DNA from: Thraustochytrium sp. TN22
Lineage: Eukaryota > Sar > Bigyra > Thraustochytrida > Thraustochytriidae
Direction: 5' to 3'
DNA length: 64,000 bases
NCBI GenBank assembly: GCA_013306675.1
Contig: JABLUY010000123.1
Coordinates: 1 to 64,000 of the forward strand
Under the pieces are notes generated by a model. The model was not told the origin of the DNA. It saw nothing but the letters and a program-made list of their open reading frames with translations, and made no database searches. This document shows, one piece after another, positions 1 through 64,000 of this stretch; within the stretch, counting starts at the first letter, position 1; every line of letters begins with the position of its first letter. The position numbers were made by a program, and so were the translations under genes.

Positions 1-993
1 CTAGTAGTATGATAGGGGACTGCATGCGAAGCCCCGGTGTTGAATGTTTTTTTTTCGGCCTCTAATTAGGCCTCTTTTCCTGGACAAGATCGCGACAAGG
101 GGCGGTCGCCGCCTCGCTTCGCCTCGCTTCGCCTCGCGAAGGATGTCTCGCTTCGCCTCGCTTTGCCTTTCGAAGGATGTCAACTTCCTTTTTGTGCAGG
201 TCTTCGAGCCATGCATTTGTTTTCACAATACAGATCCGTACTGGTATGCTTTGCGACTTACTGGCACTTGTCGCAGATCGTCTCGTCACTGTACGGACAG
301 CTCGAGTAGTCCTGCGTGGCAGGTCCAGCCAGAACCTGTTTGGCTCGCAAAGCTGCTGCCCGGTCCAATCTGGTCAAGTCAGGTCTGCGGAGAAGACCGC
401 GCGCAATTCCTAAAATGCAAAGGCTGTTTGGAACGACTTCGAGAACGTGACGGCCACAATGACATCGAGTGCGTGACGGAGGACGTCGGCATCACGAACG
501 AGCCCACCGTCAAGCCGTGCTCACGAACGCGGCTGCGCGCGGCGGCGGTGCAAAAGCCCCCGTCTCGTCAGACCTCTGTCCCTTCACAATCTCCTGCGCA
601 CGCGCGCGTCGCCGCTTGCGACCTTGTTGTGGCAAACGGCGAGGCCTCTGGCGCCGGCGCGGTTGCTGAGATCCCTGACACCTCCAACTAGATGCTCAAT
701 GTACACGAGCACCCACCGTCTCGGCAAGCTCGGCCATGATTGTCATGCACGCCTTTCTAGCTAGCTAAGAGCTAGCTTGCTCTGGAGCGTGATGATGACC
801 GCCGCGCTCGCTCGTCATGGCTGAACCAGAGCGACCTGGGCTTCGACCGTGCCAGGAGCGTCGGGCACTATGAACATAAACACGTGCGCTTGCCGGCAGG
901 GCTTGCAGCAGGCGAGCGCTTGCGCCACGCCGCCTCGCGCCGCGTGTGTGGCGTGCGGCACCCAGCGCCGGCCGTGGTGGCACCGCCATCAGG
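1..993. other. Left-edge stretch without a confident gene
   Basis: No recognisable domain is seen on either strand. A plus-strand ATG ORF runs from 44 to 691 (215 codons). Its first third is low-complexity and derived from the direct repeats around 108-180, where a ten-base unit reading cctcgcttcg recurs. A short Cys-containing part (CKGC, IECVTED) near 410-470 looks slightly more protein-like, but I cannot assign it. The right part, 700-993, is the 5' flank of the acyltransferase-like gene. The ORF may be chance or a fragment of a gene lying to the left. Confidence 0.4.
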
Positions 994-3201
994 ATGCTGG
1001 GTCCCGCAGCACCGAGGGCGTCTTCTTCGGCGGCGCGGCCCACGCCGACCGTGACCGCCACGGCGGCGGCGGCGGCGGCGGCGCGCGAGCCGCTGCAACA
1101 GGCGGATGAGGACGAACACTCGGCCTTGTGGAGCGCCGCGGACTGGCCCACGAGGATCGAGGCGGACCCTGCGCCACTTGAGTCCGAAGATGACGTCGAG
1201 GAGCAGGACTCGGAGGTGGCCACGGGCACGCAGCGCAAGCCGGTTCTCATCGTACCCGGGTTCATGTCGAGCGCGATGTTCGTGGAGGAGTCGTCCGTAG
1301 CGCCTCAGTGGAAGGGCAAGCGGCTGTGGCTAAGCCTGCGGAGGTTCGGCGTGACGGGCAAGATGGTGGGGGGTGCGAGCGTGCTGGAGACAGACGACGA
1401 GGACGCAGAGCGCGTTCGCATGCGCAACAACTGGTTCACGCACATGACCTTGCAGCCAGACATGCTGACGGAGCAAAATGGCGTGCGCGTGCGCGCCGTG
1501 GAGGGTCTGGACGGCGTCGACTACTTGGAGCAAAGCCCGCTCCTGGGGCGGCAGAGCTACGTGTTTGGGCCCATCATCAAGATGCTCGTGAGGCGCTGCG
1601 GCTACGTCAGGGGCAAGGACCTGGACGCGGCCACGTACGACTGGCGCCTACCGCCGCGCGTGTTGGAGGAGCGCGACGCCTACTTCTCCAAGACCATGCA
1701 GCGCATCGAGCGAATGGTGGCTGAAAACCAGGGCCGGCGTGTGGTGCTTCTGTGCCACTCCATGGGCTGTCAGATCGGCAGCTACCTGTTGCGGTTTGCG
1801 GAGATCAAGGCCGGCAGGCCTTGGATCGACCGCCACGTTGACACCTACGTGCCCATCAGCAGCCCGCTGCTGGGCGCACCGGGCACGCTGCCCGTCGCCG
1901 TGCGCGGGTCCGACCTGGGCCCGCTCAACAGATTTTTGCCGCTGCACGCGGCGCTCATCATGGGCCGCTCGCTGGGGTCCACGCCGTTGCTGCTTCCGGT
2001 GGACACGGACGGCCGCTTGCACGCCCGCGACGCTTGGTGCGCCCCGCTGGTCAAGCACGCAGGCAAGTTGCGCGTGCGCGTCGTAGAGCTTGACATGCGG
2101 AAGCTCGCGGCCTCGCGCCGGCGCTCGGGCTCCCTATGCCTTCGCATGCGCTACGGGTCCACCTCGCTCGCGACGCCAGGATACGAGGCGAGCGCGGAGC
2201 ATGTCGTGCGCCCGATAGACGAGCACGAGGAACATGGCCTGGTCTTTGAGATGGAGGCGCCAGTGGCGCTCGGCGGCGAGGACGACCGCCTCTCGCTCGA
2301 GCTTGTCGAGCGCACGCACTTGCCGAGACTGCGCTCTCGTCGTCGTCGTCGTCGTCACAGCCACGCCAGAGCGCCCCTTGCAGGCGGCTGCTTTTCCGGC
2401 CTGAAAAACGTCGTGCGGCGCACGGTCACGAGGCTCAAGGACCACGACAGCGTGGCGTGCGCATCTACCTTCGTGCTGGGCGACTTGCTCGCACACGTGT
2501 TGCACCCCGGGGCGCCCGCCACAGTCGCCTTCCCGCTCGCCCAAGTTCGCGCGCCGGGCCATGGCGGCTGCTCGGCGGTTGTCACCTTGGAGGTGACATG
2601 GTTTTCCCCGGCGCTGCTGCACGAGCGTGCGGGCGTACATCTGCCGGCGGCGGAGCCGTCTGGTTACCTCCCGTACTCGACCATGGACCTCCTTCGCCTG
2701 GAGGGCATGGAGAGCACCGCGCAGCTCTGGGACTCGCACTTCTACCAGGGCGACCCGCTCGTGTCACCGGCGGCCCCGCCCGTGCGCCGCGTGCTCGCGA
2801 TCTACGGCGTCGGCGTAGACACGATGGTCTCGTGCGTCTTCAAGCGGCGCGCCAAGCAGGTGCGCACGGGCCGTCTCGTGAGCGACTTTGTGGTGGACAG
2901 CGCGGCGCGGCTGGGCCCGGGCTACGCGACGGCGCGCGAGCTGCAGCTCCACAAGGGCGTGCTGATGGAGTCCAACGCAACGCTGCAGCCGGACGGACGC
3001 CGCTGCGCCGGTGACGGCGTGGTGCCTTACCGCGTGCTCGCTCACGTCAAGTCCTGGGCGTCCGCCTGCGAGCTTGTGCGCGTCGTCGAGGTCCCTGGCG
3101 CGCAGCACCGCGCCATTCTCAGCTCTCCGCGCTTGCACGACGCGCTAGTCGACTTTCTCGTCTCTGGTGACGCAATGCCTGCGAATCGACAAGAGCGTTA
3201 G
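994..3201 (+). CDS. LCAT/PDAT-family acyltransferase or phospholipase with inserted C2-like domain
   Basis: This looks like an alpha/beta-hydrolase of the lecithin:cholesterol acyltransferase / phospholipid:diacylglycerol acyltransferase family, which moves an acyl group from a phospholipid to an acceptor or hydrolyses it. It has 735 residues from the first in-frame ATG; the frame stays open further left only with a GTG. Visible features are the opening strand PVLIVPGFMSSAMF, the nucleophile elbow CHSMG with Ser256, a probable catalytic Asp674 in GDGVVP and His705 in AQHRAIL. The family signature DWRLPP also occurs. Residues about 359-540 resemble a C2 domain (LRVRVVELD, MRYGSTS, LVFEMEAP, LSLELVE, VTLEVTWFSP) and lie between the nucleophile and the acid/base residues. 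The N-terminus is Ala/Thr-rich with no clear signal peptide. A C2 insert would fit calcium- or phospholipid-dependent membrane docking, which is inference. Transferase versus lipase activity cannot be decided from sequence. Confidence 0.8.
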   Translation: MLGPAAPRASSSAARPTPTVTATAAAAAAAREPLQQADEDEHSALWSAADWPTRIEADPAPLESEDDVEEQDSEVATGTQRKPVLIVPGFMSSAMFVEESSVAPQWKGKRLWLSLRRFGVTGKMVGGASVLETDDEDAERVRMRNNWFTHMTLQPDMLTEQNGVRVRAVEGLDGVDYLEQSPLLGRQSYVFGPIIKMLVRRCGYVRGKDLDAATYDWRLPPRVLEERDAYFSKTMQRIERMVAENQGRRVVLLCHSMGCQIGSYLLRFAEIKAGRPWIDRHVDTYVPISSPLLGAPGTLPVAVRGSDLGPLNRFLPLHAALIMGRSLGSTPLLLPVDTDGRLHARDAWCAPLVKHAGKLRVRVVELDMRKLAASRRRSGSLCLRMRYGSTSLATPGYEASAEHVVRPIDEHEEHGLVFEMEAPVALGGEDDRLSLELVERTHLPRLRSRRRRRRHSHARAPLAGGCFSGLKNVVRRTVTRLKDHDSVACASTFVLGDLLAHVLHPGAPATVAFPLAQVRAPGHGGCSAVVTLEVTWFSPALLHERAGVHLPAAEPSGYLPYSTMDLLRLEGMESTAQLWDSHFYQGDPLVSPAAPPVRRVLAIYGVGVDTMVSCVFKRRAKQVRTGRLVSDFVVDSAARLGPGYATARELQLHKGVLMESNATLQPDGRRCAGDGVVPYRVLAHVKSWASACELVRVVEVPGAQHRAILSSPRLHDALVDFLVSGDAMPANRQER

Positions 3202-4289
3202 TTTAGCTGCGGCGGTCCGATGCCCGTGCAGCCAGCCAGTCCGTCGCCATGCTCGTTTGCGCAAACGTCCACGTTCGGCTGCCTTCGCCTTCGCACGCGT
3301 CGCGGCGCTTGCCCTTGGTGCCTCGCGGGTCGGTTGCACAGCGCAATCGCCGCCTCGCGCAGTGCCAAGGGGCCCCGCGCCGCTGGCACGCAATCTCGCG
3401 CGCAATCCGAGTGGGAAGCAAGCGGGCGCCCCTGCGGGGCGATAGGAAGCCTCTCGGGCGTTGCGCGGCTTGTGGCGGCTGGCGCCGCTGTGCGACGACT
3501 GGCTACCGCGTTGCTCTTGCGGGCCGCGAAACGAAAGATTCTCTGGCTGGAAGGAAAGGTAGCCCGAGAGCCGCAGAGTCGCGCGGGCCCCAGACGCAGA
3601 GGCTGCAGTGCAGTCACTGTCAGTGCAGTGGTGGCGGGCCTGGCGGCCGCGGGGCAGAGGCCCGAGGGCCCGAGGGGGAGGGTTGAGAGCTAGCTGTGGG
3701 CGTGCGAGCTTGCTCGCTGGCCTGCAACGGCGGTGCAACGTGAGCTTGCGCAGCGCAGCGCGTGAGCGAGCCGCGAGTCTGGCGACGCGCATCGGCGCCG
3801 TCAAAAACAGCGCGCCGGCTGCGTAAGACCGAGCGCGGTCCGTGGCCGCAGGGCACCGCCACTCGCTCCTCCGTCCACCACAACACTGGCCGCCCTACAA
3901 GCACACTCGCTTGACATGATCGTGACATTTCACTGCCCTCTGCGCGGCTCTGCGCGCGCAAGTGAAAGGCTGCAGCTGTACTTCGCCTTGCTCTTCCGCG
4001 TGCTCGGCGAGTGCGACATTGAGCGAGACGCACCGTTCGTGGAACGACGCTGCGTCTCGTTACTGCAAATCGTCAGTGACGATCTTTTGCCTTCCTCCAC
4101 TCGCTGGCACAGTGGCACTCACATGCATCAACACGGCGGCGCGCGGCGGCGGCGGCGCTGGCATTGGCAGGCAGAGCGCGAATCTCAGCGAGGCTGGCGG
4201 GACCTCGTAACTGTATTCGCAGCGTGCTGCTGCTGCAGCTGCTTGCCGCACGAGCAGGAGCTGAGAAGTCCGAGTCGAGCAAGAACAAG
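3202..4289. other. Intergenic region upstream of the megasynthase
   Basis: About 1.1 kb between two plus-strand genes. No supported gene is seen. It contains a short direct repeat around 3605-3632 (cagtgcagt twice, separated by cactgt). The reading frame of the downstream gene stays open back to a TTG at 4164, so an unconventional N-terminal extension rich in Arg and Leu is possible. I chose the ATG at 4290 because the acyltransferase fold begins immediately after it. Confidence 0.5.
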
Positions 4290-7200
4290 ATGACGACGGT
4301 CTTGGTTTTCTCAGGCGTGGGGAGCGTGAGCAAGGCGACCGCCAAGGTGATCAAGCAGCTGGCGGGCGTGGAGAATGTGGAGCGCGTCCGGGAGCGCCTG
4401 GCCGCGGCCTACGAAATGAAACTGGAGGATGTTGTCGCCAAGGTGGCGGCGCTGCCGGAGGAAAATGTTGGGGGCGATCTCGGGCTGACGGCCCTCGAGG
4501 AGATCGTCGCGCAGCTCGTGGTGCAGCTCGGATCGGCGCAGGTCGTCCAGCGCGCGCTAGGTGACGAGGAGGCTGTCGTTACGGTGGGCCACAGCATCGG
4601 CGAGCTTGCGGCAGCCGCGATTGCTGGGTTCCTGACGGTCGAGGAGGCCGTCGATGTGGCTGTGCGCCTGGCGGAGGTGACGTCGCACGCCGAGGGAGGC
4701 CGCCTCGTGTTCGGCCGCCTGGGCCCGAACGACGAGGTTGCCTCCGTGAACCACATCGAGGAGGAGGATTTGGTGGTGGTGGAGGAGGGAAATGCCCCGG
4801 AGGAAAATGCCCCGGCATCGACCTCCACCAACAAGGTGGGCGCCGCCATCCGCAAGCGCGAGGACGACGATCGTGCAGTGGTGCGCACGGGCTTCGCGTG
4901 GCACGCGCAGGAGCTAGCGGGCCAGCCGTGGCAGGAGCTCGAGCTGGGAACTGGCGGCACGGCGCGCCTGCCGCTCGCTCTCTCGCTCCTGGGCGATCTA
5001 GCTGCGGCGGACCGCGCCCTGGACAACGAGTACTGGCGCTCCTGGACGCACACTGGCGTTGACCTGGCGGCCGCGCTGACGGCAGTGCGCTCCAAGTACA
5101 AGTCGATCACGCGCGTCGTGGAGCTCGGCGCCTACCCAATTTTGCGGCAGTCGCTGCGCCATGTGCTGGCCGGTGTCGAGCAGATGGCTCTTGTGGACCG
5201 GGAGCGCGGCCTGCACCTGGATGCGCGGCGCGCCATTCTGCGCACCAACGGGACCGCGCCGCTGCTGCGTGAGCTCCGCGCGGCCTTTCCGGTTGCGCTC
5301 GACGAGGACGCCTCGTGGAGCGAGAGTGGGCTCTCGAGCGCCGACCTGGTGGCGGGCGCCGCAGCCCTCCGGCGAACCGGCGCCTTCCCGGGCCTGCAAG
5401 CCCAGGACCTGTACCGGCACGTGACGCCCGAGGCGCTCCTGGCGCAGGCCGTGGGCCCTTTTTCGACGAATGACGGCGTCAACTCCACGACCCAGACCAC
5501 GGCGACGCAGCAGCAGCAGCAGCAGCAGCCGCAGCGCGAGGCAGTGGTGATTCGCGCCATGAGCTGCGTGCTGCCGGCCAACATCAAGACGCCGGCGCAG
5601 CTGGCGGCCTTTGCGCAGGCGCAGGGCGACGCGGTCCGCTTTGACAGCGGCTTTGACGGCGGCAAGCGCGCCGCGGCCTTTTTGGGCGACATCACGCTGG
5701 ACTGCGCGCGCTTCGGCATCAAGGAGAGCGAGGCAAGCACCATGGACCCGCAGCAGGCGCTGGTGCTGACGTGCGTAGACAAGCTGCTGCAGGAGCACGG
5801 CATTGAGCAGCTCCCGGCCAGCACGGGCGTGTACATTGGCGCGTGGAACACGGAGTTCGAGGGTGACCGGTCCTCGGTGTTCTACCCGACGGGCACGAAC
5901 CAGAGCCTCATCGCGGCGCGCGTGAGCCACGTCTACCGTCTGCACGGTCCGTGCAAGGTGGTGAACTCGGCGTGCGCCTCGTCGCTGGAGGCGGTCCTCG
6001 AGGCCGCGCGCGACGTGGCCGAGGGCAAGGTGGAATGCGCCATTGCTGGCGGCGTGAACCTGCTCTGGGATCCAAGCTTCTCGCAGTGCATGGCGCAGTC
6101 GGGCTTCCTCGCGCCGGGCGCGCGCTGCCGCAGCTTTGATGCCTCTGCGGACGGCTACGTTCGGTCCGAGGGCTGCGGTCTCGTGCTGCTCACGCGCAAG
6201 CGCGACGCGACGCCGTACTACGCCGAAGTTCTCGGCGGCGCGTCCAACCAGAACGGTGGTCGCAGCGCCAGTATCACGGCGCCCAGCCCAATCGCCCAAG
6301 AGGAATGCATTGGGCAGGCCTTGCGCGACGCGGGCCTCGGCCCGCACGAGGTGGACTATGTCGAGTGCCATGGCACGGGTACCAAGCTGGGCGACCCGAT
6401 TGAGTGGAGCGCGCTGGCCGGTGCGCTGGGTCGTCACCGCAGCTCGAACCGACCCTGCTACCTGGCGAGCATCAAGAGCAATCTCGGCCACCTCGAGGCG
6501 GCGGCTGGCGTCGCCGGCCTCCTGCACGCCGTTATGGTGCTGGCGCGCCAGGAGGTGCCGCACATGGCCAACTTCGTGGAGGCCAACCCGCTGCTGGAGC
6601 CCTGCGACGGCCTGCGCCTCGCCACCGAGACCAACGTGCGGCCGGCAAACCCGCTCATGGTGGCCGGCGTCTCGTCCTTTGGCTTTGGCGGCAGCAACGT
6701 GCACGTGCTGCTGCGCGCCTCGCCGCAGGTGCCGGTCCCGCGCGCGCCGGTGGCGCCCAAGGACAAGACGGCGGTCTTCGTCTACGACCGTACGCAGGGC
6801 CGTCGCCGCCTCCTCGCGTCGCACCGCGAGCAGGAGCTTGAGCAGGCGCGCGCGGCGCCCATGGCCGTGCCAACGTCGCCGGCCCAGGCCGAGGTGGCCG
6901 TCATGCGGGACACCGTGCTGACGCAGACCTTTTGGGAGGTCGTGCGCGCGGTGGCAGGCGAGGTGGACCCGGCCGCGCAGATTCTGCGCAGCGGGGTGGA
7001 CTCGCTCGGCCTCACGGAGCTCTTCCTGCGCATCGAGCAGAAGCTCGGCGTCGAGGCCGCCGACCTGAGCGACTTCCTCGGCGGTGGCCACGCGTGGAAC
7101 GAGCTTTGTGCCAGAGTCATGCAGCGGGCGGGTGGTGCCCAAATGCCCGTGGTGGCGCTGCCGCCGAGGCACGCGCAGGCGCAGCCCCAGGCGCAGGCGC

Positions 7201-10200
7201 AGGCCCAGGCGCAAGCGCAGACGGCGCGCGCCCCGGCGTCCGAGCGCGAGGACGCCGCGCCGGCCCCGTTCACGTGGGCACTGCCGCGGTTCGAGCAGCT
7301 GATCCGCACGACCCACGTGGGCTCCCTGCCGCGCGCCAGGGAGCAGGAGCAGCAGTACAAGGAGCTGGACACCATCATCCAGAAGCAGCTTGCCGTGGGC
7401 ATCTCCATCATCAACGACGGCGAAGCCGGCCGCATGGACTACACGACGGCGGCGCTGACGCGCATGACGGGCTTTGAGGAGCAGGACGCCGCCACGGCAC
7501 CGCAGCCGCTCGACCTACAGGACCTCCCGTGCGTGGCGCGGCGCTTCTTGGTGCGCGCCGGCCTCATCACGCTGAACCGGTCCGTGCGCACGTGCAACCC
7601 GCACTGCACGGGCGAGGTGCGGTACACGGGCCAGCAGGCGCTGGAGCGCGAGCTGGAGACCGTGCGCCGCGCCATGCAGCGATGCAACGCGGGCCTGCCG
7701 GGCCAGGCGTTCTACTCGTCGCCTTCGCCCGGCACGCTCGCCATGTTCTTTGGCCGCAGCGAGACGCACCCGGTGTACGCGAACTACGAGGCGTACCTTG
7801 GCGCCGTGGCGGACGCCATGCGCGAGGAGTACCTGGCCATTGTCCGCCACGGCTTCACGCTGCAGGTGGACTGCCCGGACCTGGCCATGTCGCGGCACAC
7901 GCGCTTTAAGCACCTGGGCCTTGTCGCGTGGAAGCGCATCGCGGCCCTGCATGTGGACATGCTCAACCGCGCGCTCGAGGGCATTCCGCGCGAGAGCGTG
8001 CGCGTACACGTGTGCTGGGGCAACTACGCCGGCACGCACCACCGCGACGTGGGCGCTGAGCATGTGCTGCCCATCGCGCTGCGCATCCGCGCGCGTGGCT
8101 TCGGCTTCGAAACGTCCAACCACCGCCACAGCGCCGACCATGGCGCGCTGGCCGCTGCGCTCGCGCAGGCCGGCCGCGGCGGCCCGGACGACGACATTGA
8201 GCTCTACCCGGGCGTCATTGACACCTGCTCCACGAGCGTGGAGGACCCGGGCGTGGCGTGCGAGCGCATTTGCCGCGTCGCCAAGATTGTCGGCCCGCAC
8301 CGCGTCGTGGCTGGCACGGACTGCGGGTTCTCCTCGACCGCCGAGGCCCAGGGCCTGCCGGCGGAGGTCGCCTGGATGAAGCTGCGCGCGCTCGTCGCCG
8401 GCGCGCGCCAGGCGTCGCGCCTCTTCGCGCCGGAGTGCGTCCCGGCCTTTGTGCTGCGCCCGGCGCGCCGCCGCTTCCTCTTCGCGCAGGATGCGGCCTC
8501 GGCGCACGACGCGCTCGCCAAGCTGCCGCTTGACCCCGCCGTGGAGACGCGTGTCATCCTCACGGCTCCGCTGGGCGCGGACCCGGTCACGGCGGCCAAG
8601 AACGCCCGCCTGGTCGCGGCGCACGTGCGCGCCTTTGTGGATGTTCCCGTGCTCTTCGCCTCGGACGGCTCGAACGCGGCCGCCGACTTTGGCGGTCTCG
8701 TCAAGGAGCAGCTCGCGGACGGCCACGCGCTCTGCTCCCCGGCCTTCCCGCTCGACAAGGAGGACGACATCCCCGCGCTCTCGCGCGCCGACATGGAGTT
8801 CCCCACGCCGGGCGCCCCGCGCGAGCGCTACGAGGTCGTCGTGGTGGGCGCCGGCGTCGTTGGTCTCCTGGCGGCGCAACGTCTCCGCGACGAGGGCGTC
8901 GACGTGGTGCTCCTGGAGAAGGAGTCCTTTGTGGGCGGCATCTGGACGACCTTTGCGAACGCCAAGAGCCAGGTCAACAGCTCCGAGGGCTCGTACCGCC
9001 TGCTCCCGAGCTACCGCGCGCGGCCCAATCGGGACCACAGCACGACGGCCGAGGTACGCGCAGACGCGCTCACCATCGCGCGCGACCTGCGCGCTGAGGG
9101 CCGCATCTTCACCGAGACTTGCGTGCAGCGCGTGGAGCGCCCGTGCGAATCCGAGGGCGGCGAGCAGGCGCGATACCTCGTGCAGCTGGAGAGCGGCGCG
9201 GCCATCCACGCGCAGGGCGTCATCCTCGCCATCAACGACCGCGTCGGCACGCCGCGCCCGGTCACCTGGAAGCGCCGCGAGGACTTCGCCGGCATGCTCG
9301 TGGACGGCTTTGGGGGCGACGCGGAGACGCAAAAGGTTGACTGGGCCGGCAAGCGCGTCGTGGTCGTGGGCATGGGCGCCTTTGCGATCGAGAACGCGCG
9401 CACCGCGCTCGAGCACGGCGCCGCCAGCGTCGTCGTGCTCGCGCGTCGCCACGGCACCGTCTGCCCCAAGTACATTGACTACATCAACTTCGTCCACCGC
9501 GACTCCGTCGACGAGGTGGGCGACGACGTCAACGCGGCGCACAACAGCAAGAACCTCTACCTGTGGCGCCAGCTGTACGCAGCGAGCAACGCCACCGTGC
9601 CCGAGTGCTGGATGGAGCTCATCAAGCACACCGGACACACCATCAGCGTCTCGGACCTCTGGTTCGTCGGCCACCACGTCGGCAAGCTTGAGACGCACAT
9701 TGGTGAGATCGACCACTTTGAGCGCGACGGCATCGTGCTGCGCTCTGGCGACAGCATTGACGCCGATGTCGTCGTGCGCTGCACGGGCTTTGAGCGCAAC
9801 GCCAGCCTCGTGCCGCGCCTCACCCCGTACAAGACCATCTCGCCCGTTAACTACCTCGACGACAACCTCATGTACTTGGCCGACGCCTTTATCGACGACG
9901 ACGCCTTCAACTCCTTCTTCGGCTCCAGCGTTCTGGAGATGGCCAAGTTCTTCATCATGGTCTACATTCACTTTTTCCGAGGCGACGACACCGACGTCCT
10001 GCGCGACCCAGCCCTCGCTCCGGCCCTCGACGTGCACGATCGCAAGTGGACCGAGTACATTCGCGGCGCCGAGATCCTCGTCCACCGGGTCCCTGCGCTC
10101 CGCGCCAAGGCCAACGACCTCCTGCGCGCGCGTCGCGACGACTTTGTCAACGCCCAGAGCGTGGAGGACTATGTCGCCGCGAACCGCCGCGAGTGGATCG

Positions 10201-10274
10201 AGCTTCACGATATCCTTACCCAGGGCACGCTCGAGCCGTCCTGCATGCTCCCTTACCCAGACTGGAAGGCCTGA
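4290..10274 (+). CDS. Hybrid megasynthase: AT - ACP-like - KS - ACP - MetE-like - flavin monooxygenase
   Basis: A single uninterrupted 1,994-residue protein. Domains in order: an acyltransferase (about 3-320; GHSIGE with Ser102, His205 in FAWHA); an ACP-like segment (about 335-395) where SGLSSADL replaces the usual GxDSL, so Ser350 would be the carrier site; a poly-Gln linker near 405; a type I ketosynthase (about 415-830; Cys562 in NSACASS, His694 in HGTGT, His734 in NLGHLEAA); a canonical ACP with Ser905 in GVDSLGL; an Ala/Gln-rich linker; a cobalamin-independent methionine-synthase C-terminal-type domain (about 995-1385) with four zinc-ligand positions kept (His1240, Cys1242, Glu1274, Cys1345); and a class B flavin monooxygenase (about 1512-1994; GAGVVG 1520-1525 for FAD, GMGAFA 1694-1699 for NADPH, RCTGF near 1831). 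No ketoreductase, dehydratase, enoylreductase or thioesterase is visible. It probably makes a short acyl or beta-keto chain on the ACP that is then modified by thiol or methyl transfer and by oxygenation. The product is unknown. It is not the PUFA synthase, whose domain order differs. Confidence 0.88.
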   Translation: MTTVLVFSGVGSVSKATAKVIKQLAGVENVERVRERLAAAYEMKLEDVVAKVAALPEENVGGDLGLTALEEIVAQLVVQLGSAQVVQRALGDEEAVVTVGHSIGELAAAAIAGFLTVEEAVDVAVRLAEVTSHAEGGRLVFGRLGPNDEVASVNHIEEEDLVVVEEGNAPEENAPASTSTNKVGAAIRKREDDDRAVVRTGFAWHAQELAGQPWQELELGTGGTARLPLALSLLGDLAAADRALDNEYWRSWTHTGVDLAAALTAVRSKYKSITRVVELGAYPILRQSLRHVLAGVEQMALVDRERGLHLDARRAILRTNGTAPLLRELRAAFPVALDEDASWSESGLSSADLVAGAAALRRTGAFPGLQAQDLYRHVTPEALLAQAVGPFSTNDGVNSTTQTTATQQQQQQQPQREAVVIRAMSCVLPANIKTPAQLAAFAQAQGDAVRFDSGFDGGKRAAAFLGDITLDCARFGIKESEASTMDPQQALVLTCVDKLLQEHGIEQLPASTGVYIGAWNTEFEGDRSSVFYPTGTNQSLIAARVSHVYRLHGPCKVVNSACASSLEAVLEAARDVAEGKVECAIAGGVNLLWDPSFSQCMAQSGFLAPGARCRSFDASADGYVRSEGCGLVLLTRKRDATPYYAEVLGGASNQNGGRSASITAPSPIAQEECIGQALRDAGLGPHEVDYVECHGTGTKLGDPIEWSALAGALGRHRSSNRPCYLASIKSNLGHLEAAAGVAGLLHAVMVLARQEVPHMANFVEANPLLEPCDGLRLATETNVRPANPLMVAGVSSFGFGGSNVHVLLRASPQVPVPRAPVAPKDKTAVFVYDRTQGRRRLLASHREQELEQARAAPMAVPTSPAQAEVAVMRDTVLTQTFWEVVRAVAGEVDPAAQILRSGVDSLGLTELFLRIEQKLGVEAADLSDFLGGGHAWNELCARVMQRAGGAQMPVVALPPRHAQAQPQAQAQAQAQAQTARAPASEREDAAPAPFTWALPRFEQLIRTTHVGSLPRAREQEQQYKELDTIIQKQLAVGISIINDGEAGRMDYTTAALTRMTGFEEQDAATAPQPLDLQDLPCVARRFLVRAGLITLNRSVRTCNPHCTGEVRYTGQQALERELETVRRAMQRCNAGLPGQAFYSSPSPGTLAMFFGRSETHPVYANYEAYLGAVADAMREEYLAIVRHGFTLQVDCPDLAMSRHTRFKHLGLVAWKRIAALHVDMLNRALEGIPRESVRVHVCWGNYAGTHHRDVGAEHVLPIALRIRARGFGFETSNHRHSADHGALAAALAQAGRGGPDDDIELYPGVIDTCSTSVEDPGVACERICRVAKIVGPHRVVAGTDCGFSSTAEAQGLPAEVAWMKLRALVAGARQASRLFAPECVPAFVLRPARRRFLFAQDAASAHDALAKLPLDPAVETRVILTAPLGADPVTAAKNARLVAAHVRAFVDVPVLFASDGSNAAADFGGLVKEQLADGHALCSPAFPLDKEDDIPALSRADMEFPTPGAPRERYEVVVVGAGVVGLLAAQRLRDEGVDVVLLEKESFVGGIWTTFANAKSQVNSSEGSYRLLPSYRARPNRDHSTTAEVRADALTIARDLRAEGRIFTETCVQRVERPCESEGGEQARYLVQLESGAAIHAQGVILAINDRVGTPRPVTWKRREDFAGMLVDGFGGDAETQKVDWAGKRVVVVGMGAFAIENARTALEHGAASVVVLARRHGTVCPKYIDYINFVHRDSVDEVGDDVNAAHNSKNLYLWRQLYAASNATVPECWMELIKHTGHTISVSDLWFVGHHVGKLETHIGEIDHFERDGIVLRSGDSIDADVVVRCTGFERNASLVPRLTPYKTISPVNYLDDNLMYLADAFIDDDAFNSFFGSSVLEMAKFFIMVYIHFFRGDDTDVLRDPALAPALDVHDRKWTEYIRGAEILVHRVPALRAKANDLLRARRDDFVNAQSVEDYVAANRREWIELHDILTQGTLEPSCMLPYPDWKA

Positions 10275-10391
10275 TACAGAGTTGAGCAGGCTTGGGAATG
10301 GGATGGGCATCATCTTTTTGTGAAGCGAGCCAAGAGCACTTCTTCTGAAGAGGCAGCCAAGTTGTTTTCAATCTCAAAACTCAAATGTCAT

Positions 10392-12014
10392 TCATTCCTC
10401 CACATGGGGTCGCTTGGCGCTAGGCTCTTGCATGTCTTCGCCCACCGCGTGAATATGATTCATGTGCCGCTTGGTGCTTGACGGCTGCAAAAGTACAGTG
10501 CCCCCGGAAAGGCCCGCTTGAGGTGGCGCGCCGACACGCGACAAAAGAACAAGGCGTTCCTGGGCACATTCCAGCCCAAGGTCACACAAGGCGCGGTCGG
10601 TGAGCGCCCTGCACGATGCCGCGGAGGTTAGGCCTGCCTTGAAAAATTTCACCACCACCCTTCGCGGTAGTTTCAGCTCCCGTTCTAGCATGTGCGCAAG
10701 CTCGGAAGACACGACAAAGTCCAGGAAGCGGGCAGCTTTCTCCCAGCAATGGACTCGCGCGATCCCGAGCGCGTCGGTACCAATTGGCACGCAGGGGGGG
10801 CCGGCAGACGCAACTGTCGAGCGCACCACAGGGCTGGCGCCTGCGGACCATAGCAGCTCAATGCACTGCAGCCTCTCGGGAGGCGCCTCCTCGTTGAGCT
10901 GCTGACAGGCGAGCATGAGGGCAGTCCAGCCATCATTGTCCTGCACATCCAGCTTGGCGCCACGCTCGATGAGCATCCGAACTGCGTCAGTCTCGCACTT
11001 CCAGCAAAGCGCCATGAGCGCAGTGCTGCCGTTGCGGTCCTGTAGGTCAAGGTTGGCGCCGGAGCTGACGAGAGCCTTTGCCAACTCGAGCTTTCTGGTC
11101 TGGCACGCGTACATGAGTGCGGTGGAGCCGTCTCTATCCTGCACATCTAGATTGGCTCGATGGTCGATGAGCATCCTTGCCACGTCCAGCTCGTTGAACC
11201 AGCAAGCCTGCAACAGTGCGGTGGACTCGTCGTTGGCCTGCACGTCGAGCTTGGCGCCGTTCTCGATGAGGATCTTGACCGTCTCCAGCTCGCCGTTCCG
11301 GCAAGCATTTACGAGCGCGGTCGCCCCCGCCAAGTCCTGCGCGTTCAGTGCGGCGCCACACTTGATGAGGGCCTTGGCTGCCTCGAGCTTACCCTTGTCG
11401 CAGGCATACATGAGCGCGGTCCAGCCGTTCTCGTTTGGAGTGTTGAGCATGGCGCCACGCTGCGCGAGCATGCTGGGCGTCTCCCCCTCATTCTTTCGGC
11501 AGCTGTACATCAACGCGGTTGAGCCACGCGCATCTTGGATCTCTAGCTTGGCGCCGTGCTCCACCAGCATGCAGGCCATCGCAAGATTCCCTTTGTAGCA
11601 GGCCGCCATGAGCGCGGTGCAGCCTTTCTCGTCCTGAAAGTCGAGGTCGGCTCCGCGCTCGATGAGCGACCTGGCCTTTTCCATTTTCCCCTTTAGGCAG
11701 GCCTTCATGAGTGGGCTCGCGCCGTACTTGCTCGACAGCTTTATCACGACGCCGCGCTCGATGGGCACGTCGGCCACATCCGGCTCGCAGACGTGCTGCT
11801 CATCCTGCAGGTCGGGGTTCTCCCCGCACTTTTCTGACCCAAGACGGATTTCGGCTTGCTGCACCGGCTCGCGTTGTTGCGCAGGTAGGGCCATTGCGAG
11901 CAGCACGTCACGCGGCGCGTGGCCCGTCCACGGCTCGCTGGCCAGCCGCACGTGGCCTTTTCCCGGCGGCCGAGCCTGGGCGTAGCTCGTGCACGTGCTC
12001 GTGCACGTGCTCAT
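10392..12014 (-). CDS. Ankyrin-repeat protein with C-terminal SAM-like domain
   Basis: 540 residues from the ATG at 12014; an alternative ATG lies 40 codons downstream, and the frame is open upstream only to a TTG. The centre holds nine consecutive ankyrin repeats of about 33 residues with the TALMxAC helix motif and GA(K/N)LDxQD hairpins, near-perfect and regularly spaced. This implies a protein-binding solenoid. The C-terminal 90 residues (FLDFVVSSELAHML to LLSRVG) are helical and resemble a SAM or death-type helical bundle, though this is weak. A basic tail (AKRPHVEE) ends the protein. It is convergent with the megasynthase, with only 117 bases between the stop codons. Its partner cannot be inferred. 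The first 40 residues are Ser/Thr/Cys-rich and arise from a CACGTG-containing repeat in the DNA, so the second ATG may be the real start. Confidence 0.85.
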   Translation of the reverse strand: MSTCTSTCTSYAQARPPGKGHVRLASEPWTGHAPRDVLLAMALPAQQREPVQQAEIRLGSEKCGENPDLQDEQHVCEPDVADVPIERGVVIKLSSKYGASPLMKACLKGKMEKARSLIERGADLDFQDEKGCTALMAACYKGNLAMACMLVEHGAKLEIQDARGSTALMYSCRKNEGETPSMLAQRGAMLNTPNENGWTALMYACDKGKLEAAKALIKCGAALNAQDLAGATALVNACRNGELETVKILIENGAKLDVQANDESTALLQACWFNELDVARMLIDHRANLDVQDRDGSTALMYACQTRKLELAKALVSSGANLDLQDRNGSTALMALCWKCETDAVRMLIERGAKLDVQDNDGWTALMLACQQLNEEAPPERLQCIELLWSAGASPVVRSTVASAGPPCVPIGTDALGIARVHCWEKAARFLDFVVSSELAHMLERELKLPRRVVVKFFKAGLTSAASCRALTDRALCDLGLECAQERLVLLSRVGAPPQAGLSGGTVLLQPSSTKRHMNHIHAVGEDMQEPSAKRPHVEE

Positions 12015-12748
12015 CAACAAGTCGCGCGCCAAGCACCCGCGCGAGACTCCTTCCCTGCCGCAGAGCGCACCGCACCGCGGCCAGATGCTGCGCGCCGGGA
12101 CCGTGCGCGGCGCGCTGCTGCCTCTCGCCTCGTGCCGCTGCCCTGGCTTGGTTGGCGATCTGCCCGCGCGACGACTCGGAAAGGGAGGGAGCCCGGCGAG
12201 TCTCGGGCGAGAACGGCGCCGGGCCCGGCCGGAGGCCAGAGTCTCGCCAGACTGATCAGATCGATCGTCTCGCGAGACGAGGTTTTCCGCCGCCCGGCCG
12301 CCGGCGAGCCCGGCCGCCGGCGAGCCCGGCCGCCGCGCGCCCGGCCCCGGTCATGTTCAGGGTGCCGGGCCGAGCCACGCCGCACCTCGCTGCGCCGCGC
12401 CGCGCCGCGCCACGCCGCGCAACGCGACTCTGGCGTGTGGGAGACGGAGCGCCCGTCAACGAGGTGGCCAGGCGAGGCTTTTTCCTTTTTCCGTCGAAGC
12501 GGCCGCGAGCAGGAGGCACGCCGCGGGACTTGAGGCCTGACTGCGATGCGAGTGCAGGCTGCCTTGGGCTGACGCGGTTACCAGTATTACCACCACAGGC
12601 ACGCTCTCGCGGAGTGTGTGTTGGTACCAGGCGATGCACAGTGCAGATTGTCCCTTGTTTCTTTTCATGCACGGACGAACTATGGTCGAGCAGGGCGAAA
12701 CTTGTAGGCGAAGCGCGCTTTTGAGAAGCGGCGCGAGCCAATCTTTAA
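12015..12748. other. Intergenic, 5' flank of the ankyrin gene
   Basis: About 730 bases between the MCAT stop codon and the ankyrin start, both genes on the minus strand. It is very GC-rich, with a 15-base unit repeated near 12296-12330 (ccggccgccggcgag) and cgcgc runs at 12385-12420. Long open frames here on both strands are compositional and carry no recognisable domain. It contains the TCTCGCGAGA palindrome listed separately. Confidence 0.5.
12265..12280. promoter_or_regulatory. 16-bp perfect palindrome containing TCTCGCGAGA
   Basis: The sequence tcgtctcgcgagacga is its own reverse complement and lies about 250 bases upstream of the ankyrin ATG. TCTCGCGAGA is a known core-promoter palindrome in animals; its use in protists is unproven, so a role here is inference. 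It could be chance in CG-rich DNA, but the 16-base perfect symmetry makes that less likely. Confidence 0.4.
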
Positions 12749-13780
12749 TCAGAGGAACTCGCGCAGCGAGTCAAGATCCACTTCGGTCGCGTTGGGCATT
12801 CGGCGCAGCATTGCGCGGAATTGGCCGCCAGATCCGAGGTCGACTACGACTGAGCGATCCTTGTCGGCGAGAACCGCGCCGAGGATGGTCTCCCACTCCA
12901 CGAGCGATACAACCTGGACCGCGAGCGCCTCGAGCACGTCCGCGTCGGGCTCGTACAGGCGACCCGTCGCGTTTGCAAAGACGCTTGCGTCTGGCCTGCC
13001 GCGTGCCGGGACCACCGCCCCGCGCAGGGCGCGAATCGCGTCGGACGCGGGATGCATGCTCGCAGTATGGAAGGCGCCGAGCAGGTCGGTGCGCAGCTGC
13101 GCCTTCTCGGCCACCGCTGGGACCCAGGTGGCTTGTTCTAGAGCGCGCCGCGGACCAGCGACAACGCGGCAGCCGGGGAAGAGCCGCGACGCCACGCTCC
13201 CGCACGGCAGCGCCGCCTCGTCGCGCACGCCCTGCAGCGTGACCATGGCACCGGGCTCGCGCTCGCAGGCAGCCTGCATGGCGGCGGCGCGTGCCTTGAG
13301 AACGCGCAGCGTGTCGCGCAGGCTCAGCTTGCCGGCGCCGAAGAGCGCCACCACTTCGCCCAGCGAGAACCCGGCAAAGACCACCCGGCCGGCTGCCGCA
13401 ACCTCGGCCTGCTCCCTGCGCAACCGATCGAGGCGGTCTAGCAGCCGCACGCCGAGCGCTAGCTGCCCGTAGTACGTGCTGCCGGCCAGCTGCGCCGCCG
13501 TGAGCCGCGTCACGTCCAGCCCGAGCTCCTCCGCCGCACATGCGGCCACCCGTGTGCTGCCTAATCCATGCTCCGGCCCCACCGGCTGCGTGCCCTGGCC
13601 CGGCAGCAGCACGTACGCCGTCCCGCCCGCGCCCATGCCGCCCGTGCGCGCTCTGGGCTGCGGCACCCAGGCTTGCGAGGCAGGCTTGCTTGCTTGACCG
13701 GTTTGCTGCGCCTGGAGCACGCGAGCGAGCGGGCTCGCGCGGCACTCAGAGACGGTCACGGCACTGCAAAGCGCCAGCAT
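12749..13780 (-). CDS. Malonyl-CoA:ACP transacylase (FabD/MCAT-like), probably mitochondrial
   Basis: 343 residues from the ATG at 13780. The frame remains open 193 codons further upstream, but that part is low-complexity. The protein has the FabD fold signature: opening motif LLPGQGTQ, nucleophile Ser139 in GFSLGE, and the catalytic His238 in GAFHTASM. It transfers malonyl groups from CoA to the phosphopantetheine of an acyl carrier protein. The first 45 residues (MLALCSAVTVSECRAS then Gln/Ala/Arg-rich) lack acidic residues apart from one Glu and look like a mitochondrial presequence, which would suit mitochondrial type II fatty-acid synthesis and lipoate supply. An internal Met at MGAGG directly before the fold is an alternative start that would give a cytosolic form. 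It lies 2.5 kb from the megasynthase on the opposite strand, so supplying that enzyme in trans is possible but not shown. Confidence 0.85.
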   Translation of the reverse strand: MLALCSAVTVSECRASPLARVLQAQQTGQASKPASQAWVPQPRARTGGMGAGGTAYVLLPGQGTQPVGPEHGLGSTRVAACAAEELGLDVTRLTAAQLAGSTYYGQLALGVRLLDRLDRLRREQAEVAAAGRVVFAGFSLGEVVALFGAGKLSLRDTLRVLKARAAAMQAACEREPGAMVTLQGVRDEAALPCGSVASRLFPGCRVVAGPRRALEQATWVPAVAEKAQLRTDLLGAFHTASMHPASDAIRALRGAVVPARGRPDASVFANATGRLYEPDADVLEALAVQVVSLVEWETILGAVLADKDRSVVVDLGSGGQFRAMLRRMPNATEVDLDSLREFL

Positions 13781-14640
13781 GTTCTTCACCTTGAAGCTGC
13801 TGCCCGCGGTCCTCGAGTCGGCAGCAGCGGCACTCGCGGAGGCGTGCGCATCTTCGCAGGAGCCTACGGCCCACGCGCAGGTCTGCTCTCTTTGCGTTCG
13901 GCGCAGGACGCGAACTTGCACAGAAGAGGCGGCAGTGTGGGCTGAGCAAGCGAGCTGGCTGGTGATTGAACAATGCATGCGAGCTACGCGCTGGACCAAG
14001 GCTGGTCTCAGGCGCAGATCGCAGCTTGCCGAATTCTCTCTCGGTCGCTCGTCAGTAGCGCTAGCACTCCGCCTCTGTCGCTGCTCAGGGAGACAAATCT
14101 GTCCGTGGAATGGGCTGCTGATGTGGCACACGCTGTGGAGGACGCGGCACAGCTGCGCCACAAGAGAAACAAGAAGGACACGTAAGAGAGCGGCGAGCGT
14201 GCTCGAGACACATGCATGGACCGCATAAAAGAGGCGTAGGGGCGCGTGCCACACTCGATTCTTGTCAAGATATCTCGTCAATTGCTGCTCTCGGGAGCAA
14301 ATTCCTCTCGGCACCAGAATCGCTCGAGCAGAGCGATGCCGCAAGCTCCGAGGAGCCAACGCAGTATACCATCACAAATCAAGTGAATGCGTATCGTATC
14401 AGCTGTCTTGGGTTTTCGTAGGTGTTAGATGAAGCTATCTTGGGACCCTCTTCGGCTGGGTTCGCGAGGACGGCCCGGAAAGCCCGAAGGCTTCCAGGAG
14501 GGCACAGAAGAAAGCTTCAAGCACAACGTAGCTCTTTTTGGGCAGAGAGCATCCTTCTCCACATCGAAAGGCTACTTTGAAGGCTCGCAAGGTCCTGAGC
14601 GCTTGCAATTTACCGATTTCAATAAAATCGTATCTTGCAA
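13781..14640. other. Intergenic, 5' flank of the MCAT gene
   Basis: No confident gene. The MCAT frame stays open back to 14359, with a basic, Ser/Thr/Arg-rich translation that resembles nothing known and is probably untranslated leader. Base composition falls steadily from GC-rich to mixed towards the AT-rich island on the right. Confidence 0.45.
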
Positions 14641-14880
14641 GATTTGAGCCGTCCAACTGAAAGCAAACAATTTAAATTATTTTGAAGCAAATTTCAAGAT
14701 TTTCCGGAAACAATAAAAAATACATAACATTATTGAATTGTATTCAAATTTCAGTTTCAATTTATTTTTGACATTTAATTCAATTTCCACCTGATAAAAA
14801 TTAAATTTTGCATGAAAAATTTTGCTTTGTTGATATGCAACAAAATCTTTCAGGGAGTATCAAGTCAAACGCCAAATACA
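14641..14880. other. AT-rich island
   Basis: A hand count gives 63 G or C in 240 bases, about 26 percent GC, inside DNA that is otherwise strongly GC-rich. The central 120 bases (14701-14820) reach about 20 percent. No ORF of any length, RNA gene or repeat family is recognised. AT-rich islands in GC-rich protist genomes can be replication origins, centromere-like DNA, matrix-attachment sequence or old insertions. The sequence alone does not choose. Confidence 0.75.
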
Positions 14881-15600
14881 GATCCAAATGAATAAGAACG
14901 ATACAAGAGGCATGTTACGAAGTTTTAAAGCAGTCGTGGACGTACATTGAACAGCCAAACCAGGTCTGAAGCATGCTCTAGCACAAAATACTTGACTTTG
15001 AAAACAACTAGTTCGAAGCCAAAGAAAGCTTCATTACAGCAGCTCAACAGGGTTACAGCCCCCCACGACTCTCACGAAGAGCACCTCAAGACAGCCAGGC
15101 CCAGAGAGGGTGCTAAAAGCAGTCATAGTGCTTGCCAGTACAACCCACGCACCTGCATGTGAAGGCCGCCGACTGACCGCTTTGGATATCAGGCGCCAGC
15201 CCCTAACTGAAGCACTTTAAGGTTGTTCGTTGGGATGCCCTTTGGGGAGACGGGCTCGTCCTCGTATCTTCGGCTCGGCGAGCACGAGAGAGAGAGGAGA
15301 TTATTGACTTTGAGCAATCGGACGAATGCTGACCATGCAGCCGCATCCCCGCCTCCTTGCGCCCGACCGATTGTTGGCAGCCCCCTCCTGGCTAGCAAGG
15401 CCGCGCTCAGGTGCCCGCTGCCTCGATGAACTACCACCTGCAGTGCAGGCGATGCTTTCAGCCCCGGACCGCTCTTGACTGACATTGAGTTGACTCGTTG
15501 CGCTGTGCCATGCGTCAAACTTGCACGAGCTCATCTGCAAGACAGCCTGAAATAAAGATTCGTAAAGTCCTGAGTCTTTCTTTCCTGTTGCCGACGTGAT
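14881..15600. other. Gene-free stretch right of the AT-rich island
   Basis: Mixed composition, noticeably less GC-rich than the rest of the window. The small frames here, such as 14947-15162, show no domain, codon pattern or signal peptide. I see no supported feature. Confidence 0.4.
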
Positions 15601-17430
15601 TCATCCGTGAGACGAAACTTGGCTTGCGAGAGGATCTCCCTTCTTGAGCGCGTCGAACTCACGCTCCAGCGCTACATACTTTGCGCTCTCCATCATCAAT
15701 TCCTGCTGGACTCGACGGAGTTTCGCCTCAAGCTGATCAGTCTCTGCAGCCTGCTCGTCGGCTTGCGCTTCACGGAGCTCCTCGGCGGAAGCAACAAGCA
15801 TCTTGAGTTCTTTCCTTATTCGTGGGTTGGCATCCTGGAGCTCGGCAAACAACTTGGGCAGGAACTCCACGAGACTTGCGAGGCTCCCATGTGCCACTCA
15901 AGCAGCTTCGCTGATGTGGGTTAACGCGGCGGAAGCGCTCGATTCACGCTCAAAGCTCCGTGCGCTCTGCGCTGTCGACACTGCAGGGGCGTGACGAGGC
16001 TGACTCGGAGCTTCTTGGGCAGGCTGGGCTGGCGCTGGGGTTGGTGACGGTCCCTGCGGACTGCGTTTGCTGCGAAACTCGAGCGGCTCCGGCGCGCGGG
16101 CTGACATGGGTGGGTTGCTGCTGTTGGCAGGGCAGAAAGGTGGGGATGTCGATGCAGCTTCTTCCGGCTGACGACGATGGCGCCTCTCATGGCGTCTCTC
16201 GTGGTCCCGGTCGTAGCTGTCTGGGTGCAGAACTGAAGCTGGTCCACGATTTGTGCTGACGCAAAGCCCGCCTTGGACGCAGCTTGCGAAAGCGCCTCCC
16301 GGAGTCGGGGCTCCAGCGTCTTGAAGGCGTAAACGAGTTTGCCGGTGCCCACACCCTTGCGGTACGTGGTCGCGAGCAGTTCTTCCGCGACGTCGTCCGT
16401 GGCAAAATGTATGGCCATGCTGGCCTTTCCCTTGCTGGACGCTTCGAGCGTCAGTGCGATATTCTCCCGCAGAGTGGAGCGCGCCGAGCCTTGTACGCCT
16501 ACCTGTTTCATGAACAATCCCAGGAACTTCTCGGGCGACTTTAGCTTGCCACCGGGAACACGCTTGGTTACCTTGCCTGGCGAGCCTCCTTGGGGGGGGG
16601 CTCTCCTGCCTCCGTGCCCCCCCTTGGCGTCGTCGTTGCCCTCATCCTCTGCATCGTCCGCCGCGCTCCTTGAGCCGACTGCGCTGTCCGAGTCATCCGC
16701 GTTGTCCGCGTCGGCATCTGAAGCCACCTCGTTGCGGACCGAGCTGGCACACGGGTCTGCTCGAGCTAAACTCCACACGGGCGCCTCTCGATCTGCATCC
16801 GCGTCCTGGGGCACCGATTTCCAAACCGCCCGGGTCTTCCTGCTCGGCATTGTTCAACGGGAAGGCATCGCGCCCTCGGTCACGAAGGAGGGCCCCACAA
16901 GGTCGCCGTCATCGTCGTCGTCGTCGCCATTGTCGGGGTCCTCGTCGTCGGAGTTCTTGTCATCCTTGCAGTCAAAGTCCACGTCGTCCTCGCCAACTGT
17001 CTCATCGTCATCTTCGCCAACCGTCTCAGGATCTTCAGAGGCTGTCATTGACTGCGGCATAGTGCGTCGCTTCTTCGCGGGCTGCGCGGCATGCACGTCT
17101 GCGTCACTGCCCTCATCCGCCCCGCCCGTCGCCGAGGCTGTCGTCCTTATCCGGGTGCTGCGTCCTCGTCTCAGAGGTAGCCTGCTCCTGCGCCGCCTGT
17201 GCCGCGCTGTGATTCCGGCGCGCCTCGTTCTGGCTGTCCGTCTCACTTCTGCCGTTGAAGGCGGCGGCGCCGAGCGTCCGGATGTCCATGGTCGGCGCGC
17301 GACCCGTGCCCGCGTGCATTTTCGCCTTAGCCAGCGTCTGGCCCGTGCGGTGCTCCTTCACGTCAACCGCGTCATCATTGTCGCAGATGTCCAGGTCCTC
17401 AACCCAGCCCCGCTCCCGGCTCTCTATCCA
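15601..17430 (-). pseudogene. Unrecognised minus-strand coding region, probably decayed or spliced
   Basis: Several adjacent minus-strand open segments in more than one frame look like real protein: an Asp/Glu-rich segment with KKRR and KEHRTGQTLAKAKM motifs at 16.9-17.4 kb, the 309-codon ORF listed separately, a Ser/Pro/Gln-rich piece near 15.9-16.15 kb, and a heptad-rich coiled-coil piece at 15.6-15.9 kb that lacks its own nearby ATG. Together they suggest one former protein of perhaps 600 residues with a few breaks, or a gene with introns I cannot place. No catalytic domain, terminal repeat or transposase motif is visible, so I do not assign a family. It borders the gene-poor AT-rich region. 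Confidence 0.3.
15921..16850 (-). CDS. Hypothetical protein, acidic N-terminus
   Basis: The longest ATG-initiated frame of this region, 309 residues. Residues 40-80 are Asp/Ala/Ser-rich. The middle, from SPEKFLGLFMKQVG through AIHFATDDVAEELLAT to SAQIVDQLQFC, looks like a genuine helical fold of about 120 residues with a fairly balanced composition. The last 90 residues are Arg/Pro/His-rich and look out of frame compared with the neighbouring coding-like frame. I do not recognise the middle domain. A short near-identical MPSR sequence is repeated just before the ATG. It could be an intact small gene or a remnant of the larger region 15601-17430. Confidence 0.4.
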   Translation of the reverse strand: MPSRKTRAVWKSVPQDADADREAPVWSLARADPCASSVRNEVASDADADNADDSDSAVGSRSAADDAEDEGNDDAKGGHGGRRAPPQGGSPGKVTKRVPGGKLKSPEKFLGLFMKQVGVQGSARSTLRENIALTLEASSKGKASMAIHFATDDVAEELLATTYRKGVGTGKLVYAFKTLEPRLREALSQAASKAGFASAQIVDQLQFCTQTATTGTTRDAMRGAIVVSRKKLHRHPHLSALPTAATHPCQPARRSRSSFAANAVRRDRHQPQRQPSLPKKLRVSLVTPLQCRQRRAHGALSVNRALPPR

Positions 17431-17859
17431 TCATTTCTCTTCTCCGGTTCCGAGTCTGCTCGCTCACTCGGTCGGCTGCCTCATTCGGCTGCCTCGGTCG
17501 CCCACGGGGCGCGAGGGGCTCTCCCTCTCCCTCGAACTAGCCTAGAACAGAAACTGTTGTTGCGATTCTGCTGCTCGACGCGCTCCGAGACACCCGCCCT
17601 GTCCACCGTCATGGTCCTGAGTCCAGTACGCGCTCGTCAGACCAGCAGCTTGGGTTGTGCCAGTGCCTGTATTGTCTGGCGTGGGGCACTGCAGCTTGCC
17701 AAGCGCCACATGGTGGCGACAGTACGGCATGCGACTGACGTCGTAGCTCGCTCACTCGCTTACTTTTGCGCCTAGACCGGTCGGGTCGCCCTCCGAAGGA
17801 GAAAATCAACAGAGAGCTGTGCAACTTGCAAAAAAAAATCAAAGCGTGTGTCCTTGTTT
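16851..17859. other. Stretch between the hypothetical ORF and BUD13
   Basis: The left half (to about 17430) holds the acidic open segments described in the decayed-gene entry. The right half, about 17431-17859, is the 3' flank of BUD13 and contains short tcggctgcctc repeats near 17468-17500 and no supported gene. Confidence 0.4.
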
Positions 17860-19281
17860 TCAAGTAGCGCGACGGGCGAGCAGGCGGCGCTCAAAGCCAT
17901 TGCCCCGGTCCACACCATCCCAGCGGTAGCCGGGGCCGATGCCAAAACGGTTTGGTGGTGGTGGCGGGCCTTGGTAGCGCCGAGCGTCAGCGGACCGGGA
18001 CGTGGCAGCAGTGGCGGCGGCGGCGGAAGACGATGAGGACGAGGACGAGGACGAGGCGGCTCCGCGGCGCATGAGGAGGGCCAAGGGGTCGCCCTCTCGG
18101 TGCGCTGCGCGCTGCGCGGCGTTTAGGGCAGCGTCGTCGGCGCCCACGGCAAAGGGCGCTTCGCGGGCCTGCGCGAGGCGGGCCTCCTGGGCGGCCTCGC
18201 GCGCCTTGTCGGCGGCGCCCTTGCGCCAGGCGTCCGCCTGCTCGGCGCGCGCCGCCGCGTCGCGCCGCTCGGCGGCGCGCTGCTCACGCAGTTGGGCCTC
18301 GATGTCAATGACCCGGCCGTGCTCGTCGCGGAAGACCGTGGCGGGCTGCTCCTGTGCGCCAGATCTGCGTGGCCGCGAAGACAGCGCGGCGACCGACGAG
18401 GACGAGCCGGAGGAGCTCGAGCCGGAGGACGCGCTGCGCGAACGCCGCGGCCTGCGCGGGGGGCTCACGTCGTCATGAGCGCCCGGATCCGGCGCCTGCG
18501 AGCCGACATTCCGCGCTGGACGGCGCGCTAGCCTCGTGACTTCGCCGCCCGAGCTGGAAGACGAGGAGGAGGAGGAGGAGGAGGAGGGGGAGGCTGCGGA
18601 CCCGGCGGCGTCCGAGTCCTTGCGCGCTCGCCTGGGCAAGCGCGGCGGGCTGAGGTCGCGCTGCGCAGCGGCCGCGGCCGGAGCCGTGTCAGCGTCAGCG
18701 TCAGCGTCAGCCTCGCTGCTGCTGGAGTCCATGCGCGCGCGCTTCGGGCGGCGCGGCGGGCTCAGGTCCCGCTGCACGTTCGCGCCAGCTCCGGCCGACG
18801 CGCCACTCTCGCTGCTGTCGGAGTCCATCCGCGCGCGGCGCGCGCGCCGCGGCGGGCTGAGATCGCGCTGCACTGCCGCGGCGCCTGCGTCGGACCCGCC
18901 CTCGCTGTCCGAGTCCATGCGCGCGCGTCCGCGCTGGCGCTCCCGCGTCTCGCTGCCCAGGTCGCGGTCGCCCGTCTCGCGCCGCAGGTCATCCTCGCCG
19001 GGCGCGGCCGGCATCAGCTCCTCGTCCAGGTCCCTGACCCTGCTCGCGGCGCCCTCCCGCTCGCCAGCTCCCTCCGCTCGCCCTCCATACCTCCTCTGGA
19101 GCTCGTCCCTCGCGAGCGCGCGCTTGTGGCCCTTGTCGCCGCTGCGCTCGCGCTCGCGCTCCCTCCTCCGCCTCTTGCCGCCGCCCTCGCGCGGCCGCTC
19201 GCGCGGCTCCTCGCGCGTCCGCTCGCGCCGCCCCTCGCGCCGCTCCCCGCGCGGCCCGCGCCCCGCGCGCGCGGGCTCCAT
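17860..19281 (-). CDS. BUD13: BUD13, RES-complex pre-mRNA splicing factor
   Basis: 473 residues from the ATG at 19281. The last 35 residues carry the diagnostic BUD13 ending: GPPPPPNRFGIGPGYRWDG followed by VDRGNGFE. Upstream are the family's ATVFRDEHGRVID segment and a Glu/Arg-rich helix. The middle holds at least four copies of a degenerate unit, DLSPPRRxRRARxDSD, matching the repeated SPPRR units known from animal and plant BUD13. The N-terminus is Arg/Glu-rich (RERERERS) and probably disordered. In other eukaryotes BUD13 joins Snu17/RBMX2 and Pml1/SNIP1 in the RES complex, which binds the activated spliceosome and helps retain and splice pre-mRNA. Its presence agrees with the introns found here. 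It is divergently paired with the myotubularin gene. Confidence 0.93.
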   Translation of the reverse strand: MEPARAGRGPRGERREGRRERTREEPRERPREGGGKRRRRERERERSGDKGHKRALARDELQRRYGGRAEGAGEREGAASRVRDLDEELMPAAPGEDDLRRETGDRDLGSETRERQRGRARMDSDSEGGSDAGAAAVQRDLSPPRRARRARMDSDSSESGASAGAGANVQRDLSPPRRPKRARMDSSSSEADADADADTAPAAAAAQRDLSPPRLPRRARKDSDAAGSAASPSSSSSSSSSSSSGGEVTRLARRPARNVGSQAPDPGAHDDVSPPRRPRRSRSASSGSSSSGSSSSVAALSSRPRRSGAQEQPATVFRDEHGRVIDIEAQLREQRAAERRDAAARAEQADAWRKGAADKAREAAQEARLAQAREAPFAVGADDAALNAAQRAAHREGDPLALLMRRGAASSSSSSSSSSAAAATAATSRSADARRYQGPPPPPNRFGIGPGYRWDGVDRGNGFERRLLARRAT

Positions 19282-19589
19282 CGCGCGCGGCGCGGCGGCG
19301 CGGCGGCGAGGGCGTCTGCCGGGCCCGAGTCCGAGGCGGCGCCGCCGCGGGAAAAGAACGCCGCCTCGGAACGCGGAACGCGTTCGTTCTCGCGGCGCGG
19401 AACGCGGCGGCGCGGCGGCGGCGCGAGGAAATTTCGAACGAGCGAGCGAGCGCGAGGCGCCGGCGCGCCAGGCCGGCCGCGCGCGCCTCGCCGCGCGCGC
19501 GCGCCCGCGCCCGCGGCAGGCAGGCAGGCAGCAGGCAGGCAGCGCAGCAGCAGCAGGCCCGCCGCCCCGCCGGGCCGCCGCGCGGCGGC
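19282..19589. promoter_or_regulatory. Shared 308-bp region between BUD13 and myotubularin starts
   Basis: The two ATGs point away from each other with 308 bases between them, so both promoters and both leaders must lie here. It is extremely GC-rich and includes a run of GGCA units near 19518-19545. No TATA-like element is seen. Confidence 0.55.
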
Positions 19590-20392
19590 ATGGCGGCCAT
19601 GGTGGCGGCGGGCGGCGCGGAGCTGGCCGCCGGCGAGCAGGTGCTCTTCGGCGCGGCCGTGGGCGGCGCGCGCGCGGCGGCGGCGGCGGCCGGGCCCGCG
19701 CGGGAGGAGGACGAGGAGAGGGAGGAGGAGGGCAGCAGGGAGCTGGTGTGCGTGACCTCGTTCCGCGTGACGAGGACGCGCGTCGGCGGCGAGACGGAGA
19801 GCCTGCCGGTGGGCGCGCTGGGCTCGGTCAGCGCGAGCAAGACCAGGCTGCTGGTGCGCACGCGGGGCCCGCGCGAGCTGGTGGTGGACTTCGCGGGGAG
19901 CGAGAATGGCCACGACCTCGCCAGCCGCGCGGCGCAGTCGATCCGCCGCGCCGTGGCGGACGCCGAGGCCAAAGCTGTCGAGCGCGCCAAGGCGCTCTGC
20001 GCCTCGTCCGAGCAGCGCCTGGGCTGGGCGCTCTACAGCGACCGTGCCGAGCTGCAGCGGCAGCGGCTGCCCGCGCACCTGCGCATCTTCGACCAGACCG
20101 AGGCCTACAAGCTCTGTAGCACATACCCGCGGTTTCTTGCGGTACCGCGCGACGTGAGCGACGAGGTGCTGGCCGGCTCCGCGGCCTTTCGCAGCGGCGG
20201 CCGCCTCCCGGTCGTCACCTGGGTGCATCCGCGGACGGGTGCGGTCATGGCGCGCTGCGCGCAGCCGCTCGTGGGCCTGCGTACGGCCTCCTCGGACATG
20301 GACGAGCAGCTGGTGGCCGCGCTCATGGCCGGCGATGGCGGCGCGGGCGACGACACGGACTCACGTCCCAGCTTGGGCTCTGCCGGTTCCTC

Positions 20393-20442
<50 letters not shown>

Positions 20443-21326
20443 TGCAGCGCATCGTGGCGGACGTGTGGAGCAACCTTTTCTCCGCGGGCAAGCACGGGTA
20501 CGTCATCATGGATGCACGCAGCCAGATGGCGGCCATGGGCAATGCCATCATTGGCAAGGGCACCGAGAATCCGGCCAAGTACCACGGTGCGCGCATGGTC
20601 TTTCACGGCATTGACAACATCCACGCTTTGCGCACCTCCTTTTTGAAGCTGGTGCGCTTGGCGCAGGACGAAGACTTTGACGGCGACATCTACGGCGCCA
20701 TCCATGATGCGGGCTGGATCCAGCACGTGCGCGCCGTGCTGCGCGCAGCGCTGCGACTCGCCGAAACGCTCGACGGCGAGGGCACCTCGGTGCTCACGCA
20801 CTGCTCGGATGGCTGGGACCGCACCGCGCAAATGTGCGCGCTCGCGCAGCTCATGTGCGACCCGTATTACCGCACCATGGACGGCTTCGCGGTGCTGGTC
20901 GAAAAGGAGTGGTGCGCCTTTGGCCACAAGTTCAAGCACCGCTGCCGCCGGCCCGTCACGGACCAGGAGTTCTCGCCGGTGTTTTTGCTCTTTTTGGACT
21001 GCGTGCGCCTGCTCCTGCTGCAATTCCCGCGCGCCTTTGAGTTCAACGAGTCCTTCTTGCTCTACCTCGCCGACGCCACGCAGGCCGACGACACCGCCAC
21101 CTTCCTCACCAACACGCAGCAGTTCCGCCACGCGCTTGAGCTCCCGGCCTGCACCGCCTCGGTCTGGCCCGTCGCGTGCCGGGGCCCGTACCTGAACCGC
21201 GACTTTTCGCCCACCGAGGCCGTCCTCTTTCCCTCCTTGAACGGCAAGCGTATCACGCTGTGGACTCGCTTCTTCTTTCGCTACGACCCAGCCTTCTTCC
21301 CCACGGATAACCTGACAAGGGACTGA
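19590..21326 (+). CDS. Myotubularin-family phosphoinositide 3-phosphatase
   Basis: 578 residues, close to the family's usual size. An N-terminal PH-GRAM-like domain (about 35-125, ELVCVTSFRVTRTRVGG) precedes the myotubularin phosphatase region. Landmarks include RFLAVPRDVSDE, the LPVVTWVHPRTGAVMARCAQP strand, and the active-site loop HCSDGWDRT with Cys405 and Arg411. All P-loop residues of active members (CSDGWDR) are present, so it should hydrolyse PI3P and PI(3,5)P2 on endosomal membranes. A poly-Gly run of about 15 residues (about 268-284) interrupts the domain at a loop. The downstream DPYYRTMDGF and WCAFGHKFKHR motifs are also typical. No C-terminal coiled coil or FYVE domain is seen. 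The ATG at 19590 is followed by a second in-frame ATG three codons later. Confidence 0.93.
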
Positions 21327-21738
21327 CCATGTCATGCGGAGCGACGAGCGGCCATGGTGGGGGGGGGGGAGGAGTTTAGTACAATTTGAGGGTTTGCCAG
21401 CGCCCCTTGGTCTGGTTTCTTGCCATGAACTCTAGCTTTGAGTGGCTTTGCTCCTGGGTGTCGCGCAGTTGGAGAGAGAGAGAGAGACAGCTTGCGCCTC
21501 GTTGGCGTGCTGCCGGCATCCTGCTGACTCCCCAATCGGCGCCACTTGCATAGAGACCATCGATTCGGCTTCGTGTCGCTCTGCAGTCGTGCCTCGCGCG
21601 GCGCCACCAGCCGTGCCTCGCGCGGCGCCACCATCCCGCTCGAGCGCCTCGTCAAGCGGCGGCGGGCCTCGCGCCGCCAACTACCACTTGCTTATCAACG
21701 TGCTTGGCATCCCTCCTATCAGAAGACAATCAACGAAA
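21327..21738. other. Intergenic, myotubularin 3' flank to tRNA
   Basis: No gene. Contains a poly-G tract at 21359-21368, a ga-dinucleotide run at 21473-21488, and the 22-bp tandem duplication listed separately. Confidence 0.5.
21588..21633. repeat. 22-bp perfect direct duplication
   Basis: The unit starting cgtgcctcgcgcggcgcc occupies 21588-21609 and is repeated identically at 21612-21633 with a two-base spacer. It lies about 105 bases upstream of the tRNA gene. No function is inferred. Confidence 0.85.
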
Positions 21739-21849
21739 GTTGCGGTGACCGAGTGGTTAAGGTGGTGGACTGCTATTGGACGCCTAACAGCGACCGATGT
21801 CTAAATCCATTGTTCTTTGGACGCCTGGGTTCGAATCCCAGCCGCAACG
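21739..21849 (+). tRNA. tRNA-Ser(GCT) with a 29-nt intron
   Basis: The cloverleaf can be drawn completely by hand. The acceptor stem is gttgcgg (21739-21745) with ccgcaac (21842-21848) and discriminator G21849. The D stem is acc/ggt. The anticodon stem is gtgga (21765-21769) with tccat (21806-21810), one G-T pair. The anticodon is gct at 21772-21774. The long class II variable arm is gttc/ggac around ttt, and the T stem is ctggg/cccag around ttcgaat. The intron is 21776-21804, directly after position 37, the canonical place for nuclear tRNA introns cut by the tRNA splicing endonuclease. The mature body is 82 nt before CCA. The internal B-box ggttcgaatcc is intact, so RNA polymerase III transcription is expected. 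It decodes AGC/AGU. Confidence 0.95.
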
Positions 21850-21853
21850 ACCA

Positions 21854-21867
21854 TTTTTGACTTTTTT
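21854..21867 (+). terminator. Pol III oligo-T terminator
   Basis: A run of five T (21854-21858) followed by six T (21862-21867) begins five bases after the tRNA discriminator, the expected RNA polymerase III stop signal. Confidence 0.85.
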
Positions 21868-22639
21868 CAACTCAATAGGCCTCAAACCTCTAGGTTAGGG
21901 CCTTTCTTTTTCTTGGCACCGGTGCTCTCGTTCAGGCAGGGCCAACGCCCGTGCAACAGCAGCTGACTCAAGCTTGTGGAGCCTTGAAGTCCAAGAAGTC
22001 CAAGGTCCAGTAGCCAGATGCTGCGTTTGCGGTGTTTGCTTTGCTTGGCCCGGCCTCACAGTGAATGTCAGATTCCAAGAGAGACGAAGCTCTGCAGCTG
22101 ATTCGCGCTCGATGCTGATTCGCGCTCGATGCTGATTCGCGCTCGATGCTGATTCGCGCTCAATGCTGATTCGAGCTCGATGCTGATTCGCGCTCGATGA
22201 GTACCACCCTCTTGCCACGCGCTCGTGGTCGATGACTAGCCTACGTTACCACGCGCTTGATGATTATGTTGCTACACACTAAATGACTACGTTGCTAGCT
22301 AGCTAGGCTAGGCTACACGCTCACAGTGTCAATGACTCATCAAAGAAAAGAAAACCACCTCGAGCAAAGCTGACTGACGTGTTAGGGCTCGCTAGCAAAG
22401 TCCACGACCACGACGACGGCGGGCAGGAGTACTGCGGCCTAGACGACCTACCACTCCGGACGCGCTCCAATGAGCAAGCGCGCCACCTCAGCCTCGTGGT
22501 CAAACTGGGGTCTCCCAACCGAGTTAATAGGGCACGATTCGGAAGGGCTCCTCGCGCGACGGCAACGCGGTGCGGCCTCAGCAGTGGGTTCACGACGTCA
22601 GACAGCAGCTCATGCGCAAGGCAGTGCGGCGGTGGTCGC
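21868..22639. other. Intergenic between tRNA and RPL10A
   Basis: No supported gene. It holds the 17-bp array described separately and, at about 22235-22320, a loosely repeated set of short phrases (atgactacgttgctac, gctagctagctaggctaggct). Composition is more mixed than in the flanking genes. Confidence 0.45.
22097..22198. repeat. Six tandem copies of a 17-bp unit
   Basis: The unit gctgattcgcgctcgat is repeated exactly six times head to tail (102 bases). Four copies (1, 2, 3 and 6) are identical and the other two differ by one base each. It lies about 250 bases downstream of the tRNA. The lack of spacers rules out a CRISPR array. It is a minisatellite, useful as a length marker. Confidence 0.95.
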
Positions 22640-23329
22640 TTAGAAGTAGATCTGGAAGGCCGGGCCCATGGTGGACTTGATGTAGGCCACCTTGATGTTC
22701 TGCCAGCCCTTCTTGAGGAGGGAGGCGAGGAAGTTGAGGGCGATCTTGAGGTTGGTCTCGATGTCCTCGCGCTCCTGGCTGACGTTGCCGATGGCGACGG
22801 ACAGGCAGAGCACCTTCTTCATCTGGAACTTGATCTGGGCCTTGACCTCGTTGACCTTGGCCTCGAGCGACTCGGTGGGGGCCACGACGGTGGGGAACTT
22901 GCCGGCGCGGTTGAGGCCGGGGCCGAGCAGACGCGGGATCTGCTTGATGAGGGCCTGCGAGGCGACGAAGGCGTCGTACTTCTTGGCCAGCTTCTTGACG
23001 AGCTTCTTGTTCTTGTTGAGCTTCTTGAGGTCGTCGACGCTCATGGCGGCAAAGCCGAGGTCCTTGGCCTGCTCGCAGTGGACGTCGTTACCGAGGACGC
23101 AGACCTTCATGTTGGGGCGCGGCACGGTCGGCAGCTTGAAGCTGCCGGCGAAGCGCTTGTCCTTGCGCGGGTCGTAGTTCTTCAGGGTCACCTGCAGGTC
23201 GATGGTCTCCACGAAGTTGCGCTTCTTGCCCTGGAGGTCCTTGCCATCCTTGCTGATGGACTCGCCCTCGGCGAACGCGAGCATCTTCTGCATCGCATCG
23301 TCCAGCACCTCGTTGTTGAGCTTGGCCAT
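22640..23329 (-). CDS. RPL10A: 60S ribosomal protein L10a (uL1)
   Basis: 229 residues, compared with about 217 in animals and yeast. It matches uL1/L10a along its whole length: [27 protein letters not shown], the basic stretch [20 protein letters not shown], and the C-terminal [19 protein letters not shown]. It builds the mobile L1 stalk of the large ribosomal subunit that moves deacylated tRNA out of the E site. The start is the ATG at 23329, giving [13 protein letters not shown]; the frame stays open upstream, but that sequence is low-complexity. Codon use is extremely biased to C/G-ending codons, as expected for a highly expressed gene. No intron is evident. Confidence 0.97.
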
Positions 23330-23506
23330 CTTGCTCTCGCTGCTCGCTCGCTCCGCGCTCTCTCTCTCTCTCCACTCGCCGGGTTGGCAGACAGCTGCCG
23401 CGCGCCGCCCTCCGCCTGCCACGCCCTCCCTCCCTCCCTTCCCTTCCCTCCCTTCCCTTGTCTCGATGCGCCATGGCCAGTCGCCGCCTTTCCCCGCGTT
23501 ACCACC

Positions 23507-23516
23507 AGGGTTAGGG
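23507..23516 (-). promoter_or_regulatory. Telo-box-like motif upstream of RPL10A
   Basis: On the minus strand this reads ccctaaccct, about 180 bases upstream of the RPL10A ATG. In plants, telo-boxes of the type aaaccctaa are common in promoters of ribosomal protein genes. The same role here is inference from a ten-base match. Confidence 0.3.
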
Positions 23517-23545
23517 TACGATATTAGCTTGCATCGGTACAGCGC

Positions 23546-23575
23546 ACTGTGCAGCACAGCACTGTGCAGCACAGC
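23546..23575. repeat. 15-bp tandem duplication
   Basis: The unit actgtgcagcacagc is present twice in direct succession. Each unit contains its own partial palindrome (gctgtgct/agcacagc type). It lies about 220 bases upstream of RPL10A. Confidence 0.8.
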
Positions 23576-24046
23576 AACTGTCACTGACTCAGCAAGGAGG
23601 ACTTGGAAGGAAGCGAGGCAGGAAGGAGCGCTGCGAGCAAGGCGAAGCAAGAAGCAGCACGTGGCAAGGCAAGCAAGGCGAACTTGAAGGGCGGGCACGC
23701 AAGCTTGGCGAGTTGGTTCGCATTGGCAAGCTCGCTGGGCTGCCAGTGCTTGGGCTCAGCGGCCAGCCGCTCTCATCAGGGCTGGCTTGCACTGCAGCGG
23801 AGCAGCCCGAGCCTGTGACTCGGCGCGCAACGCGGAGGTCTGTCTGCCTGGAGACCTGCACTTGTCATTGATGATTTTGATCAGTTCACAAGCTCGCACG
23901 AGGACGGAAAACAGATCTGGATCAAATAATGTTCTGACTGGTTGAAAAACAAAAGACAAGACAAAGAGACATAATCACAGGAGGAGGACTCGGACGACGC
24001 AGGACCGACGCAAGACCGAAACGCAGAACCGACGCAGGCACGGCAG

Positions 24047-27000
24047 TTAGGACTGGTCGGCAAAAGCCTGGCTCTGCAGCGTCTCAAGGCGTTCGAGGGC
24101 CTCCTTGGCAGTGGGGCGCTTAGCAGGATCAAGCGCCCAGCATTGGTCGACGAGGTCGTGGTAGTCAGGGCCGAGGGTGCGGTAGAACGGATCGGGGGAC
24201 TCCTTCGGATCAGGTAGCTCGAGACGCTCGCCCCCATGGATGAGAGCGAGATAGTTGTCCTCGGGAAGGCCGCCAAAGTCGTTTCGGCGCTCGGTCAGTA
24301 GCTCCCAGAGGATGATGGCGAAGGAGAAGATGTCACAGGAGAGGTTGTAACCCCTCTCGCTGGTCGACTCAAGCACCTCGGGCGCAGTCCATCCAGCAGT
24401 GCCGAGCTTCTCGTGAAGGGTCTCGTCCGACTCGACGCGCGCGGCCGTGCCAAAGTCTCCAATCTTGATGGAGAAGTCCTCGTCAACCAAGAGGTTGTCA
24501 GACTTGAGGTCACGGTGGCAAACGGAGATGCCATGAAGAAAGTCGAGGCCGCGAGCGACCTCGACGGCCATCTTGAGCTTGGCGCGAAAGGGAAGCTGGA
24601 GCCACTCCTCGGAAGTGCGCAGCTGGCCGAGGCTGCCACGCGGCATGAGCTCGTAGCAGATCATGAGGCGGGCACGCTCCGTGTCAACGGGCTGAGAGGA
24701 TCGGTCAATGTAGACGCCCACGATCTGCACAATGTTGGGGTGGTGCAGGCCGAGCAGCACGCGCGTCTCCTCACGGAAGGCGTCGTACACAGACTTGGTG
24801 ACACGGGGCGCCGTAAAGACCTTGACCGCCACGTTGATGGCCACGTAGTCGAAGAGGCCGCGCTCGTCGGAACGGTCCCAGGACGCACCGCGCATGATCT
24901 CGTCGGCCTCCTCGGGCGTCGCGGTGGTGGACTGCTTGCGCATGCGCGCAAACGACTCACGCGTTGCAACGGCACGAGTCTTGCGGCGGCCTGCACCCAG
25001 CGCGCCCTCATCCACCTCGCCAATCTTGCACAAGAGCACACCCTCTCGGACACGCGCCGTTTTGCCGACGCCCAGCTTCTTGTTGAGCAGGATGAGGTCC
25101 TCATCGTCCACCATGAGCGCGCCGATGCGCTCTGACTCATCCGAGAGCTGCTCGAGAAATTTGGCAGACTGCTCCTCGCGGTGCGCGCGGTCGCGCTCGT
25201 CGCCGCCAATAGCAGCCTCGCGCCGGGGCGCGCTCACGTGCCTCAGCTGCTTCACCCCGCCCTTCATCGCGGCCAACAGGGGGTTGAACGGAAGCGGGTT
25301 CACCGGGACGGACGGCTCCTCGTCCTCGGCGTCGTCCGCGTCCTGGGACAATTCACCGGCGGGCACGGGGACGGGCGCGGTCTCGGCACCCTCCTCGTCG
25401 GCCTTCCTGGGCCGGTGGTGCGAGCGGCGGCCAGACCGGCTGCCCAAGAAGGCCATGCGCGCCTGTGCAGGAGTGGAGCGCGCGTGGGCACCCGAGCCGC
25501 CGAGGTCGTGGTCGTCGTCGTCCTCGACCAGGCCCCGGAGGTCGTCCTCGTCGCTGATGTTGACCTCATCCGCGTCCTCGTCGTCCTCGTCGTCCTCGTC
25601 TGCGTACTCGTCGCTGTTGAAGTGGCGCAGTGAGGTGAAGAGCGGCATGCGGCGGCGCTGCTCCTCGCGGCGCATCTCGATGAACCCCTTCATGGCCTCT
25701 TCGCGGCGCTCCTTGAGCGGGATGGAGCCCACGTCCTTCACGAAGCGGCGCGAATCACGACGCGAGCCATGGCGCGCGATGCGCACGTAAAGCTCCTCGC
25801 CCGAGACCAAGCCAATGTCCGAGAGCGCCTCCTCGTCGCCCTCCAGCGCGCTCACGGCGACCTGCGTAGATGCCTGGCGGAAAGCCTCGTTCATATCCGC
25901 CACGGACCGCGCATTGGCGCTTGAGGCAATGAGCGCCGACATGACGTCGCGGTTCCCCTTGCGCGCCACGCGCATGATGATGACATCATCCGGCTCGCAC
26001 TTGTACGCCTGCGCGATGCGCTCCTTGAGCGCCATGAGCGTGGCGCGCGGGTTGATGCGGATCAGCAGCGGTGCCGAGGGCATCTCGCGCGGGCCCTGGA
26101 CAATCCGCTTGAGCGTGCCGTGGCTGCCCGTGCCGATGTTCACCGTGAGCACGATGTGGCTGCCGTTCGAGTGCGCCAGCAGCCGCTGCACGACGCTCTC
26201 CTCGGCGATGTCGCTCGGGCTCGAGGCCTCCATGTGCACGTGGTGCTTGAGCACGTCCATGATGACGGACCGTTGCTGCATGAGCCGCAGCGACATGGAC
26301 GGCAGCGTGTTGCGCTGCGTCACATCGTGGTAGGTGATGAGCAGGAACTTGCAGCCGCCCACGATCGGGCCAGAGCTCAGGCGGTCGCCCGCCTCGCCGG
26401 CACCGGCGCCAGCGCCGCCACCTGGCGCCGTGTCCGTCGTGGACGACCGGCTGCGCGCGCGGAAGCGGCCCGTGCCCTCAATGGCGTCCACCTCGACGCG
26501 CGCGTAGATCCAGTACAGCCAGCCGGGCCGGAAGTCCACCTTGTCCAGGATGCCGCCCGAGCCGAAGGCGCTCAGGCCGCCGCCGCCACGCGCGACGAAA
26601 ACGGGCTCCGCCGTCGGGTGCTCCTCCGAGTACGAGTCCGCGCTAAAGGTGGTCTCGCCCGTGTCTGACTCCGAGTCATCCTCGCTCTCGCTCTCCGCCG
26701 AGTCGGCGCCTCCGCCGGCCGCCAGGCTGCCGCCGCGAACGCCGCGCGTCACGGACCCGCCTTCGTCGCCCGTCTCGTCGCCCTCGTCGCCCTCGCCCAG
26801 CGTGCCAAGCACACCGCCGCGCGGGCCGAGCTCCTCCTCAACGTAGCGCCGCGCCGACGACGCTGCGTGGTAGCCCAGCACCACCCAGGTGTACCGCTCG
26901 GAGCGCATGTTCTCGCGGATTGCAAGGAAGGTCTCACGCAGCTTCTTGGTGCGCGTGATGAAATCCGGCGAGAGCTCCAGGTCCACGCGGCCCAGCGTGC

Positions 27001-27673
27001 CGACTGCCGACCCGTCGATGCGGTTGTGTCGCCGCGGCCGCATGCGCAGCAGCTCTCGCTTCGAAAGGTTCGTGCTCTGCGTCACGCTCGGCACCATGAC
27101 GTCGGCCGACATGAGGTCCACCAGTTCTTGCGAGATGCTATTGAAGCTCAAGCCCGTGGCCACGCGCAGTGCGCTGCCCGGGCCTTCGAAGTCCTCCACG
27201 CCGCCCAGCCACCGGAACACAAACGTCAGGAACCCGTTGCTCGACTTGTCCTTGCGCAGGACGCCCACGAAGAACCGCACCATGTACTGCGAACTCAGCT
27301 TCTTCACGCGCTTCACCAGCTGCCGGTACTTGTGCCCGGACAGCGTCACCTCCAGCTCGCCGTCCTCCGACCTGCGCGCGATCTCCAGCCACGCCTCCTG
27401 CACCGGCCGCCCGCGGTGCAGGTCCAGGTCCACCTTGCTGCGCAGCTCGCGCACTCGCGCCGACGCCTCTTCCGACAGCGCCACGGCCTGGCCCACGCTG
27501 CCGCGGCGCGGCGCGTCCAGCCCCGCGCCGCTCCCATCGCCCGCGCCGTACCCGCCGCCGCCGCGCCCGCCGCTGCGCCGCGCGCCGCCGCCGCCGCCGC
27601 CGCCGCCATCGCTCCCGCGCCTCATCTCCAGGCTGCGCAGTCTGCTCTGCCGGTGCTGCGCGCGCGACGACAT
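24047..27673 (-). CDS. TKL/MAPKKK-type protein kinase with ubiquitin-like region
   Basis: 1,208 residues from the ATG at 27673. The C-terminal 290 residues form a complete protein kinase: VAVKVF with the ATP-binding Lys, HRDLKSDN, DFG, and GTAGWTAPEVL, the tyrosine-kinase-like/Raf-type MAPKKK style. About residues 515-640 (PLLIRINPRATLMALKERI to GEELYVRI) look like a PB1 or ubiquitin-like fold, common in upstream signalling kinases. About 378-461 (LYWIYARVEVD, FLLITYHDVTQRN) may be the C-terminal half of a PAS domain with a low-complexity insertion, which is tentative. About residues 700-735 hold a long Asp/Glu run. The N-terminal 230 residues are unrecognised and begin with a Gly/Arg-rich disordered part. 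The kinase has all catalytic residues. Its substrate cannot be told. Confidence 0.88.
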   Translation of the reverse strand: MSSRAQHRQSRLRSLEMRRGSDGGGGGGGGARRSGGRGGGGYGAGDGSGAGLDAPRRGSVGQAVALSEEASARVRELRSKVDLDLHRGRPVQEAWLEIARRSEDGELEVTLSGHKYRQLVKRVKKLSSQYMVRFFVGVLRKDKSSNGFLTFVFRWLGGVEDFEGPGSALRVATGLSFNSISQELVDLMSADVMVPSVTQSTNLSKRELLRMRPRRHNRIDGSAVGTLGRVDLELSPDFITRTKKLRETFLAIRENMRSERYTWVVLGYHAASSARRYVEEELGPRGGVLGTLGEGDEGDETGDEGGSVTRGVRGGSLAAGGGADSAESESEDDSESDTGETTFSADSYSEEHPTAEPVFVARGGGGLSAFGSGGILDKVDFRPGWLYWIYARVEVDAIEGTGRFRARSRSSTTDTAPGGGAGAGAGEAGDRLSSGPIVGGCKFLLITYHDVTQRNTLPSMSLRLMQQRSVIMDVLKHHVHMEASSPSDIAEESVVQRLLAHSNGSHIVLTVNIGTGSHGTLKRIVQGPREMPSAPLLIRINPRATLMALKERIAQAYKCEPDDVIIMRVARKGNRDVMSALIASSANARSVADMNEAFRQASTQVAVSALEGDEEALSDIGLVSGEELYVRIARHGSRRDSRRFVKDVGSIPLKERREEAMKGFIEMRREEQRRRMPLFTSLRHFNSDEYADEDDEDDEDADEVNISDEDDLRGLVEDDDDHDLGGSGAHARSTPAQARMAFLGSRSGRRSHHRPRKADEEGAETAPVPVPAGELSQDADDAEDEEPSVPVNPLPFNPLLAAMKGGVKQLRHVSAPRREAAIGGDERDRAHREEQSAKFLEQLSDESERIGALMVDDEDLILLNKKLGVGKTARVREGVLLCKIGEVDEGALGAGRRKTRAVATRESFARMRKQSTTATPEEADEIMRGASWDRSDERGLFDYVAINVAVKVFTAPRVTKSVYDAFREETRVLLGLHHPNIVQIVGVYIDRSSQPVDTERARLMICYELMPRGSLGQLRTSEEWLQLPFRAKLKMAVEVARGLDFLHGISVCHRDLKSDNLLVDEDFSIKIGDFGTAARVESDETLHEKLGTAGWTAPEVLESTSERGYNLSCDIFSFAIILWELLTERRNDFGGLPEDNYLALIHGGERLELPDPKESPDPFYRTLGPDYHDLVDQCWALDPAKRPTAKEALERLETLQSQAFADQS

Positions 27674-29245
27674 CGCGCCGCCGCCCTGCCCGCGCTCCGC
27701 CGCCGCCCTCGCGCGCGTCCGCTCGCCGCTCTGCCGCGCGCGCTCTCCCGCGCGCGCGCCGATCGAGCCCGGCCCGCGCCGCGCTCTCCCCCACTCGCCA
27801 ACTGGCGCTTCGCCCTCTTTCGGCCCTCGCAGAGCCCACTTGCGGCCCGACTTACTCCACTGGCAGTCAGTCCCTCTTGGCGCTCGAGGTCGTGGTCAAG
27901 TCAGCGCCGGCCGTCGCCGAGTTTAGCTCGGCCAGCCAGCTGCGGCCGCGCTTGCTCCAACTTGAACTTGCTTGCTTGCTGCCCGGCAGCAGCCAGCAGG
28001 AAATGGAGCTTGCGCCTGGCTGGCGCAGTGCCTCGCGTGCCGTGCTGCGCTGTGCACCGCGCGCGCGTGCGGGCCTCGTGCAGCGCAGCTGGCGCCCGAG
28101 CCGCGCGTGCTTTACGGCCTGGCAGCCAGCTGGGAAGCCTCGGCCAGCTGGATTTTGAATTGATCGTCCAAGTCCGAGTCCGAGTCCGCGCGTCCGAGCG
28201 CGAGTCCGCGGCTCTCCGTGCCTGCAGTGCCTGCGTGCCAAGCCTCGCGGCCCGCCGGCCGACCGACCTGCCCTGCCCCTGCCAGGGCCTGCCAGGCAGC
28301 TGCCGGGGCTGGGCGCGCGCCGCGCCCCGTGTCTGCCAGCAGGCTCCCTCCCTCAAGTTCCTGCACGGCACCGGCAGCGGCGGCTCCGTCCGCGCGGCGC
28401 TGGCGCGCCTGGCCGAGCGCGCGCGAGCCGCCACCGCGTTGCTCGCGGAGCCTTGCGAGCTTCCTGCCCGCCCGCCCGCCCGCCTGCCTCGCGAGCTCGC
28501 GCCGCGCTCGTTGCGAATTTGCTGCAGTGCCGCCTTCCCGCGGAGAGCGGCCTGGCGGAGGGCCTGAGAGCGCGCGAGAGAAATTCAAATCCACGACCCG
28601 GAGCGGAGGCCGCTCTGGTCAGGCTGGCTGCTGGCTCGATCGCCGGCGGGCTGCAGTGCCAGTGGCTGGCGGGCTGCCGTCGCCGCCGTGCGCAGCCCCG
28701 CTCGCATGCGGCAGGCCAGCCGGTGCCAGCTAGCTAGCTAGAGCGAGCTCGCCGCCCGGACGCGCGTCTTCAATTTGAGCGACCCAGGAAGAGAGGAAAA
28801 GCACAGCTCGTGACAGCTAGCTGTGCCAGTCTCACGACTCGGAGCGCGCAAGCTGGCGGCTTGGTCGACCACCGTCGCCGCGGCGCTCGCTCAGCTGGCG
28901 CTCGGTGCTCACGGCGCTCGCCGCCGCTCCTGAGGCAAGTTCTCGGCAAGGCGGCAGGCAATGCACGACGTGGGTCCTACGACGGCGCTCTCAGCCTGAC
29001 GCAGGCCAGCCTGAGCTCCGGCGCTGGAAAGGGCCCAGCTGCTGCCTCCTGCTGCGGCCACGGCTCAGAGGCTTCCTCCGGGCCAGTGCTGCTGCACAAG
29101 TCCTCGAGCTCCAGCTGGTCCAGCTGCCACTGCCAAGGTGGCCATTGGCATGGAGCCTCGCTGCAGCCAACCTGAGCCCGGGCCCGGGCCTACCTGACAG
29201 TGACGTGACAGTCGCCAACCGCCGCGCCGCTCGCGCGCGGGCAGC
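27674..29245. other. 1.57-kb divergent intergenic region
   Basis: Lies between the kinase and SET-protein starts, which point away from each other. Overlapping open frames on both strands are composition-driven and lack any domain. Notable sequence: cccg/cctg runs at 28470-28495, gctagctagctag near 28728-28741, and several gccagctgg-type E-box-like repeats. No gene is supported. Confidence 0.45.
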
Positions 29246-30544
29246 ATGGACGCGGGAGCGGCCGAGACGGCGGCGGTGACGCCGCCGCTTGCGCCGCCTC
29301 CGCAGCCACCTGCGCAACCGGCGCCACAGCCGGCCACGCCGCCAGCTCCGCAGCAGCAGCAGCAGCAGCAGCAGCCCGGCATCCTGGCCTCGGTCTTCAG
29401 CGCCGAGCAGACCACGACGAGCAAGAGCGCGAGCCAAGCGCAGATGGGGGACGGCAAGGTGCGCGTGGGCGCGTCAGGCATCCCGGGCGCCGGCCAGGGG
29501 CTCTTCGCCGCGGAAGACCTGGGCGCCGACGAGGTAGTGGCCGAGTATGCGGGACGCATCCTCTCGCTCGCGCAGGCCAAGGCACTCGTGGACCGCACCT
29601 ACCTCAAGGCCGTGACCCTGAACCGCCACATCGACGCAGGCGGGCCAGAGGGCTCAGTGGCCAAGTACATCAACGACCACCTGGACCGCTCGCGCCATAA
29701 CGTGCGCTTCTGCAAGACCGGCAATCAGATCTTCGTGCGCACCACGCGGCCCGTAGCCAAAGACGAGGAGCTCTTCATCGACTACGGCCGCGGCCACTGG
29801 CTCTTCGGCGGCAGCGCCGCCTTCCTCGGGCTCCAGGTCGTTTCCGACGACGCGCGCTTCCCGCAGCGCCGCGTGCTCAAGGCGTCGCGCCCGCTCGCGG
29901 CGCACGAGGTCATCTGCTGCCTCGACTCGCCAGCCATGGCCGACGCCGACCGCCTCGGCGAGGCCGTGGTCTTTGCCACCACCGCGCATAGCCCCGACGC
30001 CAACTGCCGCCTCAAGCCCAGCCCCTTTGTCAAAAACACCACCATGGTCACGTCCACGCGTGCCATCGCGCCGGGCGAGGCCATCGTCGTGCGTGCCGAG
30101 GACCGCCTTGCAGTGCGCGTCTCGTCCTGCCCGGGCGCCGGCATGGGCGCCTTCGCGCGCGACGCGCTCGAGCCTGGCGACTCCCTCGGCTTCTACGAGG
30201 GCGCCCGCGTCGAGGGTCGCACGGCCCGTGACCAGGCGCTAGCTGCCAAGAAGGCACCCAGCGCGCTCCCGTACCTGCTGCGTCTCGACCTAGACGCAAC
30301 CACGCCGCCGGGCGACGACACCGTCTTCGTCGACCCCACCGACGAACACGGCCGTCTCATTCCCTTTCGCACCCCACACGTCTGCTTCGTAGTGCGCCAC
30401 GCCGACGCGGCCGCCGCAAACTGCGCGCTGCGCCTCGCGGACGACGCTTCCTCCTCTGACGCGCTCCAGGTCGTTGTCACTGCGCACGTGCCGCGGGGTC
30501 ACGAGGTGTTTCTCGCGGCCCCCGCGCTCCCGCCTCTCCAATAG
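29246..30544 (+). CDS. Protein with three tandem SET-like modules
   Basis: 432 residues. After a 60-residue Pro/Gln-rich leader (poly-Q of nine), three modules follow. Module 1 (about 70-186) is a recognisable SET domain: VRVGASGIPGAGQGLFAAEDL, then EYAGRILS, YINDHLDRSRHNVRF (the NHxxxPN-like position reads NDHLDRS) and EELFIDYG. Module 2 (about 196-287) keeps the outline (VLKASRPLAAHEVICCLDS, HSPDANCRL, AIAPGEAIVV) but has lost the start and end motifs. Module 3 (about 290-429) again starts VRVSSCPGAGMGAFARDAL and ends VPRGHEVFLAA without the DY motif. SET proteins methylate lysines on histones or other proteins. Only module 1 keeps enough motifs for activity, and its NH motif is altered. 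Modules 2 and 3 may be structural. The start is the first ATG after GC-rich leader sequence. Confidence 0.75.
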   Translation: MDAGAAETAAVTPPLAPPPQPPAQPAPQPATPPAPQQQQQQQQPGILASVFSAEQTTTSKSASQAQMGDGKVRVGASGIPGAGQGLFAAEDLGADEVVAEYAGRILSLAQAKALVDRTYLKAVTLNRHIDAGGPEGSVAKYINDHLDRSRHNVRFCKTGNQIFVRTTRPVAKDEELFIDYGRGHWLFGGSAAFLGLQVVSDDARFPQRRVLKASRPLAAHEVICCLDSPAMADADRLGEAVVFATTAHSPDANCRLKPSPFVKNTTMVTSTRAIAPGEAIVVRAEDRLAVRVSSCPGAGMGAFARDALEPGDSLGFYEGARVEGRTARDQALAAKKAPSALPYLLRLDLDATTPPGDDTVFVDPTDEHGRLIPFRTPHVCFVVRHADAAAANCALRLADDASSSDALQVVVTAHVPRGHEVFLAAPALPPLQ

Positions 30545-30836
30545 AATGGCCGACGAAAATGTGTCGCCTCGGTCCGTCGCAAGAGGGACTCGCGAGCGAG
30601 CTTGGAGCTCGCCTCGCTCCTCAGGCTGGACTGAAAACAAAATCTGTGACATGATTTTTCCTGTTTTGCGCGCGAGGCTCTTTACTGCTCGTGCGAGACG
30701 CCGAGTGCTCCGCTCCGCACGTTCTGGCCTGGTTGGCCTGCCTTATCCTGCGGCGCAGGCAAACCTCGACCACCGTGTACAGGCTTCACTCGCTCTCTCG
30801 CTCTCTCGCTTGCTCGTTCGTTCTCGCTCGCTTTTG

Positions 30837-31511
30837 CTAAAAGAGCCCCTTGGCCTTCTTCAAGGTGTCGCGCTTCCACTTGGGCTGAGCGCTAAAGTCG
30901 CTGCGCGACATGCCAAAGGTCTTGCGGAACTCGTCCTCCGTCAGGTACTCATCGAGGCGCCGCGGGTCCGCGTTCGGGACCTGCTTATTCAGCACCTGGT
31001 CCAGGGTGTACGACGGCGTCGGCGCCGGCCCTGACGGCGAGCTTGCGCTGCTCAGCGCCGCGCTGGCCGCGCTCGTGGCCATGCCCCGCGCCTCTGGCGA
31101 CTGCGCCGCCTTCATCATCAAGTTCCGGCCCTCGGATGATTGCGCCGCTTTCATCATCATGGCGCGGCCCTCCGGGGACTGCGCGGCGGCGGCCGCGCCG
31201 CCGGGCGAGGTGGCGGCCTGCATCATCAGCTTGCGGCCCTCGGGCGACCGCGCCGCGTCCATGGCCAAGGCGCGCGCCTCCGGCGACTGCGCTGCGTTTG
31301 ACATGAACGCACGACCGGATGCCGATGACGCGGCAGCATGCGCCGCGGACCCAAGCCCAGGAGCCGCAGGCCGCGCCGACGGCCGCCGCTCCGGAATTTG
31401 CGGTCGCGCCGGCACAGCCCCGCTCGTCGACTGAGGAGCCTGTTGTCGCATGGATAGCCTGCTCGCGAGCTCATTCGCCATTGCTGAGGCACCATCTGGC
31501 TGCTGATGATA

Positions 31512-31542
<31 letters not shown>

Positions 31543-32890
31543 GAGCTGCCCCAGCCAGTCGCAGCAGACGATTCATCGTCGCTCCCGCCAAAGGCCGACT
31601 CATACGATGACGTGGATGCCGCAGCGGCCCGCCGCGGCGCAGGTACTGGCGCTGGCGCAGGCGCAGGTGCGGGCGCAGGCGGCGGCGGCGGCGGCGGCGG
31701 CGCCGAGACCTCCGGCTCGGGCCGCTCCCACTGTGTCAGGTTCTTCTTCTCGTTCCAGTAATACACCTCGCCCTGCTCCGTCTTGACCTCCTGCCACCCG
31801 TCTGGCAGACCCCCGGTTGTGCCGCTGGTGCTGCTGCTTTCCCCGGGCGCAGTGTACGGCGTAGCGTATGGAACCGAATTGCTGTCGACGCCAAAGTTGC
31901 TGCCGTAGCCGCTGCCGTAGCCACCCGTTTTAGCTGCCGAGGCCGTCTCGTAGGACGCCGCCGGGTAGGCGTCCATGGTGGGGCCCAGCGACGCGGAGTC
32001 GTCCTCGTAATACGCCTCGTTGTGCGGCACGCTCAGGTCATCGTAGCCGGCGTCCACAAACTCCTGCTGCAGCGACCCGGTACGGCTGTCGCGGTACTCA
32101 AAGTCCGGCGTCTTGGAGTGCGTCACGACGCGCAGCGTGTTGTACAGCAGGCGCAGGTCCTCATTCTCTGGCGGCGCCACGGCGCCCGTCAGAATCGCCG
32201 TGGGCGAGCACTTTTGCCCATAGAACTTGGCGTTGTCCGAGTCGCGCGCCACCAGGATCGCGCCCTGCAGCGTCAGCCCGGCGAAGACGCCGCGGCTGTG
32301 ACTGTAGCTGTAGCATGCGGCGATGCCGCCGTCGCCCGCATTCACGGCCGCGTCCGCATCGCGACCCACAGGCCCAGCCGCCACCGAGATGTTGCCGCCG
32401 AACTTGATTTGGCCTCTCCCGGAGAACGCCTTGACCGCCATGTGCGTGTTCAGGATGATGACCGAGTCCGTCAGCGTGCCGCCCACCTGGAGGCCCCAGC
32501 CCATGCCGCCGACGCCCAGCGACGACGGCCCCGACCAGCTGCCGTCCTCCAGCTTGGCGATCACGATGCCGCTTCCCAGCGTACCCGAGAACACGAAGCC
32601 GGCCTTGATCTGCGTCACGAAAGCGATGCCCTTGGCCTGCTGCAGCACCTTGAGCGGGATGCCTTGGTCCGCCTTGAGGAACTGCGGGTTCACCAGCCTG
32701 TGCGTGCATTGGTCAGTCACCCTGCCAGCATGCGCGCGCGAGCGCCAGCCAGCTCGCCTGCGCGCAAACCCGTCTGCCGGCATGCGCGCGAGACCGCCCG
32801 CGCGGCCACGTACTTGAGCATCACCTTGTACGCCTTGTGGATCTGGCCCTTCATCGTCAGCCGCTCCTTGAGCTTGCCCTTGGGCGCCAT
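30837..32890 (-). CDS. SYLF (Ysc84-like) - WW - villin headpiece protein, two exons
   Basis: Spliced: exon 1 is 32814-32890, the intron is 32698-32813 (116 nt, GTACGT to CACAG, phase 2), and exon 2 is 30837-32697, giving 645 residues. Splicing restores the SYLF N-terminus (AYKVMLK joined to LVNPQFLKAD). The SYLF domain (about 1-218; GIAFVTQIKAGFVFSGTLGSG, SYSHSRGVFAGLTLQG) binds phosphoinositide membranes and, in yeast Ysc84 and human SH3YL1, acts with cortical actin. A WW domain (about 321-349, LPDGWQEVKT to TQWERP) binds Pro-rich ligands. A Pro/Ala linker and a poly-Gln run follow, then at about 491-572 a ladder of SPEGRxMMxAAQ-type repeats. The C-terminus (about 588-645, LTEDEFRKTFGM to LKKAKGLF) is a villin headpiece, an F-actin-binding module, complete with its conserved KKxKGLF ending. 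The protein probably links membrane phosphoinositides to actin, as inferred from its domains. Confidence 0.9.
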
Positions 32891-33122
32891 GGTGCTCGGC
32901 TGCGCGGGCTGCGCGGGCTGCGCGGGCTGCGCCGCCGCTTCCCCGCGCGCCTCCGGCCCCGTGCCGCCTCCGCCGCGCGACCTGCGCCGGCCCGAGGACT
33001 GCGCGCGAAAGCCTGCGAAGATACGGTTCTGCAGGAGCTCGTCACTGATCAGGCCCGCCTCACGAGTCACGACGACGCAAAGCTCGAACTCCAGCCAGCA
33101 CCCGCGCCGCCCAGGCCATGGG

Positions 33123-34061
33123 ATGCGGCTCGTGATCGAGCCGTCGCGGGAGCAGGCCGGCGCCCTGGCGGCGGCCTACGTCGTGGAGCGCGTCACCAAG
33201 TGGTGCGAGGGCGCCAAGGAGGGCGAGGTCTTCGCGCTCTGCGCGTCGGGCCACGGCGAGGAGGCCGCGTTGCTGCTGGACGCCCTCGTGGACGCGCACC
33301 GACGCGGCGACTTCTCCTTCCGCCAGGTCGCGCTCTTCGTCGCGGACGAGCTCGTCGGCCTTGACCTTGCGCACCCGGCCTCGCAGCACGCCCTCTTCTG
33401 GCGCAGGCTCTTCCAGCACGCCGACATCCTGCGCGAGAACGTGCACGTGCTCGACGGCGCCTTGCCCACGCCCGCAGCGCGCGCGAGCGCCTGCGCCGCG
33501 TACGAGGCCGCCATCGCCCAGGCCGGCGGCCTGCAGCTCGTCCTCCTCGAGACCGACCCGGCCGCAGGACTGGCACGCAACGTCCCGGGCGCCTCGCTCT
33601 GTGGCCGCACCGCCGAGCGCGTACTCGACCTCGCCACGCGCCACCACCTGGCCCAGGCCCACTTCGCCGGCGATATCGCCGCCGTCCCGGGCACTGCGCT
33701 CACCGTCGGCCTGCAGACCATCCTGAACGCCCGCGAGGTTGTCCTGCTCTCCTCCGGGCTCGACAAGGCCCTTGCGCTCGAGCACTGCATAGAGCACCCC
33801 ATCAGCCACATGTGGCCCGCCTCTGTTCTGCAGCGCCACCCATGCGTCCTCCATATTTGCGACGAGGACGCCACCATGGAGCTCCGCGTACGCACCGTGC
33901 GCTACTTCAAGGGGCTCGCTCGCACAGCGCACCTTGAAAGTCTCGACGCGCCAGCGCATCTTACCAAGGAGCCGTCGCAGCATCGTCTACGGCGTGAGCA
34001 AAGTGAACAAGCGATCAGCGAACAAGCGACCGGCCAAGCGAGTGCCAGCGACCACTTCTGA
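33123..34061 (+). CDS. NagB-fold protein (glucosamine-6-phosphate deaminase-like) lacking catalytic residues
   Basis: 312 residues from the ATG at 33123, starting MRLVIEPS as in NagB. Similarity to glucosamine-6-phosphate deaminase/isomerase runs through the length: FRQVALFVADELVGLDLAHPAS, ALTVGLQTILNAREVVLL, HMWPASVLQRHPCVLHICDE and TMELRVRTVRYFKGL. However, the NagB active-site loop GxxGHIAFNE aligns without gaps to ETDPAAGLARNV here, so the Asp, His and Glu are Ala147, Gly149 and Val154. The phosphate-loop TGGTP is replaced by ASGHG. The ring-opening base Asp (Asp75) and the Lys of the DKAL segment remain. It is therefore probably a pseudoenzyme or a member with changed chemistry. The last 40 residues (Gln/Ser/Glu-rich) are extra. 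It sits head to head with the SYLF gene, 232 bases apart. Confidence 0.82.
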   Translation: MRLVIEPSREQAGALAAAYVVERVTKWCEGAKEGEVFALCASGHGEEAALLLDALVDAHRRGDFSFRQVALFVADELVGLDLAHPASQHALFWRRLFQHADILRENVHVLDGALPTPAARASACAAYEAAIAQAGGLQLVLLETDPAAGLARNVPGASLCGRTAERVLDLATRHHLAQAHFAGDIAAVPGTALTVGLQTILNAREVVLLSSGLDKALALEHCIEHPISHMWPASVLQRHPCVLHICDEDATMELRVRTVRYFKGLARTAHLESLDAPAHLTKEPSQHRLRREQSEQAISEQATGQASASDHF

Positions 34062-34101
34062 CTCCCAGACAGCGCGAGAACGAAGCTTGCACAGACCTTG
34101 C

Positions 34102-34243
34102 AGAGTCCCTGCCGGGGGATGACGCCCATGAGCTGTGTGCGTCTTGAAATGGAGTCGGGTACACGTGCGAGCACGAAAACAGACAGACTTTGTCGTCACT
34201 TATAAGAGTCCCTGCCGAGGGATGACGCCCGTGAGCTGTGTGC
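34102..34243. repeat. 39-bp direct repeat, two copies
   Basis: Copies at 34102-34140 and 34205-34243 begin agagtccctgccg and end gagctgtgtgc, differing at two positions, separated by 64 bases. They lie between the NagB-like stop and the kinase stop, two convergent genes, so they may sit in overlapping 3' ends. No known RNA family was recognised. Confidence 0.85.
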
Positions 34244-34333
34244 AAGGGTTGAGAATCTATTTCATGGTGCCTGTTGTTACCACGTTACAATACAAAAGAT
34301 GTACACACGAAAAAAGCAGCGCCCAGTCTACGT

Positions 34334-36774
34334 CTACATGGTCACGCAGCGGCTCTCGGGCGGCGACGCTGGCGTGATGGGCGAGTCCGGCGCGTCCGCA
34401 GCGTGCGCCACGGCGGAAGTGAGGTCACCGACGGTGAGTCCGGGTGGCCCATTGTTGGCACCGGACGGCTCATCGTCGGCAACGACTGGCCCATCGTCGG
34501 CAACGACTGACCGGTCCTCGGCACCCACTGGCCCGTCGTCGGCGCCGTAGTCATCTGGCGCCAGCCCGTCGTCAGGCGCAGTAAGTCTCTCGTTGGCGCC
34601 ATGACGTTCGCCTGCACCATCGCCAGGTACCACCACCGAGGAAGTGGGCAGAGTGTCGGCCGATGCGCGGCGGCCCTGGCTACTGCCGCGGCGGCCCGGC
34701 TCGGCCTCGGTGCTCCAACGACGACCGCGCTGCACCACCGGGTGGCGAAGCACCCGGGGTGGAGGGCGCGGCTGCGCGCAGAGCCACGGGTGCTGGCGCG
34801 CCTGCTCCGGCGTGAGCCGCAGGGCAGGGTCCGCCACAAGCACGCGCGCGAGAAAGTCCCGCGCGGACTCGGACACGTCCAAGGTTGACACATCAACCTC
34901 GCAGCGGCGGTTGGCCAAGAGCGTGGCGCCCGTATCGCCGCGCTGAAAGGGCTCACGGCCGCACAGGAGCGTCCACACGAGGACCCCGACGGAGAACATG
35001 TCGACGTTTGCCGGGTACTGGTCGCCCTGGCGGCACGCCAGAACCTCGGGCGCCACATAGCCTGGGGTGCCGCAGCGGCCAGTCAGCTTGCCGTCGCGGT
35101 CCACAAAGGTGGCCATTCCAAAGTCGATGAGGCGCAGACCGGCGCGCAGCTCGAAGGGACTCAGGTACTTGAAGCGCTCACCGCGGCCGCGCACAAGAGC
35201 GACGTTGGACAGCTTGAGGTCGCGGTGCGCGACGCGGTAGTGCTGCAGGTACTGGAGGATGCGCACGAGCGCGATGGCGACGTCAGCGGCGCGCGGCTCC
35301 GCGAAGCGGCGGCCGGGCGAGGTGCGCAGCAGCTCGTGCAGGTTGCGGCGATCCATGAGCTCCATCTCAATCACAAAGAGTGCCTGCGTCTCGAAGACGC
35401 GCAAAATGGGCACGCAGCCGAGGTCGCGACCCGTTGCGACCATGCGGTCCGTGAGGTAGGTCTGGGTACTAATCTCGCGCGCCAGCGCGCGCGCGCGCTC
35501 CTTGCCCATGGCGATGAGCTCAAAATAGTCACTCTTGTTGACCACCTTGACCGCACTGCGGCGACCGTCGCTCGACCGCGTGCACTCGTGCACCTCGGCG
35601 TAGCGGCCCACGCCGAGGCGTTCGTCGACGTTGATCGAGTAAAGGTCCGCGATACGCAGCGAGGCGTTGGCAGCAATCTGTGCGCGCCATTGCTGCACGT
35701 CCTGGCCCGCCAGCGGCCGCAGCTCGACCACCACGACCTCGGCCGCGGCAGACCGCGCAAAATGGTCCTCGGGGGCCAGGTCCCCCGTCGAGCTGAACGA
35801 CGCCAGGCCCGGCTGGAACCGCCGCGGCCCGCGCCCCTGCGGGCCAAGGCCCGGGCTGCGGCTCAGGCTGCGGCTCGGCCTCCCACCGAGGTCATTAGCG
35901 CCGCCGCCACCGCCGCCGCCACCGCTGCTGCTGCTGCTACTGTTTGGGTCGTCCCCTCGCGCGCCGGCGGCCATGGCGGCCATGGCAGCGCGCGCGTGCT
36001 GCGACGCGCTCGCTGACTCGTCCACGCTACCTGCCACGGCGTGTTGGCGCCGCAGGTTCGCCACGCCGGCCGCCATGGTCTCCGGGGACCGCGCGCACAG
36101 GGAGGAGGGCGCCGCGGTCTTGGTGGCCGCCTTGATCTCGAACGAGAGCAGCAGCGAGCCGGCCGTGGTGACGCTCGTCATGACCTCGGCCAGCGCCACG
36201 TACGCCAAGGGCGCCGGGTCCTTGCGCGAGTCGTACTCGAAGAGGAAGTTTTCCGTCAGCACGAAGAAGCGCTTGTGCCAGGCGGATGACCCGTGGCCCG
36301 CCGCAAGCCGCGCACGGAAGTGGCCTTTGAGCACGTGCGGCGACGCCTCAAAGAGCCGCCGCACGGCGCGCTGGTGCACGGCGTCGCCCACCAAGAGCGA
36401 CGCGGGCCCGATCCACCGCGCGTCCGAGCCGCGGCTCAGGTCCGGCATGCGCCGTAGCGCGCGCCACGGCTCGGGCCGCTCCGCAAACTCGTACGAGAAC
36501 AGCGAGCCGCCGCTCACGCTGGGGCCCGCCGCGCGGAGCATCATCGGCCGCGACGCCTTGCGCGGCAGCGCCTGGCTCGGGGACGCCGGCGGCCGCTGCG
36601 TACCGCGGGCCCCGCCCGGCACGGGCGCCGGCACAGCCAGGGCTAGCGACGCCGTCTCGCCGGCGCTCAGCGAGGAGTCTGACGCCGACGAGCTCAGTTC
36701 GCTCTCGCCACCCGCGCCAGCGGCCGTGGTGCCTTGACCGCCTCGGCCGCGGCTTCCAGCCTCGACGTCGTCAC

Positions 36775-36805
<31 letters not shown>

Positions 36806-37603
36806 TCCGCCTCCGCCCGCGTGTGCGCTTCTTGCGTCCTCGTCCAAATCGAGCCCGCTCACCTCGCCCAGGCCGGGCTCGCTTGCCTCGCCGCCCTCGA
36901 GCTCAAAGAGAAAGCCGCCCGCGCCCCCCAGGGGCGGGCTGCTCGTGTCGCCGCGCCGCGCGCCCGTCGCGGACCCTTCGCCGGGCGGACCAGCGCGCGG
37001 GCTCCAAATCTCATGCGGCCGTCCCGCACTGCCGTCCGTGGCGCAGCTGTCGCCCTCCAGGAGTGTGGCCACCAGCCGAGCGGGCGCGCCGTCGTCGTCG
37101 TCGCCGACGCCGACGCCGCCGACGCCCTCATTGTCCTCCAGGCCCACCAACGCCCCGCCCACTACGCTGCTGCTGCTCGCGGCGCCGCCGGCAGGAGACG
37201 CGCCGTTGTCACCCAAGGTAGCGCCAAGGGTGCCGTCGTGACCGCGACTTGCGGCGGTCGTCGCGCCGGTCCTCCAGCGCAGGTGGCGCTCCAGCTCGCG
37301 CTGGTCCATGGCCCAGAGCCTCCAGCGCGCATTCTGCACGCGGCGCTTAAACCTTGAGCGGCTGCGCTCATCATTGACGGACGTCTTGGGCGTCGTGGAC
37401 CTCGCCAGCGACACGAGCAGCCCCCTGCGCCACTGGCCGACCTCCAGCATGCGCAGGCGCGCCGCGCGCTGCTGCGTGGCCGTCGCGGCGGCCGCGGCGT
37501 CCGTGGCCAGCTCGCGTTCTCTCGCGGCGGCCTCCAGCTCCTGCCACAGCCCCAGCTGCGCCTGCTCCACCTCCTGCACGACGTGGTCCGCCTGCATCAG
37601 CAT
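34334..37603 (-). CDS. PH-domain serine/threonine protein kinase
   Basis: 1,089 residues from the ATG at 37603; the frame is open 81 codons further to a TTG through Arg/Gly/Ala repeats. A basic coiled segment (about 1-110) and a long Gly/Ser/Asp-rich linker precede a PH domain that begins near 423 (WHKRFFVLTENFLFEYD) and ends near 648 (QQWRAQIAANASLRI). An insertion of about 130 low-complexity residues splits it. The kinase domain (about 651-938) has the Gly loop LGVGRYAEVHE, AVKVVNK, HRDLKLSN, DFG and GTPGYVAPEVLA, most like the CAMK/AGC side of the kinome. The C-terminal 120 residues contain degenerate ADDGPV-type acidic repeats. PH domains bring such kinases to phosphoinositide membranes, which would link it to the myotubularin gene only by theme. 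All catalytic residues are present. Confidence 0.9.
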
Positions 37604-37802
37604 CGCGCCTGCGCGCCCGCGCCCGCGCGCGGGAGGCCTCTCGCGCGCGACGCCCGCCGGGTCGGGGCCGGACCGCGCCGCGCGGGCTGGCCTGGCCTGG
37701 CCTGGCCTGGGCTGGCCTGGCCTGGCCTGGCCTCGCCGCCGCGCGCGCGGCCGCCGCGCGCCGCGCCGCCCCGCCGCGCGCGCCGCCGCGCCGCGCGCCG
37801 CC

Positions 37803-37836
<34 letters not shown>

Positions 37837-39285
37837 GCGCGGCCAACTTTGATTTGCTCGCGGCGGCGCGGTGCTCGGGCGAGGCCGCCTGGCACTGGCA
37901 GGCAGCAGCTTCAAGTTCAAGTTGAGCAGAACAGAATTTCCCCCCTGCCTCCGAGTCTTCAGGTTCCTCGCGGTCTTGGAGTTCTCCGCCCCGCGCACGA
38001 CCGGGGCGCGACTGCGCGGGGCGCGCGCGCGCCGGGGCGGCGCTCGAGCTCTCCTGGCCTGCCGCCGCCTCCCCGGATTCGACGCTTGGCTTGAGAGCGC
38101 GGCGAATGGGGTGCCGGCCGGCAGAGGGCGCGTTTGAAATTGTCGTTGCGGTGCCGCGCGGGCGAGGCAGTGCTCGACCCCGGCGAGGGCTTCACGCCAC
38201 ACGGCGGAGACTGGCCGGCCGACGCGCGAGCGAGCACGGCGAGGAAAGACGTCGGCCAGAGCGTGGTTCATGTTGTGCTCGCAGGTCTGCTGCTTTGGAG
38301 AACTCACGACTTCACAGTCAAGCCCGCTTCCGTGTGGGTTTTGCTTCGTGGTGTGCAGTGGCGGGCGGATGGCTGGATCACAAGACAGACCGTGGCGTGC
38401 TTGTCAGATCAGAGAGTCGAGCCTTTCGCTAACATAAATCAGTGGGCACGCGGGCCACGCCGGTGGCGCTGGGGCGGGGAGCTCACTCTGGCTGTAGCAT
38501 AGTGCCAGTGAGCGGCCTCAGCTCACTCAGTGGCAGGTCACGGTCGGCACACTTGACAGCGAGCTACGAGGGACTCGGAGCGTCACGAGCCGGGCCGGGC
38601 CTGACTGTGAGTTTGAGTCCGAGTCGAGGCCCGTCCGATTCGGTCCGAACACTCACGGCCAGGCTCTGTGCCTGCCTCCCGGGCCGCGCTGATGGCACCC
38701 TCGTCCGTCGCAGAAAACTTGCCTCCGCCTCCCAATGCTCCCAATCTGCATCCGCTCACTCTGCTGCAAAACGATGGCGATGACAAAGAAGACAGCCTCA
38801 GCTTGCCCGGCCTGCCAGCCTGCGTCTGCTAAGCTGCTTGCTCTGCGGCGGATGATACTTCCCCTTCCGAATCCCTCGTCTGGCGACGGTCGGCGACCCT
38901 GGCGCTGCGACCCTAAACGCAAACCACGGCACGAGGCGCAGCGCGCGAGTTTCCACGCGCGAGGCGACGGGCAGCCCTTGTCGCTGCACGGCAGCGGCGC
39001 GTGCCCCGCCCCTTCGATGTCCATCGTGCCCTGGTGCGCGCCGGGGACTCGCGCTCGACGGCGCAAAAGTACACGCGGCGGCCGCCGCGGTGCCGAGCCG
39101 AGGGCTGCCAAGGCGCCGGCGGCGCGCCGCCGGCACGCCCGCCCGCCCTCTGTAATCCCCCCTCCGTGGCGCGGCGCAGCGCAGCGCGGCGCGTGGCTCG
39201 CTCGCGCGCGCGGCGCGCGCGGCTCGCTCGCAGAGCTGGAGAGGCGGGCTTTGGACGCTGCGCAGCGCGGCGACCCACGGCAACC
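37604..39285. other. 1.68-kb divergent intergenic region
   Basis: Lies between the PH-kinase and PqiA-like starts. It has a ggcct-based pentanucleotide run at about 37687-37733, a (gcc)n run at about 37800-37836 and cgcg-rich DNA, then more ordinary sequence at 38.3-38.9 kb. ORFs such as 38735-39376 have Cys and Arg but no domain. No supported gene is seen. Confidence 0.45.
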
Positions 39286-42200
39286 ATGCGGGGGACCACC
39301 ACGATGGCCCTGCCAGTTGCGCTGGCGGTCCTGGTCGTCTTCGCGAGCGGCGCCGAGGTGGACTGGACCGTCATGAACACCTTCCTGAGCGGAGTGAACG
39401 TGGCGGAGAGCGCGACGTGGACGGGCATCGACCCGCTCGCGGCGCCACTGGACGACCTGGCCGTCGGCACTGGCGGCCTCACGGTCCAAGATGTCGTCCA
39501 GGGCGGATCCGTGGCCATCGGCAGCGTAGCGTGCAGCGGTTTGGGAATACAGGGCGCACTCGGCATGGCGAGCGCGCAGACGTCCGCCACCACGGTGCTG
39601 ACCACGACCAACCTGACGGGCGTGCAGCTGGAATGCAATGGTACGGTAGAATGGAGCGCGTTGGAGGTGCTCGAAGACAATCTCACCGGGCCTGGCACCG
39701 TGACCAGCAGCGGGACGTCGACCTTTTCACTCGTGACCACGGCCGGTGAGCTCATCGCGGACTGGACCTGGACGCTCGTTGACGGCCGCCGGCCCGGCGT
39801 CGACCCGGCGCGGCCGGGCTCGATCGCCGTCGACGCCTGCGCACTGAGCCTGGCTTCGGGCTCCATCGCGCTCTCCACGGCTCCCGCAGACGCTGGCACG
39901 GCCACGGTGATGGCAAGCCTCACAGCAGGTGCGCTGGGCGACATTGTGCTGTGCGACACCCTGCAGGACCTGGCAACGGAGGCGAGCGCCACGGTGAACA
40001 GCAGCTTTGCGGCGCTCGAAGCTCTGGCCGACGATGATGTCGCCACAGATGCGGACCTGACCGAGGCCGAGACCGAGCTGCACGCCGCGCTTTCGCCCGA
40101 GCAGGAAGCAGCGAGTGCGAATTTTAACGACGCCGGTGTGCTGCGCCTCACCGTGGACGTCCTAAACCGCGTCTTGGGTGCGCCCAACGCGAGCCAGACG
40201 CCGTCTGTGAACGAGGTCGTTGCGGACCAGGTCGACTTGGACATCTCCGGCGTCGACGTGCTGCGCGGCGACAACATTCTGGACGGCGCGCTGCAGGTCG
40301 GCGACACGCTCTCACTGACCGGGCTCAACTCCTTCGAGATCTTTGACGTTCTTGGCAATATCGCCGGCAAGCCATACACGCTGTCGTCGTCCGTTCGCCT
40401 GGCGAACCTCCTCGTGGGCGCGCCCGTTGACCTGGCGCTCGTGCCGGCGGGCGCCGCCTCGGCCTCGGGCCGCCTCTCGGCTTCCGACGCGCTCGTGCTG
40501 CACGTAGCAGCGCTGGGCGCCGCGCTAACTAACGTGTCGGCCGTCTCGGCTCAAGCCGTGGCCGCAGACGTGGAGTCTGTGGAGAGCGTCACCGTGCTGG
40601 AGCTGCGCGAGGCCTCGGCCGCCTGCTTGGCACCCGCAATCTTCCGCATCGAGATGGCTTCGCTCGAGGTCGACAGCGCCAGCAGCGTCGACGCCGTCAC
40701 CGTGCAGGGCTTCGAGGACGCCGGCCTGGAGGCAGCGCGCGCCGCCGTCGAGGAGCTCGCCGACCTCCTGCTCACACCTACGCTGGCGTCCGATCTGCAG
40801 GCGCTCGCGCGCGGACTCCAGCCCACAGTCGAGACTGCCCTCAACGAGGCGGTGGCAGACTCGATCGCGGACGACGCGTGCGCGGCGGCAGTGGCGAGCG
40901 CCACGCCCATCGAGCCGGGCTCCCTCGTGGACTTCGCCTCGGACTCCTTCGCGGACGTGCGCGTGCGCCTTCTCGAGCAGATTGAGAACGTCGAGGACCC
41001 GGACGTCGGCCTCAACAAGGTGCTGCGCGAGTTCTCGGCGGCCAACGGCAACGAGGAGGACCTCACCGTGCTTAACACGAGCGGCACGCTCTCGCTCACG
41101 CTGGGGTCTGGGGACGGGTCCGAGCTGGAGATGCGCATCGACCAGATCCGCCTCACCAACCTCGACAGCTTCCTCGCCGCTACGCTGCTCAAGCCGCTCG
41201 GCGTCTCGCCCTCGCGACGCACCCTCAACGAGCTGGTGCTGGGCCGCGCCGGTCTCCCGCTCATCATCGAGGCCGACCTCGTCACGGCCGGTACCGGCTC
41301 GCTCGCGGCCGAGGACGGCTCCGACACCGTGCGCATCGAAGTCTACGATCTTGACATCGACCTCGAGGTCGACCTCGATGTCTTGCACGAGCGTTGGGCC
41401 GCCCTTCGCCTCGTTGACCTCGGCTCGATCGCTTGCTACGCCAGCACGCTCGACCTCCTCAGTGCCGATCTCGGCCTGCGCTTGCATTCGCTCTCCGTGA
41501 ACGTCACGGACATCGAGTTCGACTGCTACGAGTGCGCGCTCACCCCGGCTGACAAGAATGACGTGGCCAGCTCCATACAGGACTTCATCCCCACCGTTAT
41601 CCAGTACGTTCTCGACCACATGCGCACCGGCGAGGGCGCCGTGGCGCTCAATCGCGGCGTTCGCGACATCGCCGCCATGTGCAACTCTTCGCTCACTCGC
41701 TCCTTCCCTGACCCCGAGCCCTCGTCTGAGTCTGGACTTCTCGTCCTCGCGCTGAGCGCCGGCGCCGGCGCCGCGGTCCTCGCGCTCATCATTCTGCTCC
41801 TCGTCTGCGTTTCGCGTGGCGAGCGACGCAGTGACAAAGGACGCGTTGACCCGAGTGGCCAGCTAGGCAAAGCCGAGACGCCCCACCACGACCGTGAGGG
41901 CGCCCGCCGCGAGCGGGCCGCCCTCTCCGCCGCTGTCCTGGCGCTCGCAGGTGCCAGCCTCGTAGCGCTCGCCACGTCCGCGGCGAGCGACATCGCCGTC
42001 CTGGTCGTACGCCACACCCACGAGGACGGCAGCGAGACCATCGTGGACGGCATTTACACGCTCACCATGGAAGGCGCCATCACGTCGCTCTTCGACCTGG
42101 GCGTCCCGCTTCTCGGAATCGCCATCGCGCTCTTCTCCGCAGTCTGGCCCTTTGTGAGCATCTTCGTTGCCTGCTTCCTCTTCTTTGCGCCTACCTCTTT

Positions 42201-43677
42201 GCTGACGCCGGCGGTGCGCAGCCGCGCGCTCACGTGGCTCGGCCTGCTGTCCAAGTGGGCGCTCGTGGACCAATTCCTCATCCTCATTATCGTTATCGTC
42301 TTCGACATGCGCTTCAGCGAGTCGGACCTCGAGGGCTTTGGGCTCGTCGGCGAGACCATCCGCGTCAGCCTGGTGCCTGGCTGGGGCATGTACGGCTTCC
42401 TGCTGGGCGTCTTCGGCTCGGGGCTCATGCTCGTCCTCATTCTGCACGCGCACAACCGCGCCTCACTGCCTTCGCTCGCGTCCGCGACGCGTACTGGCCT
42501 GCCGCGCCCGGCCGCGGTCTATCTGCAACGTCGCATTCGCATGCAGCGCTTTGTCTTCAGCCCAGTGGTCGGCGGCCGAAACCTCCAGATGAAGCTCGGC
42601 ACCATGACCACCCTGATGGCCACGCTCGGCTCAGTGGTGGCTGTTGCACTCATTGGCATCTCGCTCGTGCTGCCTTGCATCGAATTCTCCTACCTGGGCG
42701 CCGCCGGCAAGGGGTTGGTGCTGCTTGGACCGAGCCGCGACCGTGTGGACTTCACGCTCGGTGACATCCTACGAAAGTTACAGTCGCAAGGCGTGACGGT
42801 GGAGGAGGTCGCGGGCAGCGCCTTTGCGCAGATCTTCGTGCTCGTCGCGGTGGTCGCGGTCCCCATCCTGCAGCTCGTCCTGCTCGGTGTCAGCTTCCTG
42901 GCGCCGCTTACGCTGCGCGAACGCCGAATCGTCTGGTTCACCATGGACGCTTTGCTGACTTGGAGCTCGCTAGAGGTCTTCGCAGTGGCCATGGCGTCGT
43001 CCGCTGCCTACGTCGGCTTCTTCGTGCCGCTTGCCACCAAGACAATTTGCGTCGACATCAACCGCTTCATTGACGACTTTGTCGTGCCCATCGGTTTACT
43101 CGAGGCCGACAACAACACCTGCTTCAACGTCAATGGCCGCCTCACAATTGGCTTCTACATGCTCGTGCTCGGCGCTGTCCTCGGCCTCGTAAACCTCTAC
43201 ATCTTCGCTGGCGCCAACCGCCTCCTCATCCTCGAGCAAGAGGCCGTGATGCGCGCGCTGCGGGATGGCCTGCGCGGCCCAGACGCCGAAGCCGCCGCCG
43301 CCGACATCTACCTCCCAGGGGCCGGTGGCCGCGAGCTCGGCGCCTGGCTAGGTCTGGTTCAGCGCCGCCTGCGCATGCTTCACCGCAGCGGGCTCGTCCT
43401 CGTGCGCCTCGCGCCTCCGCCCGGCTCAACAGCGGACGTCAAGTCCGGCTTCGTGCCGCCCTCACCTTCGCCGTCGCCGCCCGCCTCGCCCTTTCCGTCG
43501 CCCTCGCTCTCGAGGGCCTTTCAAGTTGGTGTCCAGCGTTTTTCCCGCACCGCCTCCCCTCTCGCGCTCGATCTCCAGGCGCGCACGCTCCCGGCCCCGT
43601 CGCAGCCCGCGCCGGTCTCGGCACGTCCCGAATCTAGGTACTCGCGCATTTCGCTTGACTCGGTGCCCTCTGTGTAA
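39286..43677 (+). CDS. Multi-pass membrane protein: lumenal TULIP-like region plus two PqiA-like modules
   Basis: 1,463 residues. The start is the ATG at 39286, followed by a clear signal peptide (MALPVALAVLVVFASG). The frame is open 95 codons further left only to a GTG. About 26-815 is lumenal or extracellular, built of alternating amphipathic strands and helices with N-glycosylation sites. Internal repetition is suggested by two similar segments (SLTGLNSFEIFDVL and RLTNLDSFLAATLL), possibly a tubular lipid-binding fold. A TM helix at about 822-843 leads to two related membrane modules. Module 1 (about 880-1055) has VWPFVSIFVACF and KWALVDQFLILIIVIVF; module 2 (about 1109-1308) has TWSSLEVFAVAM. 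These fit the PqiA (paraquat-inducible protein A) pattern, in bacteria part of the PqiABC lipid transport system. The C-terminal 120 residues are Pro/Ser-rich and cytosolic. A lipid-transfer role is inference. Confidence 0.72.
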   Translation: MRGTTTMALPVALAVLVVFASGAEVDWTVMNTFLSGVNVAESATWTGIDPLAAPLDDLAVGTGGLTVQDVVQGGSVAIGSVACSGLGIQGALGMASAQTSATTVLTTTNLTGVQLECNGTVEWSALEVLEDNLTGPGTVTSSGTSTFSLVTTAGELIADWTWTLVDGRRPGVDPARPGSIAVDACALSLASGSIALSTAPADAGTATVMASLTAGALGDIVLCDTLQDLATEASATVNSSFAALEALADDDVATDADLTEAETELHAALSPEQEAASANFNDAGVLRLTVDVLNRVLGAPNASQTPSVNEVVADQVDLDISGVDVLRGDNILDGALQVGDTLSLTGLNSFEIFDVLGNIAGKPYTLSSSVRLANLLVGAPVDLALVPAGAASASGRLSASDALVLHVAALGAALTNVSAVSAQAVAADVESVESVTVLELREASAACLAPAIFRIEMASLEVDSASSVDAVTVQGFEDAGLEAARAAVEELADLLLTPTLASDLQALARGLQPTVETALNEAVADSIADDACAAAVASATPIEPGSLVDFASDSFADVRVRLLEQIENVEDPDVGLNKVLREFSAANGNEEDLTVLNTSGTLSLTLGSGDGSELEMRIDQIRLTNLDSFLAATLLKPLGVSPSRRTLNELVLGRAGLPLIIEADLVTAGTGSLAAEDGSDTVRIEVYDLDIDLEVDLDVLHERWAALRLVDLGSIACYASTLDLLSADLGLRLHSLSVNVTDIEFDCYECALTPADKNDVASSIQDFIPTVIQYVLDHMRTGEGAVALNRGVRDIAAMCNSSLTRSFPDPEPSSESGLLVLALSAGAGAAVLALIILLLVCVSRGERRSDKGRVDPSGQLGKAETPHHDREGARRERAALSAAVLALAGASLVALATSAASDIAVLVVRHTHEDGSETIVDGIYTLTMEGAITSLFDLGVPLLGIAIALFSAVWPFVSIFVACFLFFAPTSLLTPAVRSRALTWLGLLSKWALVDQFLILIIVIVFDMRFSESDLEGFGLVGETIRVSLVPGWGMYGFLLGVFGSGLMLVLILHAHNRASLPSLASATRTGLPRPAAVYLQRRIRMQRFVFSPVVGGRNLQMKLGTMTTLMATLGSVVAVALIGISLVLPCIEFSYLGAAGKGLVLLGPSRDRVDFTLGDILRKLQSQGVTVEEVAGSAFAQIFVLVAVVAVPILQLVLLGVSFLAPLTLRERRIVWFTMDALLTWSSLEVFAVAMASSAAYVGFFVPLATKTICVDINRFIDDFVVPIGLLEADNNTCFNVNGRLTIGFYMLVLGAVLGLVNLYIFAGANRLLILEQEAVMRALRDGLRGPDAEAAAADIYLPGAGGRELGAWLGLVQRRLRMLHRSGLVLVRLAPPPGSTADVKSGFVPPSPSPSPPASPFPSPSLSRAFQVGVQRFSRTASPLALDLQARTLPAPSQPAPVSARPESRYSRISLDSVPSV

Positions 43678-43780
43678 AGACTCTTCTGTCTCCTGCTGTC
43701 TTTAGTTAGCTAATGTTCAAGCTCGCTTGCTAAGCTGCCATCTGACTGACACATGGCACAGACTGGCTCGTGATCGATCG

Positions 43781-44404
43781 TCATCGCGTCGACCCAGGCC
43801 CAGGCCCACCGATGCCATTGGCCATCACATTGACAAACTCCTGCAGGCTGAGCTTGCCGTCCTTGTCAAAGTCCACCTCGTCGATCATCTCCTGCAGCTC
43901 GTAGTCCTTGAGCGACTCGCCCATGTTTTCCAGCACACGGCCCAGCTCCGCGGCAGTCACAAAGCCGTCGCCGTCCAGGTCGAAGATCTTGAAGGCGGCT
44001 GCCCAGTTGTCGCCCTGGTTTGCAGCGCCCTCCGCAGTGCCTTCGTCGCCGGCCATGTCCGCCATGATCTCGAGGAACTCGTCAAAGTCGATCTCGCCTG
44101 ACCCATCCACGTCAACCTCCTCGAACATGCGCCGCACCTCGTCGTCCGACGGCTCAAGGCCGAGGCACCGCATCACATGCCCGAGCTCCGTGATACCCAC
44201 CCCACCGTCGCCATTCTTGTCGAAGATGTTGTACGCCTCACGGAAGTGCTCCACCTCCTCGGGCGTCAGCTTGTCAGCCTTGCGCTGAGGCGCCGCGGCA
44301 TCGTGTCCACCGTCCGCCTCCGCATCACTTGAGACTGGCGATGCTGCCGCTTCGCCCGCGGCAGCGGCACCAGCTGCCGCTGCCTCCCGCGCTTCCTCCG
44401 TCAT
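43781..44404 (-). CDS. Calmodulin-like four-EF-hand protein
   Basis: 207 residues. A 45-residue Ala/Glu-rich leader precedes a calmodulin/centrin-type body beginning LTPEEVEHFREAYNIFD. Four EF-hand loops of 12 residues are present with acidic ligands: 62-73 DKNGDGGVGITE, 98-109 DVDGSGEIDFDE, 142-153 DLDGDGFVTAAE and 178-189 DFDKDGKLSLQE. The linker between EF2 and EF3 is longer than in calmodulin (AGDEGTAEGAANQGDN). All four loops look able to bind calcium. It probably acts as a calcium sensor. The leader separates it from true calmodulin and suggests a specialised family member. It is convergent with the PqiA-like gene and about 320 bases from the next minus-strand gene. Confidence 0.93.
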   Translation of the reverse strand: MTEEAREAAAAGAAAAGEAAASPVSSDAEADGGHDAAAPQRKADKLTPEEVEHFREAYNIFDKNGDGGVGITELGHVMRCLGLEPSDDEVRRMFEEVDVDGSGEIDFDEFLEIMADMAGDEGTAEGAANQGDNWAAAFKIFDLDGDGFVTAAELGRVLENMGESLKDYELQEMIDEVDFDKDGKLSLQEFVNVMANGIGGPGPGSTR

Positions 44405-44722
44405 GGGGCGCCCCGCTTCACGTTGACTGGATTAGCCTCGCCGCACTCCGAGTCGTAGGCAGAGCTCCTTCGCCCTAGCCGTTCACGAAGGGAACACAGG
44501 GTACATTCGTCGAGGGAAAAAAGCAACTTGTTGACTGTGAAGAACTTGAAGCATCGAGGAAGCGGCAAGACTGACTCTGGGCGCGTCTCTGTTTGTTCAC
44601 ACACGCATGCCCGCCTTTTGCTTCGGACTTTGACTGCGCAAGTGGAATGTGCTGCACCTGCTGCACCACGGTGACACTCAAGACACAGACGGCATGAACT
44701 TTGGTACGACGAAGTCTTCCTG
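44405..44722. other. Intergenic, 318 bases
   Basis: Between the calmodulin-like start and the stop of the G-box protein, both on the minus strand. It must hold the calmodulin-like promoter and the other gene's 3' end. No repeat or motif was recognised. Confidence 0.5.
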
Positions 44723-46512
44723 TCATTTGGGGCTACGGAGCGCATCGCGCTCCATCTTCTTGCGCATGAGGTGCTCACGCTGCATGCGGCGCTTGGCCTC
44801 CTTGGCCTGCTTGAGCTGCGCGGACTTTTGCTCGTACTCGGACTTGAGCTTGTGCAAGATGGCGGCGTGCTCGTGCATCTCGGTGGTGGCCTCCTGGTCA
44901 CCAAGGCGGGCCTTGGCCTCGAGCTCGCGCTGCTTGGCCTCGGCGGACTTGGTTTCGGCCTCGATCGCGCTCTTCTGCTCGCGCAGAATGTCGTTTGTAA
45001 TCTGTACGCCGGGACCCTGCGCAGACACCGCAACCTCAACGCAGAGCGCCTTGTAGAACGCAGCGAACTCCTCCCACTCAAGCGCATCGCTCTTGTTGAC
45101 GTCGCTCGACTTGAAGAGCTCGTCGTAGTGGTTGGGTGGAATCTGCAAATCGTTGAGCAGGGTGTTGAGCTCCATGTGCTCGATAGCGCTGGAGTGGTTC
45201 TTGTCGTAGTGCTGGAAGATCTCGCGCGTCTCGGTCTCTAGCTCCTCGTCGGTCTTGGACAGCGTCGACTTGCCCTCCACAACATGCGACTTGTGCGTGA
45301 GCAATATATTGCGGCACACCCTGCAGCTGACCAGGTACGAGGCGCGCTGCACGCTCGAGATGGTCTGGCACATGCAACACTGCACCGCAATGTACGCGCC
45401 AGCCACCTTGCGACACGTGCCGTCCGGGAGCTGCTCTAGGACCTCACCACTCGGCGAGGTCTGGATCTTCGTTCCGTCTGGGAGCACCTCGATGCGGCTT
45501 CCCTGTAGCGCAGGCGATGCCTTTGGTCAGTTCCCGACGTATCGAGGCGGCACTCACGGTGGGCCCACGTTGCGACGGAACTTACGTCAGCGCGCGTCTG
45601 CACCTTGCGGCCAGTCGAGCCCCAGGTCTCGATCGTGGTGCCGTTTGGATTGCGCTGGATGCGGTACTGGTCCGCGCCGGGGTACTTGACGATGCGGACG
45701 CCAGCCGCGTCCGTGTCGATCTTGGTGCCATCCGGAAATACGCAAATCTTGGAGCCGTCCGTCTCGTTTACCTGTGTGGTTGTCCCATCAATGTCCTTGA
45801 TGATGCGCACCTTGTTCTGTGCAACGTATGGGCGCAAGCGCGAGCGTGAGCGCACGCGGGGTTAGCTTGTCTCGTTCCTCTCGCTGAGAAAAAAGCGGTC
45901 GCCGTGGCCAGCGGCGCGGCCGAGGAGGACGACTGAACGTACCGATGGATTGTATTGCTCAATGATGCCGTCCTTGGTTACAGAGATGGTGGTGCCATCC
46001 GGGTTCACTTGGTACTTGGAGCCGTCGGGCCGCTTGGTGATCATCTTGCCGTCCTCCGTGCGCGTGATGCGCGTTCCGTCAGGCTGGGTCTCCTGCTCGC
46101 GGCCGCTCGGATGCACCTGCTTGCGGCGCCCGTCCGGCCACGAGTGAATGATGACGCCGTCGGTGTCCTCCTGCCGCCGGTAGCCATCCTCGCGCACGTA
46201 GATGACGGTACCATCCTCGAGTTCGCTGCGCTCCTCCGGCAAGTCGGCGCCATCGTCCTTGAAGATGCCCGACGCCTGGTCCTGCGCCTCGCCCAGCATG
46301 CGCGTCAGGATCCCGTCCACATCGCGCAGCCAGGAGCGCAGCCGGATGACCTCGGCGTGATGGTCTTCCACGTCCTTGCCGTTCTCGTCCTTGCTCTTTT
46401 CATGCCTGAGTTCCGCCAGCAGTTTGACGCGCATCACGTCGGTGGGCGACGGCGACGCGCATCGTGGCTGCTCGCCGCCCGCGCCCAGCCCCAGCGAAGC
46501 GCCTGCGCCCAT
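44723..46512 (-). CDS. G-box (TCP10/CPAP-type) repeat protein with Cys-rich and EF-hand-like parts, three exons
   Basis: Spliced: exons 45943-46512, 45586-45816 and 44723-45502; introns 45817-45942 (126 nt, GTACGT...CACAG) and 45503-45585 (83 nt, GTAAGT...TACAG), both phase 0. The product is 526 residues. After a helical N-terminus, many short beta units of the form (P)DGTxxxxxxDGxxxxxxPDG follow and continue straight across both introns. They resemble the G-box sheet of the T-complex 10 / CPAP (SAS-4) C-terminus, which in animals organises centrioles. Next comes a Cys pair segment (CCMCQ, SCRVCRN), a possible zinc ribbon, two EF-hand-like helix-loop-helices (HYDKNHSSAIEHME, SSDVNKSDALEWEE) with incomplete ligands, and a Lys/Glu-rich coiled coil. 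A centriole or flagellum role is plausible but not shown. Confidence 0.8.
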
Positions 46513-47161
46513 TACGTCTGCACTGTTGCCTGCGTTGGTGACGCCGTCCTACAGCGCAGCGCGGCGCGTCTCGCCGCGGACGCGACGCGACGCGACGCGA
46601 TGGCGCGCGTCTTCGCTCCTGCGAATCGCTCACTGCCGGCTCCGTCAACCTTGTCGGCGGCGCGGCCCTGCGGAGTAAAAGAGAATCGTGGAGAAAAAGT
46701 CAAGGTAGGCGCAGGCAGCAGACAGGCGAAGTGCTTGTCACCCGAACTGTGCGACAACCACAGGGAACTGGAGTGGCCTTTTCCTCACTTCAGTCTGCTC
46801 ATCAGGGCCTTCAACATTCTCTTGTCCTCTTGCTTATCCGCCAGCAAGCGCCAAGCGGCGCGAACCGGCTCACCCTCTGAGACGCTGCCGCCCGCCCGCG
46901 GTAGGGCCGTCCACTGCACGGCCGCCAGCGCGGGCGCGCAGAGGCGTTGAACGGACAAATGGGCAAGTGCCGGCTCAAACCCGGAGGCTGGGCTCGGCGC
47001 TCGCTGGGCTCCAAGCGCTCGCTGGGCTCCAAGCGCTCGCTGCAAGCGACCAGAGGCCTGGGCTCGCGCGCCGGCGACCGAGCGCGAGCCCGCGCGCCGC
47101 GAGGGCAGCAGATCGCGCGTAATCGCCCTGCGTTCAGGCAGTCTGTCTCGGCAATGCCGGG
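46513..47161. promoter_or_regulatory. Divergent 649-bp region, G-box gene and OSCA-like gene
   Basis: Both genes start at its edges and point outward. It contains gcgac pentamers at about 46575-46600 and an 18-bp unit (gcgctcgctgggctccaa) repeated about two and a half times at 46997-47042. No confident ORF is seen. Confidence 0.5.
46997..47042. repeat. 18-bp tandem repeat, 2.5 copies
   Basis: The unit gcgctcgctgggctccaa occurs at 46997-47014 and 47015-47032, identical, followed by ten bases of a third copy. Confidence 0.85.
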
Positions 47162-47313
47162 ATGCTGAGCGTGCTGGACGCCGGGGACCTGGACGATGCG
47201 CGCAGGCGCGTGCGTGAGCTCGCGGCGGTAGAGGAGAACCTGGATGGCGGCGCCACGGCGCGCGGCGTTGTAGAGGCGGAGGCAAAGGAGGAGGCGGCAG
47301 CGGCGGCGGCGGA

Positions 47314-47347
<34 letters not shown>

Positions 47348-50300
47348 GAGGAGGAGACGACCACCTGGGTGCAGCCATCGAGGAGCGAGGCGCGCCGCAA
47401 GGGCAAGGCGACCGTCTTCAGGCAGGCCCGGGCGCCTCTATGGGCGACCTCGGCACTCGACTTTGCGCCTTTGGGCGAGGGGCTAACGTTGTACTTTTTG
47501 CTGCTCAAGTGGATCGGGCTCTTCTTTGTGCTGCAAACCATCGTGTCGCTTCCGGCGCTGGCGCTCTTTCTGAACGGTGGCGCCATCGCGGACGAGCAGC
47601 TGGACCTCTTCGGGGTGGCGAGGACCACACTCGGCAACTATCACGCGGACAATATGACGGACTGGCTGTTGCAGTACCACGTGGTGAACAGCGTGAGCGT
47701 CTCAGACGAGGTCCTGGCCAATGTAACCGGCGACGGCAGTTCGACACCGCAGCGGCCATATGTACTCTCGTACATGATTAGCACGCTAGATTTGATCAAC
47801 ACGGCCTTGTTCCTCGTCTTTATACTCTGGCTCAGGTATAAATTGGCACGGGTGGCGCGCACCGCGGATCAGGGCGCCGTGACGACATCGGACTACGCGA
47901 TCTACGTGGAGGGGCTCCCGTTGGACGCGACCGAGGAAGAAGTCCGTGACCACTTCAACGCGCTGTACCGGCTGGACCAGCCTGACTGGGCCTGGCCTGG
48001 GTTTCTGGGCGGCCGTCTCGGCCGCAAGGACCCGCGACCTGTACCGGATGTCCGCGCCTTTCGGCTCGACGGCAACAACAAGGATGCACTGCGCGTGGTT
48101 TCCGAGGAGCTCCGTCCCGTGGAGGATGTGAGCTACCTGGGTGAGTCCTCGTATCGCGGGTTCTGGGTGTGCGAAGTGACGCTCGCGGAGCACCAGGGCG
48201 CCATCATTCGCGCCTGCCTGGCGCTGCGCAAGACGCAGGTCCGGCTGAGCGAGACGAGCGCCGCGGCGCGCCGGCTGGCGACGCCACAGACGCAAGAGGA
48301 CCAGGGGAAGGCCCTTTGGGGGCCTGTGCACAGGCTGACGCGGTGGTGGTGGCGCGTGCAGTGGGGCGAGGGCAAGGCCGGCCTGGAGGCGGCCCGGGCG
48401 CGACGGAAAGCGCTGCAGGCGCAGGCAAAGCGGACACAGCAACGCATCGCGGAGCTGCGGGACCAGCGCAAGCGCCAGCCCGCGTGCAAGGGCGCCTTTG
48501 TGATCTTCGAGCACCAAGAGTCGCGTCGCAGGTGCTTGGAGGACTACGCGACGTACACGAAGTGGTGGCACCGCCAGCCAGAGGCGCTGCGGTTTCGCGG
48601 CGGCGCCTTCGCGCTGCGCGTGAGCGAGGCACCGGAGCCGACCAACATCAAGTGGGAGAGCCAGGGCGTGAGCGGGCTGGAGGCCACGGCGCGGATGCTG
48701 GCGGCGGCGTGCGTGACAGTGGGCATCTTGCTGGGCGGCTTCGTGCTCGTGTATTGGTGCCAGACGGTCTTTCGCGACATGCGCGAGGCCTTGCCGGCCT
48801 CGTCCGTCTGCATCGCCGATCTGCCGGCCCTGTACCACGGCGATTACCTGCTTGCGGAGCTGAGCCCCAAGCTGCAGCGGGACCCACTGCTGGACGACCT
48901 GTGCCCGGCTGGCTACGTCTGGCTTGGGTACGCGGCGCCCCCCGCCGGGGCGGCGGAGGCCGCGGCGCTCGTCGAAGAGGCGGACGGGGCGTGCCACAGC
49001 CCGTGCGTGGCGCTGCCCGGCGTGGCGGACGAGCGCGTGTGCTACACGCTGAGCGTCGAGGAGGGTTGCCCGTCGACGGAGAGCCCGCTGACGGCGGCGA
49101 ACGAGGACGAGGCGTGCGCCGCGGCGCACTACAGCAACGAGACGTCGGAGGGCTCCCTGGCGCTCTCGCAGGCGCTGCTGAGCGACGCCGAGGCGCTGGC
49201 GCGTCTGGTGCGCGTGGTCGACTCGCTCCACTGCTGCAAGGCCTTTCTGCGCGCGCGGACGGTGCGCGCGTGCTACTGCGCGCAGCGGCTGCGCGAGAGC
49301 ATGAGCGAGCACGGTGTCTTTGCAGCGCTGGCGCACGTGGAGGCGGAGGACAGCGGCCTGTGCGCGGAGATGGCGTCCAACATGTTCACGGCGCAGGCCA
49401 TGGCCGTGCTGCCCGTGGCCATTGTGGTGAGCATCAACACGATGCTGCGCGTGGTCATGTCGCGGCTCTCGCGCCTGGAGCGGCACGCCACGGTGACGGA
49501 TCAGGAGATGAGCCACGCCCTGAAGATCCTCCTGGCGCAGTTCGTCACCACGGCGCTCGTCCTCCTCGTGCTGAACGCCGCACACGTCGGCGCCGGCGAC
49601 GCCTCTGAGGCGCGCATGGGCGGCCTCATCTTCGACGAGGGCGACTTTGACGACTTCACGCGTGCGTGGTACGCGGTGGTGGGCCAGGCCATTGTTCTGA
49701 CCATGGCGGTGAATGTCTTGTCCGTGCAGATGTTCCCGATCTTTTTGCGCCTGGTGGCGGTGCCGCTCCTGCGCCTGTACTACAGCTGCTTCGCGCTCAC
49801 GCAGGACCGCCTCGACTGGGCGTACGGTGGGCTGCGCTTTCGCATCACCGTGCGCTACGCGATGCTGGTCAACACCATCTGGGTCACCATGCTGTACTCG
49901 GCCAGCATGCCGCTCGTGCTGCCGTGCGCGGCGGTCTTCTTCTTTTGCACCTTTTGGTTCGACAAGTACGCCATTTTGCGCTACTACCGCAAGCCGCCAG
50001 CCTACGATGCGTCCTTCCCGCACTTTGCCGTCCGCCTCATGCCCGTCGCGCTTCTGGGCCACGCCGCCTTTAGCTTCTGGGCCTTTGCCAACGACGACCT
50101 CCTGCCCTCGGAGCGCGTCTCGCTCGCCGGCGTGCGCGACTTTTTCGAGGGCCGCGCCGAGGCCGTCGGCCGCCTCGAGGAGTTCTCCGCCTGGGCGGAC
50201 GCCGTGCTGGCGGCGGACCGCTTCGGCGTCTTCTACAAGGCCTCGCACCGCGCCGCCTTGCCGCACCTGCTCGTGGCGCTCGCCGTGCTCCTCTTCTACG

Positions 50301-50833
50301 CCGCCGTCGCGCTGCTCGCCGCCTTTTACCTCCTGCCCAAGGCGCGGCTCCCGCTGCTCTGGGCCTGGGCGGCGCTCCGGGCGCGCTTGCACCGCCTGCG
50401 CCGCGCTGGGGCACGCGTCGCGCCGCAGCCGGCGGCAGCGGCGCGCGCAGCCACGCTCGTCCTGCCCTCGCGTGAGCGCCCGCGCTTGCCGCCCTTCTCG
50501 CGGCCCTTCTTGCGCGAGGTCCCGCTCTCCGCCTCGGTCGTCTCCGCGCAGCGCCGCAAGCGCTGGCGCCTGCTCGTCGACCAGGACGGCGCCGCCTACG
50601 AGTACTGCGTCTGGCCTCCGCGCGACCCTCCGGGTCCTGACGACGGGCCTCACAGTCAAGACCCTCCGGACGCCGCCGGGCAGCATCCCGACGCCCCCAT
50701 GGCCACCTGGCAGCTCATCGCCTCCCAGTCCGTGCACTCGTACCGCCTCGACCGCAACCCGTTTTACGCAGCCGTGAAAGGCGCTCGGCCTCTCCTCCTG
50801 GACGCCGACGACGACGACAACGACAATCCCTGA
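47162..50833 (+). CDS. OSCA/CSC1/TMEM63-like membrane channel
   Basis: 1,223 residues, from an ATG at the end of the divergent promoter. Order: a cytosolic N-terminus with Glu/Gln repeats; TM near 110-140 (LYFLLLKWIGLFFVLQTIVS) and 202-227; a cytosolic RRM-like domain starting near 245 (YVEGLPLDATEEEVRDHFN) that resumes near 444 with GAFVIFEHQESRRRCL; TM3 near 510-536 preceded by TNIKWES; a large Cys-rich extracellular insertion (about 543-713, more than ten Cys); then the 7TM core including EMSHALKILLAQFVTTALVLL, FPIFLRLVAVPLLRLYY and FWFDKYAILRYYRKPPAYD. This arrangement is that of the calcium-permeable stress-gated/OSCA family (DUF221), opened by membrane tension or osmotic stress. The long extracellular Cys-rich insert is unlike plant OSCA1. 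Scramblase relatives (TMEM16) are less likely because of the RRM-like split domain. Confidence 0.78.
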
Positions 50834-52424
50834 GAGAGAAAAATGCCATCACCCACGGCGAGACCACTGCCGGCGCTCGAGAGTCGAGACCAAGCTTGCT
50901 CTTCAGAGGCGCTCGAGACACGACCAGCCTAGCTTGGTTGCTCTTCACTGGCCACGGTGAAGACGCCGTGCTTCAGCGAGACGTGTCATGCGTGACATGC
51001 TCAGACACTCTCGCTCCGACGTGTCATGCATGACATGCAAAAGGAAACCCACCACTGCGAGTCTGCGACTCACCACTCCCTCGCTCCGACTTCGTCGCAT
51101 CTTCCTGCCCTACGCTAGGCGTTCACGTTAGAGCAAGAGAGCTCTGACTCACCAGGCCTCTGTATCCAATCGATCCAACCGCCGAGAACGGCGTTCTCCA
51201 ACCTGAACCGAACCGAACCTTGGCTGCCCACTCGACTTGACCAACGCGAGGGCGACCCTGCGAGCGACGACGCCGCACTCGAACCCGCGCCGCACGCGCG
51301 CAACGCGGCGGCTCACAGGCAGGCAGGCAGGCAGGCTGTCCTCGCCGCGCCGCGCTTGCTCCCGCTCCGCCCGCCGCCCTGGCGCTCCCTCCCCAGCTAG
51401 CTCGCTCGCTCGCTCGCTCCATCCTCCACGCGCCGCGAGCGTCTCGCGGGCGTCTGCCGCGGCGCGGCGCGCCTCCTGCTCCTCCGCGCGGCCGCTGCCA
51501 GCCGCGCGCGCTCGCCTCGCCGCCCGCGCGCGCCGCCCTGCGCCTCGCGCGCGCCGCCGCGCCGCGCGGCCGCCGCCCTAAATCCCTCCCATCCCCCCCA
51601 TCCCGTCGCTCGGCTGCCGGCCGCTGCTGCCGGCCGGCGCCGGCGCCGCCGCCGCCGCCGCGCGGCCCCTCGCGCGCGCGCCGCCGCGCGCGCGCGCGCG
51701 CGCTGCCCGCTTGCTGCTCGATCGCGCGGCGCGTTCGAACCGGGCCCCGCTCGCCGCCGCTCCTCCCTCCTCTCCGCTCCGCATCGCCGCTCTCGAGCCG
51801 GCCGGCCAGCCATCCCGCGCTCGCCCGCGGCAGACCGGCAGCGCGGCGGCGGCGGCGGGGGGGCGGGGCGGCGGCTCGCGGTCGCGCTCGCGCTCGCGCT
51901 CGCGCGCCGCGCCCGCGCCGGGGCGCCCCGAGCGGCGGCGCTCGCACGTGGCGAGCAGGCAGGCAGCTGGGCGGGCAACCGTGAGCAGGGCCTGGCCGGG
52001 CAGGCGCGCCTTCGGCCCTCCTCGCGCCGCGCCGCGCCCGCCGCGCGGCGTCGCGCGGGCCGCGGTGGCGGCTGGGGCCGCGCGGTCGCCGCCTCGCGGT
52101 CGCGGCCGCGCGTCGTGCGTCGTGCGCGTCCGCTCGGCCTGCGCTTCGCGGCGGCGCCCGCCGGCAGCCGCGGCATTCCATCCATCCATCCCGCGCGGCT
52201 CGCGCGCTCGCTCGCGCGCTCGCGCGCCCGCGCGCTCGCGCTCGCGCGCGCGCCGGTCGCGGGCCGCTCGGCGCTGCGCGCGACCGCCGCGCCCGCGCGC
52301 CGCGGCAGGAGAACGAGGCGGCGCGTGCGGCACGCGCTGGCGCGGAAGGCGCGGCCGGCCGCCGGCAGCCAGCCGGAGAGGGAGAGGGAGAGGAACGAGA
52401 GGAAGGAGAGCGAGGCAGACGCTC
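50834..52424. other. 1.6-kb intergenic region, extremely GC-rich at right
   Basis: The left 300 bases hold two copies of a 21-bp palindromic element, listed separately. From 51.3 to 52.4 kb the sequence is almost only G and C with GGCA (51316-51336) and gctc (51400-51420) runs and cgcg alternations. Open frames span it on both strands purely by composition. The PH-TM frame is open back to a TTG at 51711, but I see no domain before the ATG at 52425. Confidence 0.45.
50980..51038. repeat. Two copies of a 21-bp element with palindromic core
   Basis: Copies at 50980-51000 and 51018-51038 read gacgtgtcatgc, then g or a, then tgacatgc. In the second, tgtcatgcatgaca (51022-51035) is a perfect 14-bp palindrome; the first has one change. 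Two spaced dyads of this kind often mark binding sites of a dimeric protein, which is an inference here. They lie 150-200 bases after the OSCA-like stop. Confidence 0.7.
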
Positions 52425-54112
52425 ATGAGCGCGGCGCGCGCGGCGCGCGCGGCGGCGGACGCGCGCCTGGGCGCGGGCGCGTGGGACGCGGAGCCCGCGC
52501 TGGAGGCGGCGGCCGGCGCGCCCGCGCTGGAGGCGGTCGGCGGCTCGCGCAGGGAGTGGCGGCTGGTGGCGGCGGCGCGCGGCACGCGGTCGACGCTCGC
52601 TCGCGCGGCCAAGCGCAGGCGCGGCAGCAGCGGCAGCGGCGGCAGCGGCGGCAAGGGCGGCGCGGAGGAGGACGGCGGCGCCATGGAGGGCATGCTGGAG
52701 GTGCCGGCCGGCGGCCGCTGGAAGAAGGGCCACGGCAAGTACTTTGTCGTGGACGAGACCCGCAAGGCGGTGTGCTCCGGCAGGGACGCGGCGGCGGCGC
52801 GCGGCGGCGCGGCCAAGAAGCTGCCGGCGCATAACTTCACCGCCGTGGAGATCACGGGCGAGGCCGAGGGAACCGAGTTCCGCATCGTGTCGCGCCGCAA
52901 GACCTACCTGTTCCGCGCGCAGTCGCAGCGCGAGGCGCGCGACTGGGTGCGCGCAGTGCAGGCGCTCATGGACGCCGCGCACGGCAAGGGCGCTGTCAAG
53001 CCGCGCGCGGGCAGGCACCACCGCGCCGCAGGCTCCTCGTCCTCGTCCTCCAAGGATGCTGCGGCGGAGCTTCGCGGCCTGCTCGTGGTCGGCGGCGTCT
53101 TCGCCGTGCTGGCCATCGTGCTCATCAAGCTCACCATGATGGTCTCCTCCGGACCTGCGGCACTCCCGCCGGCAGTTTCCGCGCCGGAGCCGACCGTGGC
53201 GGAGCCCATTGACTCGTGGAGGTCGTCCGTCCAGGACGCGGTGCCTGAGCCGGTGACCGTCAGGCTGGCCAGCGCCGGCGGCGGCGGTGGCGGCGGCGGC
53301 GGCGGCATCGGCGGCACGCTCGTGCTGCTCGTCCTGCTCGCGGTCCCGGCGGTCCTTGCCTACGGAAAGCGTCGTCGCATCGCCCGCTTTCTCGCCGGCG
53401 TGCGCCGCCGCCTCCAAAAGCGGCTCAGGGCCTACCGCGAGGACATGGCCGCTTCGGCCGCCAAGCCACTCAACGAGGTGCAGCGCGCCTGGGCCGACCT
53501 GGTGACGCGCGCGCACGAGCTCTGGGCCCGCGTCCCTGGCTCCGGCGGGCGTCGCCACTCCACTTCGCGCCGCCACTCGAGCTCGCGCCGCCACTCGAGC
53601 TCGCGCCGCCACGGCAGCAGCAGCAGCAGCAGCAGCAGCGCCGCCTCTGTGACGCCGGTGCACTCGCCGGCGGCCAGCGAGCGGCACAGCGAGGAGGAGC
53701 CTGCCCCTCGTGTGCGGCGCTCCGTGCGCCGCGAGCCCCGGCCGCTGGAGCGCGGCGAGGGCTCGCACGGTGCGCTCGACGACCACTTCCGTGCGCGTGC
53801 AGCACCCGCAGCACCCGCCCCGCGCGCAGTGCCCGCCCCGCGCGCAGCGCCCGTCGCGCGCGCGGCGCCGGCGCGCGTTTACAGTGCCCCGCCGCCGGAG
53901 GAGCCCGAGCTGCGGGACGAGAACGAGACCGAGGACGAGGCCGACCCCACGTCCATGTCGGTGCTGGAGCCCATCCCGCCGCCGCCCGCTCAGGCTAGGG
54001 CGCGCAAGGTGACCTGGTGGGGCGGCGCCGGCAAGCTCAAAAAGGAAAAGGGGGCGCGCAAGAAGGAGGCTCAACAGGCGATGGCAACAACGGCGCGCCG
54101 CCCTTCGCGCAG

Positions 54113-54144
<32 letters not shown>

Positions 54145-54665
54145 GTGCGCCGGCGTCCGCGCCGACGCGCTCGCGGCACAAGGTGGCCGCGGCACCCGTC
54201 GCTGCGGCGCCCGCCGCCCGGGTCGAGCGCCGCCACTCCTCGAAGCGCCGCTCGCTGGACGCGATGCAGCGCGCGGAGGAGCCCGCGCACAGCGGGACCA
54301 GGGCCGGCGGCAGCTCGCCGGCCGCCGCCATGGCCGCCGCCGGCCCCCAGTACGCCAAGTACGCCATGATGCTGCGCAACGGCGTCCCGGAGGGCGCCGT
54401 GCGCAACGCCATCGCGCGCGACGGCCTGTCCGAGCCGCGCGGAGTCTTTGACGGCGAGGAGCTCTACTCGGGCTCCGCGGCCAAGGACGTCCGAGCGCAG
54501 ATCAAGCAGGCCAAGCAGGCCAGCGCCAGCGCTAGCGGCAACAAAAAGCGCCGCTCCGCGCGCCACAACGATGCCAGCGCGTCGCCGCGCAGCGTCATTG
54601 AGGAGCTGCGCTTGCGCCAGGCCTCCATGGGCCTCACCCCGCGGGACGACGATGACGACTACTGA
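52425..54665 (+). CDS. PH-domain protein with two transmembrane helices
   Basis: 746 residues from the ATG at 52425. A PH domain lies at about 86-184 (MEGMLEVPAGGRWKKGHGKYFVV; FRAQSQREARDWVRAVQALM). Hydrophobic helices at about 218-241 (GGVFAVLAIVLIKLTMMV) and 297-314 (LVLLVLLAVPAVLAYG) flank a short Pro/Gly-rich loop with a ten-Gly run. The following basic segment (GKRRRIARFLAGVRRRLQKRLRAY) would face the cytosol. Next is a Ser/Arg region with RRHSS repeats coded by 15-bp direct repeats at about 53560-53620. A Pro/Ala/Arg-rich linker then leads to a C-terminal helix (about 641-667, YAKYAMMLRNGVPEGAVRNA) that resembles the short helical motif of WASHC3 and other actin-regulator proteins. It may tether a membrane contact or endosome to a cytoskeletal partner. 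The function is unknown. Confidence 0.72.
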
Positions 54666-54767
54666 ACGAATATGCTGTCGCGCCAGCCGACCGATACCAC
54701 GCACAGCCTGAGCTGAGCTGAGGTGCGAGAAATACATTTATAAGGAGAGTTCGACTACATTTGTTGA

Positions 54768-55907
54768 TCATGACATAAAACGACCCGTGACCTCGTCGGC
54801 CTTGGCCTTGAGGCCAAGCCCGGCCGTGGCCAGCCCATTGGCTTTCTCCTCCAGCCCGTGCGCGTCCATCCCCTGGACACGCTCCTTGACGGCCTCCACG
54901 CCCTTCTCGACCACGTCTTCACCTTGAAGAACCACATTCGTGACGCTGCGGGCCGCGGAGGCGGTGGATGGGCTAACCTTCTCCAGGAAGTACATGAGCC
55001 ACAGATAAACGCACGCGTATCTCCACACGCTCCCCGGACCGTTGTCAAGGAAGCGCTGGAGGTGAGCGACCACCTTCTCGTGCCAGACGAAGCAGACCAA
55101 AAACGTGCATAGCGACTGGTTGAAGAGCTCCACAACCTCGATCGTCGAGATTTGCTCCTGCACGTACTCGGATGCCATGCCGGCGAGGTCAACACCCTCC
55201 TCGTCCTCCGCCTCCTCGTCCTCCGCCTCGTTCCCGTCGCAGCCCACCGCGGCGGCCGGGCACTCCTCCATCTCGGGCGGGTTGCCGTCTTCGTCGGCCG
55301 TCAGCACATCGGCGCCGCACATGCAGAACACCTCCTCCGGCTCTTGCTCAGCAGCGGCGCATCCGAGCTCGCACGTCGCCGGGCATGCTGCGCGCATGAA
55401 GGCCGCAAAGGACACGCAGGCGCCCTGCAGCGAAGCCGAGGTACAGTCCTGCCCGGGGACGGCAGCGACCTGTGCGACCCAGTCGTCGTGGTCCTCGCAG
55501 GCGTCTGGACACGCGGCCGACGCGCACGACAGTGGGCAAAGCATCTCCGCCAGCTCACCGAGCGCACAGCCGCCAGCGAGGGCAACTTCCTCGCACGTGG
55601 TGCCCACGGCCAGCAATAGAGGGTGCTGCGCCAGCTCGGTGGCGTTCACGTCCGCGCACTCGTCCTCCGAGGCCACCTGCGCGCACAGCCCGCACGAGGC
55701 GTTGCAGGCCTCCATAAGAAAGGCCGGCGCCAGCACGCCGCACAATCCGGCGTCCACCACCTCCTGGCACGTCTGCACCACGAGCTGCGCATCCAGCAGC
55801 GCTGTGCCATTGCTGTCCGCGCATATGTCTGTGTCCTGGCCCGCCAGCGGCTGCGCCGTCAGCATCAAGAGCGACAGCGCAAGGGCTGGCACCGCCTTGA
55901 CGCGCAT
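54768..55907 (-). CDS. Secreted/type I membrane Cys-rich (ShK-like) protein
   Basis: 379 residues with a clear signal peptide (MRVKAVPALALSLLMLTAQPLAG). Three Cys-rich units follow, each with about six Cys and patterns such as CEEVALAGGCALGELAEMLCPLSC, CTSASLQGACVSFAAFMRAACPATCELGC, which resemble the ShK (SXC) toxin-like domain used in secreted protist and animal proteins. An Asp/Glu-rich spacer (EAEDEEAEDEEG) leads to a hydrophobic stretch around FNQSLCTFLVCFVW and WRYACVYLWLMYFLEKV, probably one or two membrane helices, then a helical cytosolic tail. The nearest relative is its divergent neighbour at 56450, which shares the signal peptide and Cys units. The function is unknown, and adhesion or enzyme-partner roles are possible. 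Confidence 0.75.
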   Translation of the reverse strand: MRVKAVPALALSLLMLTAQPLAGQDTDICADSNGTALLDAQLVVQTCQEVVDAGLCGVLAPAFLMEACNASCGLCAQVASEDECADVNATELAQHPLLLAVGTTCEEVALAGGCALGELAEMLCPLSCASAACPDACEDHDDWVAQVAAVPGQDCTSASLQGACVSFAAFMRAACPATCELGCAAAEQEPEEVFCMCGADVLTADEDGNPPEMEECPAAAVGCDGNEAEDEEAEDEEGVDLAGMASEYVQEQISTIEVVELFNQSLCTFLVCFVWHEKVVAHLQRFLDNGPGSVWRYACVYLWLMYFLEKVSPSTASAARSVTNVVLQGEDVVEKGVEAVKERVQGMDAHGLEEKANGLATAGLGLKAKADEVTGRFMS

Positions 55908-56449
55908 TGTGGCGGAGATGGGAGGTGTCTGCCTGCCTGCCTGTCTGCCTGCGCTGCAGGCTGGTGCGTTCCGTAGAAGCGACCCGCGACCGCCTGTCCT
56001 GACTCACCGAGACGCCGTCGCTTCGAGTCAGTAGTGGCAGCACGGTCACGTCACGGTCGTCCTGGTATGGTACAACAGTTACTTCTTTCCTTCCAGATTT
56101 GCTGATGCAAGTTATGCGCTGGTTCGCGTTTTCGTTCCGAGTCCTGTCGCGCCATGTCGCCAAAAACGCGCAGCGGCCGCGGCGGCCGGCAGCGGCGGTG
56201 GTCGCTAGAGAAAAGGGAGCGTAGCACAGCAGCACGAGCGGCCACGGCGCGCCGCCCGCTCCCGCGGCCGCGCGCGGCCCTCCCTGATTCACATGAAACG
56301 GTCTTGGGGCAGGAACCGAGCGGCGCGTCCCCGGGCACTTCACGACAAGAACTCCGGACAACAACTCCACGCAACTCGGCCTTGGGGGCAAATCCTGTGC
56401 AAGCTGGCTGCCGGCACCGCGCCCGCGCTGCGCAGCCGGCGGGGCGCGC
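55908..56449. promoter_or_regulatory. Divergent 542-bp region of the Cys-rich gene pair
   Basis: Both ShK-like genes start here and diverge. A gcctgcctgcctg tetranucleotide run lies at 55932-55950. No TATA-like element is evident. The centre (56050-56120) is mixed in composition. Confidence 0.5.
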
Positions 56450-58378
56450 ATGATGCCGCCGCGGCGCTGGCGGCGCTGGCTGGCCCTGGCAGCCTTCTTG
56501 GTCGTGGCGACAGCACAGCAAAGCCGCGCCGAGGTGGACTGCGACCCGGAGGGCGAGGATGACGATGACGGCGGCCTCGAGCTTGCCTTGGCCCTCTTCG
56601 ACGCCGTCAGCCTGAATGTGACCTCGTGCGAGGACCTCGCCGGCGTGGGCGGCTGCGAGCTGGTGCGCGAGGACATTTTGGAGCAGATTTGCCCGCGCGC
56701 CTGCGGCCTTTGCGCAGCACGGTGCATGGATGTAAGCGACCACGACAGGTTCGCGGCGCTGCCCTTCTCGGCGTGCTCGAGTGCCCTGGAGCGCGGTCTG
56801 TGCGAGCCGTACGCGACCGTCATGGAGGTCCTCTGTCCGGTGAGCTGCGAGCTTGGGTGCGGAGCGCCGCAGCAGGACTGCGTCTGCGGAAAGCTTGTGC
56901 AACGCGCCTTTCCGGACGACTGCGAGGTTGCCGGCAACGCGACGGAGACGAACACAACCGAGACGGCGGCGCCCACGGCGGATGATGCCGCGCTCCCGGG
57001 GAACGCGACCGCGGCGCCCACAGCGGCGCCCTCCGCACCACCGACGGCAACGGAGGGCCCGACAAGCGCAGCGAGCCAGCTGGAGCAATCCTGCTCGGAC
57101 GCCAGCTTTGGTCGCCTCCTCATGAGTTGTGCTCAGCTCGCAGTGGCTGTTCGTGTTGCCTACATGCAGCACACCGAAAAGAGAGACGCCGTCACTGGCA
57201 AGAGAGGCAACACCGGCAGTGCCAAGGTCGCACCTAGCGACCCAGACCCGCCGCCCCCGGGGCCGCCGCCGTCCCCTCGTCCACCGTCAAGTTTCGTGGT
57301 TTCGCCGGACCCCGACGCAGAGGCGACGGCGGCGCCCAGCGAAAAGGCCGCGGAGCCGGTGAAGCCAGAAACCACGGACCAGGCGGCGCAGACCACGTCC
57401 TGGCCGCTCATGCACCGATGTATCCAGACCGATCCCGAAGAGCCGAAGATTGTCGTGCCCGATGTTCCGGATCCGCCTCCGCAGCCAGACGTGCCCGAGC
57501 CCCGCCCAGGCCCGCAGCCGGAGGTTGTTGAGCCGGACCCGCAGCCAGAGGTGCCGGATCCCGAGCCCAGTCCGAGTCCGGGCCCGCCCAATCCAAATCC
57601 AGACCCCGACCCACAGCCCAACCCGCAACCAGACGGGCCCATTGAAGAGCCGAGTCCGCTGCCAAGTGAGCCCGACGATAACCCAGGTCCGGTGCCAGAC
57701 CTGGACATCGTTCCTGGTGGCGACGAGGAGCTGCCGCCCCAGGAAGAAACGGTGCAGGAGGAGCCGCAGCCCGGGCCGAAGGTTGCCGAGAAGGGGACGC
57801 AGGTGGACTTCCAGGACGTTCTGCTGCCGCCCGAGCCGGAGGCCGAGGTGAAGCGACCGCGCTCCGCGTCGCCGCCCCGCATCGGCGGCGGCCACCGGTA
57901 CGAGAGCGAGTTTCTGCTTTATTGGCCCCGCTCGTGGGGCGGACCTGGCGTCAACGTGGATCGTCCGCGACCCTTTAGCGCCGGAAGTGTCGGCCGCGGG
58001 GAGGCCGCATCGCCGCTGTCGCCGAGCGACTTCGGCGAGGCGAGCCCGTTGGAGACACAGCGCACGCAGGACACGCGGCGGCGCGGCCGATCTCGGCGGC
58101 GCGGCTCGCGGCGCGCCAGCTCCGCTGACCCGACGCGGCAGCGCCGCTTACGCAGGCGGCGCTCCAAGTCACCAGGCGCACAGCCCAGCTCGCCGGGGTC
58201 GCCGTACGCACCCCAGCTCAAGCCTCTCCTCGACCGCCGCGGCGTCGGCCTCTACGGCCGTGGCCTCCCCAGCAGACTGGACGAGGTGGCTCTCGGCGGC
58301 CCCCGCCCTGCAGGCGCCGGGGTCAGTGACCAGGACGATATTGCCGCGAGCCCAAGCAGTGAGAACGCCAAGCAGTGA
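56450..58378 (+). CDS. Secreted Cys-rich (ShK-like) and proline-rich protein
   Basis: 642 residues. A signal peptide follows tandem ATGs (MMPPRRWRRWLALAAFLVVATAQQ). Two ShK-like Cys units (about 50-140; GVGGCELVREDILEQICPRACGLC; ERGLCEPYATVMEVLCPVSCELGC) match those of the divergent neighbour. A Thr/Ala/Pro linker with NxT glycosylation sites precedes a weakly hydrophobic segment (LLMSCAQLAVAVRVAYM) that may span the membrane. Then come about 180 residues of Pro/Asp/Glu-rich repeats (PEPxPxPNPDPDPQPNP) and a basic Arg/Ser-rich C-terminus with RRRGRSRRRGS. The repeat region reads as a long disordered stalk or wall-binding part. The function is unknown. A diverged duplicate relationship with the minus-strand neighbour is the clearest statement possible. 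Confidence 0.72.
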   Translation: MMPPRRWRRWLALAAFLVVATAQQSRAEVDCDPEGEDDDDGGLELALALFDAVSLNVTSCEDLAGVGGCELVREDILEQICPRACGLCAARCMDVSDHDRFAALPFSACSSALERGLCEPYATVMEVLCPVSCELGCGAPQQDCVCGKLVQRAFPDDCEVAGNATETNTTETAAPTADDAALPGNATAAPTAAPSAPPTATEGPTSAASQLEQSCSDASFGRLLMSCAQLAVAVRVAYMQHTEKRDAVTGKRGNTGSAKVAPSDPDPPPPGPPPSPRPPSSFVVSPDPDAEATAAPSEKAAEPVKPETTDQAAQTTSWPLMHRCIQTDPEEPKIVVPDVPDPPPQPDVPEPRPGPQPEVVEPDPQPEVPDPEPSPSPGPPNPNPDPDPQPNPQPDGPIEEPSPLPSEPDDNPGPVPDLDIVPGGDEELPPQEETVQEEPQPGPKVAEKGTQVDFQDVLLPPEPEAEVKRPRSASPPRIGGGHRYESEFLLYWPRSWGGPGVNVDRPRPFSAGSVGRGEAASPLSPSDFGEASPLETQRTQDTRRRGRSRRRGSRRASSADPTRQRRLRRRRSKSPGAQPSSPGSPYAPQLKPLLDRRGVGLYGRGLPSRLDEVALGGPRPAGAGVSDQDDIAASPSSENAKQ

Positions 58379-59028
58379 GTCGAGGGTGGCGAGACGTGTA
58401 CCTGGCAGTGCCAATGCACGGAAAGCACGTTGCGAGTGTCGCCAAGCGCGGCAAACACACTGCAAGTCTCGCCAAGCGGCGAGCACGCGCCGAGTTGACA
58501 CAATGCACAATTTGTCGCCGTTTCCCCCCTCTCATGCCAAGGGGTTGCTTGCTGTGCCGGCACGCATGCAACCGTTCACTCATGCGAACGCGGATGTCAG
58601 TGTCAATGCGGCACGCTGCACTTGGTGCAGCGGGTCTGCAGAGCGCTCGGACGGAGCAAAATCAAGCGAGTCTCGCCAAGCACGTTGCAAGTCTCGACAA
58701 GCGACGGACACGCGGCGAGTCTCACTCTATACTGTGCGCTAACGTAGTATCTGCATGGTGCCCGCTTTGCCGCCCGTGACCCACTGACCGGCCCTCCGTT
58801 TCTGCATTAGCGAGGTTTTTCCCCTGACGCCACGGGCGAGCGGGGACTTGCTTGCTGGCTGTGCCCCTCACCGCACGCATGCAACCGTTGACTCATGCGG
58901 ATGTGGATGATGTCACAGTCAATGCGGCCGCGGCGCTCTGCGCTCGGGGCAGTGGGTCTGCAGAGCGCTCGCACGGAGCTGGGCGCGCGAGCCCGCGATC
59001 ACGCGCCGCTGCGCTCGGCTCGCTCGCC
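58379..59028. repeat. Two degenerate copies of a roughly 0.3-kb unit
   Basis: A segment at 58424-58448 (agcacgttgcgagtgtcgcc) recurs at 58679-58703 with three changes, and a longer segment at 58560-58657 recurs at about 58873-58979 (shared phrases gcacgcatgcaaccgtt, actcatgcg, gtctgcagagcgctcg). The order is the same in both copies and the spacing is 255 and 313 bases, so a tandem duplication of about 0.3 kb is inferred. Copy 2 abuts the UBA1-like gene's leader. No ORF is supported. Confidence 0.7.
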
Positions 59029-60297
59029 ATGGCGCCGCGCGCGCTGGGCGTGGTGGGGCCCGGGGCCGGCGGGGAGGACGGGCCGGCGGCCGAAGAAGAA
59101 GGCCTGCTGGAGGAGGTGCTGGGCGCGCTGCGGCGCGAGCTACCGGCGGACGTGGAGGTGCGCTGGCTGCGCGTCGACGAGGTGGACGCCGAGGGCCGCG
59201 CGCTGGTCGGCCTGGCTGGCCTGCTCATGGTGCAGTTGGCGCGGCACGAGCTGCTGCGGCTGGACGAGATGGCGCGCGCGCTGGGCATTCCGCTCATCGT
59301 CGCGGGCAACGTGCACGGCTTTGCGCTGCGCGTGCTCGTGGACGCGGGCGCGAGCACGGAGCCCTCGGCGGGCGCGGCCAAGCCGAAGAAGGCCATTCGC
59401 GTGCAGCCGGGCTCGGCGCGTACGATCAAGCGCCTGCGCAAGTCGGGCGTCGTGGAGCTGCACGACGACCAGCCCATGGACCACCTCGAGGTCGGGCAGC
59501 GCGTGGTGTTCTCGGCGCTGCGAAGGCAGCCCAAGGCCGGCGAGGCGACCGGCAGCTCGGCCGACCTTGAAGATGCAGGCGCCTTTGCGATCGTGCAGGT
59601 GCGCCCTGCGCGCTTCGAGGTGGTCGTGGACCGGCGCGACGTCTCGTTTGAGCGCCTTGTGCCGGACACGGGCGTGATGGAGCTCGTGCAGGGAAATGCG
59701 CGCGTCGAGGAGACCAAGGCTGAGGAGTCCAGAGCAGGAGCCGCCTTCCGGCCGCTGCGTGAGGTCATGGTGTGGCCGCACCGCACCGCGGAGCGCGCCA
59801 GCGTCTGGCCCGCGGCAACGACACAAGACGCGTCCGAGTGGCAAGCACACGCCTTCTTCCAAGGGCTTGCTGCCTTCGAGCAGCAGCGCGGCTACCTGCC
59901 GGGCTCGGACCCGAGCTCGGCCGGGGCTGTCGGCGTGCTCGCGCAACGCTTCCTGGACGACAACAAGCTGGTGCCCGGGACGTCCGCGAGCGCGCCGGCG
60001 CAGGTCGACGCTGCGCTCTGCGCATTTTTGGCGCGACACGCGGCCATGGAGCACCCGGTGCTGGTGCGCGCGCTGCGGCGATTCCTCGTGGACTTGGTGC
60101 GCGTCTCGCTGGCGTCCGGTGGCGCTCCTACATGCGCGGGCTTTGCGCCGGGCTGCCAGCAGCTGCTGCAGGTCTTCCCGTTGCATGAGGTCCTCGGCGA
60201 AGACAAGACCTTGGACGCGGACGATCCCGAGGTCGACGCGCTGCTCTCCGTGCGGCTTCCCGACTGCAACCGCGCGGCCGTCGCCATTGAACTCTAA
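59029..60297 (+). CDS. Truncated ubiquitin-activating-enzyme (UBA1)-like protein
   Basis: 422 residues from the ATG at 59029, which has a strong GCCATGG context; the frame is open upstream to 58852. About 59-106 (LVGLAGLLMVQLARHELLRL, IPLIVAGNVHGFALRVLVDAG) matches the inactive-adenylation end of UBA1. About 138-221 (VVELHDDQPMDHLEVGQRVVFS, FAIVQV) matches its FCCH beta domain. About 248-318 (FRPLREVMVWPHRT, HAFFQGLAAFEQQRGYLPGSD) matches its four-helix region. About 324-398 resembles the LAAQEV helix and following strand. Missing are the ATP-binding adenylation motifs, the catalytic Cys half-domain and the ubiquitin-fold domain, so activation of ubiquitin is very unlikely. Overall identity looks low. 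It may be a scaffold or regulator derived from E1. The upstream 0.3-kb duplication may reflect recent local rearrangement. Confidence 0.68.
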   Translation: MAPRALGVVGPGAGGEDGPAAEEEGLLEEVLGALRRELPADVEVRWLRVDEVDAEGRALVGLAGLLMVQLARHELLRLDEMARALGIPLIVAGNVHGFALRVLVDAGASTEPSAGAAKPKKAIRVQPGSARTIKRLRKSGVVELHDDQPMDHLEVGQRVVFSALRRQPKAGEATGSSADLEDAGAFAIVQVRPARFEVVVDRRDVSFERLVPDTGVMELVQGNARVEETKAEESRAGAAFRPLREVMVWPHRTAERASVWPAATTQDASEWQAHAFFQGLAAFEQQRGYLPGSDPSSAGAVGVLAQRFLDDNKLVPGTSASAPAQVDAALCAFLARHAAMEHPVLVRALRRFLVDLVRVSLASGGAPTCAGFAPGCQQLLQVFPLHEVLGEDKTLDADDPEVDALLSVRLPDCNRAAVAIEL

Positions 60298-62021
60298 AAA
60301 AACAAGAAGAAGAGGAAGACCTCACGCCCTCCAACTTGAGAGGCTGCGGCCACGTGCAAGCGCAGGTGTCGGTCCCTGCGCTCTGCGCCGCCCTTCATCC
60401 TCCCTGCGCTCTGCGCCGCTCTCCGCCTCGCCAGCCTGGCATTGCACCTCCGTACCTTCTCGCGCCCCTGGCTTCCTCGCTGCGCATTCGATGAACGCGA
60501 GCCTGCGCGTCTGCTTGCCCGGCAGGCTGACGATGATGCGGCCCTGCGCTTCGCCCCTCGCTCAGGCTGGCTGTCTTTGTCTCGCGCCCGCCGTCCTCGC
60601 TGCGGCGCTCGCACTTGCGACTTGTCTCGCAAGCTCGCTCGCTGTACACTCGCTGTGCTTTCCCTTCTTCCCTCACTGATCTCCCAGGTCCTCCGGCGCG
60701 CTTGCTTCCCGCTTTCCCCTCCTCCTCCTCCTCCTCCTGCTGCTGCTGCTCCTTCTCCCCGTCCCGCTCGTCCCTGCTCCGCTCGTCCTGCAGGTCCCTC
60801 TCCCCGTGGACGTGCTCCACGTGCGCGTTCTCCAGCTCGTCCCTGTCGTCCAGCTCGCCGGGGCGGTGCTGGCAGCGCGGCGCGGCGGCGCCCGCCTGCG
60901 GCCGCGTCCCGCGCGTTCCAAGCCGGCGCCTGCCTGCCTGCCTGCCTGCCTGTCTGCCCGCCTGCCTGCCTGCCTGCCGGCGCGCCCGCCGCCGCGGCGC
61001 CGCTCCCGGGCTCGTACGCCGCCAACTCGTCGGCGCTCTTGGCGGCGCTCTTGCGCGCGTGGTCCGCCGCGACCAGGCGCCGCCTCTGCCCCCTGTGCGG
61101 CGCGCGTTTCCCCGGCGCGGCGCCCCCTGCGCCACTGCGCGCGGGCGCCCCCTCGGCGCTTCCCCGCCGCGCGCGCCGCGCCCCCTCGGGGGGACCTCTC
61201 CCACTTCGCCAGCGCCGGCGCCGGGGGGCGCGGATCCGCCGCCACTGCCCCTCGGGCGCTCCTGCGCAGCTGCGGAAAACAATTCGCCGGGAGGGGCCGG
61301 CGCCAGTGGCGGCGGCAGGGGAGCGGCCCAAATCTGGCTGACTCGGGCCCTCGAAGCGAGCAAGCAGGCAGAGCAGGGCCTTCTTTCACGATCCACCGCC
61401 GCGTTCCGGCGCCCGCCCCCCCGCTCGCCCGCGCTGCCGGCCGCGCTCGCCTCGCCTCGCCTCGCCTCGCCTGGCCGGCCTCGGCCTGGCTCGCCGCGCC
61501 GCCGCGCGCCGCTCCGCCGCGCCGCGGCGCCGCCTGGGTCCGCCGTCGTTGGCGGGCGTGTCGAATTCGTTTTCAAAAATACAAGCAAGCAAGCAAGCAA
61601 GCACGCAAGCAGGCAGGCAGGCAGGCAGGCAGGCACACAGGCAGGCAACGAGCGAGCGAGGAGACCCGCCGAGAGCACGGGCGCGGCGCCCGAGGCCGCG
61701 CCGCGCGTGCGGTGCTGGGCGGGCAGCGGAGGCCGCGCCTGGGCCCGGCGAGATGGGTGGGTCGCCGGAGTGGGACGACGGCGCGTGTGCACAGCAGGTG
61801 CAAGTTGACGTTGAAGGGCTCGCTGCATCACTGGCACTGGAGGGCATGCCGCACGGACAGCAGAGCTCGGACTCAGCTGCGAGGCAGGAGCGCACCTCGG
61901 AGGACTGGCGCGCTGCGCTGGCGCGCGCTGGAGTCAGGAGAGTTCACGGATGGCTTGGCTAAGTCTACTCTAGCGAAGGGTACAGGGTGCAGGGCAGCAG
62001 CGACGAGTCGCGAGGCGACGG
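60298..62021. other. 1.7-kb region between convergent genes, no confident gene
   Basis: Very GC-rich with several overlapping long frames on both strands, mostly Arg/Ala/Gly/Pro with no domain. Two parts look slightly more protein-like: a minus-strand Glu/Asp/Arg-rich stretch near 60.7-60.9 kb (ELENAHVEHVHGERDLQDE), and a plus-strand ORF at 61753-61962 (69 codons, MGGSPEWDDGAC). Either could be an exon of a spliced gene I cannot reconstruct. CTGC tetranucleotide runs occupy 60928-60978, and AAGC then GGCA runs occupy 61583-61647. Confidence 0.4.
61583..61647. repeat. Tetranucleotide run (AAGC then GGCA)
   Basis: About five aagc units pass into about seven ggca units, ending in gagc units. 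Similar GGCA/CTGC runs occur at 19518, 51316, 55932 and 60928. Confidence 0.85.
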
Positions 62022-64000
62022 TCAAGGAGAGATGAAGGCCGAGGCCAAGGCGAAGACCACGAGCGAAAAGGTGGAGTGAAAAGACCTGGAGGAGGAGTTC
62101 GGAGACTCCTCGCGGCCCGGCAGGGTCGTGGAGTTGGACGCGGGCGTGGGCACGGCAGTGGGACGGGGCGTGGGTGCCGTGGGCTGCGTCGGGGCCGTCG
62201 TCGCGGTGCGCCACGAGGACGTCGGCTCGGGCGTGGGCGCCGTCGACGTTGGCTCCTCCGTGGCGACCTCCTCCGACAGCGCGGCCGTGGGCGCAGGGGT
62301 GGGCTCCTTGGACCGGGCACGCGTAGGCACCGTCGTTGGCACCGTCGTTGGCGCGGTCGAGGGCAGCGGCGTCGGCAACCGGGTGGTGGGCTGCGCCGTG
62401 GGCGCCGTGGGCGCGCGCGTGGGCGCGAAGCTGTAGCCCGCGGGCAGCCCCGGGTCGTCCGCGGCTGGCACGATGCGGTGCGCAATGACGAGGTTGGCAG
62501 CTTGCAGGAGCAGGGCGTCGGTGGCGACGTCGTCGTACTCATCGGTGATGAGGTGCACCTGCGGCGTGTAGGAGCTAGTGAGCAGGTCGGAGAGGGTCAG
62601 GTTGCGGTCAACCTTGAGGAAACCGGCCTTCTCCTCAGTCATGCTCAGCTCGAGGTCGGACCGCGCCGTCCACTCGACGCGGTACTGCAGCGAGCTGCCG
62701 AAGTTGACCGAGACGTCGCAGTCCGTGTGGTCGCCCAGGACGCCGTCGTCCTGCCAGCAGATCTCATGGTACACGTACTCGTGCAGCGAGGTGACGTTGC
62801 CGGCGTCTGCGCCGCCACTCAGGAGCACCGAGGCGAAGGAGACCCCGTTGATCTGCTCGGGCCAGGACGCGCGGTCAAGGCCGGTCAGCTCGAGGAGCGT
62901 GGGCGCCAGATCCGAGATCTGCAGTGCGTGGTTTGCGAGTTTCGACCCGGAAATGACGCCAGGCCAGCGGAAGAGGTTCGGCACGCGCAGCGAGCCCTCG
63001 AAGAGCTGTCGCTTGTAGCCACGGAAAGGGCCATTCGCATTCATCGGCTCGTCCAGGATGAGCGGCCACTCCGACTCGTCCTCGGCGATGTTGACGGCCG
63101 GGCCGTTGTCGCTGAGCACGATGAAGAGCGTGTCGTTGGCCACGCCGGACGCCTCGAGCTGGGCCGCCAGCTCCGAAACGTGGCGGTCGAAGTGGTTCGT
63201 CACGGCCGAGCCCAGTGCCGACATGCTGTCCAGGTAGCCGTCGAAGATGTCGCCGTCGGCGTTGGCGCTGTAGTCCGTGCACGTCGTGCAGTTGCTCGGC
63301 CCGCTGTAGGAGGGAATCGGCATGATGTTGGCGGACTGGCCCGACATGCCGCCGCCATCGTGCGGGATCTGGCTCGCGTAAAAGAGAAAGAAGGGCCGCT
63401 CCTCGCTTGCGTCCGCCGCCGCGGACGCGAGCCACTTGAGGGCCTGCGTGTGCAGCACGTCCGGCACGTAGTCGCACGTGCGCTCCGTCTGGAGGTTACA
63501 AATCTCCATCTCGAGCTTGGCGCTTGTGACGCCGTCGTTATTTGGTGTGTACGATGTCGGGTAAGTGGCCTCGGTGCCGTCGTCCTCGTACAAGTACTCG
63601 GCAAAGTACCGGTGTGCCGACTTGTGCGACTGCTTGCCTAGAAAGTAGTCGAAGCCGCAGTCCGCGGGCCGGTCCTGGAAGCCCCACTTACCGAAGCCCG
63701 CCGTTCGGTAACCCAGCTTCTGCAGGACCTCCGCGAAAACGACCTCGTTGTTGTCCTTGAGGTAGTTGTCTACCCCTCCGCCCTCGTTTCCGCGGATGCG
63801 CGACCACTTGGACCCTATGTTGATGCCGGTCAGCATCGCGTACCGCGACGGCCCGCACACGGAGGAGTCCGCGTAGAATCGCTTGAATGCCAGGCTATCG
63901 CTCGAAAGTTTGTTCACGTTTGGCGTCCGCACGGGCGCCCCTGAGTCCGGGTCGTACTCGTCCAGTGCGCGGCTCTGCACGGTGTCCAGCTGGCCGATGC
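62022..64000 (-). CDS. Sulfatase, probably GPI-anchored, cut at the window edge
   Basis: The N-terminus lies beyond the right edge; 659 codons are visible. The sulfatase signature CGPSR (63843-63857) supplies the Cys that is oxidised to formylglycine, followed by GFGKWG, FLFYASQIPHD, a DNGP metal motif (VLSDNGPAVN) and YKRQLFEGSLRVPNLFRWPG. This is the arylsulfatase family, hydrolysing sulfate esters from sugars or other substrates. After about 520 residues come a Thr/Pro stalk (PTxAP repeats), a Ser-rich segment and a hydrophobic tail (FHSTFSLVVFALASAFISP), the layout of a GPI-attachment signal. It is expected at the cell surface or in an endomembrane compartment. Marine protists use such enzymes on sulfated polysaccharides, which is general knowledge and not shown here. 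Confidence 0.93.
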   Translation of the reverse strand, partial: IGQLDTVQSRALDEYDPDSGAPVRTPNVNKLSSDSLAFKRFYADSSVCGPSRYAMLTGINIGSKWSRIRGNEGGGVDNYLKDNNEVVFAEVLQKLGYRTAGFGKWGFQDRPADCGFDYFLGKQSHKSAHRYFAEYLYEDDGTEATYPTSYTPNNDGVTSAKLEMEICNLQTERTCDYVPDVLHTQALKWLASAAADASEERPFFLFYASQIPHDGGGMSGQSANIMPIPSYSGPSNCTTCTDYSANADGDIFDGYLDSMSALGSAVTNHFDRHVSELAAQLEASGVANDTLFIVLSDNGPAVNIAEDESEWPLILDEPMNANGPFRGYKRQLFEGSLRVPNLFRWPGVISGSKLANHALQISDLAPTLLELTGLDRASWPEQINGVSFASVLLSGGADAGNVTSLHEYVYHEICWQDDGVLGDHTDCDVSVNFGSSLQYRVEWTARSDLELSMTEEKAGFLKVDRNLTLSDLLTSSYTPQVHLITDEYDDVATDALLLQAANLVIAHRIVPAADDPGLPAGYSFAPTRAPTAPTAQPTTRLPTPLPSTAPTTVPTTVPTRARSKEPTPAPTAALSEEVATEEPTSTAPTPEPTSSWRTATTAPTQPTAPTPRPTAVPTPASNSTTLPGREESPNSSSRSFHSTFSLVVFALASAFISP

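Follow-up and report, generated by a model that had tools for sequence, protein, structure and literature searches.

A thraustochytrid AT-ACP-KS-ACP-MetE-flavoprotein megasynthase and its three-gene counterpart in Desulfobacterota-type bacteria

A single-copy megasynthase gene

The stretch of Thraustochytrium sp. TN22 DNA analysed here (64,000 nucleotides, hereafter the window) carries one gene for an AT-ACP-KS-ACP-MetE-flavoprotein megasynthase (Table 1). Its reading frame is open from a TTG at position 4164 to position 10274, and the ATG at 4290 yields a protein of 1,994 aa. This ATG was taken as the correct start because the N terminus of the protein, MTTVLVFSGVGS, agrees with the aligned MTSVLVFSGVGS of the Hondaea protein P0002. 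The GC content in the window is 61-73% and long chance ORFs are common (including antisense frames of 772 and 932 aa), so ORF length by itself is no proof of a gene; the proof is full-length homology. The window protein aligns along its whole length (100% of the query) with a 1,999-aa protein of Hondaea at 65% identity, and the megasynthase gene is single-copy in its own 37.9-Mb genome. Full-length homologues and single copy number establish the originally predicted 1,994-residue ORF as real, and rule out a chance ORF or a misassembly. Bacterial contamination of the window was also ruled out, as the neighbouring genes are eukaryotic (Bud13, SET, kinases, LCAT, and villin headpiece), and a viral origin was rejected, as the window protein, P0008, and the alignment A6 found no relative in viral contigs.

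Table 1 Features of the megasynthase gene (residues numbered from the ATG at 4290)
Feature	Position	Strand	Details
Whole gene, AT-ACP-KS-ACP-MetE-flavoprotein megasynthase	4290..10274	+	1,994 aa; ORF and full-length homologues
AT	4305..5186	+	residues 6-299; Pfam PF00698
ACP1	5292..5444	+	about residues 335-385; weak match
KS	5538..6848	+	residues 417-853; Pfam; Cys562, His694, His734
ACP2	6924..7058	+	residues 879-923; Pfam; Ser905
MetE-like domain without N-terminal folate-binding half	7287..8489	+	about residues 1000-1400; NCBIfam PRK06233/PRK06520
Linker	8490..8822	+	partial match to the ~130-aa N-terminal extension of free bacterial flavoproteins
FAD/NAD(P)-binding flavoprotein, CzcO/FMO/BVMO-like	8823..10271	+	about residues 1512-1994; Pfam, PDB profile search

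Domains and catalytic residues

Domain searches together with the full-length homologues bore out the predicted order of all six parts on one chain. Residue conservation was counted over 30 sequences (21 fused and 9 bacterial); the bacterial locus L006, in which the PKS frame is split, was excluded from these counts and from the tree. The results showed that AT Ser102 and His205, ACP1 Ser350, and KS Cys562 and His734 are kept in all 30 sequences, while KS His694 is kept in 29 (absent in one fused row). Ser905, which is the serine of ACP2 as the original prediction had it, is present in 27, the other three rows being gapped and all bacterial (3/9). Apart from these four rows, the type I PKS residues (KS Cys-His-His, AT Ser-His, and ACP Ser) are present throughout. 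ACP1 was detected at E 0.0095 in the window slice, under the Pfam cut-off, and at E<=0.05 in 10/10 slices, 4 of which were above that cut-off; the NCBIfam Pks13 model also covers the ACP-KS part, with a value of 8.7e-96 that lies far below the model's own cut-off. A malonyl-loading AT has a conserved carboxylate-binding Arg. At the corresponding position, which was placed from weak alignments, Arg was found in 6/30 sequences (2/21 fused, including the window protein, and 4/9 bacterial). A first reading of the AT as one without the malonyl Arg was softened, since the window protein and some bacteria have Arg there.

In the MetE-like domain, the zinc ligands His1240, Cys1242, Glu1274, and Cys1345 and the homocysteine-site residues Ser1012, Glu1045, and Asp1194 are all kept in 30/30. 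The zinc ligands were mapped by profile alignment to 1ypx and 3rpd, the Ser and Glu to plant MetE, and the Asp to 2nq5; the roles of these residues follow the available sections of Price et al. 2021 (PMC7857596). Pfam PF01717 matches this part in 15 of the 21 fused members, the window's own not being matched. The fused chain showed no folate-binding domain, and its MetE-like part has only ~400 aa. These data show that the catalytic residues expected of the AT, the ACPs, the KS, and the zinc/homocysteine site are intact.

The linker that follows is poorly conserved (7-15% identity to bacteria). The motifs FxGxxxHxxx[WYF] and [AG]GxWxxxx[FY]P[GM]xxxD are the fingerprints of type I Baeyer-Villiger and class B FMO enzymes, and each was found in 0/30 sequences. 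The predicted flavin monooxygenase therefore holds as an FAD/NAD(P) flavoprotein, and the monooxygenase call is weak. Among 25 of the 27 Pfam families, as listed for the 21 fused members, none is reductive, methyltransferase, or thioesterase.

Fused relatives in protists

Twenty full-length fused relatives, from Hondaea, dinoflagellates, a pedinellid transcript, and an AT-rich lineage, were aligned with the window protein; P0006, P0007, P0024, and P0026 were omitted as partial or without the AT motif. Among the best 120 of 3,893 matches, 24 had at least one of the MetE and flavoprotein motifs, and both were present in 23. One relative, P0015 of Pedinellales sp. CCMP2098, comes from an MMETSP entry, which we take to be transcriptome-derived. 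These 20 relatives, one of them transcript-derived, exclude the alternative of an artefactual fusion. A scan of genome contigs with P0012 found no relative.

A three-gene module in bacteria

In Desulfobacterota-type bacteria, a mini-PKS (AT-ACP-KS-ACP), a core MetE-like protein, and a flavoprotein are encoded by adjacent genes in the same order. This order was found in 10/10 loci not cut short, out of 12 loci in all (L007 and L010 end before the PKS and MetE genes); in L012, a 167-aa peptidase-like ORF separates the PKS and MetE genes. The fused and unfused forms fell into cleanly separate groups in a tree made by a quick LG search with SH-aLRT support only. Standalone searches were restricted to lengths between 0.55 and 1.75 times that of the query, a range that a free two-domain MetE-flavoprotein of ~850-1,090 aa could escape. 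The idea that the homologues always exist as separate proteins thus fails in protists, where they form one chain, and holds in the bacteria found, where they are three neighbouring genes. Together, these results show that the protist gene is a natural single-chain form of the bacterial module.

Beyond the three genes, the features common to the loci were only opposite-strand shadow ORFs, generic ABC-transporter ATPases (4/12), and an alpha/beta hydrolase (2/12), as judged by BLAST at 1e-10 with half-length overlap, which divergent neighbours may escape. When the phylum of G001 was sampled with the flavoprotein profile (E<=1e-60), the only match among 395 was G001 itself, suggesting either that few members have the module or that those sampled are distant. 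The module MetE is the sole PF01717 or PF02574 match in 2/12 hosts (G006 and G009). PF02574 was found in 8/12 hosts and short PF02965 matches in 5/9, so most hosts are not dependent on the module for methionine. TIGR02082 gave partial pterin/corrinoid matches in 7/7 genomes tested, none above the cut-off and the strongest in G006; given these matches, and since G006 and G009 are both MAGs and may be incomplete, an absence of MetH from these two is a weak call.

Comparison with known systems

The original prediction knew of no described pathway with this domain order, but this novelty is lost: a thraustochytrid AT-KS-MetE-CzcO gene is already known from Schizochytrium (Ma et al. 2022, PMC9734096). 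According to the available sections of that paper, the Schizochytrium "MetE-like" gene has AT, KS, MetE, and CzcO parts and is induced upon B12 removal. Compared by description, it resembles the window gene in joining AT, KS, MetE, and a CzcO-type flavoprotein in one gene of a thraustochytrid host and in the four zinc ligands named for it; those sections do not mention ACPs or bacterial three-gene or dinoflagellate relatives, and they assign the gene a role in EPA regulation. What seems to be new here is that the same parts, in the same order, occur as three neighbouring genes in Desulfobacterota-type bacteria; a limited survey of the literature found no report of this bacterial module. The MetE-fusion of Phaeocystis antarctica, cited by others as a B12-independent methionine synthase (Rao et al. 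2024, PNAS), is probably related to the window gene.

The core methionine synthases MesA-MesD, as presented in the available part of PMC7857596, resemble the window MetE in lacking a folate domain and keeping the zinc and homocysteine residues. The sequence marks of a core methionine synthase are found in the window gene, namely no folate domain, His/Cys/Glu/Cys for zinc, and Ser/Glu/Asp for homocysteine. The same source describes MesD as requiring a partner protein and oxygen and as known from aerobes only; its partner is the DUF1852 protein MesX, whereas the window gene has a PKS and a CzcO-like flavoprotein. On the PKS side, the window gene shares an ACP-KS core, with two ACPs flanking the KS, with Pks13-type or single-module type I PKSs, but differs from them in its N-terminal AT and in having MetE and the flavoprotein in place of a thioesterase, which was not seen.

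Three other assignments were rejected. A canonical two-domain MetE (PF08267 plus PF01717) does not fit, as PF08267, the folate half, had no match across the own genome. A PUFA synthase has KR, DH, and tandem ACPs, and neither KR nor DH was among the 25 of 27 families listed for the 21 fused members. BurA, the DMSP/gonyol sulfonium PKS, loads DMSP through an adenylation domain and has a KR; neither domain was found in the window protein or among the families listed for the 21 fused members. As a separate observation, the own genome has further long frames with a KS outside this gene, those on C124 probably belonging to a PUFA synthase.

A candidate B12-independent methionine synthase

For many marine protists B12 is in limiting supply, and it is an open question how some of them live without it. 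The evidence, including the kept zinc and homocysteine residues and the missing folate half, suggests with a probability of about 0.4 that the megasynthase is a B12- and folate-independent, homocysteine-methylating "core" methionine synthase in which the methyl donor comes from the PKS and flavoprotein parts. While canonical MetE takes the methyl from methyl-folate, these parts would make or present the donor, and the protein may assist such organisms in forming methionine when vitamin B12 is lacking. MetH is present in the own genome (PF02965, 2.4e-104), and the megasynthase would back it up without need of B12. PF01717 had 0 matches on this genome although the MetE-like domain exists there, indicating that the model is too insensitive to exclude other divergent copies.

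Transcript data of one paper on Schizochytrium agree with a methionine role. In its available sections, the MetE-like transcript rose 4.21-fold without cobalamin, and in that condition fell by 36.2% with methionine and by 49.5% with methionine plus riboflavin (treatment order as we read it); the gene is said to hold the only MetE domain of the genome (PMC9734096). The MesD/MesX pair, as described in PMC7857596, provides an earlier example of a methionine synthase that depends on O2 and works without folate or B12. Moreover, nothing among the families listed for the fused members would process or release the chain, which fits a product leaving as a free amino acid, and the few gene families common to the bacterial loci beyond the three genes were also counted for methionine synthesis, as were the two hosts (G006 and G009) with no other PF01717 or PF02574 match. 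The predicted thiol or methyl transfer followed by oxidation may still occur, but methionine synthesis is favoured by the B12 response and by the retained homocysteine site. On the opposite side, most bacterial hosts do not depend on the module for methionine, removal of B12 strongly impairs the growth of Schizochytrium even though it has the gene (available sections of PMC9734096), and >90% of surveyed dinoflagellates require B12 (accessible part of PMC3476827), yet dinoflagellates carry fused relatives; a title cited in PMC11439496 attributes this dinoflagellate need to incomplete or absent mete genes.

A somewhat less likely explanation is a small sulfur-containing metabolite or lipid: the mini-PKS would build one beta-ketoacyl unit, the zinc domain would activate a thiol (homocysteine or one like it) that attacks this chain or sets it free, and the flavoprotein would oxidise the product. 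The intact AT, two ACPs, and KS resemble an assembly line, the zinc fold is known for activating thiols, and 8odw, named as a PKS-module protein, has the longest span among the 60 listed of 161 PDB matches to the flavoprotein profile. In L005 and L009 the alpha/beta hydrolase adjoins the PKS gene, and in L001 a LysE-type exporter lies near it, which would suit such a pathway. However, the families listed for the fused members include no domain for release or reduction, no release or reductive gene is common to most bacterial loci (whose neighbours were partly domain-scanned), and the Schizochytrium response to B12 and methionine, as reported in the available sections of PMC9734096, is left unexplained.

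It is rather unlikely that the MetE domain forms methionine with a methyl donor that the cell provides in any case (corrinoid protein, betaine, or DMSP), with the PKS and flavoprotein as a separate linked pathway. Although MesA-C probably use corrinoid proteins (PMC7857596, available part) and many corrinoid-type matches occur in the bacterial hosts tested, the genes stand together in all uncut bacterial loci and form one chain in 21 full-length protist-type sequences, suggesting a single reaction sequence. The proposal of Ma et al. 2022 that the gene modulates how the PUFA synthase releases EPA is very improbable: EPA rose from 1.26% to 7.63% upon B12 withdrawal alongside the transcript, but this is a correlation, with no knockout or overexpression in the available sections of PMC9734096, B12 loss alters much else, the AT and KS trees there took Schizochytrium, Aurantiochytrium, and several bacteria without the three-gene relatives, and the families common to the bacterial loci include no gene of a PUFA synthase.

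A possible acetate-to-methyl cycle

For the methyl donor of the candidate methionine synthase, we outline one specific cycle. The AT would load acetyl onto ACP1, and the KS would condense it with malonyl on ACP2 to give acetoacetyl-ACP2. The flavoprotein would then convert the terminal CH3-CO to the O-methyl ester of malonyl-ACP2, and a zinc-bound homocysteine thiolate would accept the methyl, yielding methionine and leaving malonyl-ACP2 ready for another round. The net reaction would be acetyl + O2 + NADPH + homocysteine to methionine + CO2; each turn would cleave acetyl into methyl and CO2, the mini-PKS being self-regenerating. We regard it as improbable that the protein is a methionine synthase drawing its methyl from acetate, with the module acquired by protists from marine Desulfobacterota-type bacteria. 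If true, the cycle would be a new route to a biological methyl donor, one that draws on none of folate, cobalamin, SAM, and betaine. More broadly, the protein family would connect a carrier system of the polyketide type with methionine metabolism that needs no B12, and the bacterial version offers separate, smaller proteins for reconstitution, making the methyl donor directly testable. The missing BVMO/FMO fingerprints in the 30 sequences count against the oxygen-insertion step. In addition, 8/12 bacterial hosts carry Desulfo- lineage names and are presumably sulfate reducers, which argues against an O2 step, though cytochrome bd was found in 9/9 hosts tested.

The megasynthase is a complete gene with fused relatives in protists

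The single ORF originally predicted for the 1,994-aa megasynthase proved to be a complete, real reading frame, and the claimed domains were recovered by Pfam and NCBIfam, namely the AT, the KS, a carrier domain, the MetE-like catalytic domain, and the FAD/NAD(P) flavoprotein. The first carrier domain (ACP1) is weak by Pfam, yet it was present at E≤0.05 in 10/10 slices (above the curated cut-off in four, the window's slice being outside these), and its serine occurs in all 30 aligned rows. The gene is single-copy in its own genome (37.9 Mb, 453 contigs), where 12 further, weaker matches represent ketosynthase or flavoprotein stretches at other places.

Homologues with the same domain order, on which the prediction also turned, do exist. 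A full-length protein search scored 8,000 candidates, and 23 of the 120 matches listed (from 3,893) have MetE and flavoprotein motifs. Twenty relatives were aligned to the window protein, covering all parts. Among the matches listed, the closest is from the thraustochytrid Hondaea fermentalgiana. Four thraustochytrid-like relatives (P0002-P0005) show 53-68% identity, and five from an AT-rich lineage (P0008-P0012, on contigs up to 246 kb) group with them in the tree; a search of viral contigs gave no match to the fused form of these five. Eleven further relatives include dinoflagellates (Polarella P0017, Effrenium P0018, the symbB gene model P0022, and Symbiodinium CCMP2592 P0023) as well as P0015, an MMETSP entry assigned by taxid to Pedinellales sp. 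CCMP2098. Because MMETSP is a transcriptome project, P0015 indicates a single continuous transcript of the fused form in a relative.

A bacterial three-gene module mirrors the protist domain order

Profile searches for the flavoprotein and MetE portions retrieved stand-alone proteins (~610 and ~380 aa, respectively), some named Desulfobacteraceae, Deltaproteobacteria or Spirochaetales, and several pairs came from contigs of matching length. The flavoprotein profile, run against bacterial and archaeal genomes, yielded 12 loci, whose host names are Desulfo- (8), Delta(proteobacteria) (3), and 'Proteobacteria bacterium' (1). In ten of them, a PKS gene (~920-995 aa), a MetE-like gene, and a flavoprotein gene adjoin and follow the protist domain order; the other two (L007 and L010) end near the flavoprotein gene. 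The MetE gene lies on the same strand in 6/10 loci and is reversed in 4/10, and a 167-aa peptidase-like ORF separates the PKS and MetE genes in L012. The L001 PKS contains AT, KS, and the second carrier domain (ACP2) by Pfam, with 33% identity to the window protein over 949 aligned positions (32% for the L004 PKS). The PKS frame of L006 is in two ORFs (805 and 107 aa).

ABC-transporter ATPases occur in 4/12 loci (L006, L007, L009, and L010) and an alpha/beta hydrolase in 2/12 (L005 and L009), where its gene immediately precedes the PKS gene and may encode a chain-release helper; other features common to the loci are shadow ORFs. In L001, a LysE-type exporter gene precedes the module and a transposase gene follows it.

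A quick tree was made from 21 fused sequences and nine concatenated bacterial sets; one fully supported branch in it splits the fused from the unfused forms, and the three fused groups each occupy one side of a branch. One fusion event is therefore enough to explain the tree; the direction of change between the two forms is one that we infer. No earlier description of the three-gene module, the conservation analysis or the donor hypothesis was found in the accessible literature.

Active-site residues and solved relatives

Across these 30 sequences, the AT Ser and His, the KS Cys, the zinc ligands, the homocysteine-site Ser/Glu/Asp, and the FAD and NADP glycines are all invariant. The two KS His are present in 29/30 and 30/30, and the ACP2 Ser in 27/30, the remaining three rows being gaps. 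The AT residue that lines up with the carboxylate-binding Arg is itself Arg in only 6/30, which suggests, from sequence, a non-malonyl starter; one fused member also matched the SAT starter-transacylase model.

In a profile search of the PDB, the top-scoring solved relatives of the flavoprotein were Baeyer-Villiger enzymes, and its profile also matched 8odw, named a PKS-module protein, at positions 134-451. A motif test found neither of the type I BVMO/FMO fingerprints in any of the 30 sequences. Of the solved relatives of the MetE part, B12-independent methionine synthases scored best, with 1ypx, 3rpd, and plant MetE among them. 3rpd is a MesD according to Price et al. 2021 (PMC7857596), who describe core methionine synthases working without folate and a requirement of MesD for MesX and oxygen.

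Methionine synthesis in the host genomes

The Thraustochytrium genome encodes a B12-dependent MetH; neither the N-terminal domain of canonical MetE nor PF01717 was matched in it. Because PF01717 misses even the megasynthase, other divergent MetE copies are possible there. Among the 12 bacterial hosts, PF02574 was found in eight, and in two (G006 and G009) the module's MetE is the sole PF01717 or PF02574 match. PF02965 gave short matches in 5/9 hosts. Partial corrinoid or pterin matches to TIGR02082 in 7/7 genomes tested, none above its cut-off, make split MetH systems possible. Cytochrome bd occurs in 9/9 bacterial hosts tested, so their contact with O2 is plausible.

Published relatives and a proposed reaction

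This gene type is already in print. Ma et al. 2022 (PMC9734096) describe a Schizochytrium gene with AT, KS, MetE, and CzcO parts, named 'MetE-like', which was raised at 15 °C and 4.21-fold up without cobalamin, a condition giving much lower end biomass; added methionine reduced its level, and it was interpreted as an EPA regulator. Other sources name a B12-independent methionine synthase of Phaeocystis antarctica MetE-fusion (PMC12478193), report such a synthase as highly expressed in Southern Ocean Phaeocystis (PMC12480563) and metE as not found in 19 haptophytes (PMC6557843), and state that >90% of surveyed dinoflagellates need B12 (PMC3476827). The megasynthase is likely a member of the MetE-fusion family, and we file it with the core methionine synthase/MetE-fusion kind rather than as a separate kind.

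Our preferred reading is an enzyme that methylates homocysteine from a methyl supply of its own, because the homocysteine/zinc site is kept, the folate half is missing, the Schizochytrium gene responds to B12, and the module is compact. As the Pfam families listed (25/27) for the 21 fused members include none for chain processing or release, we propose that the polyketide part would never let a polyketide go: malonyl would remain on ACP2 and be renewed every turn, while acetyl would surrender its methyl each turn. Such a cycle would give every domain a role. Its oxygen-insertion step, however, runs counter to the absence of BVMO fingerprints and fits poorly with bacterial hosts that reduce sulfate. 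The main rival is a sulfur-containing product built using the same thiol, homocysteine.

Other features of the window and genome

Among those scanned, the ORFs adjoining the megasynthase are eukaryotic and non-biosynthetic, several having no match. A 648-aa ORF elsewhere in the window has a domain combination that looks unusual. Another contig of the genome (C410) holds a large uninterrupted multi-KS PKS-like gene. Two ARAGORN tRNA calls lie amid overlapping long ORFs and may be false.

Coordinates of the megasynthase and of features observed in the window, genome, and bacterial loci
Feature	Sequence	Position (strand)	Content or basis
Megasynthase ORF	window	4290-10274 (+)	Pfam and NCBIfam domains
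648-aa ORF	window	30840-32783 (-)	Ysc84, WW, villin-headpiece
tRNA-Ala, tRNA-Pro	window	19417-19505 and 61053-61142 (-)	ARAGORN
5,691-aa open frame	C410	around 29127-40130 (-)	four ketosynthase matches
LysE-type exporter	L001	4415-5047	
Transposase	L001	11888-13279	
Alpha/beta hydrolase	L005	4808-5575	
PKS frame	L006	4213-6922	
Alpha/beta hydrolase	L009	4895-5692
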